Shown here piece by piece: positions 1 through 64,000 of a stretch of 64,000 nucleotides of DNA. The translations under genes and the position numbers were made by a program. Location of the stretch: positions 124,001-188,000 of the forward strand of contig JAHBXW010000004.1 in NCBI GenBank assembly GCA_019636235.1. Direction: 5' to 3'. Position 1 is the first letter of the stretch. Each line of letters begins with the position of its first letter. The notes beneath the pieces are model-generated. The model worked only from the letters and a program-made list of their open reading frames with translations, was not told where the DNA came from and ran no database searches. Source of the stretch: Planctomyces sp. Its GTDB lineage: Bacteria > Planctomycetota > Planctomycetia > Planctomycetales > Planctomycetaceae.

Positions 1-1
1 G

Positions 2-388
2 GTGCGGATCGTTGACGCGGGGAAAGACGCGGGCGTCGCGATCGGCCCGCAGGTGGAATACAACCCCTACGTCTACAACCCGCGGCAGGGACAGGCGAGT
101 TCCCTGGCGACGTTCCGGATGTCGGACATTTCCGAGCTGCGGCAGCAGGCGTATGAGGGGGCGATCAAAGACGCTCGGACGCAGGCCGAACGGCTGGCGA
201 AGCTGTCCGGCGTGACGCTGGGCCGCGTGACGTCGGTCCGGGAGGGAACTCAGCAGAATCAGACGCAGATGAACGTCATGTATTACTACGGCGCGCAGTC
301 GGCGAGCGAACCCGACGCCTATTCGACCGGCAAGCTGGAGCAGATCACGGTCAGCGTGGTGCTGCAGGTCGAGTTCGCGATCGAGTGA
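2..388 (+). CDS. SIMPL (DUF541) domain protein, C-terminal part
   Basis: The gene enters from the left edge, so only its last 128 codons are visible and the real start lies outside the window. The reading frame is open from base 2. The segment AYEGAIKDARTQAERLAKLSG followed by a glycine-rich turn and a final strand (ITVSVVLQVEF) matches the C-terminal half of SIMPL/DUF541 proteins, which are periplasmic or envelope proteins of poorly defined role (the E. coli relative is YggE). The signal peptide expected for the family would be in the missing part. It ends 25 bases before the next gene on the same strand. Family assignment is firm; function is not known. Confidence 0.8.
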   Translation: MRIVDAGKDAGVAIGPQVEYNPYVYNPRQGQASSLATFRMSDISELRQQAYEGAIKDARTQAERLAKLSGVTLGRVTSVREGTQQNQTQMNVMYYYGAQSASEPDAYSTGKLEQITVSVVLQVEFAIE

Positions 389-413
389 TCCGGTCGGAAG
401 AAGGGGGGCTGCC

Positions 414-1517
414 ATGAACACGCGAATCGCAGGGAACGTTCGGTCGTCCCGGAAGCAGGCGGGCGCCGTGTCGGCGTGCGCGGCGGCCGTCGCGCTGGCC
501 GGGCTGTGGCCCTTTGGCGCCGGGCCGCGTCCCGCGCGGGCGGCCGAGGAGCTGCGGCCGAAGCACATCACGCCGGAGACGATCGTCTCAGTGAAGAAGG
601 GGCTGGACTTTCTGGCCAGCAAACAGGATCCGGACGGCAGCTTCCAGTCGTCGCGGGGAGGCGGGGAATACCCCTGCACGATGACCGCGCTGGCCGGCAT
701 GGCGTTTCTCGCCAACGGCAACACCCCCAGCCGCGGGCCATACGCCGATCAGGTCCGCAAATGCGCGGCCTTCCTGGCGAACCAGCAGGATGCGCGGAGC
801 GGGTTGATCGCCGCCAATGGCGAGAACGGCATGCCCATGTACGGGCACGGCTTCTCGCTGATGTTCCTGGCCTGCGTGCATGGCATGGAACACGATCCGC
901 GTCAGCGCGAGAAGATCGGCGGCGTCATCAAGAACGCGCTGCAGTTGACGGCCTCGGCGCAGAGCCCCCTGGGAGGCTGGACGTACACGCCGGGTTCCGG
1001 CGACGAGGGGAGCGTGACGGTCACGCAAATGCAGGGTCTGCGGGCGGCGCACAACGCCGGCTTCACGGTTCCCAAGGGGACGATCGAGGCGGCGATCCGC
1101 TATCTTGAGATGTGCCGCACGCCGGAAGGAGGCATCCGCTACGCCTATCACTCCGGGTCCGACACCCGGCTGCCGATCACGGCGGCGGCGATCTGCTGCC
1201 TGTATTCGGCGGGAGAGTACGATTCCCCGCTGGCGGACAGCTCGCTGAAGTACGTGCACGGCCAGTTCAAGCTGACGCAGAATGAGTTCCGCAGCGGACA
1301 CTATTTCTATCTGCATCTGTACGCGTCGCAGGCGTTCTACCAGGCGGGGGACGAATACTGGGACGCCTACTTCCCGCCGGCCCGGGACAACCTGATCCGG
1401 CAGCAGTCCAAGGAGGGGAGCTGGCAGGGAGACGGCGTCGGCGAGATCTTCGGCACCAGCCTGGCCTGCATCCTGTTGCAACTGCCTTACAAGTTTCTGC
1501 CCATTTACCAGCGCTGA
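414..1517 (+). CDS. Exported squalene-cyclase-fold (prenyltransferase repeat) protein
   Basis: A 367-residue protein preceded by a strong AAGGGGGG Shine-Dalgarno. Residues 1-44 form a basic start, a hydrophobic stretch and an Ala-x-Ala cut region, so it is probably secreted. The rest contains several terpene-cyclase/prenyltransferase type repeats, each an alpha-alpha hairpin with a QDPDGSF or [12 protein letters not shown] type turn. Squalene cyclases need an acidic DxDD motif, and I see no convincing DxDD here, so cyclase activity is not supported. Planctomycetes carry many such alpha/alpha-barrel exported proteins. It heads a same-strand run with MoxR, DUF58 and BatA-like genes, and may be part of that envelope-linked operon. 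The start is well supported; substrate and role are unknown. Confidence 0.85.
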
Positions 1518-1567
1518 GCGCTGGCGGCGCCTGCGCCGCCGGCCGGCATGACCCGGGAGACTGTGAC

Positions 1568-2632
<1,065 letters not shown>

Positions 2633-2696
2633 CGGGCCGGCCGCACCCCGCCGACCCGCGTCCCGCCGACGTCTTCACCAGGTCGCCCTCATCGCC

Positions 2697-3653
2697 ATGT
2701 CGCGTTATTTTCAGCCCGCCGTCATCGGCCGCATCGCCCGCATCGGCTTCCGGGCGGGGCAGCCCGTGGAAGGCTCGATCACCGGACAGCACCGCAGCCC
2801 GCTGCACGGCCTGTCGGCCGAGTTCGCCGACTTCCGGACGTACACGCCGGGAGACGACCTGAAGCATCTCGACTGGCGGGCCTATGCTCGCTCTGACCGC
2901 TATTACATCAAGCGGTTCGAGGAGGAGTCGAACCTGCGTTGCTGGCTGATCGTCGATGACTCGGCGTCGATGAACTACGGGCCGGAGGGGGAGCGGAAAT
3001 ACGACATCGCGGCGACGGCGGCCGTCTCGCTGGCGGCCGTGCTGCTCAAGCAGCGGGACGCGGTCGGCCTGGCGACGGCGGGCTCGAAGATTCGCGAGGA
3101 GCTGCGGCCCAGCGGTGCGCAGTCGCAGTTGATCAAGCTGGAGGAGACGCTGACGCGCGTGACGCCGGGCGGGGAGACGGACCTGGGGGCGGTTGTGCGG
3201 GAGCTGGCGGACCGCATCCCGCGGCGGGGCCTGGTCGTCATCTGCTCGGACCTGTTCACCGATCTGGACCATTTGTACGAAGCGCTGGGGCGCCTGCAGT
3301 ACGGAGGGCACGCGGTCGTGCTGCTGCACATTCTGCATCGCGACGAAGCGGAATTGCCGTTCAACGATTCCGTCATTTTTCGGGACATCGAGGGTTCGGA
3401 GGAGTTGTTCGCCGAGCCGTGGTCGTTCCGGACGGCGTACCAGCAGGCGATCGAGCAGTTCTGCGGGGAAGTCCGCGAGCGCTGCCAGTACTGCGGCATC
3501 GATTACGTCCGCCTGCTGACGGACGAGGATCTGGGGCTGGCGCTCAGCCGGTATCTGGCGGATCGCCAGCACCGCGGACCGGCGAAACACCGGGGCCGGA
3601 TGGGGCCGACGTCGCCCGCCAGCCCGACGGTCGGGGGGGAGACGCATGGATAG
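2697..3653 (+). CDS. DUF58 / VWA-like protein, MoxR partner
   Basis: A 318-residue protein of the DUF58 family. The N-terminal part carries the family signature YTPGDDLKHLDWRAYARSD (about residues 50-68) and then a VWA-like fold with a MIDAS-type DxSxS motif in VDDSASMNYG. It has no membrane segment, unlike many DUF58 proteins. DUF58 proteins work with MoxR ATPases, and the moxR gene ends 64 bases upstream. The 3' end overlaps the next small gene by 8 bases (ATGGATAG), which suggests translational coupling. The C-terminal 30 residues are rich in Arg, Gly and Pro and look poorly conserved. Confidence 0.93.
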   Translation: MSRYFQPAVIGRIARIGFRAGQPVEGSITGQHRSPLHGLSAEFADFRTYTPGDDLKHLDWRAYARSDRYYIKRFEEESNLRCWLIVDDSASMNYGPEGERKYDIAATAAVSLAAVLLKQRDAVGLATAGSKIREELRPSGAQSQLIKLEETLTRVTPGGETDLGAVVRELADRIPRRGLVVICSDLFTDLDHLYEALGRLQYGGHAVVLLHILHRDEAELPFNDSVIFRDIEGSEELFAEPWSFRTAYQQAIEQFCGEVRERCQYCGIDYVRLLTDEDLGLALSRYLADRQHRGPAKHRGRMGPTSPASPTVGGETHG

Positions 3654-3822
3654 CGAAGGCGCCTTCCGGGATCGCGAGCGCCTGTTTGACGCGCATCGCG
3701 AACGCGACCCGGCGATCCTGAAACAATGGCGGGCGGAGTTCCAGGCGACGGGGCGCGCCAAGGATCGAGAATCGCTGCCGCGATTGATTGCATTTCGGGA
3801 TTACTGGCTCGAACGGAATTGA
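3646..3822 (+). CDS. Small acidic/basic protein in the MoxR-DUF58 operon
   Basis: A 58-codon ORF whose ATG overlaps the DUF58 stop codon by 8 bases. It begins MDSEGAFRDRERLFDAHRER and ends with a helix-like, aromatic-containing tail (FRDYWLERN). It is highly charged with no signal peptide, membrane segment or cysteine. The overlap, the same strand, and the 35-base gap to the BatA-like gene support its being real rather than spacer. I do not recognise the family. A plausible role is a small accessory subunit for the DUF58/BatA complex, but that is only inference from position. Confidence 0.6.
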   Translation: MDSEGAFRDRERLFDAHRERDPAILKQWRAEFQATGRAKDRESLPRLIAFRDYWLERN

Positions 3823-3857
3823 TCAGAGCCATCCCATCCAACCTCGAGTGATCGCGA

Positions 3858-5987
3858 ATGAGCTTCCTCGCCCCCTGGCTGCTGTACGCCACCGTGCTGG
3901 CCTCGGCGCCGATCATCATCCACCTGTTGAACCGTCGTCGGTTTCTGCGCGTGGACTGGGCGCCGATGAAGTACCTGAAGCTGACGCTGAAGGCCAACCG
4001 GCGGCGGCTGCGGATCGAACAGTGGATCCTGCTGGCGGTGCGGACGCTGGCCGTCGCCGCGCTGATTTTCGCCGTCGCCCGGCCGGTCAGCTCGACGACC
4101 GATCTCGCCGGCTTTCTGCGCCTGCAGGGGCGGGCCAGCCGCGTCATCGTCATCGACGACTCGCTGAGCATGACCCACTCCAGCGGCGGAGTCTCCGCGT
4201 TCGGACGGGCTCTGCAGGCCGCCGAACAGGTCCTCCGCGCGCTCGGTCCGCAGGACAGCCTCACTGTCTGCACAACGTCCCGGCCGCGTTCGCCGTTCGT
4301 CCGACACGCACAACTCGATTCGCCGGATCAGGTTGTGGCCCAGGTCCTGGCGCTCACGCCCAGCGACGTCGCCAGCCACTGGGCGTCGACCTTCGCCGCC
4401 GCCGATGAGCATCTGCAGTCGTCCGTCTTCCCGATCCGCGAAGTGATCGTGGTCACTGACCTGTGGAGTTCCGGCTGGGGGCCCGATATGGTCGATCTGG
4501 CCGACCGCTGGGCGACCGACGGAGTGACGCTGCGGATCGTGGACGTCGGCCTCGATCCGTCCGAGAACCGCCGCATCCTGTCGTTCGCGCAGGCCGACCC
4601 CGTGGCGCTCGTCGACACGGAGGTGCGGTTCCTCGCGGAAATCCGCAACGACGGCCGCGAGGCGATGCTGTCTGAGCAGGCGCTCGTCTCGGTCAACGAC
4701 GTCGTGCAGTCCGTCACGCTGCCCGACATCCCGCCGGGGGAAACGGTCGAGGCCCCGCTGACGCTGACGTTCGACGAACCGGGCCAGCACCAGTTGCGGC
4801 TGCAGCTTCCGCAGGATTCCGTGCCGGGGGACAACGAGCGCTTCCTGACGGTCGACGTCCGCCGCCAGGTCGAGGTGACGCTGGTCGACGGCGATCCGGG
4901 CGTCAAACCGTTCGACAGCGAAACTGACTTTCTGGCGCTGGCCCTGACCGCCGGCAACTCGCAGTGGAAGGCCCAGCAGGTGATTTCGTCCGACTGGATC
5001 GGTCAGCCGCTGGAAGCGCCCGATGTCCTCGTGCTGGCGAATGTCGACCAGATCCCGCCGGAGCGTGCCGCGGAGCTGGAGGCGCTGGTTCAGGCCGGCA
5101 TGGGAGTCCTGATTTTCGCAGGAGATGAGGTCGATTCCCAGGCCTGGAACGAAGCTCTGCATCGCGACGGCCGCGGGTTGCTGCCGGCGCGGATCGAACA
5201 GGTCCGCGAGGCGGAATCGACCGGGCTGATCGTCGAACCGCTGGCCGATTCGCCGCTGGCCGCACTGCAGCGGATTGCTCCGGAGGCGTTGGCCCGGATC
5301 CGTCCGCGGCGGGTGCTGGAGGTCGCGTTGCCGGCCGATCTTCCGGAACATGTCCGGGTGCTGGCGCGCTGGAACGATTCCAAGCAGACGCCGGCGCTGC
5401 TGGAGAAGCGGCTGGGCCTGGGGCGTGTCCTGTTCTGGACGGTGACGGCGGATCGGGCCTGGAGCGACTGGCCGATCGAGCCCAGTTTTGTGTTGTCGAC
5501 GCGGCTGGCTGCTCAGGCGGTCGCCGCCCGGGTCTCGCGCTGGGAGAACCTGATCTGCGGGCAGCCGCTCCGCTTTCCGCTGGATGCCCAGACGCTGCCG
5601 CAGTCGGTGTCGATCGACCGCGCGGGCAGTCCCGAGCCGCTGGAGGCCGTCATCGATCGCGCCGCGGCGGAGGGGCCGGAGTTTCTGCTGCCGTCGACGC
5701 GGCTGGCCGGCGCCTACGAGGCCACCTGGGACGAGCCCGGGCTGGGCGCGCGGTCGCGACAATTCGCGGTCAGCCCGGACGCCCGGGACAGCGAACCGGA
5801 GCGAGTTAGGGAATCGGACCTGCCGCGCTACCTGGGACAGCTCATCCCGAAGATGCTGCGCTTCACGGGCGAGTCGCTGAGCCTGGCGTCGGAGGGGACC
5901 GAACTGTGGCGGTCGCTGGCGTTCGCGATGATCGGACTGTTGCTGTTCGAGAGTCTGTTCGCGACGTGGATCGGCCGCGTGCGGTGA
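3858..5987 (+). CDS. BatA-type membrane protein with VWA-like domain
   Basis: A 709-residue integral membrane protein. Residues 1-80 are the BatA N-terminal domain: a first membrane helix (LAPWLLYATVLASAPIIIHL), the characteristic LLNRRRFLRVDWAPMKYL segment, and a second helix (ILLAVRTLAVAALIFAVA). A VWA-like domain follows with DxSxS metal motif in IDDSLSM. The central region resembles CARDB/Ig-like strands, then a glutamine-amidotransferase-like fold (DVLVLANVDQIPPERAAELE), and a final membrane helix sits near the C terminus (FAMIGLLLFESLF). It closes the MoxR-DUF58 run and is the probable membrane anchor of that system, which in other bacteria supports envelope integrity. Confidence 0.9.
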   Translation: MSFLAPWLLYATVLASAPIIIHLLNRRRFLRVDWAPMKYLKLTLKANRRRLRIEQWILLAVRTLAVAALIFAVARPVSSTTDLAGFLRLQGRASRVIVIDDSLSMTHSSGGVSAFGRALQAAEQVLRALGPQDSLTVCTTSRPRSPFVRHAQLDSPDQVVAQVLALTPSDVASHWASTFAAADEHLQSSVFPIREVIVVTDLWSSGWGPDMVDLADRWATDGVTLRIVDVGLDPSENRRILSFAQADPVALVDTEVRFLAEIRNDGREAMLSEQALVSVNDVVQSVTLPDIPPGETVEAPLTLTFDEPGQHQLRLQLPQDSVPGDNERFLTVDVRRQVEVTLVDGDPGVKPFDSETDFLALALTAGNSQWKAQQVISSDWIGQPLEAPDVLVLANVDQIPPERAAELEALVQAGMGVLIFAGDEVDSQAWNEALHRDGRGLLPARIEQVREAESTGLIVEPLADSPLAALQRIAPEALARIRPRRVLEVALPADLPEHVRVLARWNDSKQTPALLEKRLGLGRVLFWTVTADRAWSDWPIEPSFVLSTRLAAQAVAARVSRWENLICGQPLRFPLDAQTLPQSVSIDRAGSPEPLEAVIDRAAAEGPEFLLPSTRLAGAYEATWDEPGLGARSRQFAVSPDARDSEPERVRESDLPRYLGQLIPKMLRFTGESLSLASEGTELWRSLAFAMIGLLLFESLFATWIGRVR

Positions 5988-6042
5988 CGGTAAGCAGTCC
6001 CCGGGAGCGGCACGGTCTGTTGCTCGGCCGATTCACGCAGAG

Positions 6043-6108
6043 CACAAGCGTTGAGAATCCTGTCGACCTTGCACAGAATCAGCTTCTGTCCTGGTCCTGT
6101 CGCTTGTG
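6043..6108. promoter_or_regulatory. Inverted repeat upstream of the 319-residue protein gene
   Basis: CACAAGCG at 6043-6050 and its exact complement CGCTTGTG at 6101-6108 frame a 50-base spacer. Inside lies a smaller hairpin, CAGAA-TCAGC-TTCTG at 6074-6088. The pair sits 67 bases before the start codon at 6175 and could be an operator for self-regulation of the putative toxin-antitoxin pair, or a transcript hairpin ending the BatA operon (no T-run follows). Confidence 0.35.
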
Positions 6109-6174
6109 ATGCGCCGTTCCGACGTGCTAACGGCCGTGGCAGGAGCCGTCAGGGCCGGAGAACAAAGGAGGGCG

Positions 6175-7134
6175 ATGGCCGTTCAAGTTCATGAAGTCGT
6201 GCTCCGCAGCGAACAGTCCTTCGGAGGGAAACTGCCCCCGCGTCATGTCGGGATGCTGCTCGAAGAGCTGCCGCTGGCGCTCCGGGAATCGGTGTCGATG
6301 GCATTTCGAAATCGCAGTTCGTCGCCGGGGCGGATACCGGGGTGGCTCGCCGATACGGCCGATGTCCGGTTCGTCGGTCACCAGGGTGGTAGCGACACGG
6401 TTCTGTACTTCGAAGCGCCGATGCTCCGCGACGCCGCACCGGAGATCTACGCACAGCAGTCCCTCCTTCCGGGCCTCGACGACCGTCCGGACCCGGGAAA
6501 CACCGCGTTCGATTTGTTCGCGGATGTCGTGTCGGATATCGCGAACTTTGTCGAGGACAGTCCGCACTTCGATTCGCCGCTACTCTCCCGCGTCGCCCGG
6601 TTTCGCAGGGTCATCAACAAGGGGCCGTTTTCGGAAGTCGACATCCCCAAGCGGACTGGATCAGGTCAGGAACCTGCGAAGATCACCAGCGCGACCGTGG
6701 AGTCCGCACAATCGCTGCTCGGCAGGACGCCTGAGTCGCAGCGGGTTCGCGTCGTGGGTCAGCTTGACGGCCTGGTTCACAGCACGCAGAGATTCTCGAT
6801 CCTGCTCGACAATGGAGAGAAGGCCGCCGGCGTCTTTCCAGAAGATCAGGCGGAATACGTGAAGCAGCACTGGGGCCGGCGAGTGCTGGTGCTGGGCGTC
6901 GCGGTTTACCGAGCATCGGGCCGGTTGTTGCGCATCGACGCCGACCGGATTCTTCCAGGCGATCAGGAATCCGCAGTCTTTTCGCGAGTGTCGCCGCCAG
7001 CGCCCCGCCGACTAGATCCTTCGAAACTGCGCAAGCCGCAAGGGCCGAAATCCGGCGTCAACGCGATCGTGGGCCGGTGGCCTGGGGATGAGACGGATGA
7101 GGAGATCGCGGACGCGCTGGAGCGGCTCTCGTGA
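6175..7134 (+). CDS. Uncharacterised 319-residue protein, candidate antitoxin partner of a PIN gene
   Basis: The start at ATG 6175 is decided by an AAAGGAGG Shine-Dalgarno at 6164-6171; an in-frame upstream ATG at 6106 lacks one. The N-terminal part (GKLPPRHVGMLLEELP, then RNRSSSPGRIPGWLADTADVR) has no recognised domain. A beta-rich domain around residues 190-260 (VRVVGQLDGLVHSTQRFSIL) looks like a small OB or SH3-like barrel. The C terminus ends WPGDETDEEIADALERLS, an acidic helical tail of the kind that antitoxins use to wrap a toxin. The stop TGA overlaps the GTG start of the PIN gene by 3 bases. That coupling and order suggest an unusually large antitoxin or a PIN regulator. I know no characterised homologue, so the role is inference. 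Confidence 0.75.
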   Translation: MAVQVHEVVLRSEQSFGGKLPPRHVGMLLEELPLALRESVSMAFRNRSSSPGRIPGWLADTADVRFVGHQGGSDTVLYFEAPMLRDAAPEIYAQQSLLPGLDDRPDPGNTAFDLFADVVSDIANFVEDSPHFDSPLLSRVARFRRVINKGPFSEVDIPKRTGSGQEPAKITSATVESAQSLLGRTPESQRVRVVGQLDGLVHSTQRFSILLDNGEKAAGVFPEDQAEYVKQHWGRRVLVLGVAVYRASGRLLRIDADRILPGDQESAVFSRVSPPAPRRLDPSKLRKPQGPKSGVNAIVGRWPGDETDEEIADALERLS

Positions 7135-7571
7135 CGGCCATGCCGCACGACCTGACACTGCTCGACACATCCGCGCTCGTGCACATCGCACGCAACGACG
7201 CGACGGGACGTCAGATTCTCGTGGACTGGCATCTTGATGCCCGGCCCGATCGTCCGCTCATCTCAACCATCACGGAAGGGGAAATTCTGTCGATCGGCAA
7301 GCGGAGGAGGTGGGGACAGGAGAAGCTGGATCGCCTTCAGGATCTATTGAACGAGTTTGTTCGCGTCGAGGCGGGACTGCCCCAGATTGTCGCGGCCTAA
7401 GCGGAGCTCGACGTGATCAACGTCAACTTGGGGCTGAATATTGGCGAGAACGATGTATGGATCGCAGCAACAGCGCGCGTCACCGGCGCGGCGCTGCTCA
7501 CCTGCGACGCCGACTTCACGCGATTGCCGCCAGACCTGATCCGTGTGGAATTCGTCGCCACGGCCAGCTGA
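7131..7571 (+). pseudogene. PIN-domain (VapC-like) toxin gene with in-frame stop
   Basis: The frame reads as a full PIN domain from GTG 7131 (or ATG 7140) to TGA 7569-7571 except for TAA at 7398-7400. Before it is the first catalytic aspartate (LLDTSALVHIA) and the conserved glutamate region (STITEGEILSIG). After it the same frame continues AELDVINVNLGLNIGENDVWIAATA and then TCDADFTRL, which carry the two later PIN aspartates. PIN proteins often read AAYAELD at this point, so a single TAC or TAT to TAA change would explain the break. The truncated 89-residue product lacks half of the acidic site and should not cut RNA. A sequencing error or readthrough is the alternative. Confidence 0.8.
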
Positions 7572-7601
7572 ACCGGAATCCGAGCCGACTCCGGGCCCCG
7601 C

Positions 7602-8375
7602 TCAGAGCTGGCGAATCGTCATACCGCCGTCGATCTTCAGCACCTGACCGGTCGCGTACGGGATGTCTCCCCGGACGAGCGCCGCGACCGCGCGGCCCAC
7701 ATCGTCCGGATCGCCCCAGCGGCGCTCAAGCGTCAGGCCCTCCGCGATCAGCCGGTCGTACTTCTCCACCACGCCTGACGTCATGTCGCTGCGGATCACG
7801 CCCGGCTGAACCTCGTAGACGTCGATTCCATATTCCGCCAGCCGCGCCGCCCACAACTTCGTCGCCATGCCGATCGCCGCCTTGGACAGGCAGTAGTCCC
7901 CCCGGTTCGCCGAAACGAACTCCGCGGACACCGACGAGACGTTCACCACGACGCCCCGAAACGCCGCGTCTGCCGCCCGCTGCTCCCGCATCCAGCGCGC
8001 TGCCTGCTGCGTGAGGAAGTACGGACCCTTGAGGTTCACGGCCAGCACCCGGTCGAAGTCGGCTTCCTCCGCATCCAGCAGGTCCCGGCGTCCGGGCGAG
8101 GTGATGCCCGCGTTGTTGACAAGCACATCGAGTCGGCCGAACCGCGACCGGACCGCTTCAAGCACCGCGTCGCGGTCCGCCGCGCTTCCGACGTCCCCGC
8201 GGACATAAACGCCCGGGACGCCCAGGGCCTGGATCTCGTCGACCGCCTCTCCGGCGTCCGCCTCCGGCCGCACCCCATTCAGCGCCACCGCCAATCCGTC
8301 CAGGGCCAGTCGCCGGGCGATTCCCAGCCCGATGCCTCGGGAACTGCCGGTCACCAGGGCGACGCGAGGGGGCAT
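7602..8375 (-). CDS. SDR-family oxidoreductase, 3-ketoacyl-ACP reductase-like
   Basis: A 257-residue classical short-chain dehydrogenase. It has the TGSSRGIG nucleotide loop (residues 9-16), the NNAG motif, a catalytic serine (NVSSVSAEF), the YCLSK active-site pair, and the closing GGMTIRQL strand. The loop type and length fit FabG-like NADP-dependent reductases. No acyl-carrier or fatty-acid gene is adjacent, so the physiological substrate cannot be stated. It faces the preceding rightward PIN locus with a 30-base gap. Family is certain; substrate is open. Confidence 0.93.
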   Translation of the reverse strand: MPPRVALVTGSSRGIGLGIARRLALDGLAVALNGVRPEADAGEAVDEIQALGVPGVYVRGDVGSAADRDAVLEAVRSRFGRLDVLVNNAGITSPGRRDLLDAEEADFDRVLAVNLKGPYFLTQQAARWMREQRAADAAFRGVVVNVSSVSAEFVSANRGDYCLSKAAIGMATKLWAARLAEYGIDVYEVQPGVIRSDMTSGVVEKYDRLIAEGLTLERRWGDPDDVGRAVAALVRGDIPYATGQVLKIDGGMTIRQL

Positions 8376-8620
8376 AGGGGCCAGGCCGGGAATCGGGCAA
8401 TTCGGATGAGACGGGACGGTTCAGCGGAGAGCCATCGCCCATTCGCCGCGAGGTCAGCGAATGCAGGACGACCCGCGAACCACGCGGGAGCATTGTGGCG
8501 CGTCGACCCGGCGGATTCGAGACTGCCGCTCGCTGCCGCTCAAACTCACCCGCCGTTGACGATGCGTGGACAGGCGTGCGCTGACCGGGTCAAATGGAGG
8601 CAGCCCCGAAGGACTCCCCC

Positions 8621-9034
8621 ATGCCGCTCGAACTCACGATCCGCGATGAATCGACAGACGGCCGCGTCACCGGCGAGACCGTCGTCGAGTTCCTCACAGA
8701 GAGCATTACTGTCGAGGAGCTCATCAAGAGCCGCGTCTACCAGGAAGTTCAGGACTACAACCAGCGCCGCTCGGGCGTGTTCACCGGGCTGGTTCGGCCG
8801 GCGGAAGCGGAGCCGGAGGAGCGGGGCTTCAAGCTCCAGAAATCGCGATTGATCGACTGGAACGAGCAGTACGAGATCGCCCGCGCCGCGTTTGAGAAGG
8901 GGCAGGTGCTGATCCTTGTCGACGATCGGCAGGTCGATCGTCTGGATGAGCGAATCGAACTGCGGCCGGCGATCGGAGACCGGGCGGCGACATCGGTGTC
9001 GTTTCTGCGACTGACGCCCCTCGTTGGCGGTTGA
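8621..9034 (+). CDS. Small conserved protein paired with DUF4132 gene
   Basis: A 137-residue soluble protein starting MPLELTIRDES. ATG 8621 is preferred over the in-frame ATG at 8594 because AAGGA lies 7 bases before it. The first 30 residues look like a beta-strand pair (LTIRDESTDGRVTGETVVEF) and then a helix (TVEELIKSRVYQEVQDYN); the second half is alpha/beta with VLILVDDRQVDRLDERIEL near the end. There is no signal or membrane segment. It stops 10 bases before the DUF4132 gene, which has its own GAAGG site, so the two are almost surely one transcript. I recall similar small proteins beside DUF4132 genes elsewhere, but no function is known to me. Confidence 0.78.
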   Translation: MPLELTIRDESTDGRVTGETVVEFLTESITVEELIKSRVYQEVQDYNQRRSGVFTGLVRPAEAEPEERGFKLQKSRLIDWNEQYEIARAAFEKGQVLILVDDRQVDRLDERIELRPAIGDRAATSVSFLRLTPLVGG

Positions 9035-9044
9035 AGGTCAGCCA

Positions 9045-11525
9045 ATGCACTGGCTGATTGATCGCTATCTGAAGGAGTTCCGGAACTGTCGCACTGCGGC
9101 GATGTCCCCGGCCGACTCGGATCTTGTCGGGGGGTTGCGGAATGGTCTGTTCAGCGAACGGGAACTCCTGCTCTGGTCGCTGCAGACCGACCCTGCGAGT
9201 CCGCGCGACCGCGAGTCGCTGTTGAAGCTGGAAGACTTCCTGCTGGAACGCGGGCAGGAGGTCGTCGCCGAGGACGCGACGACCCTGATTCGCAGCTTGA
9301 AAGCGGATTGGAGACGGCGAGCGCTTGGGGATGCGATCGTCGGCGGCGTCAATGAAATCCTGGCGAGGGCCGCGCAGGTTCGGCCGTCCCTCCGGGACGC
9401 GGCTGCGGATCTGCGCGACTATCTACAGGGCGTCGCGGACGATCCGGAGACGGAGCGAGTTCGTCTCGCCGTCGATCGCTGGCTGGCCCGGTTTCCGGAA
9501 CCGACCGCCCGCGCCCGGCATCTGGAGAAGGTTCCTCTGTGGCCGTTCGATGGCTGGGCGGAAGCGGCGCTGGCTGAGATCACGCGACTGACCGACGACG
9601 AAATCGCGGCGTGGACGCCCTTCCTCGCCCACGCCAACTCCGTTTCGGCCGCGCGGCCGTCCAAACGCTGGCAGAAAACCGCCGCCAGGCTGGCCGCCGC
9701 ACTGCCCGTCGACTGGACGACGCGCATTGTCGGCTGGCTCGCGAATTTCGACACGCCCAGCACGGCCCCGGATCAGGCCGGCAATCCCTGGGCGCTGCAT
9801 CCCTGGAACGTTGAGACGCTCCGCGGGCTGGTCTGGACGTTGGCGCAGACGCAGGACGACGAAGTCGCCCGGGCGCTCGGCCGGCTGGCGTCCAGCTCGT
9901 TTCGGAAGCGTCCGCAATTCGGAATGCGATCAGTGAAGCTGGGCAACGCCTGCGTGTGGGCGCTGGGCGAAATCGGCAGCCGCGCCGCCCTCGCGCAGCT
10001 CGCCTACCTCAAGGTCCGGCTGCGGTTCGCGGCGGCGCAAAAGGAAGTCGATAAGGCGCTCAACGGCGTGGCTGAGCGATTGGGGGTCCCGCGCGAGGAC
10101 ATCGAGGAGCTGGCCGTCCCCGGGTTCGGCATGACCGAGGTCGGACGCCTGATCGAGCCGCTGGGCGACTTCACAGCGGAGCTGACCGTCGCTCCACCGG
10201 GACGGGCGGACATCGTGTGGCGGACGCCAGCCGGCAAGGTTCAGAAATCGGTCCCGGCGGCGGTCCGCACGGGACATGCGGACGAACTCAAGGAACTCAA
10301 GGCGACGGCGCGCGACATCGCAAGGATGCTCCCGGCGCAGCGCGACCGCATCGACAGCCTGTTCCTGGAGCGTCGCAGCTGGACCTTCGCCGACTGGCGC
10401 GAACGGCATCTCGACCACCCGCTGCTGGGGATTCTCGCACGACGGATCATCTGGACCTTTGAAACGCCGGCTGGAATCCGTTCTGGCATCTGGCGGGCGG
10501 ATCGGATGGTCGATGTCGACGACGAGCCGCTGGACGGGCTCGACGGCCCGGATGTCGTCGTGCGGTTATGGCATCCCATCGGACTTCCGCTGGACGACGT
10601 GCTGGCGTGGCGGGGCTGGCTGGAGCGGCACGAAGTCCGCCAGCCGTTCAAGCAGGCGCATCGCGAGGTGTATGTCCTCACGGATGCGGAGCGCCGCACC
10701 GCGACCTACTCGAACCGGTTCGCATCGCACATCCTCCGCCAGCACCAGTTTCATGCGCTGTGCGGAGTGCGGGGCTGGCGGGACCAGTTGCGGCTGTCGG
10801 TGGACGCCGCGAGTCCGCCGCCGACGAAGCGGCTGCCGGCGTGGGGGCTCCGCGCGGAGTTCTGGGTGCACGCGGGCGATGACGAAATCAGCGAGGTCGG
10901 TACGTTCCTCCGGCTGGCGACGGACCAGGTCCGGTTCTATCGGATCGAGGCGGATGCTCGATACGCGCACATGTGGGGCGGGCAGTACGTGACCGATGGC
11001 GTCGTCCGTCCGGAAAATGAACCCGTCCCGCTGGAGCAGATTCCGCCCCTGGTGCTGTCGGAGATCTTTCGCGACGTCGATCTGTTCGTCGGCGTGGCGA
11101 GCGTCGGCAACGACCCGACCTGGGCCGACGGCGGCCCCGGTGGACAGCATCGCGATTACTGGACGTCGTATTCGTTCGGCGATCTGACGGCCGCGGCACA
11201 GACTCGAAGGGACGTCCTGCAGCGGTTGATCCCGCGCCTCAAAATCGCTGACCGCTGTTCGTTCAACGACCGCTATCTCGTTGTCCGCGGCGATCTGCGG
11301 ACCTACCGCATTCATCTCGGCAGCGGGAACATCCTGATGCAGCCGAACGACCAGTATCTCTGCATCGTGCAGGACGCGGGGAACTGGAAAGAGCACACCG
11401 GATCTCCATTCCTGCCGTTCGAGGGAGACCGCACGCTGTCGATCATTCTCAGCAAGGCGCTGCTGCTCGCGGCGGACACGAAGATCCAGGATCCGACGAT
11501 CGTCCGGCAGATTCGAATGGACTGA
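9045..11525 (+). CDS. DUF4132 domain protein (MolR-like)
   Basis: An 826-residue soluble protein with start ATG 9045 behind a GAAGG site. The N-terminal 400 residues are helical and contain HEAT-like stretches (for example LGNACVWALGEIGSRAALAQL). A DUF4132 region follows, with SWTFADWRERHLDHPLLGIL and VVRLWHPIGLPLDDVLAWRG, and the C-terminal segment NDRYLVVRGDLRTYRIHLGS up to KIQDPTIVRQIRMD matches the conserved tail seen in these proteins. E. coli MolR/YehI belong to this group, which lacks a proven biochemical role. It forms a two-gene unit with the 137-residue gene upstream. The large tail-to-tail neighbour begins only 3 bases after its stop, on the other strand. Confidence 0.88.
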   Translation: MHWLIDRYLKEFRNCRTAAMSPADSDLVGGLRNGLFSERELLLWSLQTDPASPRDRESLLKLEDFLLERGQEVVAEDATTLIRSLKADWRRRALGDAIVGGVNEILARAAQVRPSLRDAAADLRDYLQGVADDPETERVRLAVDRWLARFPEPTARARHLEKVPLWPFDGWAEAALAEITRLTDDEIAAWTPFLAHANSVSAARPSKRWQKTAARLAAALPVDWTTRIVGWLANFDTPSTAPDQAGNPWALHPWNVETLRGLVWTLAQTQDDEVARALGRLASSSFRKRPQFGMRSVKLGNACVWALGEIGSRAALAQLAYLKVRLRFAAAQKEVDKALNGVAERLGVPREDIEELAVPGFGMTEVGRLIEPLGDFTAELTVAPPGRADIVWRTPAGKVQKSVPAAVRTGHADELKELKATARDIARMLPAQRDRIDSLFLERRSWTFADWRERHLDHPLLGILARRIIWTFETPAGIRSGIWRADRMVDVDDEPLDGLDGPDVVVRLWHPIGLPLDDVLAWRGWLERHEVRQPFKQAHREVYVLTDAERRTATYSNRFASHILRQHQFHALCGVRGWRDQLRLSVDAASPPPTKRLPAWGLRAEFWVHAGDDEISEVGTFLRLATDQVRFYRIEADARYAHMWGGQYVTDGVVRPENEPVPLEQIPPLVLSEIFRDVDLFVGVASVGNDPTWADGGPGGQHRDYWTSYSFGDLTAAAQTRRDVLQRLIPRLKIADRCSFNDRYLVVRGDLRTYRIHLGSGNILMQPNDQYLCIVQDAGNWKEHTGSPFLPFEGDRTLSIILSKALLLAADTKIQDPTIVRQIRMD

Positions 11526-11528
11526 GCC

Positions 11529-13724
11529 TCACAGCCCGCCCGCGGAGCGCGCATCCCGGCGCGGTAGGCGGCCGCGATACAGTCGGGACAGGTCGCCCTC
11601 GACGCCGATCAGCAGCACGGCCTCCTCCGGGTCGCTGGGATCGACGCAGACGAAGTCCTCGAAGTCCGGACCGCACGTCGGCGATCGCTCTCCGAGCATG
11701 CCGAACAGCGTCATCGGCAGGCCCGTCGCATTCTTCGGATCGACGGACGTGACATCGGCGAACGTGCTCATCAGCGTCGAGAACGATCGCCGCCCCGCGT
11801 CGGGCGGCAGTTCTCCGCCGCAGGGAAGCGTCTGCTGGCCCGTGCGGATCACCACCAGCGCGTCCGGCTGCACGCTCCGCACGAGCTCGCCGATCGCCTC
11901 CCGTCCATCCGGCGTTTCCCAGTCCAACGTCTGAATCGCGTCCCAGTCGATGCCCTGCGGCGGCTGTTCCTCGGCGCGGCCCGCTCCAAACACCGTCTCG
12001 CGAAACAGCCGCGGGGTCCACTGCCGCATCGGTTCCCAGAACTCGTACTGGCCGGGCACATGTCCGGAGTACCGCACCGGCGCGCCCCCCGATTGCTGGA
12101 TGATCGCCGTGTTGCTGCCCAGCCGCTCCATCTCCTGCGACAGCATGTCGCGGCCCACGATCCGTGGCTCAAAGTCGATCCGCAGCGCGCCGCTGCGTTC
12201 GACCATCCGCACTTCCTCGACCGCCGGAAACTCGAGCTCGAAACGGGATACCCGCACCGGGTTCCCCTCGAGATCCACATCGACGACGGACAGCCCGCGC
12301 TCGTAGCTTTGCCGCCCCAGCGACGCCTGCGACACGTGCACCATCGCCCAGGTCGTCGACAACGCCACCACCGGCAGCAGCAGCCACGTCAGCCGCCGCT
12401 GCCCCAGCCGCCCCAGACCGTAGTAGTCGACGGGGCCGATCAGCAGCAGGCAGCCCAACAGCAGCAGCACCACGTTCCGCGGCGAAATGCTCCGCACCTC
12501 CCGGGGCAACAGCGGCGCCCGCAGGCTGGACACCGGATTCGCCAGCGGCCCGAAGGCCCGCACTCGGTCGTAGCTTTCGCTGACCGACACCAGCGGGGCC
12601 GTCGCCCATCGTCCCGTCCGCCGGATCAGGCCCGCCTGGTCCTGCCGCACGCCGAACAGCCACAACAGGTGCGATCGCCATGCGGCATCGTCCGTGGCCG
12701 CCGGCTGCAACAGGCACAGCACTCTCCCGAAGCCGGGCCGCGCGCGATGCACAGCGGGCGACCCCGCGACCCGGCCGCGCCCCTCCGCATCGAATACGAA
12801 GACCCTGTCGTCGCTGCGCTCGTTGACAAGCTTCAACCATGCCTCCCGGAGCCGCTCCGGCGTCGGACCCGTCGCCACGAGGCAGGCCCGGCCGCCGCCG
12901 CGGACCCAGGCCGCCATCGCCTCCAATTGCGCCGGCTGCAGTTCGGTCAGGCTTTCGGACGTCACCAGCAGCAGGTCGAAGGACGTCAGCCGCAGCGGGT
13001 CCAGCGGCAGGTCGCCCGTGGCGACTGGCGTCGGCGTGACGCTGAACTCCGCGCCGAAATCCCGTTCCGGATGAAACTGCGCCAGCTGAAAGATGTCGCT
13101 GAGGTGCGGCGCACCGGTGCTGGCGGTGAACCCCGACACGCGACTGACCGTCGACGGCGCGACGATGCCCATCACGCACTGCCGGTGCCAGCGGGGCGGA
13201 ACCGGCAGATCGCGCGGTTCGATTGCGTACAGCCCCCGGTCCGACTCAAACACCGCGCGGATCGCGAAGCTCGCCTTGTCGTTGTTCATCGGACAGGCGG
13301 GCAGCGTCAACGGCGTGACGAACGGCTGATCGCTCAGCGCCATGTCGCTCGACCGCCAGCTGCCGACGTACTGCCCGCCGGCGTAGATGTCGCACAGCAG
13401 TCGCCCCTCCAGCAGGCCCGATCCGCTCCACTGCATCCGCACCAGACAGTTCAACGGCGCCTGGCCGCGGAGCGTCTGGAACTGCGGGACGATCGACAGC
13501 GTCAACCGCCGGTCCTCGATCCGCTTTCCGGCCAGCTCGCTGACAAACCCGCCGTGCTCAAAACTGGCGGACGATGCGGATGTCGGCGACGGCGCGGATG
13601 TCTGGGCCGCGGCGGGCAGCACGCCGACGAATGTCCACAGCGCGGCCAGCCACACGGGCGAACGCCGTCCGCGACGCCTTGGCGGGCGCTGTCGCTCTGT
13701 CGCGCCCATTGAAGTCTTCATCAT
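11529..13724 (-). CDS. Large exported or membrane protein with amidotransferase-like domain
   Basis: The frame is open further upstream, but ATG 13724 gives a good Sec signal (RRSPVWLAALWTFVGVLPA, cut near AQT), so 731 residues are called. A lumenal beta-rich region comes first, then a glutamine-amidotransferase-like fold (LLLVTSESLTELQPAQLEAM with the next GGGRACLV strand), then two membrane helices (VVLLLLGCLLLIGPVDYYGL and LTWLLLPVVALSTTWAMV), and a final soluble domain. This architecture is common in planctomycete genomes near MoxR/BatA loci but I know no function for it. It diverges from the GNAT gene, leaving about 140 bases for both promoters. Low-complexity Ser/Ala follows the signal peptide. 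Confidence 0.8.
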   Translation of the reverse strand: MMKTSMGATERQRPPRRRGRRSPVWLAALWTFVGVLPAAAQTSAPSPTSASSASFEHGGFVSELAGKRIEDRRLTLSIVPQFQTLRGQAPLNCLVRMQWSGSGLLEGRLLCDIYAGGQYVGSWRSSDMALSDQPFVTPLTLPACPMNNDKASFAIRAVFESDRGLYAIEPRDLPVPPRWHRQCVMGIVAPSTVSRVSGFTASTGAPHLSDIFQLAQFHPERDFGAEFSVTPTPVATGDLPLDPLRLTSFDLLLVTSESLTELQPAQLEAMAAWVRGGGRACLVATGPTPERLREAWLKLVNERSDDRVFVFDAEGRGRVAGSPAVHRARPGFGRVLCLLQPAATDDAAWRSHLLWLFGVRQDQAGLIRRTGRWATAPLVSVSESYDRVRAFGPLANPVSSLRAPLLPREVRSISPRNVVLLLLGCLLLIGPVDYYGLGRLGQRRLTWLLLPVVALSTTWAMVHVSQASLGRQSYERGLSVVDVDLEGNPVRVSRFELEFPAVEEVRMVERSGALRIDFEPRIVGRDMLSQEMERLGSNTAIIQQSGGAPVRYSGHVPGQYEFWEPMRQWTPRLFRETVFGAGRAEEQPPQGIDWDAIQTLDWETPDGREAIGELVRSVQPDALVVIRTGQQTLPCGGELPPDAGRRSFSTLMSTFADVTSVDPKNATGLPMTLFGMLGERSPTCGPDFEDFVCVDPSDPEEAVLLIGVEGDLSRLYRGRLPRRDARSAGGL

Positions 13725-13866
13725 TCGGCTGCTCGTGCAATCGGACCCCCGGCCGTCCCGCCCGATCGGGCGCAGCTCCCCCCTGTCCCGGGCGCCATTC
13801 CCATAGTACGCTGATTTCCGCGGCCGTTCGCGGACAAAACGTTCGACGTTCCCTCGGGATCTGGAG

Positions 13867-14310
13867 ATGACGGACCTGGAATTCCGGACCGCCTCGATCG
13901 ATGACGTCCCGCAGCTCGCGTCGATGAACCAGCGCCTCATCCGCGACGAAGGGCACACGAACCCCATGACGCTCGACCAGCTGCGGGAGCGCATGGGAGA
14001 CTGGCTGCAGGGAACCTACGAGGGCATCATCGCGGAGATCGGGGGCCGGCCGGCGGGCTACCTGCTGTTCCGCCGTGAACCGGGGTTCGTGTATGTCCGG
14101 CATCTGTTCGTCGATCGGGAATTCCGACGACGGGGCATTGGCCGGAAACTGCTGCGCTGGCTGGAACGCTCGGTGCTGGCCGAACCCCGGGAACTGCGGG
14201 TCGACGCGCTGCTGAAGAATGAAGCCGGGCTGGCGTTCTGGCGGGCCGTGGGATTCCACGACTACTGCGTGACGCTCACCAAACCCCGGCCGCGCGGTCC
14301 CGAATCCTGA
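13867..14310 (+). CDS. GNAT-family N-acetyltransferase
   Basis: A 147-residue GNAT protein. Beta-4 and the acetyl-CoA loop are clear: VRHLFVDREFRRRGIGRKLL contains the R/Q-x-x-G-x-G/A pyrophosphate-binding loop (RRRGIG). The last strands carry FWRAVGFHDY, a usual end for single-domain GNATs. It transfers an acetyl group from acetyl-CoA to an amine, but the acceptor cannot be deduced. It stands alone, diverging from the large exported-protein gene and converging with the following leftward membrane gene. Confidence 0.93.
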   Translation: MTDLEFRTASIDDVPQLASMNQRLIRDEGHTNPMTLDQLRERMGDWLQGTYEGIIAEIGGRPAGYLLFRREPGFVYVRHLFVDREFRRRGIGRKLLRWLERSVLAEPRELRVDALLKNEAGLAFWRAVGFHDYCVTLTKPRPRGPES

Positions 14311-14332
14311 ACGCGCGCCCTCGGCCGAATCA

Positions 14333-14869
14333 TCACGGCAGGCCCCGCTCCGCGCGGATCCGCCGCACCTCCGCCACCACCTGCGCGATCAGTCCGCCGT
14401 TCGTCCGGATCGCCCCGTACTCCAGCATCGACACGCCCAGATTCACCAGCACCGTCAGCACCGCCAGCGTGAAATGAGCGGTCGCGATCCACTCGTTCCC
14501 CGCACGCGCCAGAGGGTCCGCCTGCGCCCCCACGGCGCCCGTCACGATCACCAGCACGAAGCACAGCACCAGGCCCGGAATCGCCCGGTACTTCAATCGG
14601 ATGCTCCGCCGATGCAGTTCCTCCGGCAACCGGTAGGCGGCGGACGTCTCCTCAATCCAGCGGCCCGTCCCCATGAAGTAGGTCAGCACGACGGCGTGCA
14701 TCATCAGCACCAGCAGGGACGCCCCCAGGGCCGTCAGCAGATGCATCGACACGGACCGCCGCGTCGCTTCCATGTCCGCCGCGCCCGCGTCGATCGACAG
14801 CCCGTACCACAGCGACAGCCACAGCCCGCTGTTGGCGATGACGGCCAGGCTCAAAAAGATCCGACTCAC
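14333..14869 (-). CDS. Four-helix membrane protein of unknown function
   Basis: A 178-residue protein with four predicted membrane helices: IFLSLAVIANSGLWLSLWYG at the start, LLTALGASLLVLMMHAVVLT, IPGLVLCFVLVIVTGAVGA and TAHFTLAVLTVLVNLGVSML. A charged loop (WIEETSAAYRLPEELHRRSI) separates helices 2 and 3 and probably lies in the cytoplasm. No metal-binding or catalytic motif stands out. Its 3' end faces the GNAT gene 22 bases away. I do not recognise the family; planctomycete-specific membrane protein is the safest label. Confidence 0.8.
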   Translation of the reverse strand: MSRIFLSLAVIANSGLWLSLWYGLSIDAGAADMEATRRSVSMHLLTALGASLLVLMMHAVVLTYFMGTGRWIEETSAAYRLPEELHRRSIRLKYRAIPGLVLCFVLVIVTGAVGAQADPLARAGNEWIATAHFTLAVLTVLVNLGVSMLEYGAIRTNGGLIAQVVAEVRRIRAERGLP

Positions 14870-15117
14870 GACGCGATTCCTGCGAGCCGCGCGTGGGGGA
14901 CGACGCGCCCCGTTGCGCGTCTCCGGATTCTCCGCGCCGCCGCCCGGGGCGTCACCCGCAGCCGGCTGGATTCCCGTTTTTGCGATTCGCCTGCGGCCGC
15001 GCGTCGAGACTCATCTCCCGAGCGTCGGCTTTCCGTCGGCCCGCGCTCCGGCGACAATTCGAGCCGACTCCGCGGATCGCCCCCGCCGGTTCTGGCGCAG
15101 TGAAGAATCGATCGCAC

Positions 15118-15510
15118 ATGGCCAAATCCACGCCCCCCGCCGACATGGACGCGTACATCGCCCGGTTCCCCGCGGACGTGCAGGCCGTCCTCCAGCAAGT
15201 CCGCCAGACGATCCGCGCCGCAGCCCCCGACGCCCGGGAAGTCATCAGCTATCAGATGCCCGCGTTCCGGCAGCACGGCATTCTGGTGTTCTTCGCGGCG
15301 TGGAAGAACCACATCGGGCTGTATCCGCCGATCTCCGGCGACAAGGCTCTGGAGAAGGCCATTGCCCGCTACGCGGGTCCCAAGGGCAATCTGCAGTTCC
15401 CGCTTGATGAGCCGATGCCGCTGGGCCTCATCCGAAAAATCGTCCAGTTGCGGGTGAAGCAGGATCAGGCGAAGGCGGACGCGAAGCGCCGCCGGAAGTC
15501 GGCCCGCTGA
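15118..15510 (+). CDS. DUF1801 domain protein (YdhG-like)
   Basis: A 130-residue protein of the DUF1801/YdhG group. It begins [20 protein letters not shown], the usual DAYIA segment, and continues with [20 protein letters not shown] and NHIGLYPP, the signature of the family. These proteins share a frataxin-like fold (B. subtilis Fra is an iron chaperone), though most are untested. The start ATG 15118 is chosen over in-frame upstream codons because the family begins there. The C terminus ends in a Lys/Arg-rich tail. The next gene, yjbQ, starts 74 bases downstream on the same strand. Confidence 0.92.
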
Positions 15511-15584
15511 GCGTGTCGCACGAACCCGTGAGGCGCCGCAGAGGTCGGGCCGACGCGGGACACTCCCCAGAGGAAAGGAACCGG

Positions 15585-16007
15585 ATGAAGTCTCGCACGG
15601 AACATCTGACGTTCACGCTTCCGGAGCGGATGGCGTTCCTGAACATCACGCCGGAGGTGGAGCGGATCGTCGCGGAAAGCGGCGTTCGCGAGGGCCTGGT
15701 GCTGGTGAATGCCATGCACATCACGGCCAGCGTGTTCATCAACGACGACGAGTCGGGCCTGCACGAGGATTACAAGCGCTGGCTGGAGGGGCTGGCGCCG
15801 TTCGACGCCTCGCCGCAGCGATATCGCCACAACCGGACGGGCGAGGACAATGCGGACGCGCACCTGAAGCGTCAGGTGATGGGCCGGGAGGTGGTCGTGG
15901 CGATCACGAAGGGCCAGCTCGACTTCGGGCCATGGGAGCAGATCTTCTACGGGGAGTTCGACGGCCGCCGGCCGAAACGGGTGCTGGTGAAGGTGATCGG
16001 GGAATGA
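15585..16007 (+). CDS. yjbQ: YjbQ family protein (UPF0047, secondary thiamine-phosphate synthase)
   Basis: A 140-residue single-domain protein of the UPF0047/YjbQ family. Diagnostic segments are [20 protein letters not shown] (with the conserved His and the acidic turn), [20 protein letters not shown], and [13 protein letters not shown] near the end. E. coli YjbQ can replace the thiamine-phosphate synthase ThiE weakly, so the standard name reflects a side activity; the main role is unknown. ATG 15585 follows an AGGAAAGGAA site. It is 74 bases behind the DUF1801 gene and could share its transcript. Confidence 0.95.
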
Positions 16008-16160
16008 TCGAACCAGAAGGGAAGGCGCAATGGCTGCGAACTTTGGACAGCGGTTTTAGCCCCTCAATTCAGGCCAGAAGCTCGAAAGACAGGGCGAAGA
16101 TGAATTCGAACTCTTCAGCGATTGCTGGATGACTCCCGACCCCACAAGTTTGACTCCTCG

Positions 16161-16490
16161 TCATTCCGTTCTGCGTTTAATTTCTTTCAATTCCTCAATA
16201 ATGTGCTTCTCGACTTCCCGGCGGTCTTGGGCGCTGGCGTTACGACGGTGGTTCTGTCCGCCTTCCTGAATGAACCGGGACTTGTCGCTCGAAGACGAGT
16301 TGCCCTTGAAACCGGGGATGCCCCGAAAGCTCTTCTGCAACTCGGTCCATGCGACCTCGGCGGTCTTCTCTCCGATGCGGGTCAAGGCGTCGGGCAGGAG
16401 CCGCTGGGCCTCCCGGCGATAGTCGGCATCGGTTTCGAGCTTGTCCAGATCGACCGAGCCGAGCGGAATCGAAAAGTTGAACGTAGACAC
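16161..16490 (-). CDS. Small uncharacterised island protein 1
   Basis: A 109-residue protein with start GTG 16490, supported by GGAGG seven bases upstream (GGAGGAATTACC-GTG). An in-frame ATG 27 codons earlier has no comparable site and would run into the neighbouring gene. The sequence opens with a short strand (STFNFSIPLGSVDLDKLE), has a central helix (EAQRLLPDALTRIGEKTAEV), a polar Ser/Asn linker and a charged helical end (REVEKHIIEELKEIKRRTE). No known domain is recognised. It is the last gene of a three-gene leftward set in a lower-GC island opposite an XRE-ImmA/IrrE and PIN pair. Confidence 0.65.
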   Translation of the reverse strand: MSTFNFSIPLGSVDLDKLETDADYRREAQRLLPDALTRIGEKTAEVAWTELQKSFRGIPGFKGNSSSSDKSRFIQEGGQNHRRNASAQDRREVEKHIIEELKEIKRRTE

Positions 16491-16549
16491 GGTAATTCCT
16501 CCGAGTTGAAAACGATCCTTGGTCCAGTGTCCAAGGGGCGTGGTTGGGG

Positions 16550-16807
16550 TCAGATGGTGTAGGTCTTCCACGGCACGGCGCTCATCGGCACGCTGGCCAT
16601 GAAACGGGCAATGTCAGGTCGCCCGAAGTAAGTGGGTGTGCCCCGGCTGTCTTGGCCAACTAGCACGATGGGCACGCCGGGAAAGCACGATTGGAAGGAA
16701 GTGATCGCCCGTGCCGCCTCGAAGCGGCTTTGGACGACGTGGTGTTTGACGACCACGAGGGCGAAGGTGACGCCCTGTTCACGAATCACGGCACCGTCGA
16801 AGGTCAT
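16550..16807 (-). CDS. Small uncharacterised island protein 2
   Basis: An 85-residue protein with an AGGAGA site 6 bases before ATG 16807, so translation is likely. It has an alternating strand pattern (GVTFALVVVKHHVV and VPIVLVGQDSRG) joined by a helix (SRFEAARAITSFQSCF), suggesting a small alpha/beta fold, and ends PMSAVPWKTYTI. There is no membrane segment or metal motif. It is the middle of three leftward genes, 59 bases from each neighbour, consistent with one operon. I do not recognise the family. Confidence 0.68.
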   Translation of the reverse strand: MTFDGAVIREQGVTFALVVVKHHVVQSRFEAARAITSFQSCFPGVPIVLVGQDSRGTPTYFGRPDIARFMASVPMSAVPWKTYTI

Positions 16808-16865
16808 GGCAAATCTCCTGTAAGGGCCGATGGAATCGGCGGACAGCGGGTTTAGTTGGTTCGGA

Positions 16866-17261
16866 TCAGGCCGAGGTCAGGGGCGTGACCAAGTAGGCGG
16901 GGCCGGTCGGCACCTGCGTGTTGCACTGCGGGCGGAAGTTCAGGTAGAGCGCCCGTTCGGCGGCGTCACGGTCGGCCTGAAGCGGCACGAGGGCGAGGGC
17001 GAAGCTGCACTGGTACTGGCGGACGAGGTTGTAGAGGTCGAGGTTGCATTCCCACTCGCCCAGGTGGTCCTTGAGCCGGGAATCGAGGTCGGCGGCTTGG
17101 CCGACGTAGACGACTCGCCGCTGGCCGTTCACGAGCTTAACGGCGATCTTGCAGACCCCGGCCTGCACCGGGGCATGCGCCTGCACGATGGCGAGGGAAA
17201 ACGGCAGATACCGCTGCCAAGCGAGGTTGACGGTGCGGCGTGTGCCGATCATCGGGTTCAT
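16866..17261 (-). CDS. GIY-YIG-like nuclease domain protein
   Basis: A 131-residue protein. ATG 17261 is preferred because AAAGGAG lies 10 bases upstream; an in-frame ATG at 17321 is possible. The core has a strand KIAVKLVNGQRR, then VVYVGQAADLDSRLKDHL, which resembles the second half of a GIY-YIG motif with its Arg-containing helix (YVGQ..DL..RL..H), followed by CNLDLYNLVRQY and an ERALYLNFRPQCN segment with the downstream Glu and Asn expected for the nuclease fold. The first GIY tyrosine is not in canonical form, so activity is uncertain. It is the promoter-proximal gene of the leftward island operon. Confidence 0.65.
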   Translation of the reverse strand: MNPMIGTRRTVNLAWQRYLPFSLAIVQAHAPVQAGVCKIAVKLVNGQRRVVYVGQAADLDSRLKDHLGEWECNLDLYNLVRQYQCSFALALVPLQADRDAAERALYLNFRPQCNTQVPTGPAYLVTPLTSA

Positions 17262-17297
17262 GGTGGACAGGCTCCTTTCCATCGAGTACAAATTTTT

Positions 17298-17312
17298 GGG
17301 CAAGTCTTGCCC
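17298..17312. promoter_or_regulatory. 15-bp palindrome, candidate operator
   Basis: GGGCAAG-T-CTTGCCC is a perfect 7-bp inverted repeat with one central base. It lies 36 bases from the start codon of the leftward GIY-YIG gene and about 140 bases before the rightward XRE gene, in the shared promoter region. A homodimeric XRE-type repressor encoded next door is a natural binder, but this is inference. Confidence 0.5.
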
Positions 17313-17337
17313 TTGCGTCATCCGATTGCATAATATA

Positions 17338-17408
17338 TTGTGCGTCCGATGTGGTCAAGGCGCATGAATGCCAAATTTCTTGTGCAAACGGAAGTTGACC
17401 ACGCACAA
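17338..17408. promoter_or_regulatory. Paired inverted repeats before the XRE-ImmA/IrrE gene
   Basis: TTGTGCGT at 17338-17345 pairs exactly with ACGCACAA at 17401-17408, and GTGGTCAA at 17351-17358 pairs exactly with TTGACCAC at 17395-17402. The right half is a compact TTGACCACGCACAA; the left copy is the same sequence split by seven extra bases. The array ends 42 bases before ATG 17451. An AT-rich TAATATATT tract at 17331-17339 overlaps it and could supply a -10 element. Together these suggest self-regulation by the XRE protein. Confidence 0.5.
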
Positions 17409-17450
17409 GACCTTGGGAGAACGCAAATCACAAAGGAGGGAGAACCAACC

Positions 17451-18632
17451 ATGCCCAAGAAGGCCGCTGCACCCGCACCAGCGCCGACCAATGAGGTGGG
17501 CAACTTGATCCGCAAGCAACGGGAGGCCATGCAGATGACCGTGGCCCAGCTTGCGGGTCGTGTCGGCGTGAGCCGGAACACGATCACCAACTACGAAGCG
17601 GGCAAGACGGAGCCGAGCGCCAGTGACCTCGTGCGTCTTTCCGGGGCGCTGGGCTGCGCCGTCAACGATCTACTCAGCGGCGGTTGTGCTTCGATGCCGC
17701 CCCGCTTTGCCTTTCGTGCCCATGCCCCATTACGCAAAGACCCTGAGATTGCCGTCGCCGCCCGGAAGTACCTGCGGGCCTACGACGAAATCGAGGAGAT
17801 AACCAACTCCCGGCTGCAAGGCAAACTGCGGACGTTCGATGGGGACGGTGAGGGGCCGCTCACGGATCGTGAAATCGAGAGTGCGGCGGACACGCTGCGT
17901 CAATCGAGTGGCCTGCACGACACAGGACCGGAGAACATTGCCAGCGTCCTCGAAGGACTCGGCGTTCGCACGCTGTTCTTCGAGCATGAAGGCAAGGGGC
18001 TGGAAGGACTCAGCACGATTCAAGGCGAGATGATGCTCGTGATGCTGCGGGACCGCAAGCGGGTCATCGAGCGAACCATTTTCAGTGCCGCCCACGAATT
18101 GGGGCATCTGGTTCTTCACCCGCACTTGTTCACGAACGACGAGCATGACGAGGAAGCGGACCCCAAGCGTTACGAAGAGGAAGCGAACAAGTTCGCTGGG
18201 AACTTCTTGGCGCCCAGCGACGAACTCGTGCGCATTTGGAAAGAAGAGCGACTGAACCGACTTTCGCTGTTCAACGCTTTGATCCTCTTGAAGCGAGTGT
18301 TCCACGTCAGCTTCCATTGCCTGTATCACCGGGTCACGGAACTCAAGCTGCATCCCAAGATCGACGGAGCGATCTTTATCAACCAGATCAAGCAGCAGCT
18401 TGGAATCAACGGACCTGCCAAGATGGATGACCTCGAACCCGACCCACTGAAACCGGATGTTCTCTATCGAACCAATCGCTTCAGTCGGCTTGTTCGCTCG
18501 GCCTTTCTTCAAGATTTGATCGGTGTCTCGAAGGTGGCCGAGATGTTTCAAGTTCCTGTGGACAGGGCGAAGGAAATCACCACGGACTGGCTGAGGCCCG
18601 AATATGAGTTGGTGGAAGACGGCGATCTATGA
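17451..18632 (+). CDS. XRE HTH and ImmA/IrrE metallopeptidase fusion
   Basis: A 393-residue protein starting at ATG 17451 behind AAAGGAGGG. After a Pro/Ala-rich lead, residues 14-70 form an XRE helix-turn-helix (MTVAQLAGRVGVSRNTITNY). A linker leads to an ImmA/IrrE (COG2856) peptidase domain with the zinc motif HELGH in FSAAHELGHLVLH, and a downstream EEEANKFAGNFLAP helix that supplies the third ligand. Fusions of this type act as repressors or antitoxins that can be inactivated by cleavage, and are known partners of toxin genes including PIN proteins. The PIN gene downstream overlaps its 3' end by 29 bases. Confidence 0.92.
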   Translation: MPKKAAAPAPAPTNEVGNLIRKQREAMQMTVAQLAGRVGVSRNTITNYEAGKTEPSASDLVRLSGALGCAVNDLLSGGCASMPPRFAFRAHAPLRKDPEIAVAARKYLRAYDEIEEITNSRLQGKLRTFDGDGEGPLTDREIESAADTLRQSSGLHDTGPENIASVLEGLGVRTLFFEHEGKGLEGLSTIQGEMMLVMLRDRKRVIERTIFSAAHELGHLVLHPHLFTNDEHDEEADPKRYEEEANKFAGNFLAPSDELVRIWKEERLNRLSLFNALILLKRVFHVSFHCLYHRVTELKLHPKIDGAIFINQIKQQLGINGPAKMDDLEPDPLKPDVLYRTNRFSRLVRSAFLQDLIGVSKVAEMFQVPVDRAKEITTDWLRPEYELVEDGDL

Positions 18633-19122
18633 CACTTGCTCGCTCATAACGCTCGACAAGCTCCTTCAGGAAAGGCGATCCCTCTCACGCTCCTTCCCGA
18701 AGAAATTGCTGGCGTTAGAGGTATCCCTGTCGGCGGACCAGATGTACGAGGACACCGCCGATAGGATGAGCGAGCGTGTCGAAATCTGCGAACCGCCTCC
18801 GCTGACTGAATTGGCGAATTTGCTCGCGACTTCAGATTTGCCGAAATCGCTGTCGGACGTGGATAAGCTGGTCTTTGCCACGGCGATTCACGCCAAGATC
18901 GCCGTCGTCACCGGCGACATTCGACTTGCCAAGGCGGTTCGAAAGCGAGGACCGGAAGTAGGCAACATGGCTCTGATCCTAAAGGAGCTTGTCGAGACAA
19001 AGCAGTTAAAATCATCCGTGGTCGAATCGCTGCTTCAAGGCTTGGCGGATCGGAAGGATTACTTGTTGGGGATTCCCAACCCGAAGTGGAGCGACTTGAA
19101 GGACTACACGTTTCCAGACTGA
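18604..19122 (+). CDS. PIN-like protein (DUF4411-type), putative toxin
   Basis: A 172-residue PIN-fold protein. The first acidic residue is in AIYDTCSLITLDKLL, a glutamate follows in the RVEICEPPP region, and the later aspartates are in SLSDVDKLVFATAI and VVTGDIRLAKAV. The arrangement resembles DUF4411 proteins, which pair with XRE-COG2856 genes. ATG 18604 lies inside the end of the preceding gene (29-base overlap), arguing for coupled translation. Unlike the PIN locus at 7.1 kb this frame is intact, so an active RNase toxin is plausible. The target RNA cannot be deduced. Confidence 0.82.
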   Translation: MSWWKTAIYDTCSLITLDKLLQERRSLSRSFPKKLLALEVSLSADQMYEDTADRMSERVEICEPPPLTELANLLATSDLPKSLSDVDKLVFATAIHAKIAVVTGDIRLAKAVRKRGPEVGNMALILKELVETKQLKSSVVESLLQGLADRKDYLLGIPNPKWSDLKDYTFPD

Positions 19123-19262
19123 AGGTAGGTTGCTGTAGGGTAATGTTGAACAACACTGTTTAGCATTGGTCATGACCACGAACTGCGAATTGGTCGCTTT
19201 CGGTGTACTGTGATGTCGACGCAGACGACTCCGTGCGCCGCGGCGTCACTAGGTGAACCATC

Positions 19263-19838
19263 ATGAGCGTCAGTCGGGCCGCCCGCTTGTCCTATCTCGA
19301 ATCCTGCCAAGTGCTCCAGCAGCGAGGCTTGATTGAGGCCGGCGAAATGCCGCCCCTGCCCGACCGCCGCCCTCAATACGATGATGAGGAACCGCTGGGC
19401 GTCACGTTCTTTCGCACTTTCGTCGGCGAGGACGGCGACGAAGGGGACGCACAGGCTGGCAGCTGCGATCTCGTACGCCTGAAATTGCCGCGCACGTACT
19501 TTGGCAAATCGGGCATACAGGGAGTGTCGTTCCAGAACACGGACCTGTCCGAATCCACGTTGTGCTGGAACGACTTTGCGGACGTGAACTTCACGGATGC
19601 CGACCTGTCAGGCGGCGATCTCCGGGCGTCGCTGTTTGAGAATGTCCGGTTTGCCCGGGCGAACCTGCGGAACGCTGACCTGCGCCGGTCCTCATTTGTG
19701 AACTGCGATTTCACCGACGCGGACATGCAGGGAGTCCGACTGACGCCGGCCCAGGCGGAAGACCTCCGCTTCTCCGAATCGCAGCGACAGGCGATCGACT
19801 GGCAGGACGACGACGGGGAAGAGCCTCCCGGCGGCTGA
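19263..19838 (+). CDS. Pentapeptide-repeat protein
   Basis: A 191-residue protein. Residues 1-80 form a charged helical and acidic lead (RPQYDDEEPLGV and EDGDEGD segments). From about residue 83 pentapeptide repeats of the A(D/N)LxX type run in order: NTDLSESTLCWNDFADVNF, then DADLSGGDLRASLF, ANLRNADLRRSS and FTDADMQGV, enough for roughly 14 units and hence a right-handed beta-helix of about 3-4 coils. No membrane segment is present. Function within the family ranges from gyrase mimicry to unknown, and nothing here decides it. AGGTGA precedes ATG 19263. Confidence 0.88.
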   Translation: MSVSRAARLSYLESCQVLQQRGLIEAGEMPPLPDRRPQYDDEEPLGVTFFRTFVGEDGDEGDAQAGSCDLVRLKLPRTYFGKSGIQGVSFQNTDLSESTLCWNDFADVNFTDADLSGGDLRASLFENVRFARANLRNADLRRSSFVNCDFTDADMQGVRLTPAQAEDLRFSESQRQAIDWQDDDGEEPPGG

Positions 19839-19939
19839 CGGCGGCGAATGCAGCGGCGAAGAACTGCTCCGGCCAGACGAACCGCCGCCCGGTTTCGGTG
19901 CGCCCGACTGGATGCGGGATCTTCGACCGGGTTCACCCA

Positions 19940-20701
19940 TCACCACGCCGTGAAGCCGCCGTCGATCATCAGCACCGCCCCCGTAAAAAACCGCGCCTCG
20001 TCCGACGCCAGAAACCGGTAGAACGACGCCATCTCCGCCGGCGTGCTGATCCGGCCGATCGGATGCGCCGACGCCAGCCCGTGGATGAAGCCCTCCGGGT
20101 CGCCCGTTTCGATCCCGGACCGCCGCAGCAACGGCGTGTCGACCGTCCCGGGGCACACCGCGTTCACCCGGATGTTGTCCTTCGCGTAGTCGATCGCCAT
20201 CTGCCGCGTGATTTGAATCACGGCCCCCTTCGAGGGCCCATACGCGCCCTGCGCGGCGATCCCCACCACCGAGGAGATCGACCCCGTGTTCAGGATCAGC
20301 CCGCCTCCGCGCGACTGCATCTCCGGCACGACGTGCTTCGCCGACCAGAAGATCGACTTCACGTTCACATCGAACACGCGGTCCCACTCCTCCTCGGTGT
20401 GAGCGGTGATCGTCTTGATGATCGCGATGCCCGCGTTGTTGATCAGCACGTCGATGCGGCCGAAGGCCTCGATCGCTGCGGCCGTGTACCGCCTGGCCGT
20501 TTCCGACTCCCGCACGTCCCCGACGACGGTCCGCAGCCGTTCGCGGGCCGCCGCATCGAAGCCGTTGGCCAGCAGCTCCACGGACGGATCGACGTCCACG
20601 GCCACGACCCGCGCCCCGGCGGCCAGAAACTGCTCGACGATCGCGGCGCCGATTCCCGACGCCGCCCCGGTGACGATCGTGACTTTGTTCGACAGGTCCA
20701 T
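19940..20701 (-). CDS. SDR-family oxidoreductase
   Basis: A 253-residue classical SDR starting at ATG 20701 (MDLSNKVTIVTGAASGIG); an in-frame start 40 codons earlier would add a low-complexity extension. It has the TGAASGIG loop, VVAVDVD with an Asp at the end of strand 2 that favours NAD over NADP, NNAG, the GSISSVVG serine, and YGPSK. The C terminus GAVLMIDGGFTAW is standard. It is distinct from the SDR at 7.6 kb. It diverges from the RraA-like gene across about 145 bases. Substrate is unknown; sugar-alcohol or hydroxy-acid dehydrogenases share this layout. Confidence 0.93.
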   Translation of the reverse strand: MDLSNKVTIVTGAASGIGAAIVEQFLAAGARVVAVDVDPSVELLANGFDAAARERLRTVVGDVRESETARRYTAAAIEAFGRIDVLINNAGIAIIKTITAHTEEEWDRVFDVNVKSIFWSAKHVVPEMQSRGGGLILNTGSISSVVGIAAQGAYGPSKGAVIQITRQMAIDYAKDNIRVNAVCPGTVDTPLLRRSGIETGDPEGFIHGLASAHPIGRISTPAEMASFYRFLASDEARFFTGAVLMIDGGFTAW

Positions 20702-20845
20702 CAGTGCTGCGTGATTCGGAAACGGTGAGGGGCGCCCTGGCCGCACTGCGCGGCTCGCAATCCCGGCGCGGCGCGAAGTATAGTCCGGCGCGGAACGGCC
20801 CGTCCGCCCAGTCGCACCCATCCTCGATTTTCACGCCGCGCCGAC

Positions 20846-21580
20846 ATGACTCAGACTTCCATCGCCGTCCAGACTCTCGACGACCTCGCCCGCTACGACA
20901 CCCCCACGATCTGCAACGTCATCGAGCTGTTCGACGTGCGGCCCCGCAACACGGGGTACATGGACGCCCGCATCCGCTGCTGCTTCCCGAAGTTCCCGCC
21001 AATGGTCGGGTTCGCCGCCACGGCCACCTTCCGCAGCCAGGCCGCGCCGCGCAAGGCCGACGTCTACGCCAGCCTGAACCAGCAGGTCGAACGCTTCGGC
21101 GAACTGCCCGGTCCCCCGGTCGTCGTTTTCCAGGACCTCGACAATCCCGTGGTCTCCGCCACGTTCGGCGAAGTGATGTGTTCGATTTACAAGGCGTTCG
21201 GCGCCCGCGGCATCGTCACGTCCGGCGCCGGTCGCGACCTCGACCAGGTCGAGGCGATCGGCTTCCCGGCCTTCACCGACGGCACGATCTGCTCGCATGG
21301 CTACTGCCATACGCTGCAGCTCCACATTCCGGTGACGGTCGGCGGCGTGGCGGTCGAGACGGGCGACCTGCTGCACGGCGACCGCAACGGCGTCACGACG
21401 ATTCCCACCGACATCGCGACCGAGATTCCGGACGCCTGCCGGGACTACATGGCGGCCGAGCAGATCGTGCTGGACTACGTTCGCGGCCCGAACCCGACCC
21501 CGCGCGGGCTCGAGGACGCTCGGAAGGCCTGCCAGGCGGCGTTCGTGGAAATCGCCAAGCGGGTCTCGCGAAAGCGCTGA
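20846..21580 (+). CDS. RraA-like protein / 4-hydroxy-4-methyl-2-oxoglutarate aldolase family
   Basis: A 244-residue member of the RraA/HMG-aldolase fold. Marker segments are GARGIVTSGAGRDLDQVEAI (the metal-site Arg-Asp) and GGVAVETGDLLHGDRNGVTT (the conserved GD.....D.NGV pattern). These proteins are either divalent-metal aldolases acting on hydroxy-oxo acids or, in E. coli, an RNase E inhibitor; length and an N-terminal 40-residue extension fit the aldolase-type paralogues in planctomycetes. It diverges from an SDR, and the two could act in one sugar-acid or hydroxy-acid pathway, which is inference only. Confidence 0.88.
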   Translation: MTQTSIAVQTLDDLARYDTPTICNVIELFDVRPRNTGYMDARIRCCFPKFPPMVGFAATATFRSQAAPRKADVYASLNQQVERFGELPGPPVVVFQDLDNPVVSATFGEVMCSIYKAFGARGIVTSGAGRDLDQVEAIGFPAFTDGTICSHGYCHTLQLHIPVTVGGVAVETGDLLHGDRNGVTTIPTDIATEIPDACRDYMAAEQIVLDYVRGPNPTPRGLEDARKACQAAFVEIAKRVSRKR

Positions 21581-21629
21581 GCCGCCGGCGTCCGACGCCG
21601 TTTCATCCGCGTCCTCAGGAGATTCGCAC

Positions 21630-22760
21630 ATGTCGAAGAGCTGTCGCGTGAATCTCCCTCGGGAGATCCTGCTGGGTGCGGCGGTTGCGGCCGCACTGGG
21701 ACTCGCGGGCTGTTCGGGCGATTCCGACGCGACGTCGCAGCCGTCGGCGAAATCGAACGCGCCGCCGGCCGCGGAATCCTCCACCGATGAGCCGCTGACG
21801 GCCGCGGAGCTGCGGCGGCGGCTGGGGGCGAAGGAGTCAGCCCGATTCACGCGGCAGGGGCGGACGTTTGTGGAGGCGCAACTGGCCGACTCGGGGGTCG
21901 AGGACCTGTCGCCGCTTCGCGGGCAGGGCCTGAAGACGCTCGACCTGTCGCGGACGGCCGTTTCGGATCTGTCGCCGCTGGGGGGCATGCCCCTGACGAC
22001 GCTGGCTCTGGCGAAGACGAACGTCTCCGACCTCGCCCCGCTGGCGGGGATGCCGCTGAAGACGCTGACTTTGAACGGCGCGCCGGTGTCCGACGTCGCC
22101 CCGCTGAGCGAGACGCGGCTGACGATCCTCGATCTCTCGTCGACGCGCGTCGCGGATCTGTCGCCGCTGGCCGAGCTGCCGCTGACGGCGCTGTACCTCG
22201 AGGAAACGCCGGTCAGCGACCTGGCGCCGCTGGCGAGTTCGCTCGTGAATCAATTGTGGCTCAACCGGACGCAGGTTTCGGATTTGAGTCCGCTGGCCGG
22301 GAAGACGTTGTCGGAGCTGAACCTGTGCGACACGCCGGTCAGCGATCTGACGCCGCTGGGGAATGCGCGGATCGGAACGCTGTGGCTGCGGAACACGCCG
22401 GTGACCGATTTGCGTCCGGCGTCCGGACTGGGTCTGGAGAGCCTGGACATCCAGGGGACGCCCGTTTCGGACCTGTCGCCGCTGTCGGGGCTGCGCGGGC
22501 TGTCGCGGCTGAACATCGCGGGGACGGCCGTGACGGACGTGCGGCCGCTGTCCTCAGTGGCGCTGACGCGGCTGATTCTGACGCCGCATACGATCACCGA
22601 GGGGCTCGACGATTTGCGGAAGATGACGTCGCTGCGTGAGCTGGACGTGGAATTCGAGGGGGATCGTCCGCCGCGGACGCCGGAGCAATTCTGGCGGGAC
22701 TGGGAGGCGGGCGTTCTCACTCCGAAGAACGCGGAATCGGCGGGAAATCCGGTCGATTGA
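21630..22760 (+). CDS. Leucine-rich-repeat lipoprotein
   Basis: A 376-residue lipoprotein. Residues 1-28 are a lipoprotein signal (LLGAAVAAALGLAGC lipobox, cysteine at about 28), followed by a Ser/Ala linker. From about residue 80 to 310 there are some ten near-identical repeats of roughly 22 residues on the pattern xVSDLSPLxxxxLxxLxLxxT, the internalin-like LRR type that forms a solenoid. The end (PPRTPEQFWRDWEAGV) is a short cap. It is probably an envelope-facing binding protein; the ligand is unknown. Codon-level similarity of repeats suggests recent internal duplication. Confidence 0.9.
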   Translation: MSKSCRVNLPREILLGAAVAAALGLAGCSGDSDATSQPSAKSNAPPAAESSTDEPLTAAELRRRLGAKESARFTRQGRTFVEAQLADSGVEDLSPLRGQGLKTLDLSRTAVSDLSPLGGMPLTTLALAKTNVSDLAPLAGMPLKTLTLNGAPVSDVAPLSETRLTILDLSSTRVADLSPLAELPLTALYLEETPVSDLAPLASSLVNQLWLNRTQVSDLSPLAGKTLSELNLCDTPVSDLTPLGNARIGTLWLRNTPVTDLRPASGLGLESLDIQGTPVSDLSPLSGLRGLSRLNIAGTAVTDVRPLSSVALTRLILTPHTITEGLDDLRKMTSLRELDVEFEGDRPPRTPEQFWRDWEAGVLTPKNAESAGNPVD

Positions 22761-22817
22761 TGGGGGGGGCCGATCGCCTATACTCCCTCTGCAGCCGCCG
22801 TTTGAGTCGTCCACCGG

Positions 22818-23615
22818 ATGAACCCGCCAGGGGCGCGGCGCTCCCTGGCGCGTTCCGGGACCGGAGCATCCGCCTTGTTTTCGCTGCTTGCTGCCCTGAG
22901 ATCCTCCATCGGCAAAAAGGTCGTGATGGGGCTCACGGGCCTGTTCCTGTGCCTGTTCCTGGTGATCCATCTCGCCGGCAACGTGCTCCTGTACTTCGGG
23001 AACCTGAGCTACAACGAGTACGCTGAGAAGCTGCACTCGATGCCGGCGTTCCTGGTGACGTCCGAAGTCATCCTGTACACGATGTTCCTGCTGCATCTGT
23101 ACCTGGCGTGGGCCACCAGTGGGGAGAACAACGCGGCCCGGGGGCCGGTCGGGTACGCCGTCAAGCGCACCAAGATCTACAACCGCATCCTCTGGCTGCA
23201 GCCCGAGTCGATGATGTTCTTCACGGGCGCGGTGGTGCTGGCCTTCACCATCATTCACGTCCTGGACTTCAAGTTCGGATTCGGCTGGAACGATGAAGTC
23301 CGCGCGCTGGACCCCTATGGCCGCGCCGTAACGATCCTCGGCACGAACACCCGCAAGGTGATCTACATCGTGGGCAGCCTGTTCCTGGGCCTGCACGTGG
23401 TGCACGGCTTCCGCAGCGCCCTGCAGTCGCTGGGCATCAACCATCCCAAATACAATGCGCTGCTGAGCCGGGCCTCGACCGCTTTCGCCCTGATTGTCGC
23501 GATCGGCTTCGCCAGCTTTCCCGTGTGGTTCAGCGGTCCCGAGCTGATGGCGCCTGCCGCCGAATCCAGCGTGGTCCCCGTCGAAGACAGTCCCGCCGGG
23601 ACCGCCGCCCCCTGA
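22818..23615 (+). CDS. sdhC: Succinate dehydrogenase cytochrome b subunit
   Basis: A 265-residue membrane protein of the SdhC/FrdC cytochrome b558 type. It has five predicted helices: [75 protein letters not shown], and [15 protein letters not shown]. Histidines in VIHLAGN, LHLY, IIHVLDF and LHVVHGF fit the di-haem ligands of this class. It anchors the complex and passes electrons to quinone. A short low-complexity C terminus (after ELMAPAAE) is unusual. The flavoprotein subunit gene starts 46 bases downstream; the iron-sulfur subunit gene is not beside it. Confidence 0.93.
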
Positions 23616-23661
23616 CATCCCGTTGGCCCGCATTTCCGTCCGGCCCCCGACGCCCGCATCC

Positions 23662-25596
<1,935 letters not shown>

Positions 25597-25855
25597 GCCG
25601 CGGCCGGGCCGTCGGGCGGCGTCGCGCCGGATGAGTCCCAAGGGCGAACCGGCGATGTCCGACCGGATTGCCTGTCATTGCAAATTGCAAAACGAGAATT
25701 GAAAACTGCAAATCGGACGGGTGAGCGGGGGACGTCTGTCCCCTGTGGGCGGCACTTCCTGGCGGGACTCGCTTTGCTCGTCGCCGCCGTACGCCTCCGC
25801 GCTGCGTCAAGTGTTTGTTCAATCCGTGACAAATGATTGTCATGACGTCTGCCGT

Positions 25856-26962
25856 TCACGGTCGCTGTGGTGCGCCCTTCAACAGCTCGTCCAGCCGACG
25901 TTCCACCAGCGCCTCGCGCGACTTCGCGCGGATCGCCAGGTTGACCTCGACCTGCCGCAGCTTCAATTTCAGCCGTTCGACTTCCAATTCCTGAAGCTGT
26001 TGCCGGACGTCGAACGATTTCTCCACCAGAATTCGCAAAGTCTGCAGTTGGGACGAGTTGTCGCCCCCTGCGTTTCTCGCCGCTGAGGCGTCGAGAGCGA
26101 CGGCGTCCTCCAGCGACGCCAGCTCGCGGCGCAGGTTGGCCGTCTGGGCGTCAACGTCGTTGCGCCCATCGGCCAGGGGAGCGCCGGAGGAAATCTCGCG
26201 CAGCGGCTCCGCAAACGGCTGTCGGATAATCGTTCCCCCCGACTGCGCGTCTGTCCCGGCCACTGCATTCGGGTCGGGGCTCGGCACGTCCACGCGAGCG
26301 ACCTCCGCCAGCGCCGCATCCCGCCAGGCCTTCGTCCTGGGCAGCAGCGAGACAATGCCGTCCAGAAATTGAATGCTGCCTCCCACGTCCGAGGCCGGAA
26401 CGGTCTGCATCCAGTCCACGAGCTTTTCGTGCAGTTCCGTGACGCGGATATTGCGGGGAGACAGGTAGTGGATGGCGAGCAGGGTCAGGGCCGGGTCTGT
26501 GGGAGAGGTCCAGCGGCCCGTGGACGCGGCGAACGTGTAGAAATGTTTGCCCTCTGTGAACACAGCCACATCGGGGGAGACGGCTGGCATGGCCTCGGAT
26601 GACTCCGGCAGATGGACGACATCCCAGGTTCCGGTCTCACCGCTGTATGCGGCGACGCCATCTTTGAGTCGCACGGCGCCGACGAGCTCCACGCAAACCG
26701 GGACGATCGACTCCTGCGGATCAATCTTCAGAATCTGCCAGCGGCCGGACTTGCTGCTGAAGCCGGCCAGTTCGTCATTGCCCTCCGACCATTGAATGAT
26801 GATCGATCCGCCGCGCGCCTGGCGGTGCGTCTCAACCCGATTCAGGCCGCCGTCGGGGGCGAGATCGAATCCACCGAGTCCGAACTGGGCGAACAGCGGA
26901 GATGACGGTGCGAGCAGGCACAGGACGCCGAACAGGGAAAGTCTTCCAAGCCGGGGAATCAT
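25856..26962 (-). CDS. Exported protein with C-terminal coiled coil
   Basis: A 368-residue secreted protein. ATG 26962 is preferred over an in-frame codon nine residues earlier because it has AAAGAGG upstream and starts a clear signal peptide (IPRLGRLSLFGVLCLLA, cut after LFA). The middle is beta-rich, with propeller-like blades (GGSIIIQWSEGNDELAGF and AVFTEGKHFYTFAASTGRW). The last 90 residues form a coiled coil (QQLQELEVERLKLKLRQVEV). It is the third gene of a leftward run after an ECF sigma factor and a Ser/Thr kinase, so it may be a target or sensor of that module. No known family. Confidence 0.78.
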   Translation of the reverse strand: MIPRLGRLSLFGVLCLLAPSSPLFAQFGLGGFDLAPDGGLNRVETHRQARGGSIIIQWSEGNDELAGFSSKSGRWQILKIDPQESIVPVCVELVGAVRLKDGVAAYSGETGTWDVVHLPESSEAMPAVSPDVAVFTEGKHFYTFAASTGRWTSPTDPALTLLAIHYLSPRNIRVTELHEKLVDWMQTVPASDVGGSIQFLDGIVSLLPRTKAWRDAALAEVARVDVPSPDPNAVAGTDAQSGGTIIRQPFAEPLREISSGAPLADGRNDVDAQTANLRRELASLEDAVALDASAARNAGGDNSSQLQTLRILVEKSFDVRQQLQELEVERLKLKLRQVEVNLAIRAKSREALVERRLDELLKGAPQRP

Positions 26963-27045
26963 TTCAGGGCCTCTTTGAAAAGGGGTCACAGGGGAAAGTC
27001 GGCCTCATAGCAGTCAGGCGGTCGAGAACTTCGCGGAAACGCGCT

Positions 27046-28557
27046 TCAATCCGGGACGTCGATCGCCGTCGCCTCGAGCAGCGCGTCCGCCTCATCCGCC
27101 AACTCTTCAAGTTGTCGATCCGTTCCGTCATCCCAGGTCCCCCTTTCGGAGGACTGCGTCGCCATCGCGGCGCGACTCCCCTCCGCGGGATCGACGGGAT
27201 CCTGGCGTTGCCGCGTCATCACGGCGACGAGCGCCAGAAGCCCCCCCAGGACGATGCCGGCGAGGAGGCCGGCGCCGCGCGAACGCATGGCGCGCCGCTC
27301 GGGAAGCAGGTCGCTTACCAACTGCGGCAGCGGACAGACCTCCGGCTGCTGCAGATGCGCCAGGCTGTCTTCCAGGGCCTGGGCGACTTCCTCGGCAGAG
27401 CGGAACCGGTCCGCGGCCGATTTCTCGAGCAGTTTCCCGACCAGCGCGTCGAACCATTTCGGCGTCAGCGGATTCAGTTCGCCGAGCGGACGGGCCGGCT
27501 CGTCAGTCACCCGTCGCAGAATTCCGTATGTCGTTTCAGCGCGGAACGGCGGCCGGCCGGCCGTCATGGCGTACAGCACGCTGCCCAGCGAGAACAGGTC
27601 GCTGCGGACGTCGACCGATTCCCCACGCGCTTGTTCCGGCGACATGTAGTGCGGCGTGCCGGCGATCAGGCCGCTGCGCGTCAGCGTGGCGTCGTCGACG
27701 GCCCGGGCCAGGCCGAAGTCGGTCAGCATGACTCGTTCGACGCCGCGCTCCAGCAGGATATTGGCGGGTTTGACATCCCGGTGGACGAGCCCCTGGGCAT
27801 GCGCGGCCGCCAATCCCCGGGCCACCTGGACGGCGATCCTCAGGACGTCGCCAATCGGCAGCGGGCCTTCGCGGTCCAGCCGCTCCTGCAGCGATTCGCA
27901 GTCGACGTACGGCATCACCAGAAACGGCAGCCGCGCACTGGAATCGACATGCAGGATGGGCATCACGTTGGGATGGACGATCGCCGCCGTCGCGCGGGCC
28001 TCCCGCGCGAACCGCTGACGCGCCGCCACGATCGACGCCAGATGCGGCGCCATCACCTTCACAGCCACAAGACGATGCAGCTCGTCCTGAAACCCCTTCA
28101 GGACAATGCCGTGCGCGCCCTGGCCAATGAACTCCCGGATTTCAATGGAGCCCAGCCGGCCCAGCGAATCGGCGTTTTCCGATGGCGGCAGAAAGTCGAC
28201 AATGAAGTCAGTGGGATCGAGCGCATGTCCTCCAGCGAACTCGTCGTCCTCGTCTCCCACGGACCGGAGACGGGGAACCAGCGTCGACCCCGCGCCGTGC
28301 GGCGGCTGGTGTTCGCCGCTGGCCTCTGCCTTGAGGGCGTTGCTGATGGTCCCCCAATGGGCGCCGTCCGCGGCCATCGCTTCCAGCGCCCGCTGGCAGG
28401 CATCGCACTGCGACAGATGCGCGGCGAGCTGCTCCTCATCCTGCTGCGAAAGCTGTTCGCTCAAGGCGTGTTCGAGCAGTGTACTATCGCATCGGGCGGT
28501 CGGCATGGGCGTGTTAATCGATCGATCAGGGGGCGTTCGAGTTCCCGTCATGGACAT
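27046..28557 (-). CDS. Membrane Ser/Thr protein kinase with N-terminal zinc finger
   Basis: A 503-residue Hanks-type kinase. Residues about 20-65 form an anti-sigma-like zinc-binding helix (HLSQCDACQRALEAMAAD). The catalytic domain has the glycine loop IGQGAHGIVLKG, VAVKVMAP lysine, HRDVKPANILL catalytic loop, DFGLA, SPEQARGE, and the lobe helices. A membrane helix (GLLAGIVLGGLLALVAVM) follows, then an acidic 60-residue outer tail. The kinase domain faces the cytoplasm. It follows the ECF sigma gene by 50 bases in the same direction; in planctomycetes this sigma-kinase pairing is frequent and the zinc finger suggests direct sigma binding. Confidence 0.92.
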   Translation of the reverse strand: MSMTGTRTPPDRSINTPMPTARCDSTLLEHALSEQLSQQDEEQLAAHLSQCDACQRALEAMAADGAHWGTISNALKAEASGEHQPPHGAGSTLVPRLRSVGDEDDEFAGGHALDPTDFIVDFLPPSENADSLGRLGSIEIREFIGQGAHGIVLKGFQDELHRLVAVKVMAPHLASIVAARQRFAREARATAAIVHPNVMPILHVDSSARLPFLVMPYVDCESLQERLDREGPLPIGDVLRIAVQVARGLAAAHAQGLVHRDVKPANILLERGVERVMLTDFGLARAVDDATLTRSGLIAGTPHYMSPEQARGESVDVRSDLFSLGSVLYAMTAGRPPFRAETTYGILRRVTDEPARPLGELNPLTPKWFDALVGKLLEKSAADRFRSAEEVAQALEDSLAHLQQPEVCPLPQLVSDLLPERRAMRSRGAGLLAGIVLGGLLALVAVMTRQRQDPVDPAEGSRAAMATQSSERGTWDDGTDRQLEELADEADALLEATAIDVPD

Positions 28558-28607
28558 GCGCTGCGCGGACCATTGATGCGAGCACTTCAGGGGGGATCGC
28601 GGCGCGT

Positions 28608-29192
28608 TCAGGGCGCATCCAATTCAGCGACCTTTCCGCGAATCCTGGCCATGATGCGGCTGCGGGACATGTAGATGCTGCCCGGCGACACGCCGAGTTC
28701 CCGGCCGACCAGATCAACGGGCTGGCCCTCGACCGCCGTTCTCCAGAAGGCCCGCCAACTCGTGTCGAGGAACTCGTGGCGCACCTGTTCCGCGGCCCAG
28801 ACGATCAGTTCGTGCTGGTACCGCTGGAGCTGCTGTTCGTCGGGGCGGTCTGCGACGCTCTGGAGGACGGCCATCAGCTCGCTGCCCCCCACTCCTCCCG
28901 CCTGCCGCCGTTCGCGCGACATGAACCGAATGACGACGTTTCGGGAAACGGCCCCCAGCCACCTCCGGAACGACGCCCTGCCGCCATCGTCCGACCAGCC
29001 TTCAATGGAACGCGCGATCGCGAGCAGGATCTGCTGCGTCACGTCCGGGACGTGCCGTTCCGGAACTCCCTGCCGGCGGACCAGCCGGTTCAGAAACCCC
29101 TCGTACGCGCAGACGAAGTCCCGCCAGTCGGCATCGTTCTGCTCGTTCTTCAGCCTGACGATCAGGCTCTTGCGGGTTTCCAGCGGCGACAT
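28608..29192 (-). CDS. ECF-type RNA polymerase sigma factor
   Basis: A 194-residue sigma factor, start ATG 29192 with AGGAGG 6 bases upstream. Region 2 spans FVCAYEGFLNRLVRRQGV and DVTQQILLAIARSIEGW with the ASFRRWLGAVSRNVVIRF core-binding part; region 4 is HEFLDTSWRAFWRTAVEGQ followed by the helix-turn-helix VDLVGRELGVSPGSIYMSRS. No ECF-type C-terminal extension is present. It starts the leftward cluster with a Ser/Thr kinase and an exported coiled-coil protein. Kinase-linked activation in place of an anti-sigma is likely for this class, but is inferred here from gene order. Confidence 0.92.
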   Translation of the reverse strand: MSPLETRKSLIVRLKNEQNDADWRDFVCAYEGFLNRLVRRQGVPERHVPDVTQQILLAIARSIEGWSDDGGRASFRRWLGAVSRNVVIRFMSRERRQAGGVGGSELMAVLQSVADRPDEQQLQRYQHELIVWAAEQVRHEFLDTSWRAFWRTAVEGQPVDLVGRELGVSPGSIYMSRSRIMARIRGKVAELDAP

Positions 29193-29461
29193 GCGTCCTC
29201 CTGCCACGGTGAGTGCAGCCCAGGCTGGAAATCTCACGCGAGATTCTGCCGTCCGAGGAGGATTTCGTCGATCCGGCGGACGCCATCGCTTTGACCGCAT
29301 CGCCGCCGCTGCCACATGCGCGGCATCTCCCAAGCGTGGCGGGCTATCGAAAAGCCCCGCGGAACAACGAAACAACCGCAGGCGCCGCGTCCATTGAAAG
29401 ACGCCGCACGCTGCGGTTGCCCGATTCCAGCTGCTTCAGCGTTGTCCGGCCAACGCCCGGC

Positions 29462-31207
29462 CTAATTCGTCGGACTGCCCAGCGTCTCCAGTTCCTGCAG
29501 CCGCTTGAGCGCGTCGGCGGCCTTCAGCGTCTGATAATTGATGCCCGCTGCGTTCAGGCTGCTGCCCTGCTGGAACGGGAATGCCGGCATCGTGATGAGG
29601 AAGTTCTTGATCTCCTCCTGGACGGGAACGAACAGCCAGATGTTGTCAGCGTACCAGCGGAGGTACATTGCCGACTCGTGCGGCATTTTCTCGTAGGGGT
29701 CCGCCTTGAGGTTGACGATCAGCGGCCAGCCGGTGACGAGCCGGGCGCCCGTCGCGATGTTCCCCTCGATGGAGGCGAAGTTCACTTTCCAGTCATTCCA
29801 GCGGACGGCGTTCAATTCGCCTCCCTGGCCGAAGTACAGGATCTGCTCACGCGGCCCCTTTTTCACCTCTCCTTTGAAGAGCGGCAGGAAGTTGTAGCCG
29901 TCAGCGTGCACCTTGAACGTCCGGCCATTGGCCTGATGCCCCTGCTTCAGCTTCGCCACGATGTCCGGCTCGCCCGCGGCCGCGAGCAGCGTCGGCATCC
30001 AGTCCTCCTGCGAGAAAATCTCGTTGATGATCGTGCCCGGCGCGATCACGCCCGGCCAGCGGACGAGCATCGGCACCCGGAAGCCCCCCTCCCAGGTGGT
30101 CCCCTTTTCCCCATGAAACGGGGTGATGCCGCCATCCGGCCACGTCGCCGTCTCCGCGCCGTTGTCGGTGCCGTACACCAGGATCGTATTGTCGGCCACG
30201 CCAAGATCATCCAGCTTTTTCAGCACCGCGCCGACATACGCATCGTGCTCCACCATCCCGTCGGGATAGAGCCCGATGCCCGTCTTGCCGACGGACTCCG
30301 GCTTGAGGTGCGTCCAGACATGCATGCGCGTGGAGTTGTACCACAGGAAGAAGGGCTTGTTCGACTTGACGGTCCGATCCAGGAAGTCCATCGCATGCTG
30401 ATGAACTTCTTCGTCGATGGTCTCCATCCGCTTCGCGGTCAGCGGCCCCGTGTCGACGATGGACTGTCCGCCCTGGCCGTCCGACTTGCAGTGCAGCACG
30501 CCGCGCGGGCCGTACTTCTTCTTGAATTCCGGATCCTTCGGGTAGTAGTACGTCTCCGGCTCTTCCTCCGCGTTCAGGTGATACAGGTTGCCGAAGAATT
30601 CATCGAAGCCATGCACCGTCGGCAGGTGCTGGTCCTGATCGCCAAGGTGATTCTTTCCGAACTGGCCGGTGGCGTAGCCGCGCTCCTTCAGCAGGTCCGC
30701 GATCGTGGGAGTCCAGTCAGGAATGCCGTGCGGGCTGCCCGGCATGCCGATCGTCAGCAGTCCGGTGCGGAACGGGTGCTGGCCCAGTATGAACGACGCC
30801 CGGCCGGCGGTGCAGCTTTGCTGAGCGTAGGAATCGGTGAACAGCGCGCCCTCTTTGGCGATGCGGTCAATGTTCGGCGTCCGATAGCCCATGATGCCAT
30901 GGTTGTAGGCGCTGATGTTGTGCACGCCGATGTCGTCCCCCCAGAGGACGAGGATGTTCGGCTGCTTGCCAGTCTGCTGGAGGCTGGCGGCTGCCGCCAG
31001 GTTGTGTGCGGCAATGGCGGCTTGTGCGCTGGTCGGCGCGCCCGCGGCGGCGGTTGCGAGAACGGCGGTCCGGGTCCCGGCGGGCGTGACTTCGGCGGAC
31101 GCCGCCCCCGTCAACGACAGATTCCACTGTCCGGCGCCGGCCGCCCACCCCAGGGCGGCGCCCAGGGACAGCAGCGCGACTGTGGTCAACTTCAAACGCG
31201 GCGCCAT
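29462..31207 (-). CDS. Secreted arylsulfatase-type sulfatase
   Basis: A 581-residue exported sulfatase: signal helix LTTVALLSLGAALGWAAGA, an Ala/Thr-rich linker, then the catalytic fold from NILVLWGDDIGVHNIS (calcium-binding Asp pair). The formylglycine motif is CTAGR in QQSCTAGRASF, the C-x-A-x-R form matured by sulfatase-modifying enzyme. Later segments FGKNHLGD, WYNSTRMHVWTHL and GTDNGAETATW supply the usual Lys, His and Asp-Asn ligands. It hydrolyses a sulfate ester, probably of a carbohydrate or aromatic compound, outside the inner membrane. It lies downstream of an OprB porin and an outer-membrane protein in the same direction. Confidence 0.93.
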   Translation of the reverse strand: MAPRLKLTTVALLSLGAALGWAAGAGQWNLSLTGAASAEVTPAGTRTAVLATAAAGAPTSAQAAIAAHNLAAAASLQQTGKQPNILVLWGDDIGVHNISAYNHGIMGYRTPNIDRIAKEGALFTDSYAQQSCTAGRASFILGQHPFRTGLLTIGMPGSPHGIPDWTPTIADLLKERGYATGQFGKNHLGDQDQHLPTVHGFDEFFGNLYHLNAEEEPETYYYPKDPEFKKKYGPRGVLHCKSDGQGGQSIVDTGPLTAKRMETIDEEVHQHAMDFLDRTVKSNKPFFLWYNSTRMHVWTHLKPESVGKTGIGLYPDGMVEHDAYVGAVLKKLDDLGVADNTILVYGTDNGAETATWPDGGITPFHGEKGTTWEGGFRVPMLVRWPGVIAPGTIINEIFSQEDWMPTLLAAAGEPDIVAKLKQGHQANGRTFKVHADGYNFLPLFKGEVKKGPREQILYFGQGGELNAVRWNDWKVNFASIEGNIATGARLVTGWPLIVNLKADPYEKMPHESAMYLRWYADNIWLFVPVQEEIKNFLITMPAFPFQQGSSLNAAGINYQTLKAADALKRLQELETLGSPTN

Positions 31208-31755
31208 GGGTGAGTCCTCAACGTGGGGGAATGATCATTGCCAATGAAACAAGTCCCGCGCCGGCCCCTCATCGGAGCCCGCGTGGCGACGTGCAACGTC
31301 ACGGACGGCGGCCCATCCGGCGAACACGCCGAACATCGCCGCCTTTGAGTTGGTGAAAGCCAAGACAGGACAGGAACTCGCGAACGCGCAGCACTGCGCA
31401 CGCGGCAACAAGAGACGTGAAGGACGACAGGCGACTCCGACCGTTTGCGAGAACCGCGCCAAAGACAAGAATCGAACGACGCCGACAGCAGAAAATGAGC
31501 GGCGAACGCTTCAGCCAACGCGCTTCAAATTTGTCGCCGCGCGAGCAAACTACCGCTCGTCTCAAGCGCCAACAAGCCCCCCAAGACAGGAAGCTTGCGA
31601 TTTTTTCAGAGGTCCGGCAGACCTTGGGAAGCCGGATTCAAAGTCGCACGTCCACATCGAAAGACTGTGCGAATCCGCACACCGCTGTGCCAGTCGAACG
31701 TGCCGCGCGGAGTCCGCGCCAGTTGCTCCGGGGCGTTCCTGACCGCCAGGTGACC
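31208..31755. other. 548-bp intergenic region, porin to sulfatase
   Basis: No supported gene is seen on either strand. The stretch is less GC-rich than its neighbours, and the reading frames through it have no domain and no good ribosome site. It should hold the leftward promoter of the sulfatase gene, because the distance is too large for simple readthrough from the porin gene. I found no clear terminator hairpin with a T-run. Confidence 0.5.
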
Positions 31756-33126
31756 TCACAGCGTCAGGTTGACGCGGATGCCATAAACGAATGCGTCATC
31801 GGCGATCGCACTCGCCTCCGGGCGGATGTACTGAACGTCCGGAGTCACGTTCAGCCAGGGATTGACCTGAACGTTGTAGAACAGCTCGACGCCCGTTCCG
31901 TCCTGGGGCGCAAACAGGAACTGCGGGATCGGGCCGAATTCCTGGCTGGCGCCGACGTAGTACCAGCCGATGCCCCAGCGGTCGTCCTTGCCGCGGCGCA
32001 GGTCGCTGTCGCCGCCGAGTCCGGCGCTCAGGAAGTAACGCAGGGGAGTCGGATTGCCGTCGCTGATCGATGCCCGGCCAAACACGCCCCAGCCACGCTG
32101 AGTCTTGCCCGACAGCAGCTTCAGATACTGGTCGAACCCGTAGTAGATGGTCCACGAATCGGACAGGGTCGGAAAGCCAGGCACAGTCGGCTCGGGGTAC
32201 TGTCCTGGCGGCGGCTCATTGAACCGGAGGTCCGTCAGGTCGACGTGCTTCCACATGCCGCCGACATGGTGCTCGCCGGGAAGCCCCAACAGGTTCGTGT
32301 TGAACTTCACTTCGCCGCCGATGATCACGCCCTGGGCGAACAGGTCGTCCATGTCAAAAAAATCCTGCGTCCGATCTTTCGGGTCATACACAAACGCGGA
32401 AATCATGCCCCACTGCTGCGGCATGGCGGCCCCCGCCGTGAAACCCGTGTATGGCAGACCCAGCAGGAAGGCGGGATTGGCAATCAGCGCCTGATTGACG
32501 AACTGATCCGTCCCGTCGCCGCCGGCGAACACGTCCTGGTCCGCTGCGCCCAACACGTCCTTCTTGCCGACGTAAACGATGAGCTGCTCCGACAGCGGTT
32601 GCGTGATGACAAAGTTGGACATGTACAACTGCCCCGGGTCGTCCGGCGCCGGCGGCAATGCCGCGGGAAACACCGCCGGCGCAAACGCTCCGGTGCGCAA
32701 CGACACGTTGCCGTACTCGCCGTACCAGTGTTCCAGACGGATCAGGAGCGACCCGTGCGGCAGACCGCCGAATTTCTCAAGGTTGAGGTGCAGGTCGTAC
32801 TCGCCGCGCCCCGTGTACAGAAATGTGTCTCCCGGGGCGAGGGCCGGCACTGGCGAGGCTGTAATTCCCCCATCCACGCCAAACGCGAAGTGCGTCGACC
32901 GCCCGGCGAATCGGAATCCGCTCTCCTGCAGGTCCGTCCGCAATCCGCCCCAGTCCCCGGTCAGCGTCGGCCGCATCCAGAGATCGTCACAGCCAAAGCA
33001 CGCGCTGAACGGGGTCTCTTCCAGACTCCCGTCGCAGCGGACGTCGCACACCTCGCCCTGTGCGGCTGCGGAACCGCATGTCATCAGCGTCAGGGTCACG
33101 ACGGTAAGCGGCACGATATTGGACAC
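31756..33126 (-). CDS. OprB-family carbohydrate porin
   Basis: A 456-residue outer-membrane porin. A signal peptide (VPLTVVTLTLMTCGSAAA) precedes a Cys-containing lead with CDVRCDGS and ACFGCDD. The body is typical of OprB: LTGDWGGLRTDLQESGFRF near the start (the family hallmark), many amphipathic strands, SNFVITQPLSEQLIVYVGKK, and a final strand (DDAFVYGIRVNLTL) ending in an aliphatic residue. The first 60 residues are an atypical Cys-rich extension. It likely lets sugars or sulfated sugars cross the outer membrane and fits the sulfatase encoded downstream. Confidence 0.9.
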   Translation of the reverse strand: MSNIVPLTVVTLTLMTCGSAAAQGEVCDVRCDGSLEETPFSACFGCDDLWMRPTLTGDWGGLRTDLQESGFRFAGRSTHFAFGVDGGITASPVPALAPGDTFLYTGRGEYDLHLNLEKFGGLPHGSLLIRLEHWYGEYGNVSLRTGAFAPAVFPAALPPAPDDPGQLYMSNFVITQPLSEQLIVYVGKKDVLGAADQDVFAGGDGTDQFVNQALIANPAFLLGLPYTGFTAGAAMPQQWGMISAFVYDPKDRTQDFFDMDDLFAQGVIIGGEVKFNTNLLGLPGEHHVGGMWKHVDLTDLRFNEPPPGQYPEPTVPGFPTLSDSWTIYYGFDQYLKLLSGKTQRGWGVFGRASISDGNPTPLRYFLSAGLGGDSDLRRGKDDRWGIGWYYVGASQEFGPIPQFLFAPQDGTGVELFYNVQVNPWLNVTPDVQYIRPEASAIADDAFVYGIRVNLTL

Positions 33127-33212
33127 GGTGATGCACTCCGGATTGCCTGGCGCCCGGCCTGTTCCGCAACTTGAGATTCGCCCAGCGCCACTCGCCTCTG
33201 ACGACTGCGAAT

Positions 33213-34199
33213 TCAGAACGCGAACGAGAAGGCCGCGAACGGCCCCTGCATCGTCACATCGAACCGGAACTGCTGATCGCCGCTTCCCTGCGATTCATTG
33301 ATGTCGAGCACACGGTACCCCAGCACCAGCGACGTCCCGGGATGGCTCTGGCATTCCCAGCTCACCCCGGTGATCAGGTTCCAGGCCAATTGCGACGACG
33401 TCCCGATGCCGAAGCCTCCGAAGTCCGTTCGCGCGAATCCGTCGAGGCCCGGAACCAGCGTCACGGCCGTCCGCGCTCCAATCACCAGGTCCACCCACTC
33501 CTTCGAGAGGTCCGCGGACACCGTCGGACCATTGACCGGATTGATGCGCACGCCGTTCTGCACCTGGTAGTAGCGCGCCCCCCCCAGAAGGTCGACCGAC
33601 CACCGCGCATTCGTCGCCGCGTCCAGCTCGACGTCGACCACCCGCGCCATCGCCATCGATTCCAGAATCGTCGAGCTGATGTCGAAGTCGAGCCGCCCCC
33701 CCAGCGGCCCCGTCTGCGACGGGCTGACTCGCATGAGCATGCCGTCGAAGATCAGTCCGAAGTTGCCTTTGCCGACTTCGATGTGCCCCATCACGGCGCC
33801 GTTCAGGTCGTCGAACAGAATGTCGTACAGGTCCGACAGGCTCATATCGATCGGGGCTGAGACGCCTCGGGCCCCGATCCGGCCCTTCATCGCGGGCGTC
33901 CACACATAGGGTGCAACCAGCACCCAGGTCTGATCGGGCGATCCTGTGGCGGGATGCATGCCGACCTGGATAATCGACGGACCGGGGCGGGACGATTCGA
34001 ACGTGGCCTGCGCCACGTCCGACAACATCCGCCTGCTGGCGGAGGTCGACGTCGCTGGCGACCAGCCATCGTCGCCGTCGATGGACTCCATAAAGATCGA
34101 ATGCCCCGAACGGACAACGTGGCCCGAGTCCTGCGCCCTCGCGGGCCCGCTGGCCGCCACGAACATCACCACCCACGTCCACCGCGCGACGCTGACCAT
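33213..34199 (-). CDS. Outer-membrane beta-barrel protein, function unknown
   Basis: A 328-residue exported protein with signal VARWTWVVMFVAASGPARA. The mature chain begins with 80 polar residues, then alternating strands of barrel type: TWVLVAPYVWTPAMKGRIGA, GHIEVGKGNFGLIFDGMLM, RWSVDLLGGARYYQVQNGV and VDLVIGARTAVTLVPGLDGF. It ends on AFSFAF, a terminal aromatic residue that is the usual BAM recognition signal. The strand count suggests a small barrel of about 8-12 strands. It is 87 bases upstream of the OprB porin gene in the same direction, so the two are probably co-transcribed. Specific role unknown. Confidence 0.8.
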   Translation of the reverse strand: MVSVARWTWVVMFVAASGPARAQDSGHVVRSGHSIFMESIDGDDGWSPATSTSASRRMLSDVAQATFESSRPGPSIIQVGMHPATGSPDQTWVLVAPYVWTPAMKGRIGARGVSAPIDMSLSDLYDILFDDLNGAVMGHIEVGKGNFGLIFDGMLMRVSPSQTGPLGGRLDFDISSTILESMAMARVVDVELDAATNARWSVDLLGGARYYQVQNGVRINPVNGPTVSADLSKEWVDLVIGARTAVTLVPGLDGFARTDFGGFGIGTSSQLAWNLITGVSWECQSHPGTSLVLGYRVLDINESQGSGDQQFRFDVTMQGPFAAFSFAF

Positions 34200-34795
34200 G
34201 CGTTGATTCCTTCCCTCGCTGCAGCGACTGCTCGCGGGTCCGATGGGCGCTCAGCCCCGGCCCACGCCCGCGAGACCCCAACCCCATGGACGTCGACGGC
34301 GTCAGGATCCTGACGCCAGCCGCCCATCTCCCCCCGCGCGGATTGTTCCAAACAGACACGTTCGTGCGGTTCTGACGAATGGCATCGGCAGGGCTCGATT
34401 CCGCCCATGAATCGGCAGGCGCCGCCGGAGATTCGCGCGCCGGCCGGTCGTCAGCTCGCGGAACATTCGATCCCGACGGGACTTATGAGCGGTGCTCTGA
34501 AGGGGCCCTCAGAATGCGATGAAACCGAAGATTCCGACCGATCCAGAAATCCCGCGCATCGGGCGCTACGTCCGGAACCCGCAGAGGAATCAGCACATTC
34601 CCGAAAGTCCGCCTGAACCTCCCGATTCGCCGAGGGGGTTTGCAAGCGGACGGGCGCGGGAGCCCGGTTTCGGAACCGGGCGCTGAAAAATGGCCGCCCA
34701 CGAAACCCGTCGCCAACGGCGTTCCCTGTCGCCCTTACCCGGGCGAGATACAATCCAGTCGAATTGGCCAACCCCTCTCTCTCGAGACACGTTCA
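34200..34795. other. 596-bp divergent intergenic region
   Basis: No supported gene. Contents I can see are the 20-bp palindrome at 34298-34317 and a GC hairpin at 34662-34681 (GCCCGGTT-TCGG-AACCGGGC), 8-bp stem with a tetraloop, followed by GCTGAAAAA. The region must contain promoters for the leftward porin set and the rightward DUF1254 gene. Confidence 0.5.
34298..34317. promoter_or_regulatory. Perfect 20-bp palindrome
   Basis: GGCGTCAGGATCCTGACGCC reads the same on both strands with no mismatch. It is 99 bases upstream of the leftward outer-membrane gene (ATG 34199) and about 480 bases before the rightward DUF1254 gene, so it fits an operator for the porin-sulfatase operon. With no central loop, it is a better protein site than RNA terminator. 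Confidence 0.55.
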
Positions 34796-36220
34796 ATGAA
34801 GACTTGCAGGGTCAAATGGGTCGTCACGTTCGCCGCCGCTTTCAGTCTGGCGGCGGCGTCAGCCCGCCCGGGATGGGCGGAGGACAAGCCGCTGAACGCG
34901 GAGGAAGCATCGCAGCTGGCCGTCGACGCCTACGTTTACGGCTATCCGCTGATCACGATGGAGTACACGCGGCGGGTGATGACGAACGTCGCCGAACCGC
35001 AGGGCACGCATGCCCCGATGGGACAGTTCCTGCTGATGCGGAGCTATCCGGATGCGTCCTTCAGGGACGTCACGGCGCCGAACGCGGACACGCTGTATTC
35101 GACCGCCTGGCTGGACCTCAAGCAGGAGCCATACGTTCTGAGCCTGCCCGACGAGGCGGACCGCTACTTCCTGATGCCCATGCTCGACGGCTGGACGAAC
35201 GTGTTCCAGGTTCCCGGAAAGCGCACGACCGGGACGAAGCGTCAGACGATCGTCATCGCCGGGCCGGGCTGGAGGGGAGAGACGCCCGCAGGCGCGACCG
35301 TTTATCACTCGCCGACGTGCCTCATCTGGATTCTGGGCCGGACGTACTGCACCGGCACGCCGGAGGACTACCGCGCCGCGCACGCTGTGATGGATCAGTA
35401 CAGACTTGTGCCGCTGAGCTCGTACGGCAAGCCGTACACGCCGCCCAAGGGCAAGGTTGATCCCGCCATCGACACGAAGACGCCCGTGCGCGAACAGGTC
35501 AACCGCCTGTCTGCAGCGGAGTACTTCCAGTTGCTGGCGAAGCTGCTGGTCGACAACCCGCCAGCGGAGGCGGACGCGGCGATGGTCGAGAAGCTGGCCC
35601 GGCTGGGGATCGTCGCCGGCCAGCCGTTCGATCCGAGCCAGCTGCCCCAGCCCGCCCGTGCCGCCGTGGAGGCAGCGCCGCCGAAGGCGTTCCGCCAGAT
35701 CATGGGGCACTTCAAGTCGGCCGGGAAGGACATCCACGGCTGGGTCTTCACGACGGAGACCGGCCAGTACGGGACCGAATACCTGCAGCGCGCGCTGATC
35801 ACCGCGATCGGGCTGGGGGCGAACCGGCCCCAGGACGCCGTCTATCCGACGTCGGAAGTCGATGCGACGGGCCAGGCCTACAGCGGCGCGAACAACTACG
35901 TGATGCACTTCCCGAAAGGGCAGACGCCGCCGGTCGAGGCGTTCTGGTCGATCACGATGTATGACGCCGATTACTTCTTCGTCGACAATCCCTTGAACAA
36001 GTACACGGTCAGCCCGCGCGACAAGCTGGTCTATAACTCGGACGGGTCGCTGGACCTCTACATCCAGCACGAGTCGCCCGGAAAGGAGAAAGAGGCGAAC
36101 TGGCTGCCGGCGCCGAAGGACCGGTTTCTGCTGATGATGCGACTGTACTGGCCGAAGGAGTCGCCGCCGTCGATTCTGGACGGATCGTGGGAGCCCCCCG
36201 CGGTTCGGAAGACGAACTGA
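34796..36220 (+). CDS. Exported DUF1254/DUF1214 protein
   Basis: A 474-residue secreted protein. ATG 34796 begins a signal peptide (KWVVTFAAAFSLAAASARP, cut near GWA). Residues about 35-185 form DUF1254, with VDAYVYGYPLITMEYTRRVM and TAPNADTLYSTAWLDLKQEP. The C-terminal 130 residues are DUF1214: YVMHFPKGQTPPVEAFWSIT and DLYIQHESPG. These domains usually occur together in exported proteins of unknown reaction. A similar grouping of DUF1254, sulfatase and porin genes is, from memory, common elsewhere, and here all three sit within 7 kb. Divergent from the porin set. Confidence 0.9.
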   Translation: MKTCRVKWVVTFAAAFSLAAASARPGWAEDKPLNAEEASQLAVDAYVYGYPLITMEYTRRVMTNVAEPQGTHAPMGQFLLMRSYPDASFRDVTAPNADTLYSTAWLDLKQEPYVLSLPDEADRYFLMPMLDGWTNVFQVPGKRTTGTKRQTIVIAGPGWRGETPAGATVYHSPTCLIWILGRTYCTGTPEDYRAAHAVMDQYRLVPLSSYGKPYTPPKGKVDPAIDTKTPVREQVNRLSAAEYFQLLAKLLVDNPPAEADAAMVEKLARLGIVAGQPFDPSQLPQPARAAVEAAPPKAFRQIMGHFKSAGKDIHGWVFTTETGQYGTEYLQRALITAIGLGANRPQDAVYPTSEVDATGQAYSGANNYVMHFPKGQTPPVEAFWSITMYDADYFFVDNPLNKYTVSPRDKLVYNSDGSLDLYIQHESPGKEKEANWLPAPKDRFLLMMRLYWPKESPPSILDGSWEPPAVRKTN

Positions 36221-36471
36221 CGCGAGGCGCACTGACCTGCGGTCCGCCGGATCGAACATTCGGCGGGATGATGACGATCCGCTGCGCGCGGCTGTTGAGC
36301 TGACAGGAACAGTCGGCTCACGGCCGCGACCGGCGGTTGTCGGGCGCAGTACGAAACCCCGGTTGAGCGCCGAACGCGGTGTCGTGCCGCATTCACGGTC
36401 GATTGGTCAATCTCCGCCGATTCGATAATGCGGCAAGGACGTGTTTCTATCGTTCCCGAGCGATCCGCCGG

Positions 36472-37080
36472 CTATGCCGTCCGCGAGTCTGGCAGCGGCA
36501 CCAGTTTGGGAATCGGCGCCTGCAGGCCCACCACGCCGCCGAACATGTCGTGCAGCGTCCGGAAGTCGTGCCGCAGAAACTCGTACATGTCCCGCACGGG
36601 CTGATTCGCCAGGTAGCGCTGCGCGTGCGTCTCCATCTCCCGGTCGTATTCCTTCTGGCTGTGGGAGTGGACGTGGTATCGCCCCTCCAGCCGGCGGATG
36701 TCGCCGTCGAACCGCGGGCTGATGTGATACAGCTCGTGCAGGATCGTGACGAACTTTTCCTTGAATGACTGGTCCAGGAATCGCGGCAGGTAGAACGTCA
36801 GGATGTACAGCATCTCGCGGCCTTCGAGATGCAGTTGCTGGACGGCCCACTGCCGGCCGGAGCGGATCGTGGTGCGGGCGCCGTTCTGGAATCGCAGCGG
36901 CGTCAGTTTGGCCTGCAGGCCATGCAGATGCTTGCGGCGGGTCTGGGCGAAACAGACCGCCACCTGCGACATGTCGATGTGCGCGTACTCCGGCAGCGCG
37001 GCCGTGATGTCCACGCACAGCCGGCGCATGGAGGTTGTGAAATCAAACGGTCCCGGATCGATCGGGAAATCCCCCGACAT
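36472..37080 (-). CDS. Putative zinc metallopeptidase (HExxH)
   Basis: A 202-residue soluble protein. ATG 37080 has an AAGGGG site upstream; a longer in-frame start is weaker. The central motif ILHELYHISPRFDGDIRR contains HExxH plus a downstream acidic residue and a GRYHVHSHSQKEYD segment whose histidines could complete a zinc site. No signal peptide, so cytoplasmic. The family is widespread as putative metallopeptidase without a known substrate. It lies alone between the DUF1254 gene (convergent) and the exported protein behind it, 117 bases away. Confidence 0.75.
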   Translation of the reverse strand: MSGDFPIDPGPFDFTTSMRRLCVDITAALPEYAHIDMSQVAVCFAQTRRKHLHGLQAKLTPLRFQNGARTTIRSGRQWAVQQLHLEGREMLYILTFYLPRFLDQSFKEKFVTILHELYHISPRFDGDIRRLEGRYHVHSHSQKEYDREMETHAQRYLANQPVRDMYEFLRHDFRTLHDMFGGVVGLQAPIPKLVPLPDSRTA

Positions 37081-37197
37081 GGCTGCCCCTTCCCTGGTCT
37101 CGAACAGCAACGGATCTGCCGTCCTCCGGACGGCCGTTGATCGCCGCACAGCATGATCCTCGACGGGCCGGACCCGGGCAAGCTTCCACGCGGCCGT

Positions 37198-38607
37198 TCA
37201 GGGCCGCCCGGCGTCCGGTCGGGACGCGGCCCGCGAGGGCGTCGGATTCCGTTCCGCGATGAACTGCAGCTGCTGGACCAGCTCCTCGTCCCGGCTGCCA
37301 AGCTGTTCGAGCAGGTTCGATTCGACCGCAAACACGAACGACACCTGCTGGCCGTTGGGCGCGGCGCACAGGTAGTAGATCCAGTGGGCGGGAATCTTGA
37401 GGTCGTCCCCCTGCGCATTCTTCAGAGAATAGCCCCCTTCAGCGACGACGCGGAACGTCCGGAAGCCCGTTCCCAGCGAGACCTCCTCGCGGGCCGTAAT
37501 GTCCTTCAGCCGGCTCCCCAGCGACGCCCGGATGTCCGCTTCGAACTGGTCGAGCGGCGTGTGCTGGCCGGCCTTCGCCGCCGGAACAGGCGACAGGTTG
37601 CATTGCGCGATCAGGCTGCCGCGATCAAGCAGCCGCAGAATGGCGACCTGCGGCGAGCCGTCCAGCACCGCGTGAAACAGGAACCAGTCGCGCGGATGCC
37701 GCAGACGGACGCCCCAGGGCGCCGCGTCGAATGCCAGATCGAGCGCCCCGGCCGGCGCCGCGATCGGCAGCTGGCCCACGAATTCATCCGTCAGCCGGCC
37801 CGAACCGGACGCGGCGACGCTCCGCATCTGCACGGCGACGTCGGCCTCGAGTCCGGGGCTGACGGCTCCAATCGCCGATTTCACCTTGTAGACGAGCTTG
37901 GCGCCGCGGAACGCGCCCGCGGCGATCTCGAACTCGAGCGTGCCGCGGATGCCGATTTCGACGTTGGTTCCCTGCCGCTGCCCCTTGGCGCTGCCATCGA
38001 CGGCGATGATGGCCACGTCGCCATTCACTTCCGTCAGCGTGCAGGTGAGCTTCGCGGATTCCATCGCTTCGATGGCGGCCAACATCTGCACGGCCCAGTC
38101 AGCCGGCGACCAGGCGCCCCCGGGTTCCACGGCCCTTGGCGGCAGGATCCCCTCGAGGGCGAGCGGATCGCCCGGCAGCTCCAGCAGGTCCACGGCTTCC
38201 CGCGTCAGCGCAGCGTTGATGGCATAGGACTGGACGCCGACGGCATCGCCCGAGGCGACGACCAGCCGCGCGGCGGCGGGCAGTTCGACGGTCGTCCGGC
38301 GATCGCCGATGGTCGTTTCCATAGTCCCGGCCGAGAACTCCCTGACCGCCCGCAAGGCGAGCGCATCCCGGCCTCCCGCCGGCAGCGAACGTTCCACGAA
38401 AGTGAACGCCGCCGTGGCGGCCAGTTCGTGTTCGGCCGTCTTGCCCGCCCCCACGTTGGCAAACACCTTGCCGCGGGTGGTGACGCGGGTGTCGATGCGC
38501 CGGGCCTGAGGTTCGGCGGAGCGCGTCAGCGTGACGGACTGCGCCTGCGCGGCGACGGCGGCGCACGCCGCCAGAATGCCGACGGCGGAGCGGACGAGAG
38601 TACGCAT
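37198..38607 (-). CDS. Exported protein of unknown function
   Basis: A 469-residue secreted protein. ATG 38607 follows GGAAGGAA, and starts a signal peptide (TLVRSAVGILAACAAVAA, cut near AQA). The first 300 residues are beta-rich and contain duplicated strand patterns (VEIGIRGTLEFEIAAGAF); the last part (GVRLRHPRDWFLFHAVLDG) has a conserved strand then PLDQFEADIRASLG, which resembles the PsbP/DUF1795 fold. No metal or catalytic motif is certain. It is leftward, separated from secDF by a terminator at 38721-38754, so it has its own promoter. Family not recognised with confidence. Confidence 0.75.
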   Translation of the reverse strand: MRTLVRSAVGILAACAAVAAQAQSVTLTRSAEPQARRIDTRVTTRGKVFANVGAGKTAEHELAATAAFTFVERSLPAGGRDALALRAVREFSAGTMETTIGDRRTTVELPAAARLVVASGDAVGVQSYAINAALTREAVDLLELPGDPLALEGILPPRAVEPGGAWSPADWAVQMLAAIEAMESAKLTCTLTEVNGDVAIIAVDGSAKGQRQGTNVEIGIRGTLEFEIAAGAFRGAKLVYKVKSAIGAVSPGLEADVAVQMRSVAASGSGRLTDEFVGQLPIAAPAGALDLAFDAAPWGVRLRHPRDWFLFHAVLDGSPQVAILRLLDRGSLIAQCNLSPVPAAKAGQHTPLDQFEADIRASLGSRLKDITAREEVSLGTGFRTFRVVAEGGYSLKNAQGDDLKIPAHWIYYLCAAPNGQQVSFVFAVESNLLEQLGSRDEELVQQLQFIAERNPTPSRAASRPDAGRP

Positions 38608-38720
38608 CGCGATTCCTTCCCTGGTGATCGCCATGAGTCGACGGGTTCAGCCCGACGGAGTTTTATCGGACGCGGGCGATTCGCGGAAACTCCAAGTTCC
38701 CGCTCGAGAAAGGGCCTTGC

Positions 38721-38754
38721 AAAAAAAAGCCCCCGGGCGTCACGCCCGAGGGCT
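38721..38754 (-). terminator. Rho-independent terminator of secDF
   Basis: Reading leftward, a stem of 12 pairs (one mismatch) with loop TGA (AGCCCTCGGGCG to CGCCCGGGGGCT) is followed at once by eight T residues. It begins 16 bases after the secDF stop codon and is the cleanest terminator in the window. Confidence 0.9.
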
Positions 38755-38769
38755 CGATGCCTCAACGGT

Positions 38770-41700
38770 TTACGCGCCGGCGGCCCGTTGCCCCCAGGCG
38801 GCCCCTGAGGTCCGCGCCGAGGTTGCGTGCTTGCGGGCCATCAACCAAACCAGCGTCGGGCTGGCGATGAACAGCGTGCTGTACGTGCCCACGATGATCC
38901 CCATGAACAGCGAGAACGAGAAGCCCCGCAGGCCTTCGCCGCCGATCGAGTACATGATGAAGATCACGATCAGCGTCGTCACGCCGGTGAGCACCGTTCG
39001 GCTCAGCGTCTGGTTCAGGGCCTGATCCACCAGTTGCGACGTCACGGTCGGGCTCTTGCCCCGCAGTTCGCGGATGCGGTCGAACACCACGATCGTGTCG
39101 TTCAACGAGTAGCCGACGATCGTCAGGTAGGCCGCGATCATCGACAGGTTGATCTTGAAATCGATCAGCCCCAGCGCCTTGCCGATTGATGTGTAGCTCG
39201 CCAGCGACGCCAGCGTGCACAGCCCGATCACGGCCAGGATGTCGTGCGCCACGCCGACCACCGCCGCGATGCCGAAGTCCACCGCCTGGAACCGGAACCA
39301 CAGGTAGGCGATCGTCGCCAGCAGGCTGATCATGACGGCCGTGAAGGCGATCCACTGCGTCTCGCCGGCCACCGCCTGGTCGAACGTGCTCAACTCTTCA
39401 AACAGCGGCCGCGTGAGGACCAGCTGCTGGTAGGAGGCGATGGCGGCCTGCAGATCCTGCGCGGTGACTTCCGGACGGGTCCGGACGACTGCCGCGTTCG
39501 ACCGCGTGTCCCCCTCCATCTGGACTTCCAGCAGGTTGCCCGGCTCCGGGTAGCGGGCGCCGCCGTTTTCATTCGTCAGCAGCCCCAGCTGCTCGGCGAG
39601 CGCGTCCTTGATCGTCGTCGCCGACGAATCGACTTTCAGCGACAGGTCGACCTCGTTGCCGCCGGCATAGTCGGTGGCGGGCTCCAGGGGAATCGCCCGC
39701 GCGGCGCCGATCGTCACTTCCTGGTGCGACAGCTGCTGCGGCGCGTCGGCGAAGGCCTGCGCCACCAGCTTGCTGATCTCTTCTTCCTTGTCCTTGGTGG
39801 AGCGGATGCGGATCAACGTCTGCGACTGCTCGCCGCCGGTCTGGAGCTCCTCCAACTGGACGGTTTCATCGAACGCGGCGTCGAGCCGGGTCTGCATTTC
39901 CGAGAGGGTCGGCGGTGCGCCATCGAAGGTGAACGTCGCCATCGAGCCGCCCCGGAAATCGATGTCCAGGTTGTCTTTCCCGCGCAGCGCCACCAGGCCG
40001 ATGCCCAGCACGATCAACGTGCAGGAAATGCCGGCGAACAGCTTGTTGTATTTCGAGAACGGAATATGCGTCTCGCCGATGGCCTGCATCATCCGCATGT
40101 CCTTCAGCCACCGCTTCCGCTCGGCCAGGTCGAACAGCAGCCGGCCCATGTACAGCGCGGTGAACATGCTCACCACGATGCCGATGAACAGCGCCACCGC
40201 GAAACCCCGCACCTGCGACGTGCCCACGACGTACAGCACCACCGCGGTGATCAGCGTCGTCAGGTTCGAGTCCACGATCGACGACAGGGCCTTATGGAAG
40301 CCGTTCTGGATCGTCATCCGCAGGCTCGACCCGCGGGCCCGCTCCTCCCGGAACCGCTCGTAAATCAGCACGTTCGCATCGACCGACATGCCGATCGTCA
40401 GCACGATGCCGGCCAGACCGGGCAGCGTGAACGTCGCATTGATCAGCGACATGATGCCCATCAGCAGGATCACGTTGGCCGCCATGCACAGGTTGGCCAC
40501 CACGCCCAGCTTCCAGTAGTACAGCAGCATCACCACAAACACCGACAGGCCGGACAGGATCATCGCCCGGTAGCCCTTGGTCTGAATGTCGATGCCCAGC
40601 AGCGGACTGACGGTGAATTCGTTCACCGGGTCGCGCTTCAGCGGCACGTCCAGGGCGCCCGCGTTCAGCACGCTGACCAGTTCCTCGACCTCCTGCTGAT
40701 CGAACTGGCCGGTGATCTGCCCCTGCGAGCCGATGACGGCGTTGATCGTCGGCGCCGAGTGGATTTCCTCGTTCAGCAGAATGGCCAGCCGGCAGTGGTG
40801 CGAGCCTTCGCGCGGCTGATACCGGCTGGTCAGGTTCTGGAACATGTAGCCGCCGGTCTGGCTGAACGTGAAGTTAACGGCCAGCCCCTGGTCGGACATG
40901 CCTTCCTGCACGCGCTGCAGGTACTTGCCGGTGATCCGCCGTTCCTCGACGGGTTCGACGACCAGCAGGAATTCGGTGAAGGACTTGCCGCCGCGTTCGA
41001 CGATCCGCGGGGGATAGTGGTCTTGGTCTCCGCCGACCTCCTTGAGCTGGCCCGTCTGCGGGTTCGTGGCGACGGGCCGCCATTTGGCGACCAGCCGGCC
41101 GCTGGCGTCCCGGATATCGGTGACGGCGGGGTTGTCGCGCGTCGGCTGGGCGAGCTGGATCAGCTCAACGTGATCGTGGACGTTCGCCAGAATGTCGAAT
41201 TCGAGGCTGCCCAGGTCGACGATCCGGCGTTTGATCGATTCGACCCGCTCCTGCGTGGCTTTGGGGATGATGACTTCGATGCGGTCGGACCCCACGCGGC
41301 GCAGCGTGATTTCCTCGGTGCCGCCGGGATTGATGCGGCGCTCGACGGCGGTCAGCATCGAATCCATCGTGGCCCCGGTGATTTCCTTGTTCAGCGCGCG
41401 GGCCGCGTCACGATCGACTTCAAACACCATGTTCGTGCCGCCGGCCAGGTCGATGCCCAGCCGCACGGCGTCAGTCCAGGGGCGGCCTTCGGAGATCACG
41501 CTCACGAACGGCGCGGCGCCGAGCGTCAGGGCGAAGAACACGATGCCCATCCGCGTCGAGAACTCCCGGACGCGGAGCGCGTTGCAGATCAGCCGGGCCA
41601 GCAGGAACGGCAGCCCCAGGATGGCCGCGACCTTAAGCAGCGCCAACAGGGCCAGCAGGGCCTCTTTCGTTGACGATACGGGCTCGACCTTCACTTCTCC

Positions 41701-42030
41701 GCTGCCGCTGGGAATGCTCGTGCCGGGGATGATGCCCTCCGGGCCGGGAGCGGGATTGGCTGGCGGGCTTTTCACCGTCGAGGCGCCGGGGCCGGGGGTG
41801 ATGATGGGCGGCGCGGCGGTTCCCGCGGCGGGATCGCCGACCGGGGTCTGCTGCAAAGGCGGCGGGGATTCCGCTTCGGACTCCGGGGGAGCGGCGACGG
41901 AAGATTCGAGAACCGCCGGCGTTTCGGCGGCTGTTGCGGCGGCGGCCGCGGCTGGCGCGTCATCGACGTTCGCAGGCGCATCGGCCTGAACGCCGCAACA
42001 GACCAGCCAGATCATCAGCAACACGTTCAT
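38770..42030 (-). CDS. secDF: Protein translocase SecDF fusion
   Basis: A 1086-residue fused SecD-SecF protein. ATG 42030 starts a short signal-like helix, then about 100 residues rich in Ala, Pro, Glu and Thr that normal SecD lacks. The SecD half has LGIDLAGGTNMVFEVDRDAA, the P1 periplasmic domain, and helices with the NATFTLPGLAGIVLTIGMSV and NVLIYERFREE signatures. The SecF half begins with DIDFRGGSMATF and contains SLNDTIVVFDRIRELRGK and TGVTTLIVIFIMYSIGGEGL. Twelve membrane helices are expected. It uses the proton gradient to aid Sec export. It is last in tgt-yajC-secDF and is followed by a strong terminator. Confidence 0.95.
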   Translation of the reverse strand: MNVLLMIWLVCCGVQADAPANVDDAPAAAAAATAAETPAVLESSVAAPPESEAESPPPLQQTPVGDPAAGTAAPPIITPGPGASTVKSPPANPAPGPEGIIPGTSIPSGSGEVKVEPVSSTKEALLALLALLKVAAILGLPFLLARLICNALRVREFSTRMGIVFFALTLGAAPFVSVISEGRPWTDAVRLGIDLAGGTNMVFEVDRDAARALNKEITGATMDSMLTAVERRINPGGTEEITLRRVGSDRIEVIIPKATQERVESIKRRIVDLGSLEFDILANVHDHVELIQLAQPTRDNPAVTDIRDASGRLVAKWRPVATNPQTGQLKEVGGDQDHYPPRIVERGGKSFTEFLLVVEPVEERRITGKYLQRVQEGMSDQGLAVNFTFSQTGGYMFQNLTSRYQPREGSHHCRLAILLNEEIHSAPTINAVIGSQGQITGQFDQQEVEELVSVLNAGALDVPLKRDPVNEFTVSPLLGIDIQTKGYRAMILSGLSVFVVMLLYYWKLGVVANLCMAANVILLMGIMSLINATFTLPGLAGIVLTIGMSVDANVLIYERFREERARGSSLRMTIQNGFHKALSSIVDSNLTTLITAVVLYVVGTSQVRGFAVALFIGIVVSMFTALYMGRLLFDLAERKRWLKDMRMMQAIGETHIPFSKYNKLFAGISCTLIVLGIGLVALRGKDNLDIDFRGGSMATFTFDGAPPTLSEMQTRLDAAFDETVQLEELQTGGEQSQTLIRIRSTKDKEEEISKLVAQAFADAPQQLSHQEVTIGAARAIPLEPATDYAGGNEVDLSLKVDSSATTIKDALAEQLGLLTNENGGARYPEPGNLLEVQMEGDTRSNAAVVRTRPEVTAQDLQAAIASYQQLVLTRPLFEELSTFDQAVAGETQWIAFTAVMISLLATIAYLWFRFQAVDFGIAAVVGVAHDILAVIGLCTLASLASYTSIGKALGLIDFKINLSMIAAYLTIVGYSLNDTIVVFDRIRELRGKSPTVTSQLVDQALNQTLSRTVLTGVTTLIVIFIMYSIGGEGLRGFSFSLFMGIIVGTYSTLFIASPTLVWLMARKHATSARTSGAAWGQRAAGA

Positions 42031-42176
42031 TTTCGGAAATGCTCCATCCGAACGGCAGCCGCCGGGATGCCTGGTGTGGCCCTGACCGCACTGCCCTGCC
42101 AGTGAAACTTCTGCTCGCGGCCCGATGGCCGCGCTGGTTCCGCGCCCTGTGTCCGCCCGTCCGACGTCCCCGGAGA

Positions 42177-42572
42177 TCACCCCGCGGGCTTCGCGGGCGT
42201 CGCGTCGGGCTTCGTCAGCACGTCGCGGATGGCATCCGCCCGGAATTTAATCCGCGCGTCGTCCACCATGCGCAACGTCACTTCCGCGCCATCCTCCGAG
42301 ACGCTGACGACCGAACCGATGATCCCCCCAATGGTGACCACGGAATCGTTTTTCTTCAGCGTCCGGATCATATTCGTCCGGCGGCCCTGTTCCTTGCGTT
42401 GCTGTCGCGTGGACAGCCACGTCATGACGGCGAAGGCCACCAGAATCGGGAGAAACAGGGTCATCATCGACGCCGCGGGCGGCACCGGAGCGGCGGGATC
42501 GCCCGCCGGGGCCGGCGCTTCCGCCGCGCCTTCCTGCGCGAGCGTGACCACGTCCGAAAGCCAATTCATCAT
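42177..42572 (-). CDS. yajC: Sec translocase accessory subunit YajC
   Basis: A 131-residue YajC: one membrane helix (MMTLFLPILVAFAVMTWL) followed by the basic hook RQQRKEQGRRTNMIRTLKKN and a small beta-barrel (DSVVTIGGIIGSVVSVSE). The N-terminal 35 residues before the helix are Ala/Pro-rich, longer than in enterobacterial YajC. Two adjacent ATGs (42572 and 42569) are equally possible. It lies between tgt and secDF in the standard order and probably acts with SecDF at the translocon. Confidence 0.93.
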   Translation of the reverse strand: MMNWLSDVVTLAQEGAAEAPAPAGDPAAPVPPAASMMTLFLPILVAFAVMTWLSTRQQRKEQGRRTNMIRTLKKNDSVVTIGGIIGSVVSVSEDGAEVTLRMVDDARIKFRADAIRDVLTKPDATPAKPAG

Positions 42573-42681
42573 TAGAGCTGCGCCGACAAGTCCCCTCGAT
42601 TCCACCCGCGACGAGGCAGCGCCCGGACGATGGCCGCAACGCCCCGTCCGACGCCGGACCCCCCGGATCGAAGCGGGTATG

Positions 42682-43794
42682 TTAGGAATCGCCCGCAATC
42701 GCAGCAAGCTGCGTCGCGCGAAACTCCAACAGGCGGCTCGACTTAATCGCCTCCCGCAGCCCCCGCATCACTCGCTGATAGTGCGTCAGGTTGTGCACGC
42801 TGAGCAGCATCGGACCCAGCATCTCCTGCACCAGGAACAGGTGCCGCAGATAACCGCGGCTGAATCCCGAGCATGTCGCGCACGCGCATTCCGGATCGAG
42901 CGGCCCGTCGTCACGCTGATGCTTGAGGTTCCGCAGTTTGACGACGCCTCGGCTGGTGAAGGCCGTGGCGTTCCGCGCGTTCCGCGTCGGCATGACGCAG
43001 TCGAACAGGTCCACGCCCCGACACACCGCCTCGATCAGATCGACCGGCCGTCCCACCCCCATCAGGTAGCGCGGCTTCCCGCCGGGAAGCAGGGGAGCTG
43101 TGAACTCCAGAGTGCGATACATGTCCGTCGGGGATTCCCCGACGCTCAGTCCGCCGATCGCATAGCCCGGGAAATCGAGCGGCAGCAAACCTTTCGCCGA
43201 ACGCTCGCGCAGCGCCGGGTCGACGCCCCCCTGCACGATCCCGAACAGCGCCTGATCGGCCCGTTGATGCGCCTCGCGACAACGCGCCGCCCAGCGCGTC
43301 GTCAGATCGACCGACGCCTCCAGACGCGCGGCGTCGACGCCGTGCGGCGGGCACTCGTCCAGACACATGATCACGTCCGCGCCCAGCTCCTCCTGAATCC
43401 GCATCGCGCTCTCAGGCGTCAACTCCAGCAGGCTGCCGTCGATGTGCGATTTGAACACGACGCCCTGCTCGCCCATCCGCCGCAGGCCGCTGAGGCTGAA
43501 GACCTGGAACCCGCCGCTGTCCGTCAGGATCGGGCCGTCCCAGTTCATGAAGCGGTGCAGGCCCCCCAGATCGCGAACCACCTCCGATCCCGGGCGGAGC
43601 GCGAGGTGATACGTGTTCGCGAGGATCATCTGCGCGCCCGTGTCGCGCAGCTGCGACGGCCAGACCCCCTTCACCGAACCCCGTGTGCCGACCGGCATGA
43701 AGGCGGGCGTCTCGACGACGCCGTGCGGCGTGATCCAGCGTCCCGCCCGCGCGCCCGTCGCGGCATCCACGGCATCGACATAAAACTCGAACAT
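42682..43794 (-). CDS. tgt: tRNA-guanine(34) transglycosylase
   Basis: A 370-residue TGT, start ATG 43794. Family features are clear: [32 protein letters not shown] (catalytic Asp region), [30 protein letters not shown], and the zinc ligands [18 protein letters not shown] with the later His. It swaps guanine-34 for the queuine precursor preQ1 in GUN-anticodon tRNAs. It heads the tgt-yajC-secDF cluster; such a link of Sec genes to tgt is common in bacteria. It ends 109 bases before the YajC start. Confidence 0.95.
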
Positions 43795-43868
43795 GCGGCG
43801 ATTCGAACACGTCCGCAGGCGATGTGCAAATCCGCCACGACGCGGCCCCGTCCCTCTGGCAGCGGCGC

Positions 43869-45056
43869 TCAGAAGTCCCGCAGGATCGGCACGACTTCCC
43901 GCTGCAGTTCCCCGCCCGTCACGTGCACTGTCCCGCCGGCATCGATGAACACGTCCACTTCGCTGCGCACCCCGAACTCGGGCAGATAGATTCCCGGTTC
44001 GATCGAAAAGCACGTCCGCGGCAGCAGCCGGCGATCGTCCCGGGTTTCCAACCCGTCGATGTTCGCCCCGTTGCCATGCACCTCCTGGCCGATGCTGTGC
44101 CCCGTGCGATGCGCGAACTGCGGGCCGTAGCCCGCCTTCTCGATGACGGCCCGCACGGCATTATCGACTTCGAACCCCCGGATCGTGCGACCAGCGGCGA
44201 AGGCCTCGCGGACCGCGGCGATCCCGGCGTCCCGCGCGGCGGCCACGATCTCGAACACCCGGGTGTACGTTTCGGGCACGGACTCGCCGACGAAACCGGT
44301 CCGCGTCAGGTCGCTGTACACCGACCGCTCTTTCTTCAGCTTCGCCCACAGGTCGATCAGCACGAAATCGCCCGCGACAATCCGCGTGTTCTCGCCTTGC
44401 CCGGTCTCGTAGTGCGGCAGGCCGCTCCCCGGCCCGCGGGCCACGATCGGCGGGCTGTACGTCGTCAGGTCATTGGCCTCGAAGTGATCGAGAATCCGTC
44501 GCTGGACGTCCTTCTCCTCGACGCCCCCGGCGGCACGGACCTGTTCGGCGATGAAGCTCCAGGCGAGGCGGAAGGCTTCGTTGGTATGGACGGCCGCCTG
44601 CTGATGCATGGCCCACTGGGCGTCGTCCCAGGTGGCCTCAAAGAGTTGGACCAGGTCGCCCGACGAGACGATTTCGGGGCCGAACGAGCGGATCAGTTCC
44701 ACCGTTCCGGCATCGACCTTCGACACGTACGGATTGCCGTTGCGCGGCGAGTATTCCATCGCGATGCGCCTGACCCCCGACACGCACGACTCCAGCGCCG
44801 CCTCCAGTTCCTGCCACTTCAGATAGATGGTCCGTTCGCCCGGCAGATCGTCCAGCGCCGAATCCTCGATGCGGTGCACGATTTTCCGCGGCGCGCCGCT
44901 CGCCGGAACCCAGTAGAAAAACCGCCGCGAGCCCGCGGGCTCGCCCAGGCCCAGAATCCGTCGGGTCAGCACGTTGCTGCCGCGAAAGTCGTACAGCAGC
45001 CAGCCGTCGACGCCGAACTCCTGAAGGGCGGTCTGGACTTTGGCAAGGTCGAACAT
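43869..45056 (-). CDS. M24-family Xaa-Pro aminopeptidase-like protein
   Basis: A 395-residue M24 peptidase. The N-terminal 150 residues match the creatinase-type lid ([20 protein letters not shown]). The pita-bread domain shows the metal ligands: Asp in [13 protein letters not shown], Asp in [12 protein letters not shown], His in [13 protein letters not shown], Glu in [11 protein letters not shown], and Glu in VRSEVDVFI. It should cut an N-terminal residue before proline, or act on a related dipeptide. It is leftward, 74 bases upstream of tgt and about 95 bases downstream of sucD; no SD-coupled link is visible. Confidence 0.9.
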
Positions 45057-45074
45057 GGAGCGATTCCAGGTCGG

Positions 45075-45096
45075 GCCGCGCCGCCGGGGGCGCGGC
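45075..45096. other. GC hairpin between sucD and M24 peptidase
   Basis: GCCGCGCC and GGCGCGGC form a perfect 8-bp stem with a GCCGGG loop in the gap downstream of sucD. No T-run follows, so it is a weak terminator or a transcript-stability element rather than a clear intrinsic terminator. Confidence 0.35.
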
Positions 45097-45150
45097 AGGA
45101 CTTTGTAACGGACGTCCCCGGGACGCCCGGCGCGAGCGGACCCGGGACGT

Positions 45151-46050
<900 letters not shown>

Positions 46051-46097
46051 GGAGGCGAGGCGGTGCGGAAGAGGGCGTCGGCGGTGAGGGTCAAGCG

Positions 46098-46156
46098 GCG
46101 GCGGACGCCGGACCGGTCCGGAAGAATAGAGCCTGCGGGAACCGCGTTTCAAACGT
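46098..46156 (-). promoter_or_regulatory. 59-bp repeat copy 1, putative sucD promoter
   Basis: Read leftward it contains TTGAAA (46152-46147), 18 bases, then TATTCT (46128-46123), a good sigma-70-type match. Immediately after the -10 is CCGGACCGGTCCGG (46108-46121), a perfect 14-bp palindrome at the likely start site, a possible operator. The transcript would begin about 65 bases before the sucD start codon. The same 59 bases recur at 46949-47007 with one mismatch, inside the palindrome. Confidence 0.6.
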
Positions 46157-46219
46157 GCCGCCGCTGTGCGCGGCCGCGACAGGGCGTTTTTCCGCATCGG
46201 TTCAGGAGACGGAAGAGAC

Positions 46220-46476
46220 GGAACCACGAAAGGCACGAAAGAAACGAAAGGCATCACGGCGTCGACCGTCCGTCGCCACGCGGCGGGGCTCTCTGGCCAA
46301 TGGCTTCGAACCACAGATCGAGGGAATAGCACGGATGGCCCAAGGGAGAGTCCGCGCATCCACCGAGGGCCCTCGGCTGCAGTCCCCGGAACGCCAGTCA
46401 GCGCCCGGCCCACGAGACATTGCATGCTCGATCACACGTCGGCCCCTTTCGTGTCTTTCGTCGTTTTCGTGGTTCC
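46220..46476. repeat. CACGAAAG-type inverted-repeat element
   Basis: Arms of 32 bases at 46220-46251 (GGAACCACGAAAGGCACGAA and onwards) and 46445-46476 are inverted with 28 of 32 positions matching. They enclose about 190 bases with no gene. The arms are built of repeated ACGAAAG words, a type I recall as frequent between genes in planctomycetes. It could be a non-autonomous mobile element or a large RNA hairpin. No target-site duplication was recognised. Confidence 0.6.
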
Positions 46477-46556
46477 CCTTTTCTGCTTCAGAGAAAGTTT
46501 CTCCCACAGAAGGCCGACGACCGGCGTGTCCAAACCCGGTTGCCGCAATGGGCGCG

Positions 46557-46730
46557 TCACCCGCCGAGCAGCCCCCACAGCAGCAAGAGCGCCAGGAGAA
46601 TAACCTGCGCCAGTATGATGCCGGCACACATGCCGAAACAGGCTGTCACATTGGATATCACGCGGTTCGACTCCGCGATCGCTTCAGCCTCCTGCCCGGT
46701 CAGCAGTTCATAGCGAAACTTCATCAGCAT
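46557..46730 (-). CDS. Small single-helix membrane protein (57 aa)
   Basis: A 57-codon ORF, ATG 46730 or ATG 46724. It begins MLMKFRYELLTGQEAEAIAE and ends with a strong hydrophobic helix (CAGIILAQVILLALLLLWG) and LLGG. The form is that of a small inner-membrane protein. It overlaps the preceding 51-codon ORF by seven bases, which suggests coupling or, alternatively, that both are halves of one gene separated by a frameshift. A putative promoter lies upstream at 46949-47007. No convincing Shine-Dalgarno is present, so confidence is limited. Confidence 0.45.
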   Translation of the reverse strand: MLMKFRYELLTGQEAEAIAESNRVISNVTACFGMCAGIILAQVILLALLLLWGLLGG

Positions 46731-46879
46731 GGGCGCGACCCGGATAGGAACGTGGGCGAGGGCCGCTCAAAATGCAACTCGCCATCAATCCAGATTTCGG
46801 CCCTGCCGGTCCAATAGCCATGGTGAAGCAGCACCTGGCGCCCGCCGAACCGCCAGAACTTCGTCGTCACAGACGGCAT
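46724..46879 (-). CDS. Small hypothetical protein (51 aa)
   Basis: A 51-codon ORF, ATG 46879, ending TGA at 46724-46726 inside the start of the next small ORF. The core WRFGGRQVLLHHGYWTGRAE and IWIDGELHFERP has two strand-like segments separated by a turn, a pattern seen in small beta-sandwich pieces. The ribosome site is poor (CCAGG directly before ATG). About 88 bases separate it from the predicted start site of the repeat-copy promoter. It may be a remnant, or the front half of a longer gene broken near PTFLSGSRP. Confidence 0.35.
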   Translation of the reverse strand: MPSVTTKFWRFGGRQVLLHHGYWTGRAEIWIDGELHFERPSPTFLSGSRPC

Positions 46880-46948
46880 CCTGGAATGGGGCCGAAATGA
46901 TCCAGCAGGAAGCGCTATGATCGTGTAAACGGCAGCGTGCTGCCGCGT

Positions 46949-47007
46949 GCGGCGGACGCCGGACCGGTTCGGAAGAATAGAGCCTGCGGGAACCGCGTTT
47001 CAAACGT
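46949..47007 (-). promoter_or_regulatory. 59-bp repeat copy 2, putative small-ORF promoter
   Basis: 58 of 59 bases match copy 1. Read leftward: TTGAAA at 47003-46998, 18-base spacer, TATTCT at 46979-46974. The -35 overlaps the stop codon (47000-47002) of the AMP-ligase gene, so a compact promoter was placed directly at that gene's end. It points at the two small ORFs. The one mismatch breaks the palindrome present in copy 1. Confidence 0.55.
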
Positions 47008-48763
47008 TCGGACCCGCGACAGGCCCGTCATTCGCTTCCACACGGCCAGCCGCCCATGCGGCCAGCGCCTCCCGCTGAATCTTCACGTTGTGACGCGTAT
47101 CGACCGGCAGCGACGGATGAAACAGGATCGTGTTGATCGATGACGTCAACCCGGACGACCGCCCCAGCTCCAGCAACTCGTTGCGCAGCCGCGTTTCGTC
47201 CGCCGGAGTCGCCGGAAATTCTCCGGCCTGCGGCTCGGCGATCAGCACCGGTCGCTGCGCGCCTCGCGGTCCCAGTCCCACCAGCGCCGCCCGGTACACG
47301 CGCGGATGATTCTCGAAAATCGCCTCGCAGCACACCGAGTGCATCCGCCCGGCGGCCGCCTCGACAATGTGAGCCTTGCGGCCGCAGAACCACAGCCGGC
47401 CGTCGTCGTCCAGAGCGCCGACGTCGCCGATGCGATGCCACACGCTCGGCCGGTCATCTCCGGGGAATGGCCGCGGATCGTCGACCTTCGACAGCCGGGT
47501 TGCCTCCGGCTTCTGAAAGTACTCGCGCGTCACCGCAGGCCCGCGGACGACGATCTCGCCGATTTCCCCGGGCGGCAGCGGCGGGAGGTCGTCGATGTGG
47601 GCGATCGGCCCATCAGTGATCGGCAGGATTCGGATCTCGACGCTCGGGAACGCGCGCCCGACGCACGTTCCGGCGCCCCGCCGCGTCTCCTCGGCTGTCG
47701 TGCTCAGCGCCTCGCGTGCGCCGATCGAAGCCACCGGCAGACTCTCCGTGGCGCCGTAGGGAGTGAACAGATCCGCCCCGTCCCCCGTCAGGATCCGGCT
47801 CATCCGTTCGAGCACGTGATTCGGAACCGGCCCTCCCGCCGAGAGCGCCCGTCGCAACGTCGGCAGTGTGATCTGGCGTTCTTCGCAATGCCGGCCGACG
47901 CGGTTCCAGAATGCCGGCGAGCCGAACGCCTGAGTCACCCCGTAGTCGCGGATCGCATCGATGATCCGCTCCGGGTCGACCAGCGCGGGACGCGTGGGAT
48001 CCATGTCCGGCACGACGGTCGTCACCCCCATCGCCGCGTTGAACAGCCCGAACAGCGGGAACCCGGGCAGATCGATCTCTCCCGGCTGGATGCCGTATTG
48101 CTGCTGGATCAGGTCGACCTGCGCGCCGAACATGCCATGCTCATAGACGACGCCCTTCGGCGGCCCGGTGCTCCCGCTGGTGAAGATGATCGCCGCGGGA
48201 TGCGACCCGGCTTTGCCTGGCGACGCTTCCGCTGTCGGCGCGTCGGAGGGCGACTGCGCTGTCAGCAGCCGCCGCAGGGGCGTCCCCAGTCCGGGAATGG
48301 CTGGTCCGACGACGACATTCGCGCGGGCGCTGCGGAACGCGGCTCGCCGCGAATTCAGCCTGCGAATGACGTGCACGACTGGAATCGCGACGTACCCGTC
48401 CGGCTCGACCTCTTCCAGACATTGAAAGATGTTCGTGCGCCCCATCCCGGGGTCGATCAGGACGACCGTCGCCCCCGACCGGAACAGCGCGAACGTCAGC
48501 GCGATGAATTCGATCCCCGGCCGGACCATCAACACGATCCGCCGCCCCGGGACCACGCCCAGCCGCTGCAGGCCCGCACACAGCATCCCGGCCTGCCGCT
48601 CCAGTTCGGCGAACGTCACCGACCGCTCGCGGACGCGCCGGCCCCGGCGATGCCTTGCGACGATCACCGCCGCGCGCTCCGGCCAGCGGGCCGCGCTGAC
48701 CCGCAGCCGGTCCGAAATGTTGTCAGCGGCCAACGCCGTTTCGGGACCGGAGGAGCCGTTCAT
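47000..48763 (-). CDS. AMP-forming fatty acid CoA ligase, OleC-like
   Basis: A 587-residue ANL-superfamily enzyme. Core motifs: IIFTSGSTGPPKGVVY (A3), FGLFNAAMGVTTVVPD, YGATESLPVA (A5), WHRIGDVGALDDDGRLWF (A7) and RKAHIVEAAAGR, then NVKIQREALAAWAAG (A10 lysine region). The unusual pairing of a GATESLP segment and the FPLFGLF segment resembles OleC, which makes beta-lactones for olefin synthesis, more than a standard acyl-CoA ligase. No oleA, oleB or oleD is adjacent. ATG 48763 is preferred because homologues begin near NISDRLRVSA; a GTG 21 codons earlier is possible. No SD decides it. Confidence 0.85.
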   Translation of the reverse strand: MNGSSGPETALAADNISDRLRVSAARWPERAAVIVARHRRGRRVRERSVTFAELERQAGMLCAGLQRLGVVPGRRIVLMVRPGIEFIALTFALFRSGATVVLIDPGMGRTNIFQCLEEVEPDGYVAIPVVHVIRRLNSRRAAFRSARANVVVGPAIPGLGTPLRRLLTAQSPSDAPTAEASPGKAGSHPAAIIFTSGSTGPPKGVVYEHGMFGAQVDLIQQQYGIQPGEIDLPGFPLFGLFNAAMGVTTVVPDMDPTRPALVDPERIIDAIRDYGVTQAFGSPAFWNRVGRHCEERQITLPTLRRALSAGGPVPNHVLERMSRILTGDGADLFTPYGATESLPVASIGAREALSTTAEETRRGAGTCVGRAFPSVEIRILPITDGPIAHIDDLPPLPPGEIGEIVVRGPAVTREYFQKPEATRLSKVDDPRPFPGDDRPSVWHRIGDVGALDDDGRLWFCGRKAHIVEAAAGRMHSVCCEAIFENHPRVYRAALVGLGPRGAQRPVLIAEPQAGEFPATPADETRLRNELLELGRSSGLTSSINTILFHPSLPVDTRHNVKIQREALAAWAAGRVEANDGPVAGPNV

Positions 48764-49013
48764 CAGCAGGAGATCAAAGGGCCGCGGCGGCCGGAAACGG
48801 GCTTCGACGAGAGGAAATGACGGCACGAGTTGTCACCGCTGGCCCCGCGCCGGTCAACGCTTCCGAGCGATGGAGGCCCTCCGGACGTCCCGCCGGCGGC
48901 CATTTCACGCCTCCAAATTCCACACCTGGGTTTCCCGCCGGACCGCTCGTTGTCAGCATTCAGAACCGGTGCTAGCATTGCAGCTGGCAGATTCGAGCTT
49001 CGGCTGAAAGCGA

Positions 49014-49988
49014 ATGGACAGCCGTTCCAGCATTTTGTATTTGGGTATCCCGCTCGGGACGTGGTTCCAGACGCAGGTCAGGGTCAGCCTGCTGTTTCCA
49101 CTCCTGCTGGTGATCTGCATTCACCGACTGGGAGTGCCCGTCGGGGTCGCGGTCACGGTTCTGGTGTTTCTGTCGGTCCTGGTGCATGAGTTCGCGCACG
49201 TCTTCGTCGCGCGGGGCACCGGGGGCGAAGGGGATGAAATCCTGATCTGGCCGCTGGGCGGACTGGCCTTCGTCCGGACCGGCCCGACGACCTCCTCGGA
49301 GTTCTTCACCGCCGCGGCGGGGCCAGTCTCGAACCTGCTGCTGCTCGTCGCCAGCCTGAGCGCCCTGGCGATGATGCGCGTGCCGATTTCGGCCGACGTG
49401 TTCCACCTGCTGGAGATTCCGAACGTCACACTCGAGACGACCGTCGCCCGCGACGTGCTGCTGCTGATGGCGTCGATCAACTTCAAACTGATGTGCTTCA
49501 ACCTGCTGCCGGCGATCCCGCTGGACGGCGGGCAGATGGCGCTCAGCCTCGCGAAGACGCGGATGGAACCGCTGCCGGCCCGCATCCGCATTCTGCAGGT
49601 CGGCCAGGTGATCGGCCTTCTGGTGGCCGTCGCCGGCGTGCTGATGGAGGACGTGATTCCCGTCTTCCTCGCCTTCTGGCTGACGATTTACAACCTGCAC
49701 GAATACTTTCTGGCCCGCATTTCCGAGGCCTACGACGAGCCGATCACGCTCCAGGAATTCTCCAGCGACGACCGCGAATCTCCCCGGCGGCCCGGCATGA
49801 TCGAACGCTGGCGCCAGCGCCGCGAAGAACAGCGCATCCTGCGCGAACAGCAGGAGCGCGCGGAGGCCGAACGCCGGCTCGACGAACTGCTCGACAAAGT
49901 CCACCGCGAAGGCATGTCCGCCCTGTCGGAGGCCGAACGCCGGTTCCTGACCCGCGCCAGCGCCCGTTACCGCAGCCACGAGCATTGA
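49014..49988 (+). CDS. Site-2 protease family (M50) membrane peptidase
   Basis: A 324-residue intramembrane zinc protease. The HExxH motif is in SVLVHEFAHVFVA on helix 2, and the third ligand Asp is in LLPAIPLDGGQM. About six helices are seen, for example LLFPLLLVICIHRLGVPVGV and VGQVIGLLVAVAGVLMEDV. A cytoplasmic tail of 90 charged residues follows, ending LDELLDKVHREGMSALSEAE, a small domain common on short S2P proteins. It cleaves membrane-bound substrates, often regulators. Its stop codon is near the start of murG, so coupling of the two is possible, though no functional tie is known. Confidence 0.92.
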   Translation: MDSRSSILYLGIPLGTWFQTQVRVSLLFPLLLVICIHRLGVPVGVAVTVLVFLSVLVHEFAHVFVARGTGGEGDEILIWPLGGLAFVRTGPTTSSEFFTAAAGPVSNLLLLVASLSALAMMRVPISADVFHLLEIPNVTLETTVARDVLLLMASINFKLMCFNLLPAIPLDGGQMALSLAKTRMEPLPARIRILQVGQVIGLLVAVAGVLMEDVIPVFLAFWLTIYNLHEYFLARISEAYDEPITLQEFSSDDRESPRRPGMIERWRQRREEQRILREQQERAEAERRLDELLDKVHREGMSALSEAERRFLTRASARYRSHEH

Positions 49989-50008
49989 GCGCCCGCGGCG
50001 ACCTGCCC

Positions 50009-51157
50009 GTGTCCGATCCGCGCGGCCCCCGCCCGGGTTCCGCGACCGATCCAGCGCTCCCCCCGCGGCGGCTGCTGTTCGCCTCCGGCGGCAGCGGCGG
50101 GCATCTGTTCCCGGCCATCGCCATCGCCGAAGCCGCTTTGAACCGCTGGCCGGGCTGCGACATCCGGTTCGTCACCACCGACCGGGACATCGAACGCACG
50201 ATCTGCGAGGCCGCCGGCCTGACGCGACTGGTCCTGCCGCTGATGCCGCTGGCCAGCATCCGCCGGTCGCCGCTGGCCTTCTGGCGCGATTGGCGCGCGT
50301 CCGTTCGCGGCGTCCGTGAACTGCTGCGAACTTCCCCGCCCGATGCCATCGTCGGGACCGGCGGCTGGAGCATGGCGCCCGTCCTGTCGGCGGCCCGAGG
50401 CATGGCGCCGCTGATTCTCTGCGAACAGAATGCGATCCCGGGCCGTGCGATCCGTTGGCACGCCCGCCGCGCGGACGCCGTCTGCCTGACCGACCCCGCT
50501 TCCGCGCAGCGGCTTCGCGCGGGACGGATCGTCGTCACGGGGAACCCCGTGCGCGCCGCGTTCGCCGCCGCCCGTCGGCCGCACCGCGACGCCGGACGCA
50601 CGCTGCTGGTCCTTGGCGGCAGCCAGGGGGCGCGAGCGCTGAACCAGGCGCTGGCGCGTCTGGCGGAAACGTGTCCGGCATGGCTGGCGGACTGCCGGGT
50701 GATGCATCAGACCGGTTCCCAGGCCGATGCGGAGCGGTGTGCTGCGGCGTATGCGCGGGCGAATGTGGATGCGGAGGTCGCTCCGTTCTTCCACGATCTG
50801 GATCAGCGGGGGCTGGCCGCGGACGTGGCCATCTGCCGGGCGGGGGCGACGACGCTGGCGGAGCTGGCCTGCCTGGGGCTGCCGGCCATCCTGATTCCGT
50901 ATCCGCTGGCGGCGGCCGATCATCAGCGTTGGAACGCGCACCGGTACGCGAACGCGGGAGCGGCGCGGATCATCGAGGAGCGGGGGCGGCCGGCGGAGGC
51001 GTTGTCAGGGGACCTGGGCGAGGCGCTCCGCGACATGCTGACGGACGCGGCACGGCGAGGCACGATGTCCGCAGCGATGACGTCCCTCGCCCGCCCGACC
51101 GCGGCGGACGCCGTGCTGGACGTGGTGGAGGAAACGCTGGCGAGGCGAACGCCCTAG
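50009..51157 (+). CDS. murG: Peptidoglycan glycosyltransferase MurG
   Basis: A 382-residue MurG (UDP-GlcNAc:lipid I transferase). GTG 50009 is chosen; a TTG at 49985 overlapping the previous stop is possible. Landmarks: FASGGSGGHLFPAIAIAEAA (the first G-loop), ILCEQNAIPGRA, VLGGSQGARALNQALARLAE, and CRAGATTLAELACLGLPAIL with HQRWNA near the end. It adds GlcNAc to lipid I at the inner face of the cytoplasmic membrane to give lipid II. Its presence supports a peptidoglycan-making planctomycete. No other mur gene is adjacent, so it sits outside a dcw cluster. C-terminal part is poorly conserved. Confidence 0.92.
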   Translation: MSDPRGPRPGSATDPALPPRRLLFASGGSGGHLFPAIAIAEAALNRWPGCDIRFVTTDRDIERTICEAAGLTRLVLPLMPLASIRRSPLAFWRDWRASVRGVRELLRTSPPDAIVGTGGWSMAPVLSAARGMAPLILCEQNAIPGRAIRWHARRADAVCLTDPASAQRLRAGRIVVTGNPVRAAFAAARRPHRDAGRTLLVLGGSQGARALNQALARLAETCPAWLADCRVMHQTGSQADAERCAAAYARANVDAEVAPFFHDLDQRGLAADVAICRAGATTLAELACLGLPAILIPYPLAAADHQRWNAHRYANAGAARIIEERGRPAEALSGDLGEALRDMLTDAARRGTMSAAMTSLARPTAADAVLDVVEETLARRTP

Positions 51158-51287
51158 GCCGGCGTCGAGACGGGCGAGTCCCGCCTTGTGCCGACTTCCG
51201 CTTTCGTCCGACCATCGAACGACGAGCAACAATGCCTTCTTACGCGCAGGGAGTTTCGAAGAGCGGCTGCGCCTCGGCGGAAATCCA

Positions 51288-52184
51288 TCACCCCCGCCCG
51301 CTCCGCTTGGCCGCCTGGTAGTGCTCCTCCATCTCCTGCAGCGTCGCGTCCTCGAGCGTCCGACCGGCCGCTTTCACACCCCGTTCGATCGCCTGGAACC
51401 GCTCGCTGAACTTCCGGTTCGAACTCCGCAGCGCCTCCTCCGGATCGATGCCCCAGCGACGCGCGATGTTCGCCACGACGAACAGCACGTCGCCGATTTC
51501 CGATTCGATCCGGCGGCGGCGCTCCGCATCGGCGATCGGCTCATCAGGCGTCGGCGGCAGGTCCACGCTGGCCGCCACCTTCGGCGCGCCTTCCGGATAC
51601 AGCTCCGCCAGCAGCTCGTCGATCTCCTCCTGCAGCTTGTCGAACAGCATCGCGCGGTCGGGGAAGTCATAGCCCACCCGCGCGGCCTTCCGCGTGATCC
51701 GCGCCGCCCTGGCCAGCGACGGCAGCGCCGCGGGAATGCCATCGAGAATTGACTCCCGCGGCGACGTCTCCGCCTTGACGCGCTCCCATTCCCGGCGGAC
51801 GTCCGCCGTCGTCGCCGCCTGGGCCTCCCCGAACACATGCGGATGCCGGTCGATCATCTTCCGGGTGATCCCGTCGATCACCGGCACGATGTCGAACCGC
51901 CCTTCATCCGCGGCGATCTGAGAATCGAGCACGACCTGAAGCAGCACGTCTCCCAACTCCTCGACGACCGCCTCGTCCCGGCCGGAGTCGATCGCCTCCA
52001 GCAGCTCGTAGGTCTCCTCCAGCGTGAACGGCTTGATCGTGGCCAGCGTCTGCTCGCGGTCCCAGGGACAGCCGGTCGGCGAGCGCAGCCGCGCGACGAC
52101 GCCGCACAGCCGGTTGAAGGCTTCGGCTGTGAGCGCGGGGTCGGGGGGAACGCCGGGGTCGGGATGGGACACGGCTTCGGACAT
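51288..52184 (-). CDS. mazG: Nucleoside triphosphate pyrophosphohydrolase MazG
   Basis: A 298-residue MazG with two all-alpha MazG domains. Domain one has [20 protein letters not shown] and the metal-site helix EEAVV-type [15 protein letters not shown]; domain two has [19 protein letters not shown] and [15 protein letters not shown]. The linker is rich in Ala and Pro. It hydrolyses (d)NTPs, probably house-cleaning of aberrant nucleotides. The N-terminal lead of 20 residues ([14 protein letters not shown]) is extra. It converges with murG and diverges from the CBS gene across a 312-base gap. Confidence 0.93.
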
Positions 52185-52496
52185 GAGAACCTGTCAGGCG
52201 ATACGGATGGGCGGACGGCGTCGCTGGCAGGGGCGCCCCGGGAACGACGGGCCGATCGTAGAGCCCCGATGCGGTTTCTCCCAAGCGACGGCGCCCATGC
52301 GCCGGGCGCCCGGACGGCTCGACGCGAATCCGGCCCCGGCCGGGATTCGTGTCCGTCCGGCGGTTTGGAGATCGAGCATCGCAACGGGATTTCTGCGGCA
52401 AGCCGCCGATTTCCGTTTTGATTTTTCGGCGCGCGGGCGGGTACGCTTTACGCCACGGGTTCATCGAGTGCGGCTCCCATCCCTAAGAGGACACTC
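52185..52496. other. 312-bp intergenic region, mazG to CBS gene
   Basis: No gene is supported. A strong hairpin at 52325-52349 (CGAATCCGGCC and GGCCGGGATTCG, one bulged G, tiny CC loop) and the rightward promoter at 52418-52447 are the only clear features. A leftward mazG promoter is expected near 52185-52320 but I cannot place it. Confidence 0.5.
52418..52447 (+). promoter_or_regulatory. Putative sigma-70 promoter of the CBS gene
   Basis: TTGATT at 52418-52423 and TACGCT at 52442-52447 with an 18-base spacer. A transcript starting near 52455 would have a 42-base leader and the AAGAGG ribosome site before ATG 52497. Based on pattern match only. Confidence 0.45.
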
Positions 52497-52937
52497 ATGG
52501 CGACACTCAGCGAACTGATGCGGCGGAAGACCCGGCCGGAACTCATCAGCGCCGCCCCGGAAGAAACCGTGCTGCAGGCCACGCAGCGGATGAACGAGTA
52601 CGGCATCGGCTGCCTGCTGGTGCTGGACAACAGCGGGATGGTGGGGATTTTCACGGAGCGGGACGTGCTGCGGCGGGTCGTCGCCGAGGAGTTGAAGCCT
52701 TCGGACGTGCTGGTCCGGGACGTGATGACGACGAAGGTGGCGTGCTGCTCGCCGGACCTGCCGGTCGAGGACGCGCGGCTGATCATGAAGGCGCATCGGG
52801 TGCGGCATCTGCCGATCGTCAACCACGAGGGGCATGTGCTGGGCCTGATCTCAATCGGCGATCTCAATGCGCACGACGCGAACAACCGCGAAGTCGAGAT
52901 CCACTACCTGCAGGAGTACCTGCACGGTCGGGTGTAG
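52497..52937 (+). CDS. CBS-domain-pair protein
   Basis: A 146-residue protein made of two CBS motifs in tandem (a Bateman module). The first spans VLQATQRMNEYGIGCLLVLD and the GIFTERDVLRRVV end; the second spans VEDARLIMKAHRVRHLPIVN and LGLISIGDLNAHD. Such modules bind adenosine ligands, and free-standing ones often regulate other proteins. It has no other domain. Ribosome site AAGAGG is 10 bases upstream. Partner cannot be identified from neighbours. Confidence 0.93.
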   Translation: MATLSELMRRKTRPELISAAPEETVLQATQRMNEYGIGCLLVLDNSGMVGIFTERDVLRRVVAEELKPSDVLVRDVMTTKVACCSPDLPVEDARLIMKAHRVRHLPIVNHEGHVLGLISIGDLNAHDANNREVEIHYLQEYLHGRV

Positions 52938-52967
52938 TTTGATCGCCCTGCCGCCGGGCGAAGCGCG

Positions 52968-53237
52968 TCAGCCAAAGCTGACGGCGACAGCCGTGACGAG
53001 CAGCGCGATCAGTCCCAGCGCCGCGGCCGCCGTGCGCGATTTGCGCAGCGACGCCGCCTGCGGCAGCAGCGTCAGCCCCAGCGCGAGCAGCGTCGCCCCC
53101 GCCAGCGCGGCCAGCGACACCCCTTGCAGCAGTTCCAGCGTCTGTTCGCCGCCGGGCGGGGCCGCGGTCCGATGGACGCGCAGCGACAGCCAGCCCAGCG
53201 CCGCCACGATCCACCAGGCCAGCGCCGGCGCCATCAT
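52968..53237 (-). CDS. Small membrane protein coupled to glycosyltransferase
   Basis: An 89-residue protein with three predicted helices ([36 protein letters not shown] and [18 protein letters not shown]). Its ATG-ATG pair (53237/53234) overlaps the TGA of the upstream glycosyltransferase gene (ATGATGA), so translation is coupled. No family is recognised. As its partner is a soluble DPM-type glycosyltransferase, a role as membrane anchor or helper for that enzyme is plausible, by inference. Confidence 0.75.
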
Positions 53238-54004
53238 CGGGTCTCCGCCTCGCGGGGCTGAAAGATCGCGAAGTTCGCCAGCCCCAGCTTCTGCAGCCAG
53301 AACTGCAGCATGACCCACAGCGTCGTCAGGCCGTACTTGACGCAGCGCCGGAAGTTGATGCTGCTGGCCTCGTCGAAGTACCGCACCGGCACGGGGATGT
53401 CCCCGAGTTTGAAGTCGAAGTACACCGCCTGCGCCAGAAACTGGGTGTCGAACGCGAAATCGTCGGTGTTGGATTCGAAGGGAATGCGTTCCAGGACGTC
53501 CCGGCGATAGGCGCGGAAACCGCTGTGAAAATCCCCCAGGTTCTGGCCCAGCGAGACGTTCTCGAAGATCGTCAGCAACCGGTTGGCGATGTACTTCCAC
53601 AACGGCATGCCGCCGGCGAGCGCCTCGCGGCGGGTGCGGATCCGCGAGCCGAGGACGACGTCGCAGATGCCCAGCATCAGGAACTCGAGCGCGGCGCCGA
53701 TGACGCGGCTGTCGTACTGGTAGTCGGGGTGAATCATGACCACGAAGTCCGCGCCCCGCGACAGCGCTTCGCGGTAGCACGTCTTCTGGTTGCCGCCGTA
53801 GCCCATGTTGGCCTCATGGGTGAATACGGTCAGCCCCAGGCGGCGGGCGATTTCGACAGTGTCGTCCCGGCTGCAGTCGTCGACCAGAATGACCTCGTCG
53901 ACGGCGCCCTCGGGAATGTCGCGGATGGTGCGTTCGAGCGTCGCCGCCGCGTTGTATGCCGGCATGACGGCGATCACCTTGCCGGAGACGTGGCGGTAGG
54001 ACAT
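53234..54004 (-). CDS. Family 2 glycosyltransferase, DPM-like
   Basis: A 256-residue GT2 of the polyprenyl-phosphate mannose/glucose synthase type. Motifs: [30 protein letters not shown] (first acidic), MIHPDYQYD (the DxD-like metal site), [18 protein letters not shown], and [18 protein letters not shown]. It lacks the C-terminal membrane domain of larger relatives. It likely moves a sugar from a nucleotide donor to a lipid phosphate. The small membrane protein gene is coupled at its 3' end. It is leftward, 94 bases from the methionine aminopeptidase stop. Confidence 0.9.
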
Positions 54005-54029
54005 GCGAGCGGTTGATCGTCGGGGCGCG

Positions 54030-54104
54030 GCGGCGGTGTCAGAAGCGGCGGTGTCAGAAGCGGCGGTGTCAGAAGCGGCGGAGTCAGAAGCGGCGGAGTC
54101 AGAA
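54030..54104. repeat. 15-bp tandem repeat (5 copies) at the map stop codon
   Basis: Five copies of GCGGCGGTGTCAGAA, two of them with T to A at one position (GAGTC). In the leftward reading each unit encodes a TTC-TGA pair, so the map stop codon at 54099-54101 is duplicated four more times downstream. In the other direction the unit would read Ser-Glu-Ala-Ala-Val/Glu repeats. Replication slippage best explains it. Confidence 0.8.
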
Positions 54105-54926
54105 GCGATGGCCGGGCTGCGGCCCGTGCTGGGTCAGCGTGAGAATCTCAGGCCCGGTTTCGGTCATCAGGATCTGGTGTTCGAACTGCGCGGACAGCGA
54201 GCGATCGCGCGTGATGACGGTCCAGCCGTCGCCGAGCGGGCCTTCCGTGTCCTTGTCCCCGGCGTTGACCATCGGCTCGACAGTGAAGCATGTGCCGGGC
54301 ACGAGAATCCGGTTGCGGGCTTCTTTCATCGGCGTGTGCGGAATGCCGGGATCCTGGTGAAACCGCCGCCCGATGCCATGCCCCTGAAAGGTCTCTACGA
54401 CGCCCACGTTCCGCTCCATGCCGAATCGGGCGATCGCGTGCCCGATGTCGATCACCGAGCCAAAGGGACGCAGCGCGCCGATGCCGACCCACAGCGCGTC
54501 GAACGCGGTTTGAACGAGTTCCCGGGCGCGCGGCGAACAGTCCCCCACCAGCAGCGTCTCGGAAGCATCCCCGTACCAGCCGTCGACGATCGACGTGCAG
54601 TCGATGTTGACGATATCTCCCGACTGCAGCGGCCGTTCATCCGGAATGCCGTGGCAGACAACTTCGTTGACGCTCGTGCAGATCGACTTCGGAAACCCCT
54701 GATAGCCGTGGCAGGCGGGGAGGTGGCCATGGTCGCGGGTGTATTCGTCGACGAGTCCGTCCAGCGTCGCGGTCGTCACTCCCGGCTGGACATAGGGGCG
54801 GATGAAGTCGAGGACCTCGGCGTTAAACCGTCCGGCGGCGCGCAGACCCGTTTGCTCCTCGTCGGTAAGGTAGAGCGGAAACCGTGCGGCACGGCGGCGG
54901 GTGAACAGGCGACGCAACAGGAACAC
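54099..54926 (-). CDS. map: Type I methionine aminopeptidase
   Basis: A 275-residue MAP. The open frame runs further upstream; GTG 54926 ([14 protein letters not shown]) is chosen because homologues begin about here. Metal ligands: Asp in [19 protein letters not shown] (two), His in [18 protein letters not shown], Glu in FTVEPMVN and Glu in FEHQILMT; the substrate His is in [11 protein letters not shown]. It removes N-terminal Met from new proteins. A basic 30-residue N-terminal extension lacks a zinc finger. Its end is HRF then TGA, sitting in the 15-bp tandem repeat. Divergent from the rlmB-type gene. Confidence 0.9.
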
Positions 54927-55057
54927 GCGGGAAACAGGTCCAGGTCGGGAACGGGAATGGCCCCATATTCTGAGGCGTCGCACCCCGGGATTCAACACGG
55001 TCCGGGGCCGCGGGGCGTTCGCCGCGGCCCAGGCGTCCGGCTGGCTGGAGTGGTGTG

Positions 55058-55867
55058 ATGGTCGGTCGCCGGCGGGGGGCGAAGCGCGGCCGGCCTCTCG
55101 CGGGAGGGCCTCAGCGCTGCTGGATCTGGGGGCGGAACGCCGTCCTGGAGACGCTCCGCGCGGGCCGCTGGACGCCGCTGGAAGTCGTCGTTGCGGATCG
55201 CTGCGAGGCGGACATCGCCGCCGAGTCCGCCGACCTCGCCGCGCGGCAGGGCGTCCCCGTGCGACGGGCCGAATTCGAGGAACTGACCGATCGCTGCCGC
55301 TCCACCGAGCATCAGGGTCTGCTGGCGAAGATGCCGGAATTCCCGTACGCATCGCTCGATGAGTGCCTGCGAGATCGGGGCGAGCCGCGGTTTCTGGTGC
55401 TGCTCGATGGCGTTCAGGATCCGCACAATTTCGGCGCCGTGCTGCGGTCGGCCGAGGCGCTGGGCGCGGGGGGCGTGATCGTTCCCGGACGCGGCCAGTC
55501 GGCGGTGACGCCGCACGTGGCCCGATCGTCGGCCGGCGCGGTGAACCATCTGCCGATCTGCCAGGCGTCGGACCTGGCGGAGACGTGCGCACGCCTGCGG
55601 GAGTTGGGGATTGTCGTCTGCGGCGCCGCGGGAGACGCGGGCGAGGAGGCGCGGGCGCTGCCGGGAGCGGGGCCGATCGCCCTCGTACTGGGGAATGAAG
55701 GGGCCGGGTTGAGCCTTCCGCTTCGCGCAGCATGCGACCGGCTGGTGCGGATTCCCCAGACCGGCCGGACGGAATCATTGAATGTCGCGGTCGCGGCGGG
55801 GATTCTCTGCTACGAAGTCCGTCGTCAGCGCACTCCCGCGATCGATTCGGCCCGGTCGCCCCGGTGA
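55058..55867 (+). CDS. SpoU-family RNA 2'-O-methyltransferase, RlmB-like
   Basis: A 269-residue SpoU methyltransferase. An N-terminal substrate-binding domain ([18 protein letters not shown]) precedes the knotted catalytic domain with motif 1 [20 protein letters not shown], motif 2 [13 protein letters not shown] and motif 3 [20 protein letters not shown]. It fits RlmB, which methylates G2251 of 23S rRNA, but the parallel gene next door makes the exact target uncertain. ATG 55058 (or GTG 55055) with GGAG upstream. A basic lead of 20 residues precedes the family start. Confidence 0.9.
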
Positions 55868-55874
55868 ACCTTCC

Positions 55875-56621
55875 GTGAACATCCTGCATCTCAAGAACCC
55901 GCACTCCGTCATCGCGGCGCTCGAACAGCGCCCGCGGGACGTCATCGAAATCCACATTCCCGCGCGCAGCCCTTCGGACGCGTGGCGGGAGGCGGCGGCG
56001 CTCGCGGCCCGACGACAGATTCCCGTCCGTTCCATCCTGACGACGGCCAAGCCCGGACGCCGGGATGAGAAGTCGTCCCGCGAAGGGGGTTCAGAGGGGC
56101 TGGTCCGGGAACGCGCCGAAACGCCGCTTGAGGAACTCTTCACCGGCGCGCGGGCCCGGCCCGGCCTGTGGCTGGCCCTCGATTCCCTGCAGGACCCGCA
56201 CAACGTGGGCGCGATCTTCCGGTCGGCGGCGTTCTTCGGCGTGCGGGGCATCGTCCTCACGCGCGAGCGTTCCGCGCCGATGTCGGCCACGGCCTACGAC
56301 GTCGCTTCGGGGGGCGTCGAGCATGTCCCGTTTCACCAGTCGACCAATCTCAACAAGGCGCTGCAGACTGCCAAAGATGCCGGGTTGTGGACGCTGGGGA
56401 CGGCGGAGGAGGCCGCGCAGGACATCCGCGAGTTTTCGCTCGACCGGTCCTGGCTGGTTGTGCTGGGAGGCGAGGAAAATGGGCTGCGGCGGCTCGTCCG
56501 GGAGAACTGCGACGAACTCTGCCGGATTGACGGCCCCGGGGCGATCCGGTCGCTGAACGTTTCGGTCGCCGCGGGCGTGGCGCTGGGGCTGCTGTCGTCG
56601 GGACGCGGGCCGGCCGGCTGA
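55875..56621 (+). CDS. Second SpoU-family RNA methyltransferase
   Basis: A 248-residue SpoU protein, GTG 55875, only 7 bases after its paralogue's stop. The N-terminal domain starts [20 protein letters not shown], catalytic motif 1 is [20 protein letters not shown], motif 2 [15 protein letters not shown] and motif 3 [17 protein letters not shown]. Motif 3 has GPGAIR where the classical form has a threonine-rich turn, so its RNA target may differ from the upstream enzyme. Between the domains it carries a polar insert ([15 protein letters not shown]). It is probably co-transcribed with the first. Function (rRNA or tRNA methylation) is inferred from family. Confidence 0.88.
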
Positions 56622-56803
56622 ACCTGCACGACGGGCGATCGGCCGGCGTCGCGCCGCGAACCGATCTTGTTCTCCGCGGCCCGTCGGGCGTACAACCCCG
56701 CCCCCTCTGCATGAGCGGCGCGCCCGTCCTCGCCCTTCCGCCTGACGGCCCCGCTCCGGGTTCCCGATCTCAACTTATCCTCGAAATTCTGAAGGCGGCT
56801 CCC

Positions 56804-58306
56804 ATGCCACAGCGATGGAACGCAACGCTGGCACTGGCCCTCTGCACCCTGGCGCTGCATCCGGCGGCGATCGTCCGTGCGGGCGAGCCCTCTTCGGACG
56901 GGCGCGAACCGGTCCTGAAGGCTTACGCCGTCGCCGACCTGATCACGCCGATCGATCCGACCGCCGTCAGCGACCCGCAGGTCGACTTCGGCTCGCTGGC
57001 GGACCTGCTGCGACTCAAAACGGGTCTCGATTGCTGGGTCGAAGGGGGCGGAAGCGGCTCGATCGTTCCCGAGACGGCGTCCCGTTCGCTCATCATCCGG
57101 CAGACCCAGGACGTCCATTCACGGATCGCCGAGATTCTCGATGAGGTCCGCAGCTCGATGGACGTGGTCCTGTGTTATGAGATTTCGCTGCTGTCCGGCG
57201 ACCTGCAGGCTGTCCAGAAGAACTCCGATGCGTCCCCGTTTGGCCTCGTCGACGCCGATGGCCGCGAGCGACTGCTGAAGCGGACGATGGAACAGGCCGG
57301 CGCCTGCGTCACCTACGCGCCCCGCATCACGGCGTTCGCCGGGCAATCGGTGCGGATCGACCGGGACGGCCAGCCCGGCCTCGAGTTCCATTCCCTGCTG
57401 TCGCCCGATCAGCGCTACATCCGCGCCTGGCTGCAGGTTCACGATGACCACCCAAAGCGACACGAACTGCTGATTCCTGACGGCTTCACGGCGGTCCGCG
57501 AGCTCTCGGCCGGCCGCACCTGGATGCTGATCACCTTGCGGGTGCTCCGCGCCCGCGAGCCCCAGGAAGCCTCTCCGAAGCTCCCCTCCCCGTCGTCCAA
57601 TCCCGAGGGCCAGCGGTTCCCCGTGCCGATGGATGACGGCCTCGCTGCGGCGAGCGGCCCTGATTCGCCGGTGGCGGCGGGAATTCGAGCCGCGGGCCTG
57701 CCGCCCGCTGTTCGAAATCTGCCCGCGCCGCGCTCCGGCGCTCGCCGTGACGGCTGGCGCGGGCCGGACCGCACGACCGCATCCTTGACGCTGACGTCCA
57801 GCGTCCCCGCGCTGGCGGCCCCGGCGCTGCCGGGCGAACCGAATCGCCTGCCGGCCTTGCGGGTCGCGTCCCGCCCGATGCCGCTGCCGCAGATCGTCAG
57901 CGCCCGACCGGGGATGTCCGCCATGCCGATCACGACGCCGACGCTGCCGATGCATGGCCTTGAGTTCCGAATCGTGTCCCCGGCCGCCGCGGTGGTGACC
58001 GGGCAGGCCCGACTCGTTCCGGCCGAACATCTTTGCGAGGGGCCTCCCTGCCCGTGTCGGGAATCCGCGACCGAATCGCGACCGGCCTCGATCGTCGCCG
58101 CCAACGCCATCCTGCATGGCCTGAACACGCTGCTCCCGAAGACGTCCGCGGGAATGCGGACGCCGCCGGGCTCGGCAGTGCAGGGCCGGGGCTTTCGCCT
58201 GACGTCCGAGCAGGTGCGTCGCGCCGAGGAGCTTCAGCAAGAGATCAACCGGCTCCGCAATGAGCAGCGCGCGCTGCTGCAGGATGTGATGCGCAACGCG
58301 GACTGA
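56804..58306 (+). CDS. Exported secretin-N-like protein
   Basis: A 500-residue secreted protein, ATG 56804. Signal LALALCTLALHPAAIVRA. The N-terminal third contains a secretin-type N domain: SRSLIIRQTQDVHSRIAEIL followed by YEISLLSG, the pattern used by many planctomycete pilus-related proteins. There is no secretin pore domain; the middle is Pro/Ser-rich and unordered (residues about 270-400), and the end is a coiled coil (AEELQQEINRLRNEQRALL). It is a single gene with no pilus gene nearby. A structural or binding role is likely, but not proven. Confidence 0.75.
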   Translation: MPQRWNATLALALCTLALHPAAIVRAGEPSSDGREPVLKAYAVADLITPIDPTAVSDPQVDFGSLADLLRLKTGLDCWVEGGGSGSIVPETASRSLIIRQTQDVHSRIAEILDEVRSSMDVVLCYEISLLSGDLQAVQKNSDASPFGLVDADGRERLLKRTMEQAGACVTYAPRITAFAGQSVRIDRDGQPGLEFHSLLSPDQRYIRAWLQVHDDHPKRHELLIPDGFTAVRELSAGRTWMLITLRVLRAREPQEASPKLPSPSSNPEGQRFPVPMDDGLAAASGPDSPVAAGIRAAGLPPAVRNLPAPRSGARRDGWRGPDRTTASLTLTSSVPALAAPALPGEPNRLPALRVASRPMPLPQIVSARPGMSAMPITTPTLPMHGLEFRIVSPAAAVVTGQARLVPAEHLCEGPPCPCRESATESRPASIVAANAILHGLNTLLPKTSAGMRTPPGSAVQGRGFRLTSEQVRRAEELQQEINRLRNEQRALLQDVMRNAD

Positions 58307-58341
58307 GCGCGGCCGACGAAGCCCTCCAGGTCAAAAGCCAA

Positions 58342-58366
58342 AGCCGCGGGAGCTGCTCCTGCGGCT
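58342..58366 (+). terminator. Weak terminator after the secretin-N-like gene
   Basis: AGCCGCGGGAG and CTCCTGCGGCT form a stem (one G-T pair) around CTG, about 35 bases after the stop codon. It is followed by TCTGCTTT rather than a full T-run, so efficiency is uncertain. Confidence 0.45.
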
Positions 58367-58520
58367 TCTGCTTTGCGCGACGGCCCGGCGGACGGAAACA
58401 CGCAACTGCTCTGAAATCGCAGCATTCCGCCAATCCAGCGTGCTGTGGTCAAATCATGAACATAATTGTACCATGAATCTTGCGGTTCCGCCGGCTCAAC
58501 TCGGACCGGAGTGCAGAATC

Positions 58521-59759
58521 ATGTCGCTCGAGGACTTGCAGAGAGATTATCCCCACCTGACGTTTCGGAAGTGCTGGCGGCTGAATGAACGCACGCTGCT
58601 GAATCTCGGACAGTGCGTCGCGATCATTAATTGTCTGGCCGAGATGCCGATCAGCCCGAAGCTGCAGAAGGCGCTGCGGCGAGTCGCCTTCGAGCGAGGC
58701 GCCCAGGCGACGACGGCCATCGAAGGCAACACGCTGACGGACGAGGAGGTCCGAAAACTCCTGGCTGGCGAGGAACTTCCCAAGTCCCGTGAGTATCAGG
58801 CCCGGGAGGTGAAGAACGCGCTGGAGGCAATGCGGTTCGTGTGGCAGAAGGTCGTCGTCGCCGGCGAATGCGAGCCTGTCGACCCGAAGCTGCTGTGCGA
58901 TCTCAACCGAATTGTCGGGCAGAATCTCGGCACGCTCTTCGACGGAGTTCCGGGGCGGCCGCGCACGGATCGTCGATCGGTGGGGCGCTATCTGGCGCCG
59001 CCGCATGAACACGTCGAACACCTGATGTCGGCCATGTGCGGCTGGTTGCGCGAAGAGTTCGGCTACGCATCGGGCCGCCAATCGACGGATGTCGCGATCA
59101 TCGAAGCGATCGTCGCGCACGTTTACTTCGAGTGGATTCATCCATTCGCGGACGGCAACGGGCGCACGGGGCGGCTGCTGGAGTTCTTCATTCTGTTGCG
59201 GTCTGGACTTCCCGACATCGCAGCGCATGTTCTCGCGAATCACTACAACACGAGTCGGTCGGAATACGCGTCCCACTTTGAGAACGCCCGCAAAAAACGG
59301 GACCTGTCTGAGTTCCTGTCGTACGCTGTGCAGGGGCTTCTGGACGGCCTGGAGGCGACTCAGGAAGAGGTGAAGAACGAGGCCTTCCGCGTGACCTGGA
59401 GATCTCACATCTATGAGGTCTTCACGGATTACAAATGCCTGAAAACGTCGGTCTTCAAGCGACGCCGCAACTTGGCGCTCCAGATGCCGATTGGCGCGAA
59501 ATTCACGCTGGAAGAGCTGATTCGCACAAGCGACGAACTCGTTCGCGAATACATGGGGAGGGATCGACGGAAGATCAAGGCCGACCTTGATGAGATCAAA
59601 CGCCTCGATCTCGTCTCCGAGGACGACGGAATGTATCGAGCAAACACCGACCTGCTTGTGGCCCAGCACCTGGCTCCCCGCGTCCAGCGGGGGGCGCTCC
59701 CGAAAAGCCAGACGCCGACTGCGAACAACCCGGATCTGGCGAACACGTCCCGCGTCTGA
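58521..59759 (+). CDS. Fic-domain AMP-transferase family protein
   Basis: A 412-residue Fic protein. ATG 58521 is chosen for its GGAG site and since homologues begin near SLEDLQRDYPHLTF; ATG 58473 and GTG 58440 are alternatives. The active-site motif HPFADGNGRTGR is at about residue 207. An N-terminal inhibitory helix motif TTAIEGN at residue 64 fits the S/T-x-x-x-E-G/N rule, so class II autoinhibition is expected. A winged-helix-like C-terminal part (IKADLDEIKRLDLVS) follows. It should transfer AMP from ATP to a protein hydroxyl; the target is unknown. No separate antitoxin gene is present. Confidence 0.9.
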   Translation: MSLEDLQRDYPHLTFRKCWRLNERTLLNLGQCVAIINCLAEMPISPKLQKALRRVAFERGAQATTAIEGNTLTDEEVRKLLAGEELPKSREYQAREVKNALEAMRFVWQKVVVAGECEPVDPKLLCDLNRIVGQNLGTLFDGVPGRPRTDRRSVGRYLAPPHEHVEHLMSAMCGWLREEFGYASGRQSTDVAIIEAIVAHVYFEWIHPFADGNGRTGRLLEFFILLRSGLPDIAAHVLANHYNTSRSEYASHFENARKKRDLSEFLSYAVQGLLDGLEATQEEVKNEAFRVTWRSHIYEVFTDYKCLKTSVFKRRRNLALQMPIGAKFTLEELIRTSDELVREYMGRDRRKIKADLDEIKRLDLVSEDDGMYRANTDLLVAQHLAPRVQRGALPKSQTPTANNPDLANTSRV

Positions 59760-59783
59760 GGCGTCGCTGGCTGCGCAGATCGT

Positions 59784-61256
59784 TCACGCCGCGGCGGCCG
59801 TCGACCGGCCAGACTCCGGCTCGGCGTCGGCAGCCAGGCCTGCATCCGGCGGCAGCGGCACGACGGACTGCGCCGTCAGACCCGAGTCCCGGTCCCCATC
59901 CGGCGCGACGACCCCTTCCAGTTGTTCGAGCAGCTCGCGGATGATCCGCTCCGCCTCGAGCTTGTCATCCCGCCATTGGGCCTGAGCGGCGAGCCACTCC
60001 TTCTCGCGCTCGGCGGCCGCGAGGGACTGCTCGGCCATCGCCCGCTCCCGGCCGGCCAACAGCTCCTCGCGCTCGACCGTCCGCTGCACCTGCGTGTCGC
60101 GTTCCGCACGGAACTCGTCGCGCGTCGCCACCAGCTTGCGGATCGCCTCGTCCGCCTCCTGCCGCCGCTGAATGAGCGATTCCCGCAGATCGCGATAGTC
60201 GTTGAACAACGTCTCGCGGGCCTGCTGAACGCCGGCCTGCGCCGTCTCGGGATCGCTCTGGCGGACCAGCTCCGCCGTCGCCTGCTCAACGGCCAGACGG
60301 CCCTCCAGCAACTCCTGATGCGACTGCTCCAGCTCGTCCCGCAGCGCATCGAGCCGTTGCCGCCGCGCGTCCAAAGTCGCCGAATGGCGGATCAGCAGGT
60401 CCTGCTGCCGCCGATTCTCCGCCAACTGGGCCTCTGTCTGCGCGGCCAGCGATACGCGTTCCTCGGCGAGCGCATCGCGTTCCCGCGCGGCTTCATTCTG
60501 CGCCGCGACGCGCTGCTGCCGGAACAACTCGCATTCCGCGTCGAACGTCTGTTCGCGGCGTTCGAGCAGGTCGCGGAACCGCCGGATCTGCGACAGCCGG
60601 AACCGGATGGATTCGTCGACCTCCAGCGCCCAGGTCCGCTGCCGCTGCCGCTGGCGGTCCAGCTCGGAACGCTGCGAGGCGATCTCTTTGCGGAGCTTCT
60701 GCAGATGGTCTTCATGGAACCGGGTGCGCTTGTCGAGGTCGACGGCCTGCTGGGTCAGAGTCTGGTCGCGCGTCTCAAGCCCCTGTTCGCGGGCGTCCTG
60801 CTGCCGCCGTTGCTCCAGAAGTTCCTCGCGCTCGTCGGCGAATTCGCGCTGCAGTTGCTGGCGGAATTCAGAACGCTCTGCGTCCAGCAGTTGCTGCGAA
60901 TCCTGCAGCGTCCGTTCGCGGGCATCGAGATCCGCGGTGCGCGAGACGATGGCGGCCTCGCGATCGACGACTGCCGTTTCGCGGGAGGTCAGATCGCGGT
61001 CCCGCAATTCGATCTTCTGGTCCTGTTCCTGGGCGGCCAGCCGCAGCGTGCGGCGCTCATTGTCCAGCGACACGAACTGCCGATTGAGGTTGGCTTCCCG
61101 ACGGTCCAGCTCCTCCAATTGCGTGCGGAGGTGATCCATCAGCCGCGAGACCTCCCGGACCGTCTGTTCGGTGGGGAGGGTCGGCTGCGGCAGGCGGCGT
61201 TCGGGCGGCCTGGGGCCGGCCGCGGCAGGCGGCGCCTGATTGGAGAACTGGCTCAT
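59784..61256 (-). CDS. Long coiled-coil protein
   Basis: A 490-residue protein, ATG 61256 behind AAGGGA. After a Pro/Ala-rich lead of 30 residues, residues about 35-440 form nearly continuous heptad-type coiled coil rich in Arg, Glu, Gln and Leu (for example RRQQDAREQGLETRDQTL). It has no membrane segment or globular domain. The last 40 residues are acidic and Pro/Ala-rich. Very long coiled coils often act as scaffolds or cytoskeletal-like elements, but nothing here proves that. Leftward, 118 bases downstream of the thioredoxin gene and perhaps co-transcribed. Confidence 0.82.
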   Translation of the reverse strand: MSQFSNQAPPAAAGPRPPERRLPQPTLPTEQTVREVSRLMDHLRTQLEELDRREANLNRQFVSLDNERRTLRLAAQEQDQKIELRDRDLTSRETAVVDREAAIVSRTADLDARERTLQDSQQLLDAERSEFRQQLQREFADEREELLEQRRQQDAREQGLETRDQTLTQQAVDLDKRTRFHEDHLQKLRKEIASQRSELDRQRQRQRTWALEVDESIRFRLSQIRRFRDLLERREQTFDAECELFRQQRVAAQNEAARERDALAEERVSLAAQTEAQLAENRRQQDLLIRHSATLDARRQRLDALRDELEQSHQELLEGRLAVEQATAELVRQSDPETAQAGVQQARETLFNDYRDLRESLIQRRQEADEAIRKLVATRDEFRAERDTQVQRTVEREELLAGRERAMAEQSLAAAEREKEWLAAQAQWRDDKLEAERIIRELLEQLEGVVAPDGDRDSGLTAQSVVPLPPDAGLAADAEPESGRSTAAAA

Positions 61257-61374
61257 CGGGAGTCCCTTCCCTGCGGCACATCGGGGGCTGGCGGAATGCC
61301 TGCCCCCACACCCGCCATCCCGCCGGCCGGCGAACCGCTCTGCGATCCGCATCCGGCCGGGCAAAACCCTGCTT

Positions 61375-61704
61375 TCAGCCGAGATGCTTGTCCAGCGTCG
61401 CCGCCAGGCGATCCTTCGGGGTCAGCCCCACCACGCGCTCCACCGGCTGGCCGTCCTTGAACAGCAGCAGCGTGGGGATCCCCTCGATGCGGTAATTCAT
61501 GGCCGCCTGACGGCTGTCGTCCGTGTTGACCTTCACGACGCGCACACGCCCGGCATAGTCGTTCGCAATGGCCTCCACCGTCGGCGACAGCATCTTGCAG
61601 GGGCCGCACCACGGGGCCCAGAAGTCAACCAGCACGGGCTGAGCGCTCTTGAGAACTTCCTGATCGAACGTTGAGTCCGTGACGTCGAGAACATTACCGG
61701 CCAT
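61375..61704 (-). CDS. trxA: Thioredoxin
   Basis: A 109-residue thioredoxin with the WCGPC active site in [18 protein letters not shown], cis-proline in [13 protein letters not shown] and the standard five-strand order. It reduces disulfides in cytoplasmic proteins and is recycled by thioredoxin reductase, whose gene is not in this window. No signal peptide, so cytoplasmic. It sits upstream of the coiled-coil gene in the same direction. Confidence 0.96.
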
Positions 61705-61907
61705 TCGAATCCACCTTTGCTGCAGTCACGCGAATTTCGGAAACGCGGGGGATTATTCAACGACCGGCAAAGCGTGTCAACGTGCGGATGGCCGAGGCGG
61801 CGCACTGCAAGTGTTCGCTGCGGAAGACCTTCGGGCCAATTGCCATGCGCCGGGCCGCGTCGTGCGACACCTCGGGAAGTCCGTAGGCAGCGCCCCGCCT
61901 GAGGGCG

Positions 61908-62153
61908 TCAGGCGCCGAACTTTTCCCGATACAGCCGTTCAATGTCGGCCGTCGTCACCGTGATCTCCCGCGTGAAGCCGGTGTGCGCCCGCGAATAGCT
62001 GATCTGTCCGGCCAGTGCCGGCTGACGATGAATCGCCCGGGCCAGCCATTCCCGGTCCCCTTCGGAGAGTCCCTGCACGTCCGGAGCCCAGTGGGTGATT
62101 GTCTCCACGACGAGCGAATCGACACGCGGATCGTACTTGTTGTAGTCAGCCAT
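61908..62153 (-). CDS. Small protein, FlgM-like C-terminal pattern
   Basis: An 81-residue soluble protein starting ATG 62153 (MADYNKYDPRVDSLVVETIT). The middle helix (LSEGDREWLARAIHRQPALA) and ending DIERLYREKFGA have no firm domain match. Some flagellar anti-sigma proteins (FlgM) look alike at such low complexity, but the resemblance is weak and no flagellar gene is near, so I do not assign it. It lies about 200 bases upstream of thioredoxin in the same direction. Confidence 0.6.
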   Translation of the reverse strand: MADYNKYDPRVDSLVVETITHWAPDVQGLSEGDREWLARAIHRQPALAGQISYSRAHTGFTREITVTTADIERLYREKFGA

Positions 62154-62380
62154 GATGCATCTGGGACGACACGAGACACAGACGTCGGGGCCAGCGGACC
62201 GCGAGGCGTGGGGCGGATGATACCGACGCGCCGCGGCAGGAAAAAGCCGGTCGCCGCAATCCTTCCCGCCTTCCCTGAATTGGCGATTCGCGGTCCGTCC
62301 GCAATAACTCGTCCACACGCCCGGAACCCGGCGCCCCCGGAACCGCCGCGATGTGGCCCGCCCCCGTCCAGGAACCCCCG

Positions 62381-62773
62381 ATGAAACTCGAACACGTCGC
62401 CATCAACGTCCCGGATCCGCTCAGCCTGTCCCGCTGGTACGTCGAGCATCTCGGGCTGAAAGTCGTCCGCCGCTTCATGGAGCCCCCCTACGGCCATTTC
62501 CTCGCCGACGACAGCGGCCAGGTGCTGCTAGAAATTTATGGCAACGAGCAGGCCCCGAGGCTGGAGTTCTCCGGCCAACATCCCGCGATGCTGCACTTCG
62601 CGTTCGTCAGTCGCGACGTCGAAGCGGATGCGCGCCGGCTGGTGGCCGCGGGCGCGGTCCAGATCGGACAGTTCGACCGCGCGGCGAATGGCGACCGCCT
62701 GGCCATGCTCCGCGACCCCTGGGGCGTCTGCGTGCAGCTCGTCGAACGAGCGCAACCCATGCTCGGCGTCTGA
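62381..62773 (+). CDS. VOC-family (glyoxalase/dioxygenase) protein
   Basis: A 130-residue VOC protein, ATG 62381 with CAGGAAC upstream. It has paired beta-alpha-beta-beta-beta modules: KLEHVAINVPDPLSLSRWYV (metal His at residue 5), LLEIYGN with a metal Glu, LHFAFVSRDVEADARRLV with a metal His, and RLAMLRDPWGVCVQLVE with the last Glu. The layout fits a glyoxalase I or extradiol-type member; the substrate is not deducible. It is a single gene converging with the TPR gene. Confidence 0.92.
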   Translation: MKLEHVAINVPDPLSLSRWYVEHLGLKVVRRFMEPPYGHFLADDSGQVLLEIYGNEQAPRLEFSGQHPAMLHFAFVSRDVEADARRLVAAGAVQIGQFDRAANGDRLAMLRDPWGVCVQLVERAQPMLGV

Positions 62774-62818
62774 GAACCGCAGCAATCATTCGCGGCTGCG
62801 GCGCCCTGGCAGCCGACG

Positions 62819-64000
62819 TCATTGCCGCGATTGCCCTTCCAGCCCCTGCAGGGCCACACGGGCGCCGCGAAAGGCTGATAGCCGCTCCGCTTCGGTGCCG
62901 AGCGCCTGAGCGAAAAACGCCTGCGCCTCGTCGGTCTTCTTCCGGCGGACCATCTCCAGTCCGATGAAGTAATAGGCCTCGCAGAGTTGCGCCTGCCGGA
63001 CTGACGCATCGGTGGGATTCGCCGCGGCGAGAAGTTCGCCGTCGGTGATCTTGCCCAGCTGATAAAGAGTCAGCCAATCGAACCAGGTCCGCTGGGCGGT
63101 GGGCCGCGCGACGGCCGCGAGGACGTTCGGCTCGCTGGACAGGTTCTGGCCGGTGCGGACGGCGGCCGCCAGGCGCCAGGGCGTCAGAAACGGGATGTCG
63201 GGATTCAGGTCCCGCGCCCGATTGAACTCGGCCAGCGCCTTCGCATAGTCCTGCGCGAAGAAATGCGCGAACGCGAGATCGGCGAAAGCCATGCCATTGG
63301 CCGGCTCGAGCCGGCAGACCTTTTCATACTCGGGGACGGCATCGCCCGGCCGACCCTGATTGACAAGGATCGTGCCCCGCAGGCGGTGCGCCTGGGCGAA
63401 CTCCGGATCGATCTCCAGCGCCGCCGCCAGATCCTGTTCTGCAGCATCGGCGTCGTTCATCTGCATCAGGACGTAGGCCCGGTTGACCAGCGCCGGCACG
63501 TATTCCGGATCCGCCTTGAGCGCGGCCGCGAAGTCCGACAGCGCGTCCTTGTCGCGGCCCAGAGAATGGAAGTGCATCGCACGATTGTTCAGCAGCAGCG
63601 GATTGCCGGCGATGGACGCCACCGCGCGATTGTGCACGCCCAGCGCTGCATCGGGCCCCTTCACGGACAACGTCGCGCTGGCCAACGCGACGAACGCGGC
63701 CAGATGGTCGCTCTTCAATTGGATGGCCTCGTTGAAATCGGACCGTGCGGCGTCGGGCGCCCGCGCCTGCAGGTTTGCCAGCCCCCGCTGGTACAGGAGG
63801 TTCGCGTGCTCTTCGTCGCTGAACTGGGACTTCTCCAGGAGCTGATCGATGACGCTGCGGGCCGTCTCAGCGTGCACCGGCTTGCCTTCAATGATCGACA
63901 AATTCGTCATGCCGAACAGGTACGGCAGGTAATAGTCGGCCTTGCCGCTGCCTTCGAGCCGGATCGCCTCGCGGGCGTCGGTGATGCCCTGGCGGACGAT
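62819..64000 (-). CDS. TPR-repeat protein, N-terminal part beyond the window
   Basis: The frame is open without a stop up to the right edge: 30 codons before the internal ATG 63910 read as a further TPR helix (TDAREAIRLEGSGKADYYLP). Thus ATG 63910 is not the real start and the gene continues off the window. About ten TPR units follow, for example DALSDFAAALKADPEYVPAL and AAEQDLAAALEIDPEFAQAH. It is a helical protein-protein scaffold; no catalytic domain is in the visible 394 residues. Planctomycetes often place TPR repeats behind Ser/Thr kinases, so a kinase may lie upstream outside the window. Confidence 0.85.
   Translation of the reverse strand: MVRQGITDAREAIRLEGSGKADYYLPYLFGMTNLSIIEGKPVHAETARSVIDQLLEKSQFSDEEHANLLYQRGLANLQARAPDAARSDFNEAIQLKSDHLAAFVALASATLSVKGPDAALGVHNRAVASIAGNPLLLNNRAMHFHSLGRDKDALSDFAAALKADPEYVPALVNRAYVLMQMNDADAAEQDLAAALEIDPEFAQAHRLRGTILVNQGRPGDAVPEYEKVCRLEPANGMAFADLAFAHFFAQDYAKALAEFNRARDLNPDIPFLTPWRLAAAVRTGQNLSSEPNVLAAVARPTAQRTWFDWLTLYQLGKITDGELLAAANPTDASVRQAQLCEAYYFIGLEMVRRKKTDEAQAFFAQALGTEAERLSAFRGARVALQGLEGQSRQ

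Follow-up and report, generated by a model that had tools for sequence, protein, structure and literature searches.

A putative VapBC-like operon with a large alpha/beta and OB-fold antitoxin and an interrupted PIN-domain gene

Positions 6175–7571 of the window (the whole 64-kb stretch of DNA analysed) contain two forward-strand genes. The first (6175..7134, + strand; stop TGA at 7132–7134) encodes a putative antitoxin of 319 aa with homologues in many bacterial phyla. Its frame is open already from GTG 6106; homologues begin near 6175 (alignment A1), and a ribosome-binding-type sequence read from the DNA, AAAGGAGG at 6164..6171 (+), precedes the ATG at 6175 and backs it as the start. The second gene (7131..7571, +) is a PIN-domain (VapC-type) toxin gene that is interrupted, and its frame begins at GTG 7131 within the antitoxin stop codon. 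The first-pass annotation had described a 319-residue protein coupled to a PIN gene, correctly as to coordinates and content, with an overlap of 3 bases; counting the stop codon, 4 bases are shared (GTGA at 7131). Stop/start overlaps of 4 bases are frequent among related loci, and the two-gene arrangement, with the antitoxin first and the genes overlapping or adjacent, is that of a VapBC operon. A search for operator palindromes upstream of the operon gave weak repeats at most. A tRNA integration site was also sought, and no tRNA lies within the 64-kb window; neither a conserved junction nor an empty site could be shown as the place of insertion, since in a same-genus genome the BatA and SDR genes that flank the pair are not neighbours.

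The 319-residue protein was modelled with AlphaFold2 using 28 sequences (pLDDT 88). Its N-terminal alpha/beta domain (residues 1–184; 6175..6726, +), which reaches a pLDDT of 93 when residues 1–187 are modelled separately, has no convincing known fold; PDB fold searches with it gave only weak matches, and its sole significant viral fold match is an uncharacterised protein of Leptospira phage LE1. An archaeo-eukaryotic primase was considered and is not claimed, because the best structural matches of a second comparison, to herpes UL52 (Z 5.8) and to poxvirus primase domains (Z about 4.5), fall below the trusted level, Foldseek gives the poxvirus domains E-values of 0.4 or worse, and the conserved columns contain a single acidic residue. 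The part described at first pass as a barrel-like middle is predicted to adopt an OB fold (residues 187–266; 6733..6972, +), modelled with high confidence by AlphaFold2 and recognised by structure comparison. It aligns with PriB (1txy) over 69 residues at 2.1 Å (VIA-align Z 9.6), a match of fold between a predicted model and a structure. The nearest structures to residues 187–266 are PriB, SSB and RPA, with many SSB and RPA chains matched, and at the level of predicted fold the barrel is of the kind found in OB proteins that bind single-stranded nucleic acids.

Sequence searches with the 319-residue protein return no Pfam or NCBIfam family, no VapB family and no matching solved sequence, and tblastn with the window protein finds no homologues among plasmid and phage sequences. 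Membership of a known enzyme family, which the first-pass annotation had weighed as the case against its own proposal, did not emerge from Pfam, NCBIfam or the solved sequences; the only named candidate is PDC-M32A, from PADLOC. The suggestion that the family may be undescribed therefore stands with regard to Pfam and NCBIfam and has to be qualified with regard to PADLOC, in which PDC-M32A shares the body.

The C-terminal tail (residues 270–319; 6982..7131, +) is modelled at low confidence apart from short helices (block pLDDT 53–79). It includes the WPGDETDE motif (residues 302–309; 7078..7101, +), in which W302-P303-G304-D305-E306 is invariant in 32 members, and the WPGDETDEEIADALERLS tail contains the most conserved columns of the large-protein family (alignment A1). 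This conservation, the low order of the model and the presence of the same tail on other PIN antitoxins fit the antitoxin-type tail that had been proposed. The WPGDE tail is found before the same PIN subfamily on AF2212/DUF104 proteins (L044, L045), on DUF433 proteins fused to this same OB barrel (L027, L031) and on short linear proteins (L043, L046, L047, L049, L054). So it is in L032:3194-4111, whose 306-residue protein has an unrelated body and no Pfam match. RHH-like/ParD-like proteins carry the tail as well (L041, L052), with their PIN lost or reduced to a remnant. One of the short-protein loci (L047:3827-5302) has two tandem short-antitoxin/PIN pairs with the same tail and PIN family. 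DUF433, DUF104 and RHH proteins are described antitoxin partners of PIN toxins (PMC2701414). A tail that is constant while the N-termini vary, before one PIN subfamily, matches the expectation for a toxin-neutralising segment, and the WPGDE tail is very probably the PIN-neutralising module. The partner is unusual, as first supposed, in its large body, but not in its tail or its PIN subfamily, both of which recur with known small antitoxin domains.

PF01850 is detected in both halves of the window PIN gene, which is split by an in-frame TAA (7398–7400, +) in a column with a nearly invariant residue in intact relatives; past this codon the frame continues to a TGA at 7569–7571. Catalytic-type acidic residues are retained (A5 alignment), so that the PIN domain is of the VapBC type with its conserved acidic residues, in an interrupted copy. 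A search with the PIN profile retrieves solved VapC/FitB toxins (6nkl, E 6.7e-16), and NCBIfam VapC models are the best but sub-threshold matches (NF047959 in L005, 26.1 bits vs a cut-off of 80). Apart from the window gene, no PIN match was found in the 5.6 Mb genome, which its detected relatives place in the Planctomycetota.

Of 41 loci, 9 have a broken PIN gene, in five cases through a single in-frame stop, vs no interruptions of full-length bodies (Fisher p 0.0009, uncorrected for relatedness and biased in that the searches need an intact body). Single in-frame stops of different kinds are seen in L007:4969-5388, L034:4585-5031, L067 and L125. The first of these is in the finished genome of Singulisphaera acidiphila, so PIN interruption is not merely a matter of assembly. 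Programmed recoding of the stop was considered and rejected, since the five interrupted copies, including that of the window, differ both in the stop codon (TAA, TGA, TAG) and in its position. Decay of the PIN gene with the body kept is the order of loss expected if the PIN protein is the toxin. A further state is seen in Singulisphaera sp. GP187 (L038:3878-5229), where a body remnant and the tail are all that is left; PIN has been lost, and the next gene, which again overlaps by 4 bases, is weakly PD-(D/E)XK-like.

Homologues were collected in a first search whose seed patterns included the tail (50 loci), and in a repeat search with a tail-free profile that covers only the body (alignment A3). 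The body HMM matches proteins of other genomes with E-values down to 1e-106, and a PIN gene is directly downstream in 42 of the 44 assessable non-redundant loci with a body; homologues that usually lack a PIN neighbour, the other outcome against which the first-pass annotation had set its proposal, are therefore not what is found. In the body-alone searches, 24 strong hits are on contigs that continue past the gene, and 22 of these have a PIN gene directly downstream. Body matches of this strength with PIN next in 42/44 loci, yet one PIN match in this 5.6 Mb genome, argue that the pairing is not due to chance. The converse also holds: 149 Planctomycetota genomes contain eight PIN matches with E<=1e-20, and every one of them directly follows a body gene of the same strand, at a gap equal to the tail. 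Body and PIN identities also co-vary (Mantel r 0.59, 0/5000 permutations, relatedness uncorrected). The two exceptions without PIN are L068:1387-2310 (− strand), where the homologous body ends in a different C-terminus, and L130, a body remnant with tail. A weak homologue of the OB part of the body (L131:965-1510, − strand) precedes a PIN gene of another subfamily.

Given the observed operon structure, conserved pairing, predicted architecture, tail sharing, co-variation and preferential PIN decay, we consider a type II toxin-antitoxin operon of VapBC-like kind the likely identity of the locus, with a tail-neutralised PIN protein and a large body that replaces the small DNA-binding domain. The downstream gene of intact relatives would encode a PIN-domain ribonuclease, putatively a toxic one; the poorly ordered C-terminal tail, centred on WPGDETDEE, would wrap the PIN protein and block its active site; and the alpha/beta and OB body would be the regulatory part, in place of the usual small DNA-binding domain. 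The OB body may bind nucleic acid, either operator DNA in autoregulation or a nucleic-acid trigger that would free the toxin.

The pair resembles VapBC systems, including FitAB, in its antitoxin-first overlapping operon, its PIN domain with conserved acidic residues, and the poorly ordered C-terminal tail of its antitoxin. It differs from them in that the antitoxins are 310–330 aa with an alpha/beta and OB body, whereas those of VapBC are small RHH, AbrB, Phd or HTH proteins, and in that its PIN proteins score under the NCBIfam VapC cut-offs. Points against the VapBC reading are a large antitoxin without a recognised DNA-binding domain (none of RHH, AbrB, Phd or HTH type is found in the 319 aa, which are without a Pfam or NCBIfam match), a length three to four times that of a normal VapB, and the two body loci that have no PIN (L068, L130). 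The system would work like VapBC, but the large antitoxin itself is not called VapB, because it lacks both the small size and a known DNA-binding domain. Some members of the DUF433/DUF104 (AF2212) PIN antitoxins (PMC2701414) carry the WPGDETDE tail before the same PIN subfamily, although their DNA-binding-type domain is missing from the 319-residue protein. The large antitoxin class, in which an alpha/beta and OB body is joined to a WPGDE tail, is undescribed and unnamed in the curated family libraries searched, and no paper in the literature library searched joins an OB-fold antitoxin to VapC. With it, PIN toxins gain a putative class of antitoxins that are large and built of several domains.

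Here the in-frame stop codon inactivates the toxin. The chances are about even that the window pair is a decayed remnant without present function here, its PIN gene being broken by the TAA in a genome that has no other PIN match; the 319-residue frame is nevertheless intact, with a conserved motif and a good ribosome-binding sequence, and an orphan antitoxin may still protect. Such a remnant is compatible with the VapBC-like explanation of the pair and not opposed to it. Under the VapBC-like explanation the window antitoxin is probably a leftover, possibly one that still protects against related incoming modules.

The body is homologous to a protein of PDC-M32, a candidate phage-defence system of PADLOC. 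PADLOC PDC-M32A models match up to 11 of 32 members, and an hhalign comparison of the body with PDC-M32A gives a probability of 95.5% (E 1.6e-8) over 230 columns that span the alpha/beta and OB parts. In PDC-M32A, however, a different C-terminal domain stands in place of the WPGDE tail and a small partner gene of non-PIN type in place of PIN, and PADLOC finds no PDC-M32B among the PIN proteins; because the partner gene differs, the system here is not PDC-M32. PDC-M32A-like genes on plasmids encode a further C-terminal domain, and the gene behind them is small and not a PIN gene. At three such plasmid loci (L100:2959-4573, L101:2977-4517, L102:2956-4513) the next gene encodes a conserved 140-residue partner with the motif HP...G..S..F.PT.KD...LS..R.

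A second tail (..KLP.D...HDHYIYGTPKR) is found on differing N-termini, including a PDC-M32A-like body (L070:920-2388, − strand; L103, L107, L108, L112). In L070 and L103 the PDC-M32A-like body has this different tail (NLDHYLYG or HDHYIYGTPKR type) and a different PIN subfamily next, and the tail is in turn carried by short proteins unlike these, which have the same PIN in L107, L108 and L112. The putative toxin-binding tail and the N-terminal body move independently of each other. In the hyperpromiscuous antitoxin networks Panacea and NetFlax (PMC8832971, PMC10440598) antitoxin modules are likewise combined with various partners, but there one antitoxin domain is used with many toxins, whereas here one tail is on unrelated bodies and one body has unrelated tails; the comparison is one of principle.

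The homology to PDC-M32A and the sharing of the body among proteins with different tails and partners, together with an OB fold of the SSB/PriB/RPA type, favour a second account, in which the body would act as a trigger sensor: it would detect a nucleic-acid or protein signal of phage infection or DNA damage and release the PIN ribonuclease, in an abortive-infection defence related to PDC-M32. We regard this as possible but unlikely: PDC-M32 is itself a candidate with a second gene different in kind, and OB folds bind proteins too. A broader form is put forward as a speculation and is slightly more doubtful still. In it, the alpha/beta and OB body would be a sensor module that is common in prokaryotic conflict systems but has had no name, and that is joined to the PDC-M32 domain or to one of at least two PIN-neutralising tails; here it would sense phage or damage nucleic acid and release the PIN ribonuclease. 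A body that also occurs in a candidate phage-defence protein offers a handle on how a toxin-antitoxin pair might convert to or from a triggered defence.

The family is rare in each of the groups in which it is found. The body is present in 13 of 392 Planctomycetota, 6 of 347 Acidobacteriota and 7 of 345 Bacteroidota genomes, and contigs with the family are labelled as Planctomycetota, Acidobacteria, Bacteroidota, Gemmatimonadetes, Chloroflexota, Armatimonadota, Calditrichota, Myxococcota and Proteobacteria. A non-toxic complex for RNA processing or decay, with the OB protein delivering RNA to the PIN nuclease, would suit the plausible pairing of an OB fold with a PIN nuclease and the tightly coupled operon, but is improbable in view of this very patchy distribution, the same tail on known antitoxin domains, and the many cases in which PIN is lost while the body is kept.

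For the VapBC-like operon, horizontal transfer is probably the simplest account of the spread. A same-genus genome carries the family at a non-syntenic place, and the body tree recovers neither Planctomycetota nor Bacteroidota as a single group. GC3 is lower at the locus than in the neighbouring gene (0.74 vs 0.87), and both genes of the pair are below the neighbouring BatA-type gene. One contig labelled as a Bacteroidales MAG (L005) groups with Planctomycetota in the body tree, by possible mis-binning or transfer. Elsewhere in the window, positions 9024–11525 (+) encode an 833-residue protein with DUF4132 and DUF7737, adjoining a 146-residue ORF (8594–9034) that is unmatched.

Follow-up and report, generated by a model that had tools for sequence, protein, structure and literature searches.

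What does a DUF1254/DUF1214 protein do, and can the genes beside it tell us? The question is raised by a 64,000-nucleotide stretch of Planctomyces sp. DNA (the window), in which such a gene lies next to those for a sulfatase, an OprB-family porin and a second beta-barrel protein. An earlier note had read these four genes as a system for taking up and desulfating a specific compound, and had suggested that the context might reveal the DUF1254 reaction.

Four genes flank a divergent region

The four genes had been placed correctly (Table 1), and Pfam searches of 13 genes between 20846 and 38634, the four included, confirmed the sulfatase, OprB and DUF1254/DUF1214 families. Gene content and the nearest named loci (Pirellula, Gemmata, SH-PL62) point to Planctomycetota. 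From the coordinates, the barrel gene lies 86 bp upstream of the OprB gene on the same strand, and 548 bp separate OprB from the sulfatase. The porin scored well within its family (PF04966, 5.5e-33, 115.3 bits against a cut-off of 22.9). For the barrel protein, neither Pfam nor NCBIfam gave a match at E 0.001, and PF13505 (OMP_b-brl) gave none up to E 0.01, although it was matched by 7 of the 13 aligned members of the barrel's family. The predicted model of the protein is a beta-barrel, with residues 1-85 mostly unmodelled. This third protein, described in the note as outer-membrane, has a predicted barrel fold and no family match of its own. Export of the proteins is putative, from N-terminal signals judged by eye.

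Table 1 Features of the locus, in window coordinates
Feature	Coordinates	Strand	Family or evidence
S1-type sulfatase with formylglycine motif CTAGR, 581 aa, putatively exported	29462..31207	(-)	PF00884
OprB-family porin, 456 aa	31756..33126	(-)	PF04966
Predicted outer-membrane beta-barrel, small nameless family, 328 aa	33213..34199	(-)	beta-barrel model and relatives' PF13505 matches
Divergent intergenic region, 596 bp	34200..34795	.	candidate operator palindrome 34298-34317
Putatively exported DUF1254-DUF1214 protein, 474 aa	34796..36220	(+)	PF06863 and PF06742; open frame from 34640

The first start of the DUF1254 open frame is a TTG at 34640. We preferred the ATG at 34796, which gives a signal-peptide-like N terminus, and this choice sets the length of the divergent gap. 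The region had been proposed as a shared control region; of this, the sequence shows the divergent position only, and a consensus search found no sigma-70-type promoter in it. It does contain a perfect 20-bp palindrome, the sole such one in the window (resampling P 0.0024; about 0.09 by the rate across all fetched loci). Its core occurs in no other fetched locus (L001 and L084 being the window's own stretch), and as a candidate operator it is suggestive only.

The sulfatase carries the S1 formylglycine motif

The sulfatase matched PF00884 with E 1.7e-48 and 165.9 bits (cut-off 25). Its CTAGR sequence is the C-x-[PA]-x-R nucleophile motif and the metal residues are present, as in S1 formylglycine sulfatases; C131, R135, D90, D91, D347 and N348 were invariant in all 15 aligned sulfatases, the window's among them. 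We found no formylglycine-generating enzyme (FGE) among the 13 genes scanned. Across 118 loci elsewhere, the neighbours of this sulfatase subfamily included HAD phosphatases (31), MoxR (22), DUF58 (20), an FGE cluster (20) and VWA proteins (17). Since first-look searches returned 22 to 236 sulfatase candidates per genome, only two defined groups were tested against DUF1254: this subfamily and a second, long group (~780 aa), putatively S1_4.

The DUF1254 protein has a predicted VPA0735-like fold and a patchy distribution

Both domains lie in one chain (PF06863, 3.7e-46; PF06742 DUF1214, 5.5e-37), and the predicted model (mean pLDDT 91.3) matched 3vb9 with Z 35.9 and 3u07 with Z 32.8, so that the protein resembles VPA0735 in domains and predicted fold; its export signal is putative, judged by eye. 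Another match was 6ans (Z 17.5). We abandoned the attempt to draw a function from the fold, as matches beyond VPA0735, VPA0106 and 6ans fell to Z <=6.5 (a RetS sensor domain, beta-galactosidases) and were too weak. Residues invariant across 32 DUF1254 sequences, including N96, Y101, R182, W384, N435, W436, R449 and Y451, suggest no metal site.

Among the papers that our search returned, the one function suggested for DUF1254/DUF1214 is that of a hydrolase, a guess made from a model of a Malassezia relative. The literature drawn on comprised PMC6299218, PMC3751524, PMC4634964, PMC13125312, PMC2744874, PMC10686091 and PMC8484680. Within the collection searched there was no paper with DUF1254 and DUF1214 together, none with OprB and sulfatase, and none with arylsulfatase, OprB and Planctomycet.

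The gene is patchy, being found in 7 of 343 genomes of the phylum at E up to 1e-80, the window's genome included. It is 60-65% identical to Rhizobiales plasmid genes, about as close as to planctomycete ones.

Partners recur in pairs and triads

We compared gene pairs lying within 5 kb of each other in planctomycete-type genomes with random placement, a null model that takes no account of gene clustering or common ancestry. The sulfatase subfamily lay near OprB in 7 of 89 subfamily matches (expected 0.16). DUF1254 lay near OprB (4/91, expected 0.12), the sulfatase subfamily (3/91, expected 0.18) and the long sulfatase group (7/91, expected 0.31), and the long group near OprB (4/84, expected 0.18). 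The barrel family occurred near DUF1254 in 5 of 33 cases and near the sulfatase subfamily in 4 of 33, each expected 0.10 times; 25 of the 33 barrel genes had neither within 5 kb. A TolC/OEP control, which covered 150 places from an incomplete list, gave 0 against 0.44. With the window's genome left out, every pair kept p <=0.001 save DUF1254 with the sulfatase subfamily (2 against 0.18, p 0.013 at 5 kb). These counts are lower bounds, as 3, up to 5 or up to 19 candidates were scored per genome, depending on the search. Before the DUF1254, sulfatase and OprB pairs were counted, the weakest rows were set aside: 11 of 49 for DUF1254 (those with E above 1e-12) and 9 of 51 for the sulfatase (those with E above 1e-78). 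One 48-residue OprB piece (G030:C50) was also dropped, and split OprB pieces of one gene were merged. The long group was searched in 54 genomes, all chosen for having DUF1254.

The exact quartet was seen nowhere but in the window among the loci surveyed. In a genome of the same genus (G001), OprB and the sulfatase subfamily adjoin (L108), the DUF1254 genes lie elsewhere, and the barrel gene, 0.66 Mb off, has no partner within 5 kb (L137). In the nine planctomycete genomes that carry the closest DUF1254 relatives (42-67% identity), the fetched flanks showed no partner; in four of these genomes the contig ends nearby. We found three-part versions in Pirellula sp. PB1.007 (L140), G109 (L231), G278 (L234) and Planctomyces SH-PL62 (L223). 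The barrel family stands alongside both DUF1254 and a sulfatase in G109 and the window, and within 5 kb of the sulfatase, with no DUF1254 gene in that distance, in seven loci (L166, L198, L199, L203, L227, L239, L240).

Beyond this phylum, the barrel was seen with DUF1254 at some loci and with the sulfatase at others. The barrel adjoins DUF1254 in 7 of the 15 plasmid loci inspected, and the sulfatase-subfamily profile had no match in the fetched stretches of these seven. On Synechococcus pANL (L224) the two genes are divergent as in the window, with 373 bp between them. Four plasmids appeared in both search lists, their best DUF1254 and sulfatase places being at least 0.79 Mb apart.

We also placed the partner label on a tree of 90 DUF1254 proteins, obtained by a quick search that gave long-branch warnings; for L271-L277 the label covers the barrel and the subfamily only. 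Having a partner required at least 20 changes, so this is no single inherited neighbourhood, and 63 of the 90 proteins had no partner within 5 kb. A fixed four-gene operon kept by descent was rejected, because the quartet is absent from the same-genus genome and from the surroundings of the closest DUF1254 relatives. The co-occurrence expected in related genomes fails for the quartet and holds for its parts: with the window's genome counted, pairs and triads exceed random placement 16- to 48-fold, in an order and with subfamilies that vary, which supports a modular association.

A proposed modular system for sulfate esters

In the explanation we prefer, to which we give an even chance, the locus represents one form of a modular outer-membrane and periplasmic system that takes up and desulfates sulfate esters, the ligand being handled by DUF1254. 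OprB and the second barrel would pass small sulfated molecules, or their products, across the outer membrane, and the exported sulfatase would strip sulfate in the periplasm. The DUF1254/DUF1214 protein, encoded next to the barrel, might bind or modify the same ligand, acting either as a second enzyme or as a handling protein in the periplasm. Through the divergent region, the two transcription units could respond to a common signal. The recurrent partners suggest that DUF1254 acts together with sulfatases and with channels in the outer membrane.

The uptake-and-desulfation claim is partly supported, as a modular association carried by the pair enrichments and the four three-part versions, and not as a fixed quartet. 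The specific compound, and the sulfated polysaccharides suggested for it, are not supported: nothing fixes the substrate, and the 13 genes scanned gave no match to a SusC/D-type or carbohydrate-active family. For DUF1254 the context yields recurrent partners and no reaction.

It is possible, though we lean against it, that the locus joins two independent neighbouring units: a barrel and DUF1254 with an envelope or ligand-handling role that has nothing to do with sulfate, and a scavenging unit made up of OprB and the sulfatase. The seven plasmid pairs without a sulfatase-subfamily match and the seven barrel-sulfatase loci would fit this, and the gap before the sulfatase leaves room for its own promoter. 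However, one barrel family pairs with DUF1254 and with the sulfatase, all three standing together in G109 and the window, and DUF1254 is also enriched near OprB and the long sulfatase group.

That the genes are neighbours by chance, in a genome that is rich in sulfatases, often rearranged and gained DUF1254 by horizontal transfer, appears improbable. The solitary quartet, the partners missing near close DUF1254 relatives, the patchy gene with its Rhizobiales affinity and the weak DUF1254-subfamily pair all speak for it; yet the other enrichments persist without the window's genome, and alongside the three-part versions they make chance already hard to hold as an account of the pairs. We think it likewise improbable that the genes serve turnover of a sulfated or phosphorylated surface polymer of the cell itself instead of nutrient uptake. 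The subfamily's neighbours elsewhere are not a typical catabolic context, but none of those neighbours turned up in the 13-gene scan, and OprB and FadL-type channels beside the subfamily point to outer-membrane traffic.

The repeated genomic link of DUF1254 to arylsulfatases, to channels of the OprB and FadL types and to a single barrel family makes it testable which sulfate ester induces or needs DUF1254, and gives the nameless barrel family partners. A bolder and unlikely extension is that DUF1254/DUF1214 and this barrel family are the two parts of an outer-membrane system that has moved between phyla, in part on plasmids. It would take up small sulfate esters, perhaps hydrophobic given the FadL-type channels in some loci, and pass them to exchangeable sulfatases. 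If true, two unassigned families would gain a function, and the uptake route would differ from SusCD or TonB-dependent systems. The pair could be deleted in Synechococcus elongatus (pANL) and in rhizobia.

Comparison with known systems

SusCD-type polysaccharide utilisation loci share with this locus, in outline, outer-membrane import and an exported sulfatase; the 13 genes scanned here, in contrast, gave no match to SusC/SusD or a TonB-dependent receptor. The DUF1254 protein shares both domains and the whole-chain predicted fold with VPA0735 and VPA0106 (PDB 3vb9, 2p3y, 3u07), but with 22-26% identity over aligned residues; the titles and passages drawn on name no function for these proteins, which therefore lend it none. 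The barrel model is closest in fold to Legionella porin I (9nh1, Z 20.1) and to OpcA, Pla and OmpT (Z 16.6-18.0), but at 7-11% identity, and we claim no protease or adhesin role for it. Among PDB structures, the sulfatase is nearest to the fucoidan-active PsFucS1 (7aj0, subfamily S1_13; 186.5 bits, E 6e-54) and shares its metal and nucleophile residues, yet arylsulfatase A follows closely (155.6 bits, a 31-bit lead), so the match does not fix subfamily or substrate. The porin belongs with the OprB carbohydrate-selective porins, but its sugar selectivity is putative, and in some planctomycete-type genomes its family forms pairs with sulfatases.

Layout of the four genes

The earlier note had placed a sulfatase, an OprB, an outer-membrane protein and a DUF1254/DUF1214 gene side by side in the window, and all four genes were confirmed there. 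Genes were called with a simple codon-usage script, and both the export signals of the window proteins and the organism group were judged from sequence. With the ATG at 34796 as the DUF1254 start, the divergent gap measures 596 bp and contains a perfect 20-bp palindrome, the only one in the 64-kb window. First-order resampling of the region gave it a chance probability of 0.0024; the frequency of such palindromes over every locus fetched, some of which overlap (614 in 3,928,968 bases), gave about 0.09. We regard it as a candidate operator and claim no more for it.

Positions of the four genes, the palindrome and other genes of the window
Feature	Position	Strand	Remarks
Sulfatase	29462-31207	minus	
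OprB	31756-33126	minus	
Barrel protein	33213-34199	minus	
DUF1254/DUF1214	34796-36220	plus	474 aa from the better start; signal-like N terminus
Palindrome	34298-34317		candidate operator
HTH + peptidase M78 gene; pentapeptide-repeat gene	16161-19838		lower G+C (0.58-0.60 across 16-20 kb); possibly an acquired stretch
Ser/Thr kinase; sigma-70 region 2 protein (just below its cut-off)	27046-29375	minus	downstream of the sulfatase
HELYH-motif protein	36472-37149	minus	PF18894 phage metallopeptidase, 23.6 bits, just below the 23.7 cut-off
Fic/DOC domain protein	58440-59759	plus	PF02661, 3.3e-18

All 15 aligned sulfatases, the window's included, retain the metal residues and the CTAGR motif, and the top solved match to the window enzyme is PsFucS1 (7aj0) of subfamily S1_13, at 186.5 bits. 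A family search of the barrel protein gave no match, and PF13505 was matched by 7 of 13 aligned members of its family. Modeled with AlphaFold2 from 10 sequences (mean pLDDT 74.3, with most of residues 1-85 below 50), the window's protein is predicted to fold as a beta-barrel. The nearest structure to this model is 9nh1 (Z 20.1), with OpcA, Pla and OmpT following at Z 16.6-18.0. A query with the window's protein traced the barrel family to at least 102 of 72,556 plasmid records.

The genes recur as pairs and triads

Co-occurrence in related genomes, which the earlier note had proposed as a check, failed for the quartet in the same-genus genome and nine planctomycete genomes, but held for pairs and triads. 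In the same-genus genome (G001), a sulfatase of the window's subfamily (over 400 bits to the window sulfatase) adjoins OprB at L108, the barrel gene (L137) is 0.66 Mb distant and has no partner within 5 kb of it, and DUF1254 genes sit at other places. No partner was found in the fetched flanks of the closest DUF1254 relatives (42-67% identity) in nine planctomycete genomes (G003, G048, G050, G053, G057, G215, G253, G263 and G279), with a contig end close to DUF1254 in G003, G048, G253 and G263. A relative at E up to 1e-80 occurs in 7 of 343 genomes of the phylum, the window's included. DUF1254 genes on Rhizobiales plasmids (60-65%) are about as close as the planctomycete relatives; thus, a transfer of the gene between lineages is probable.

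Gene places in planctomycete-type genomes were cross-joined after the weakest rows had been left out, and pairs no more than 5 kb apart were set against 4000 rounds of random placement within each genome, a test that takes no account of gene clustering or shared ancestry. The subfamily lay near OprB in 7 of 89 hits against 0.16 expected (G000, the window's genome, and G001, G004, G025, G026, G034, G156), or 6 against 0.17 without the window's genome. For DUF1254 and OprB we counted 4 of 91 against 0.12 (G000, G057, G274, G278), and 3 against 0.12 without that genome (p 0.001); for DUF1254 and the subfamily, 3 of 91 against 0.18 (G000, G044, G109), and without it 2 against 0.18 (p 0.013), which a wider limit of 10 kb raises to 4 against 0.31. 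A second, long sulfatase group of about 780 aa, searched for in the 54 genomes that carry DUF1254 and present in 39 of them, was near DUF1254 in 7 of 91 cases against 0.31 expected (G014, G044, G057, G176, G234, G278, G331), near OprB in 4 of 84 (0.18) and near the subfamily in 5 of 89 (0.25). A barrel-family profile gave 33 matches in 23 of 80 genomes, five near DUF1254 and four near the subfamily (0.10 expected for each; four and three without the window's genome). The partial control, OEP/TolC (150 among the matches listed), was never near DUF1254, against 0.44 expected.

Triads vary in composition. One locus (L231, G109) carries barrel, sulfatase and two DUF1254 genes on one strand with other genes intervening; in another (L234, G278), OprB, a long-group sulfatase and DUF1254 share a strand. 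Pirellula sp. PB1.007 (L140) has two subfamily sulfatases, then a same-strand DUF1254 on which two OprB-type genes converge, with a FadL-like gene upstream, and a plasmid of Planctomyces sp. SH-PL62 (L223) combines a FadL-type gene, DUF1254 and a sulfatase annotated as two genes. At least one partner lies within 5 kb in 27 of 90 DUF1254 proteins placed on a quick tree, and none in 63. This tree requires at least 20 changes for having a partner, 11 for a nearby sulfatase and 15 for a nearby barrel or OprB. Therefore, the association has been gained, or lost, many times, with differing sulfatase groups and channels.

Two further arrangements were observed. At L057 (G019, with 9 DUF1254 matches genome-wide) a sulfatase stands amid four DUF1254 genes on one strand, and in Gemmata sp. 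IIL30 (L143:13558-14586) a short DUF1254-family protein of 342 aa follows two subfamily sulfatases and precedes MoxR.

Pairs beyond the phylum

The barrel profile matched 7 of 15 DUF1254 plasmid loci hand-picked from the best 40 of 210 records: Bosea, Methylocystis, Synechococcus pANL, Microvirga, Cupriavidus KK10, Rhizobium CB3171 and Sinorhizobium mexicanum. No gap exceeds 3.8 kb. The Methylocystis match is a 101-aa frame (94 bits) inside a gene annotated as outer membrane beta-barrel protein; on pANL, barrel and DUF1254 diverge 373 bp apart, the layout seen in the window. Barrel and subfamily also stand no more than 5 kb apart in Sulfurovaceae (L166), Rhodospirillales (L198), Chthoniobacter (L199), Rhizobiales (L203), Skermanella (L227) and the planctomycete genomes G221 and G380, and 2.3 kb apart in Sinorhizobium fredii CCBAU 45436. 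By contrast, on NZ_CP104131, NZ_CP098809, NZ_CP073678 and NZ_CP046333, plasmids among the matches listed for both genes, the best sulfatase and DUF1254 places are at least 0.79 Mb apart. Descriptive counts (139 subfamily loci, 79 DUF1254 loci) include adjacency-selected loci and are not rates.

Neighbors of the sulfatase subfamily

The subfamily is present in several phyla; a pattern scan with one genome per species gave at least 590 stretches, and the best 80 loci were kept. Within 5 kb of it, across 118 fetched loci, the commonest neighbor cluster was a HAD phosphatase (31), followed by other sulfatases (28), MoxR (22), DUF58 and an FGE cluster (20 each), VWA (17), OprB (7), a Phenol_MetA_deg-type protein (6), and DUF1254 and the barrel family (4 each), the MoxR, DUF58 and VWA labels coming from annotation and sequence. 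The phosphatase is PF12710 (loci include L107, L129, L099, L247 and L248). A MoxR-DUF58-VWA set (DUF4381, BatD) often adjoins the subfamily (L226, L228, L229, L143, L166, L203, L249), in Persicobacter, Sinorhizobium pSymA, Klebsiella aerogenes, Gemmata, Sulfurovaceae and Rhizobiales; a literature search by title found no paper on a sulfatase next to this set. At L099:845-9780 (G034), three consecutive OprB genes accompany a HAD gene and a subfamily sulfatase, the planctomycete one closest to the window's (80%).

A modular system and its alternatives

The same functional classes pair repeatedly while the members change, which argues for a common task. The leading explanation, to which we give about even odds, is that the genes form a modular system, in which the channels would provide outer-membrane passage, the sulfatase would carry out desulfation, and DUF1254, putatively exported, would be a third element. 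Appreciably less probable, in our judgment, is that two separate units, barrel-DUF1254 and OprB-sulfatase, happen to be neighbors; in its favor, the barrel-DUF1254 pair also occurs without a sulfatase nearby. Set beside the pair counts, a chance neighborhood seems improbable, and we give the least credence to turnover of the cell's own polymer.

Within the modular system, the DUF1254 step could be that of a second enzyme or of a binding protein. Our literature search found no paper treating DUF1254 and DUF1214 together. The sole functional proposal that we met concerns a PF06742 protein of Malassezia, predicted from a model to be a glycosyl hydrolase (PMC4634964). The DUF1254 model (32 sequences) has a mean pLDDT of 91.3, and its predicted fold is that of the solved DUF1254-DUF1214 proteins VPA0735 and VPA0106 (PDB 3vb9, 2p3y, 3u07), with Z 35.9 and rmsd 3.4 over 410 aligned residues for 3vb9.
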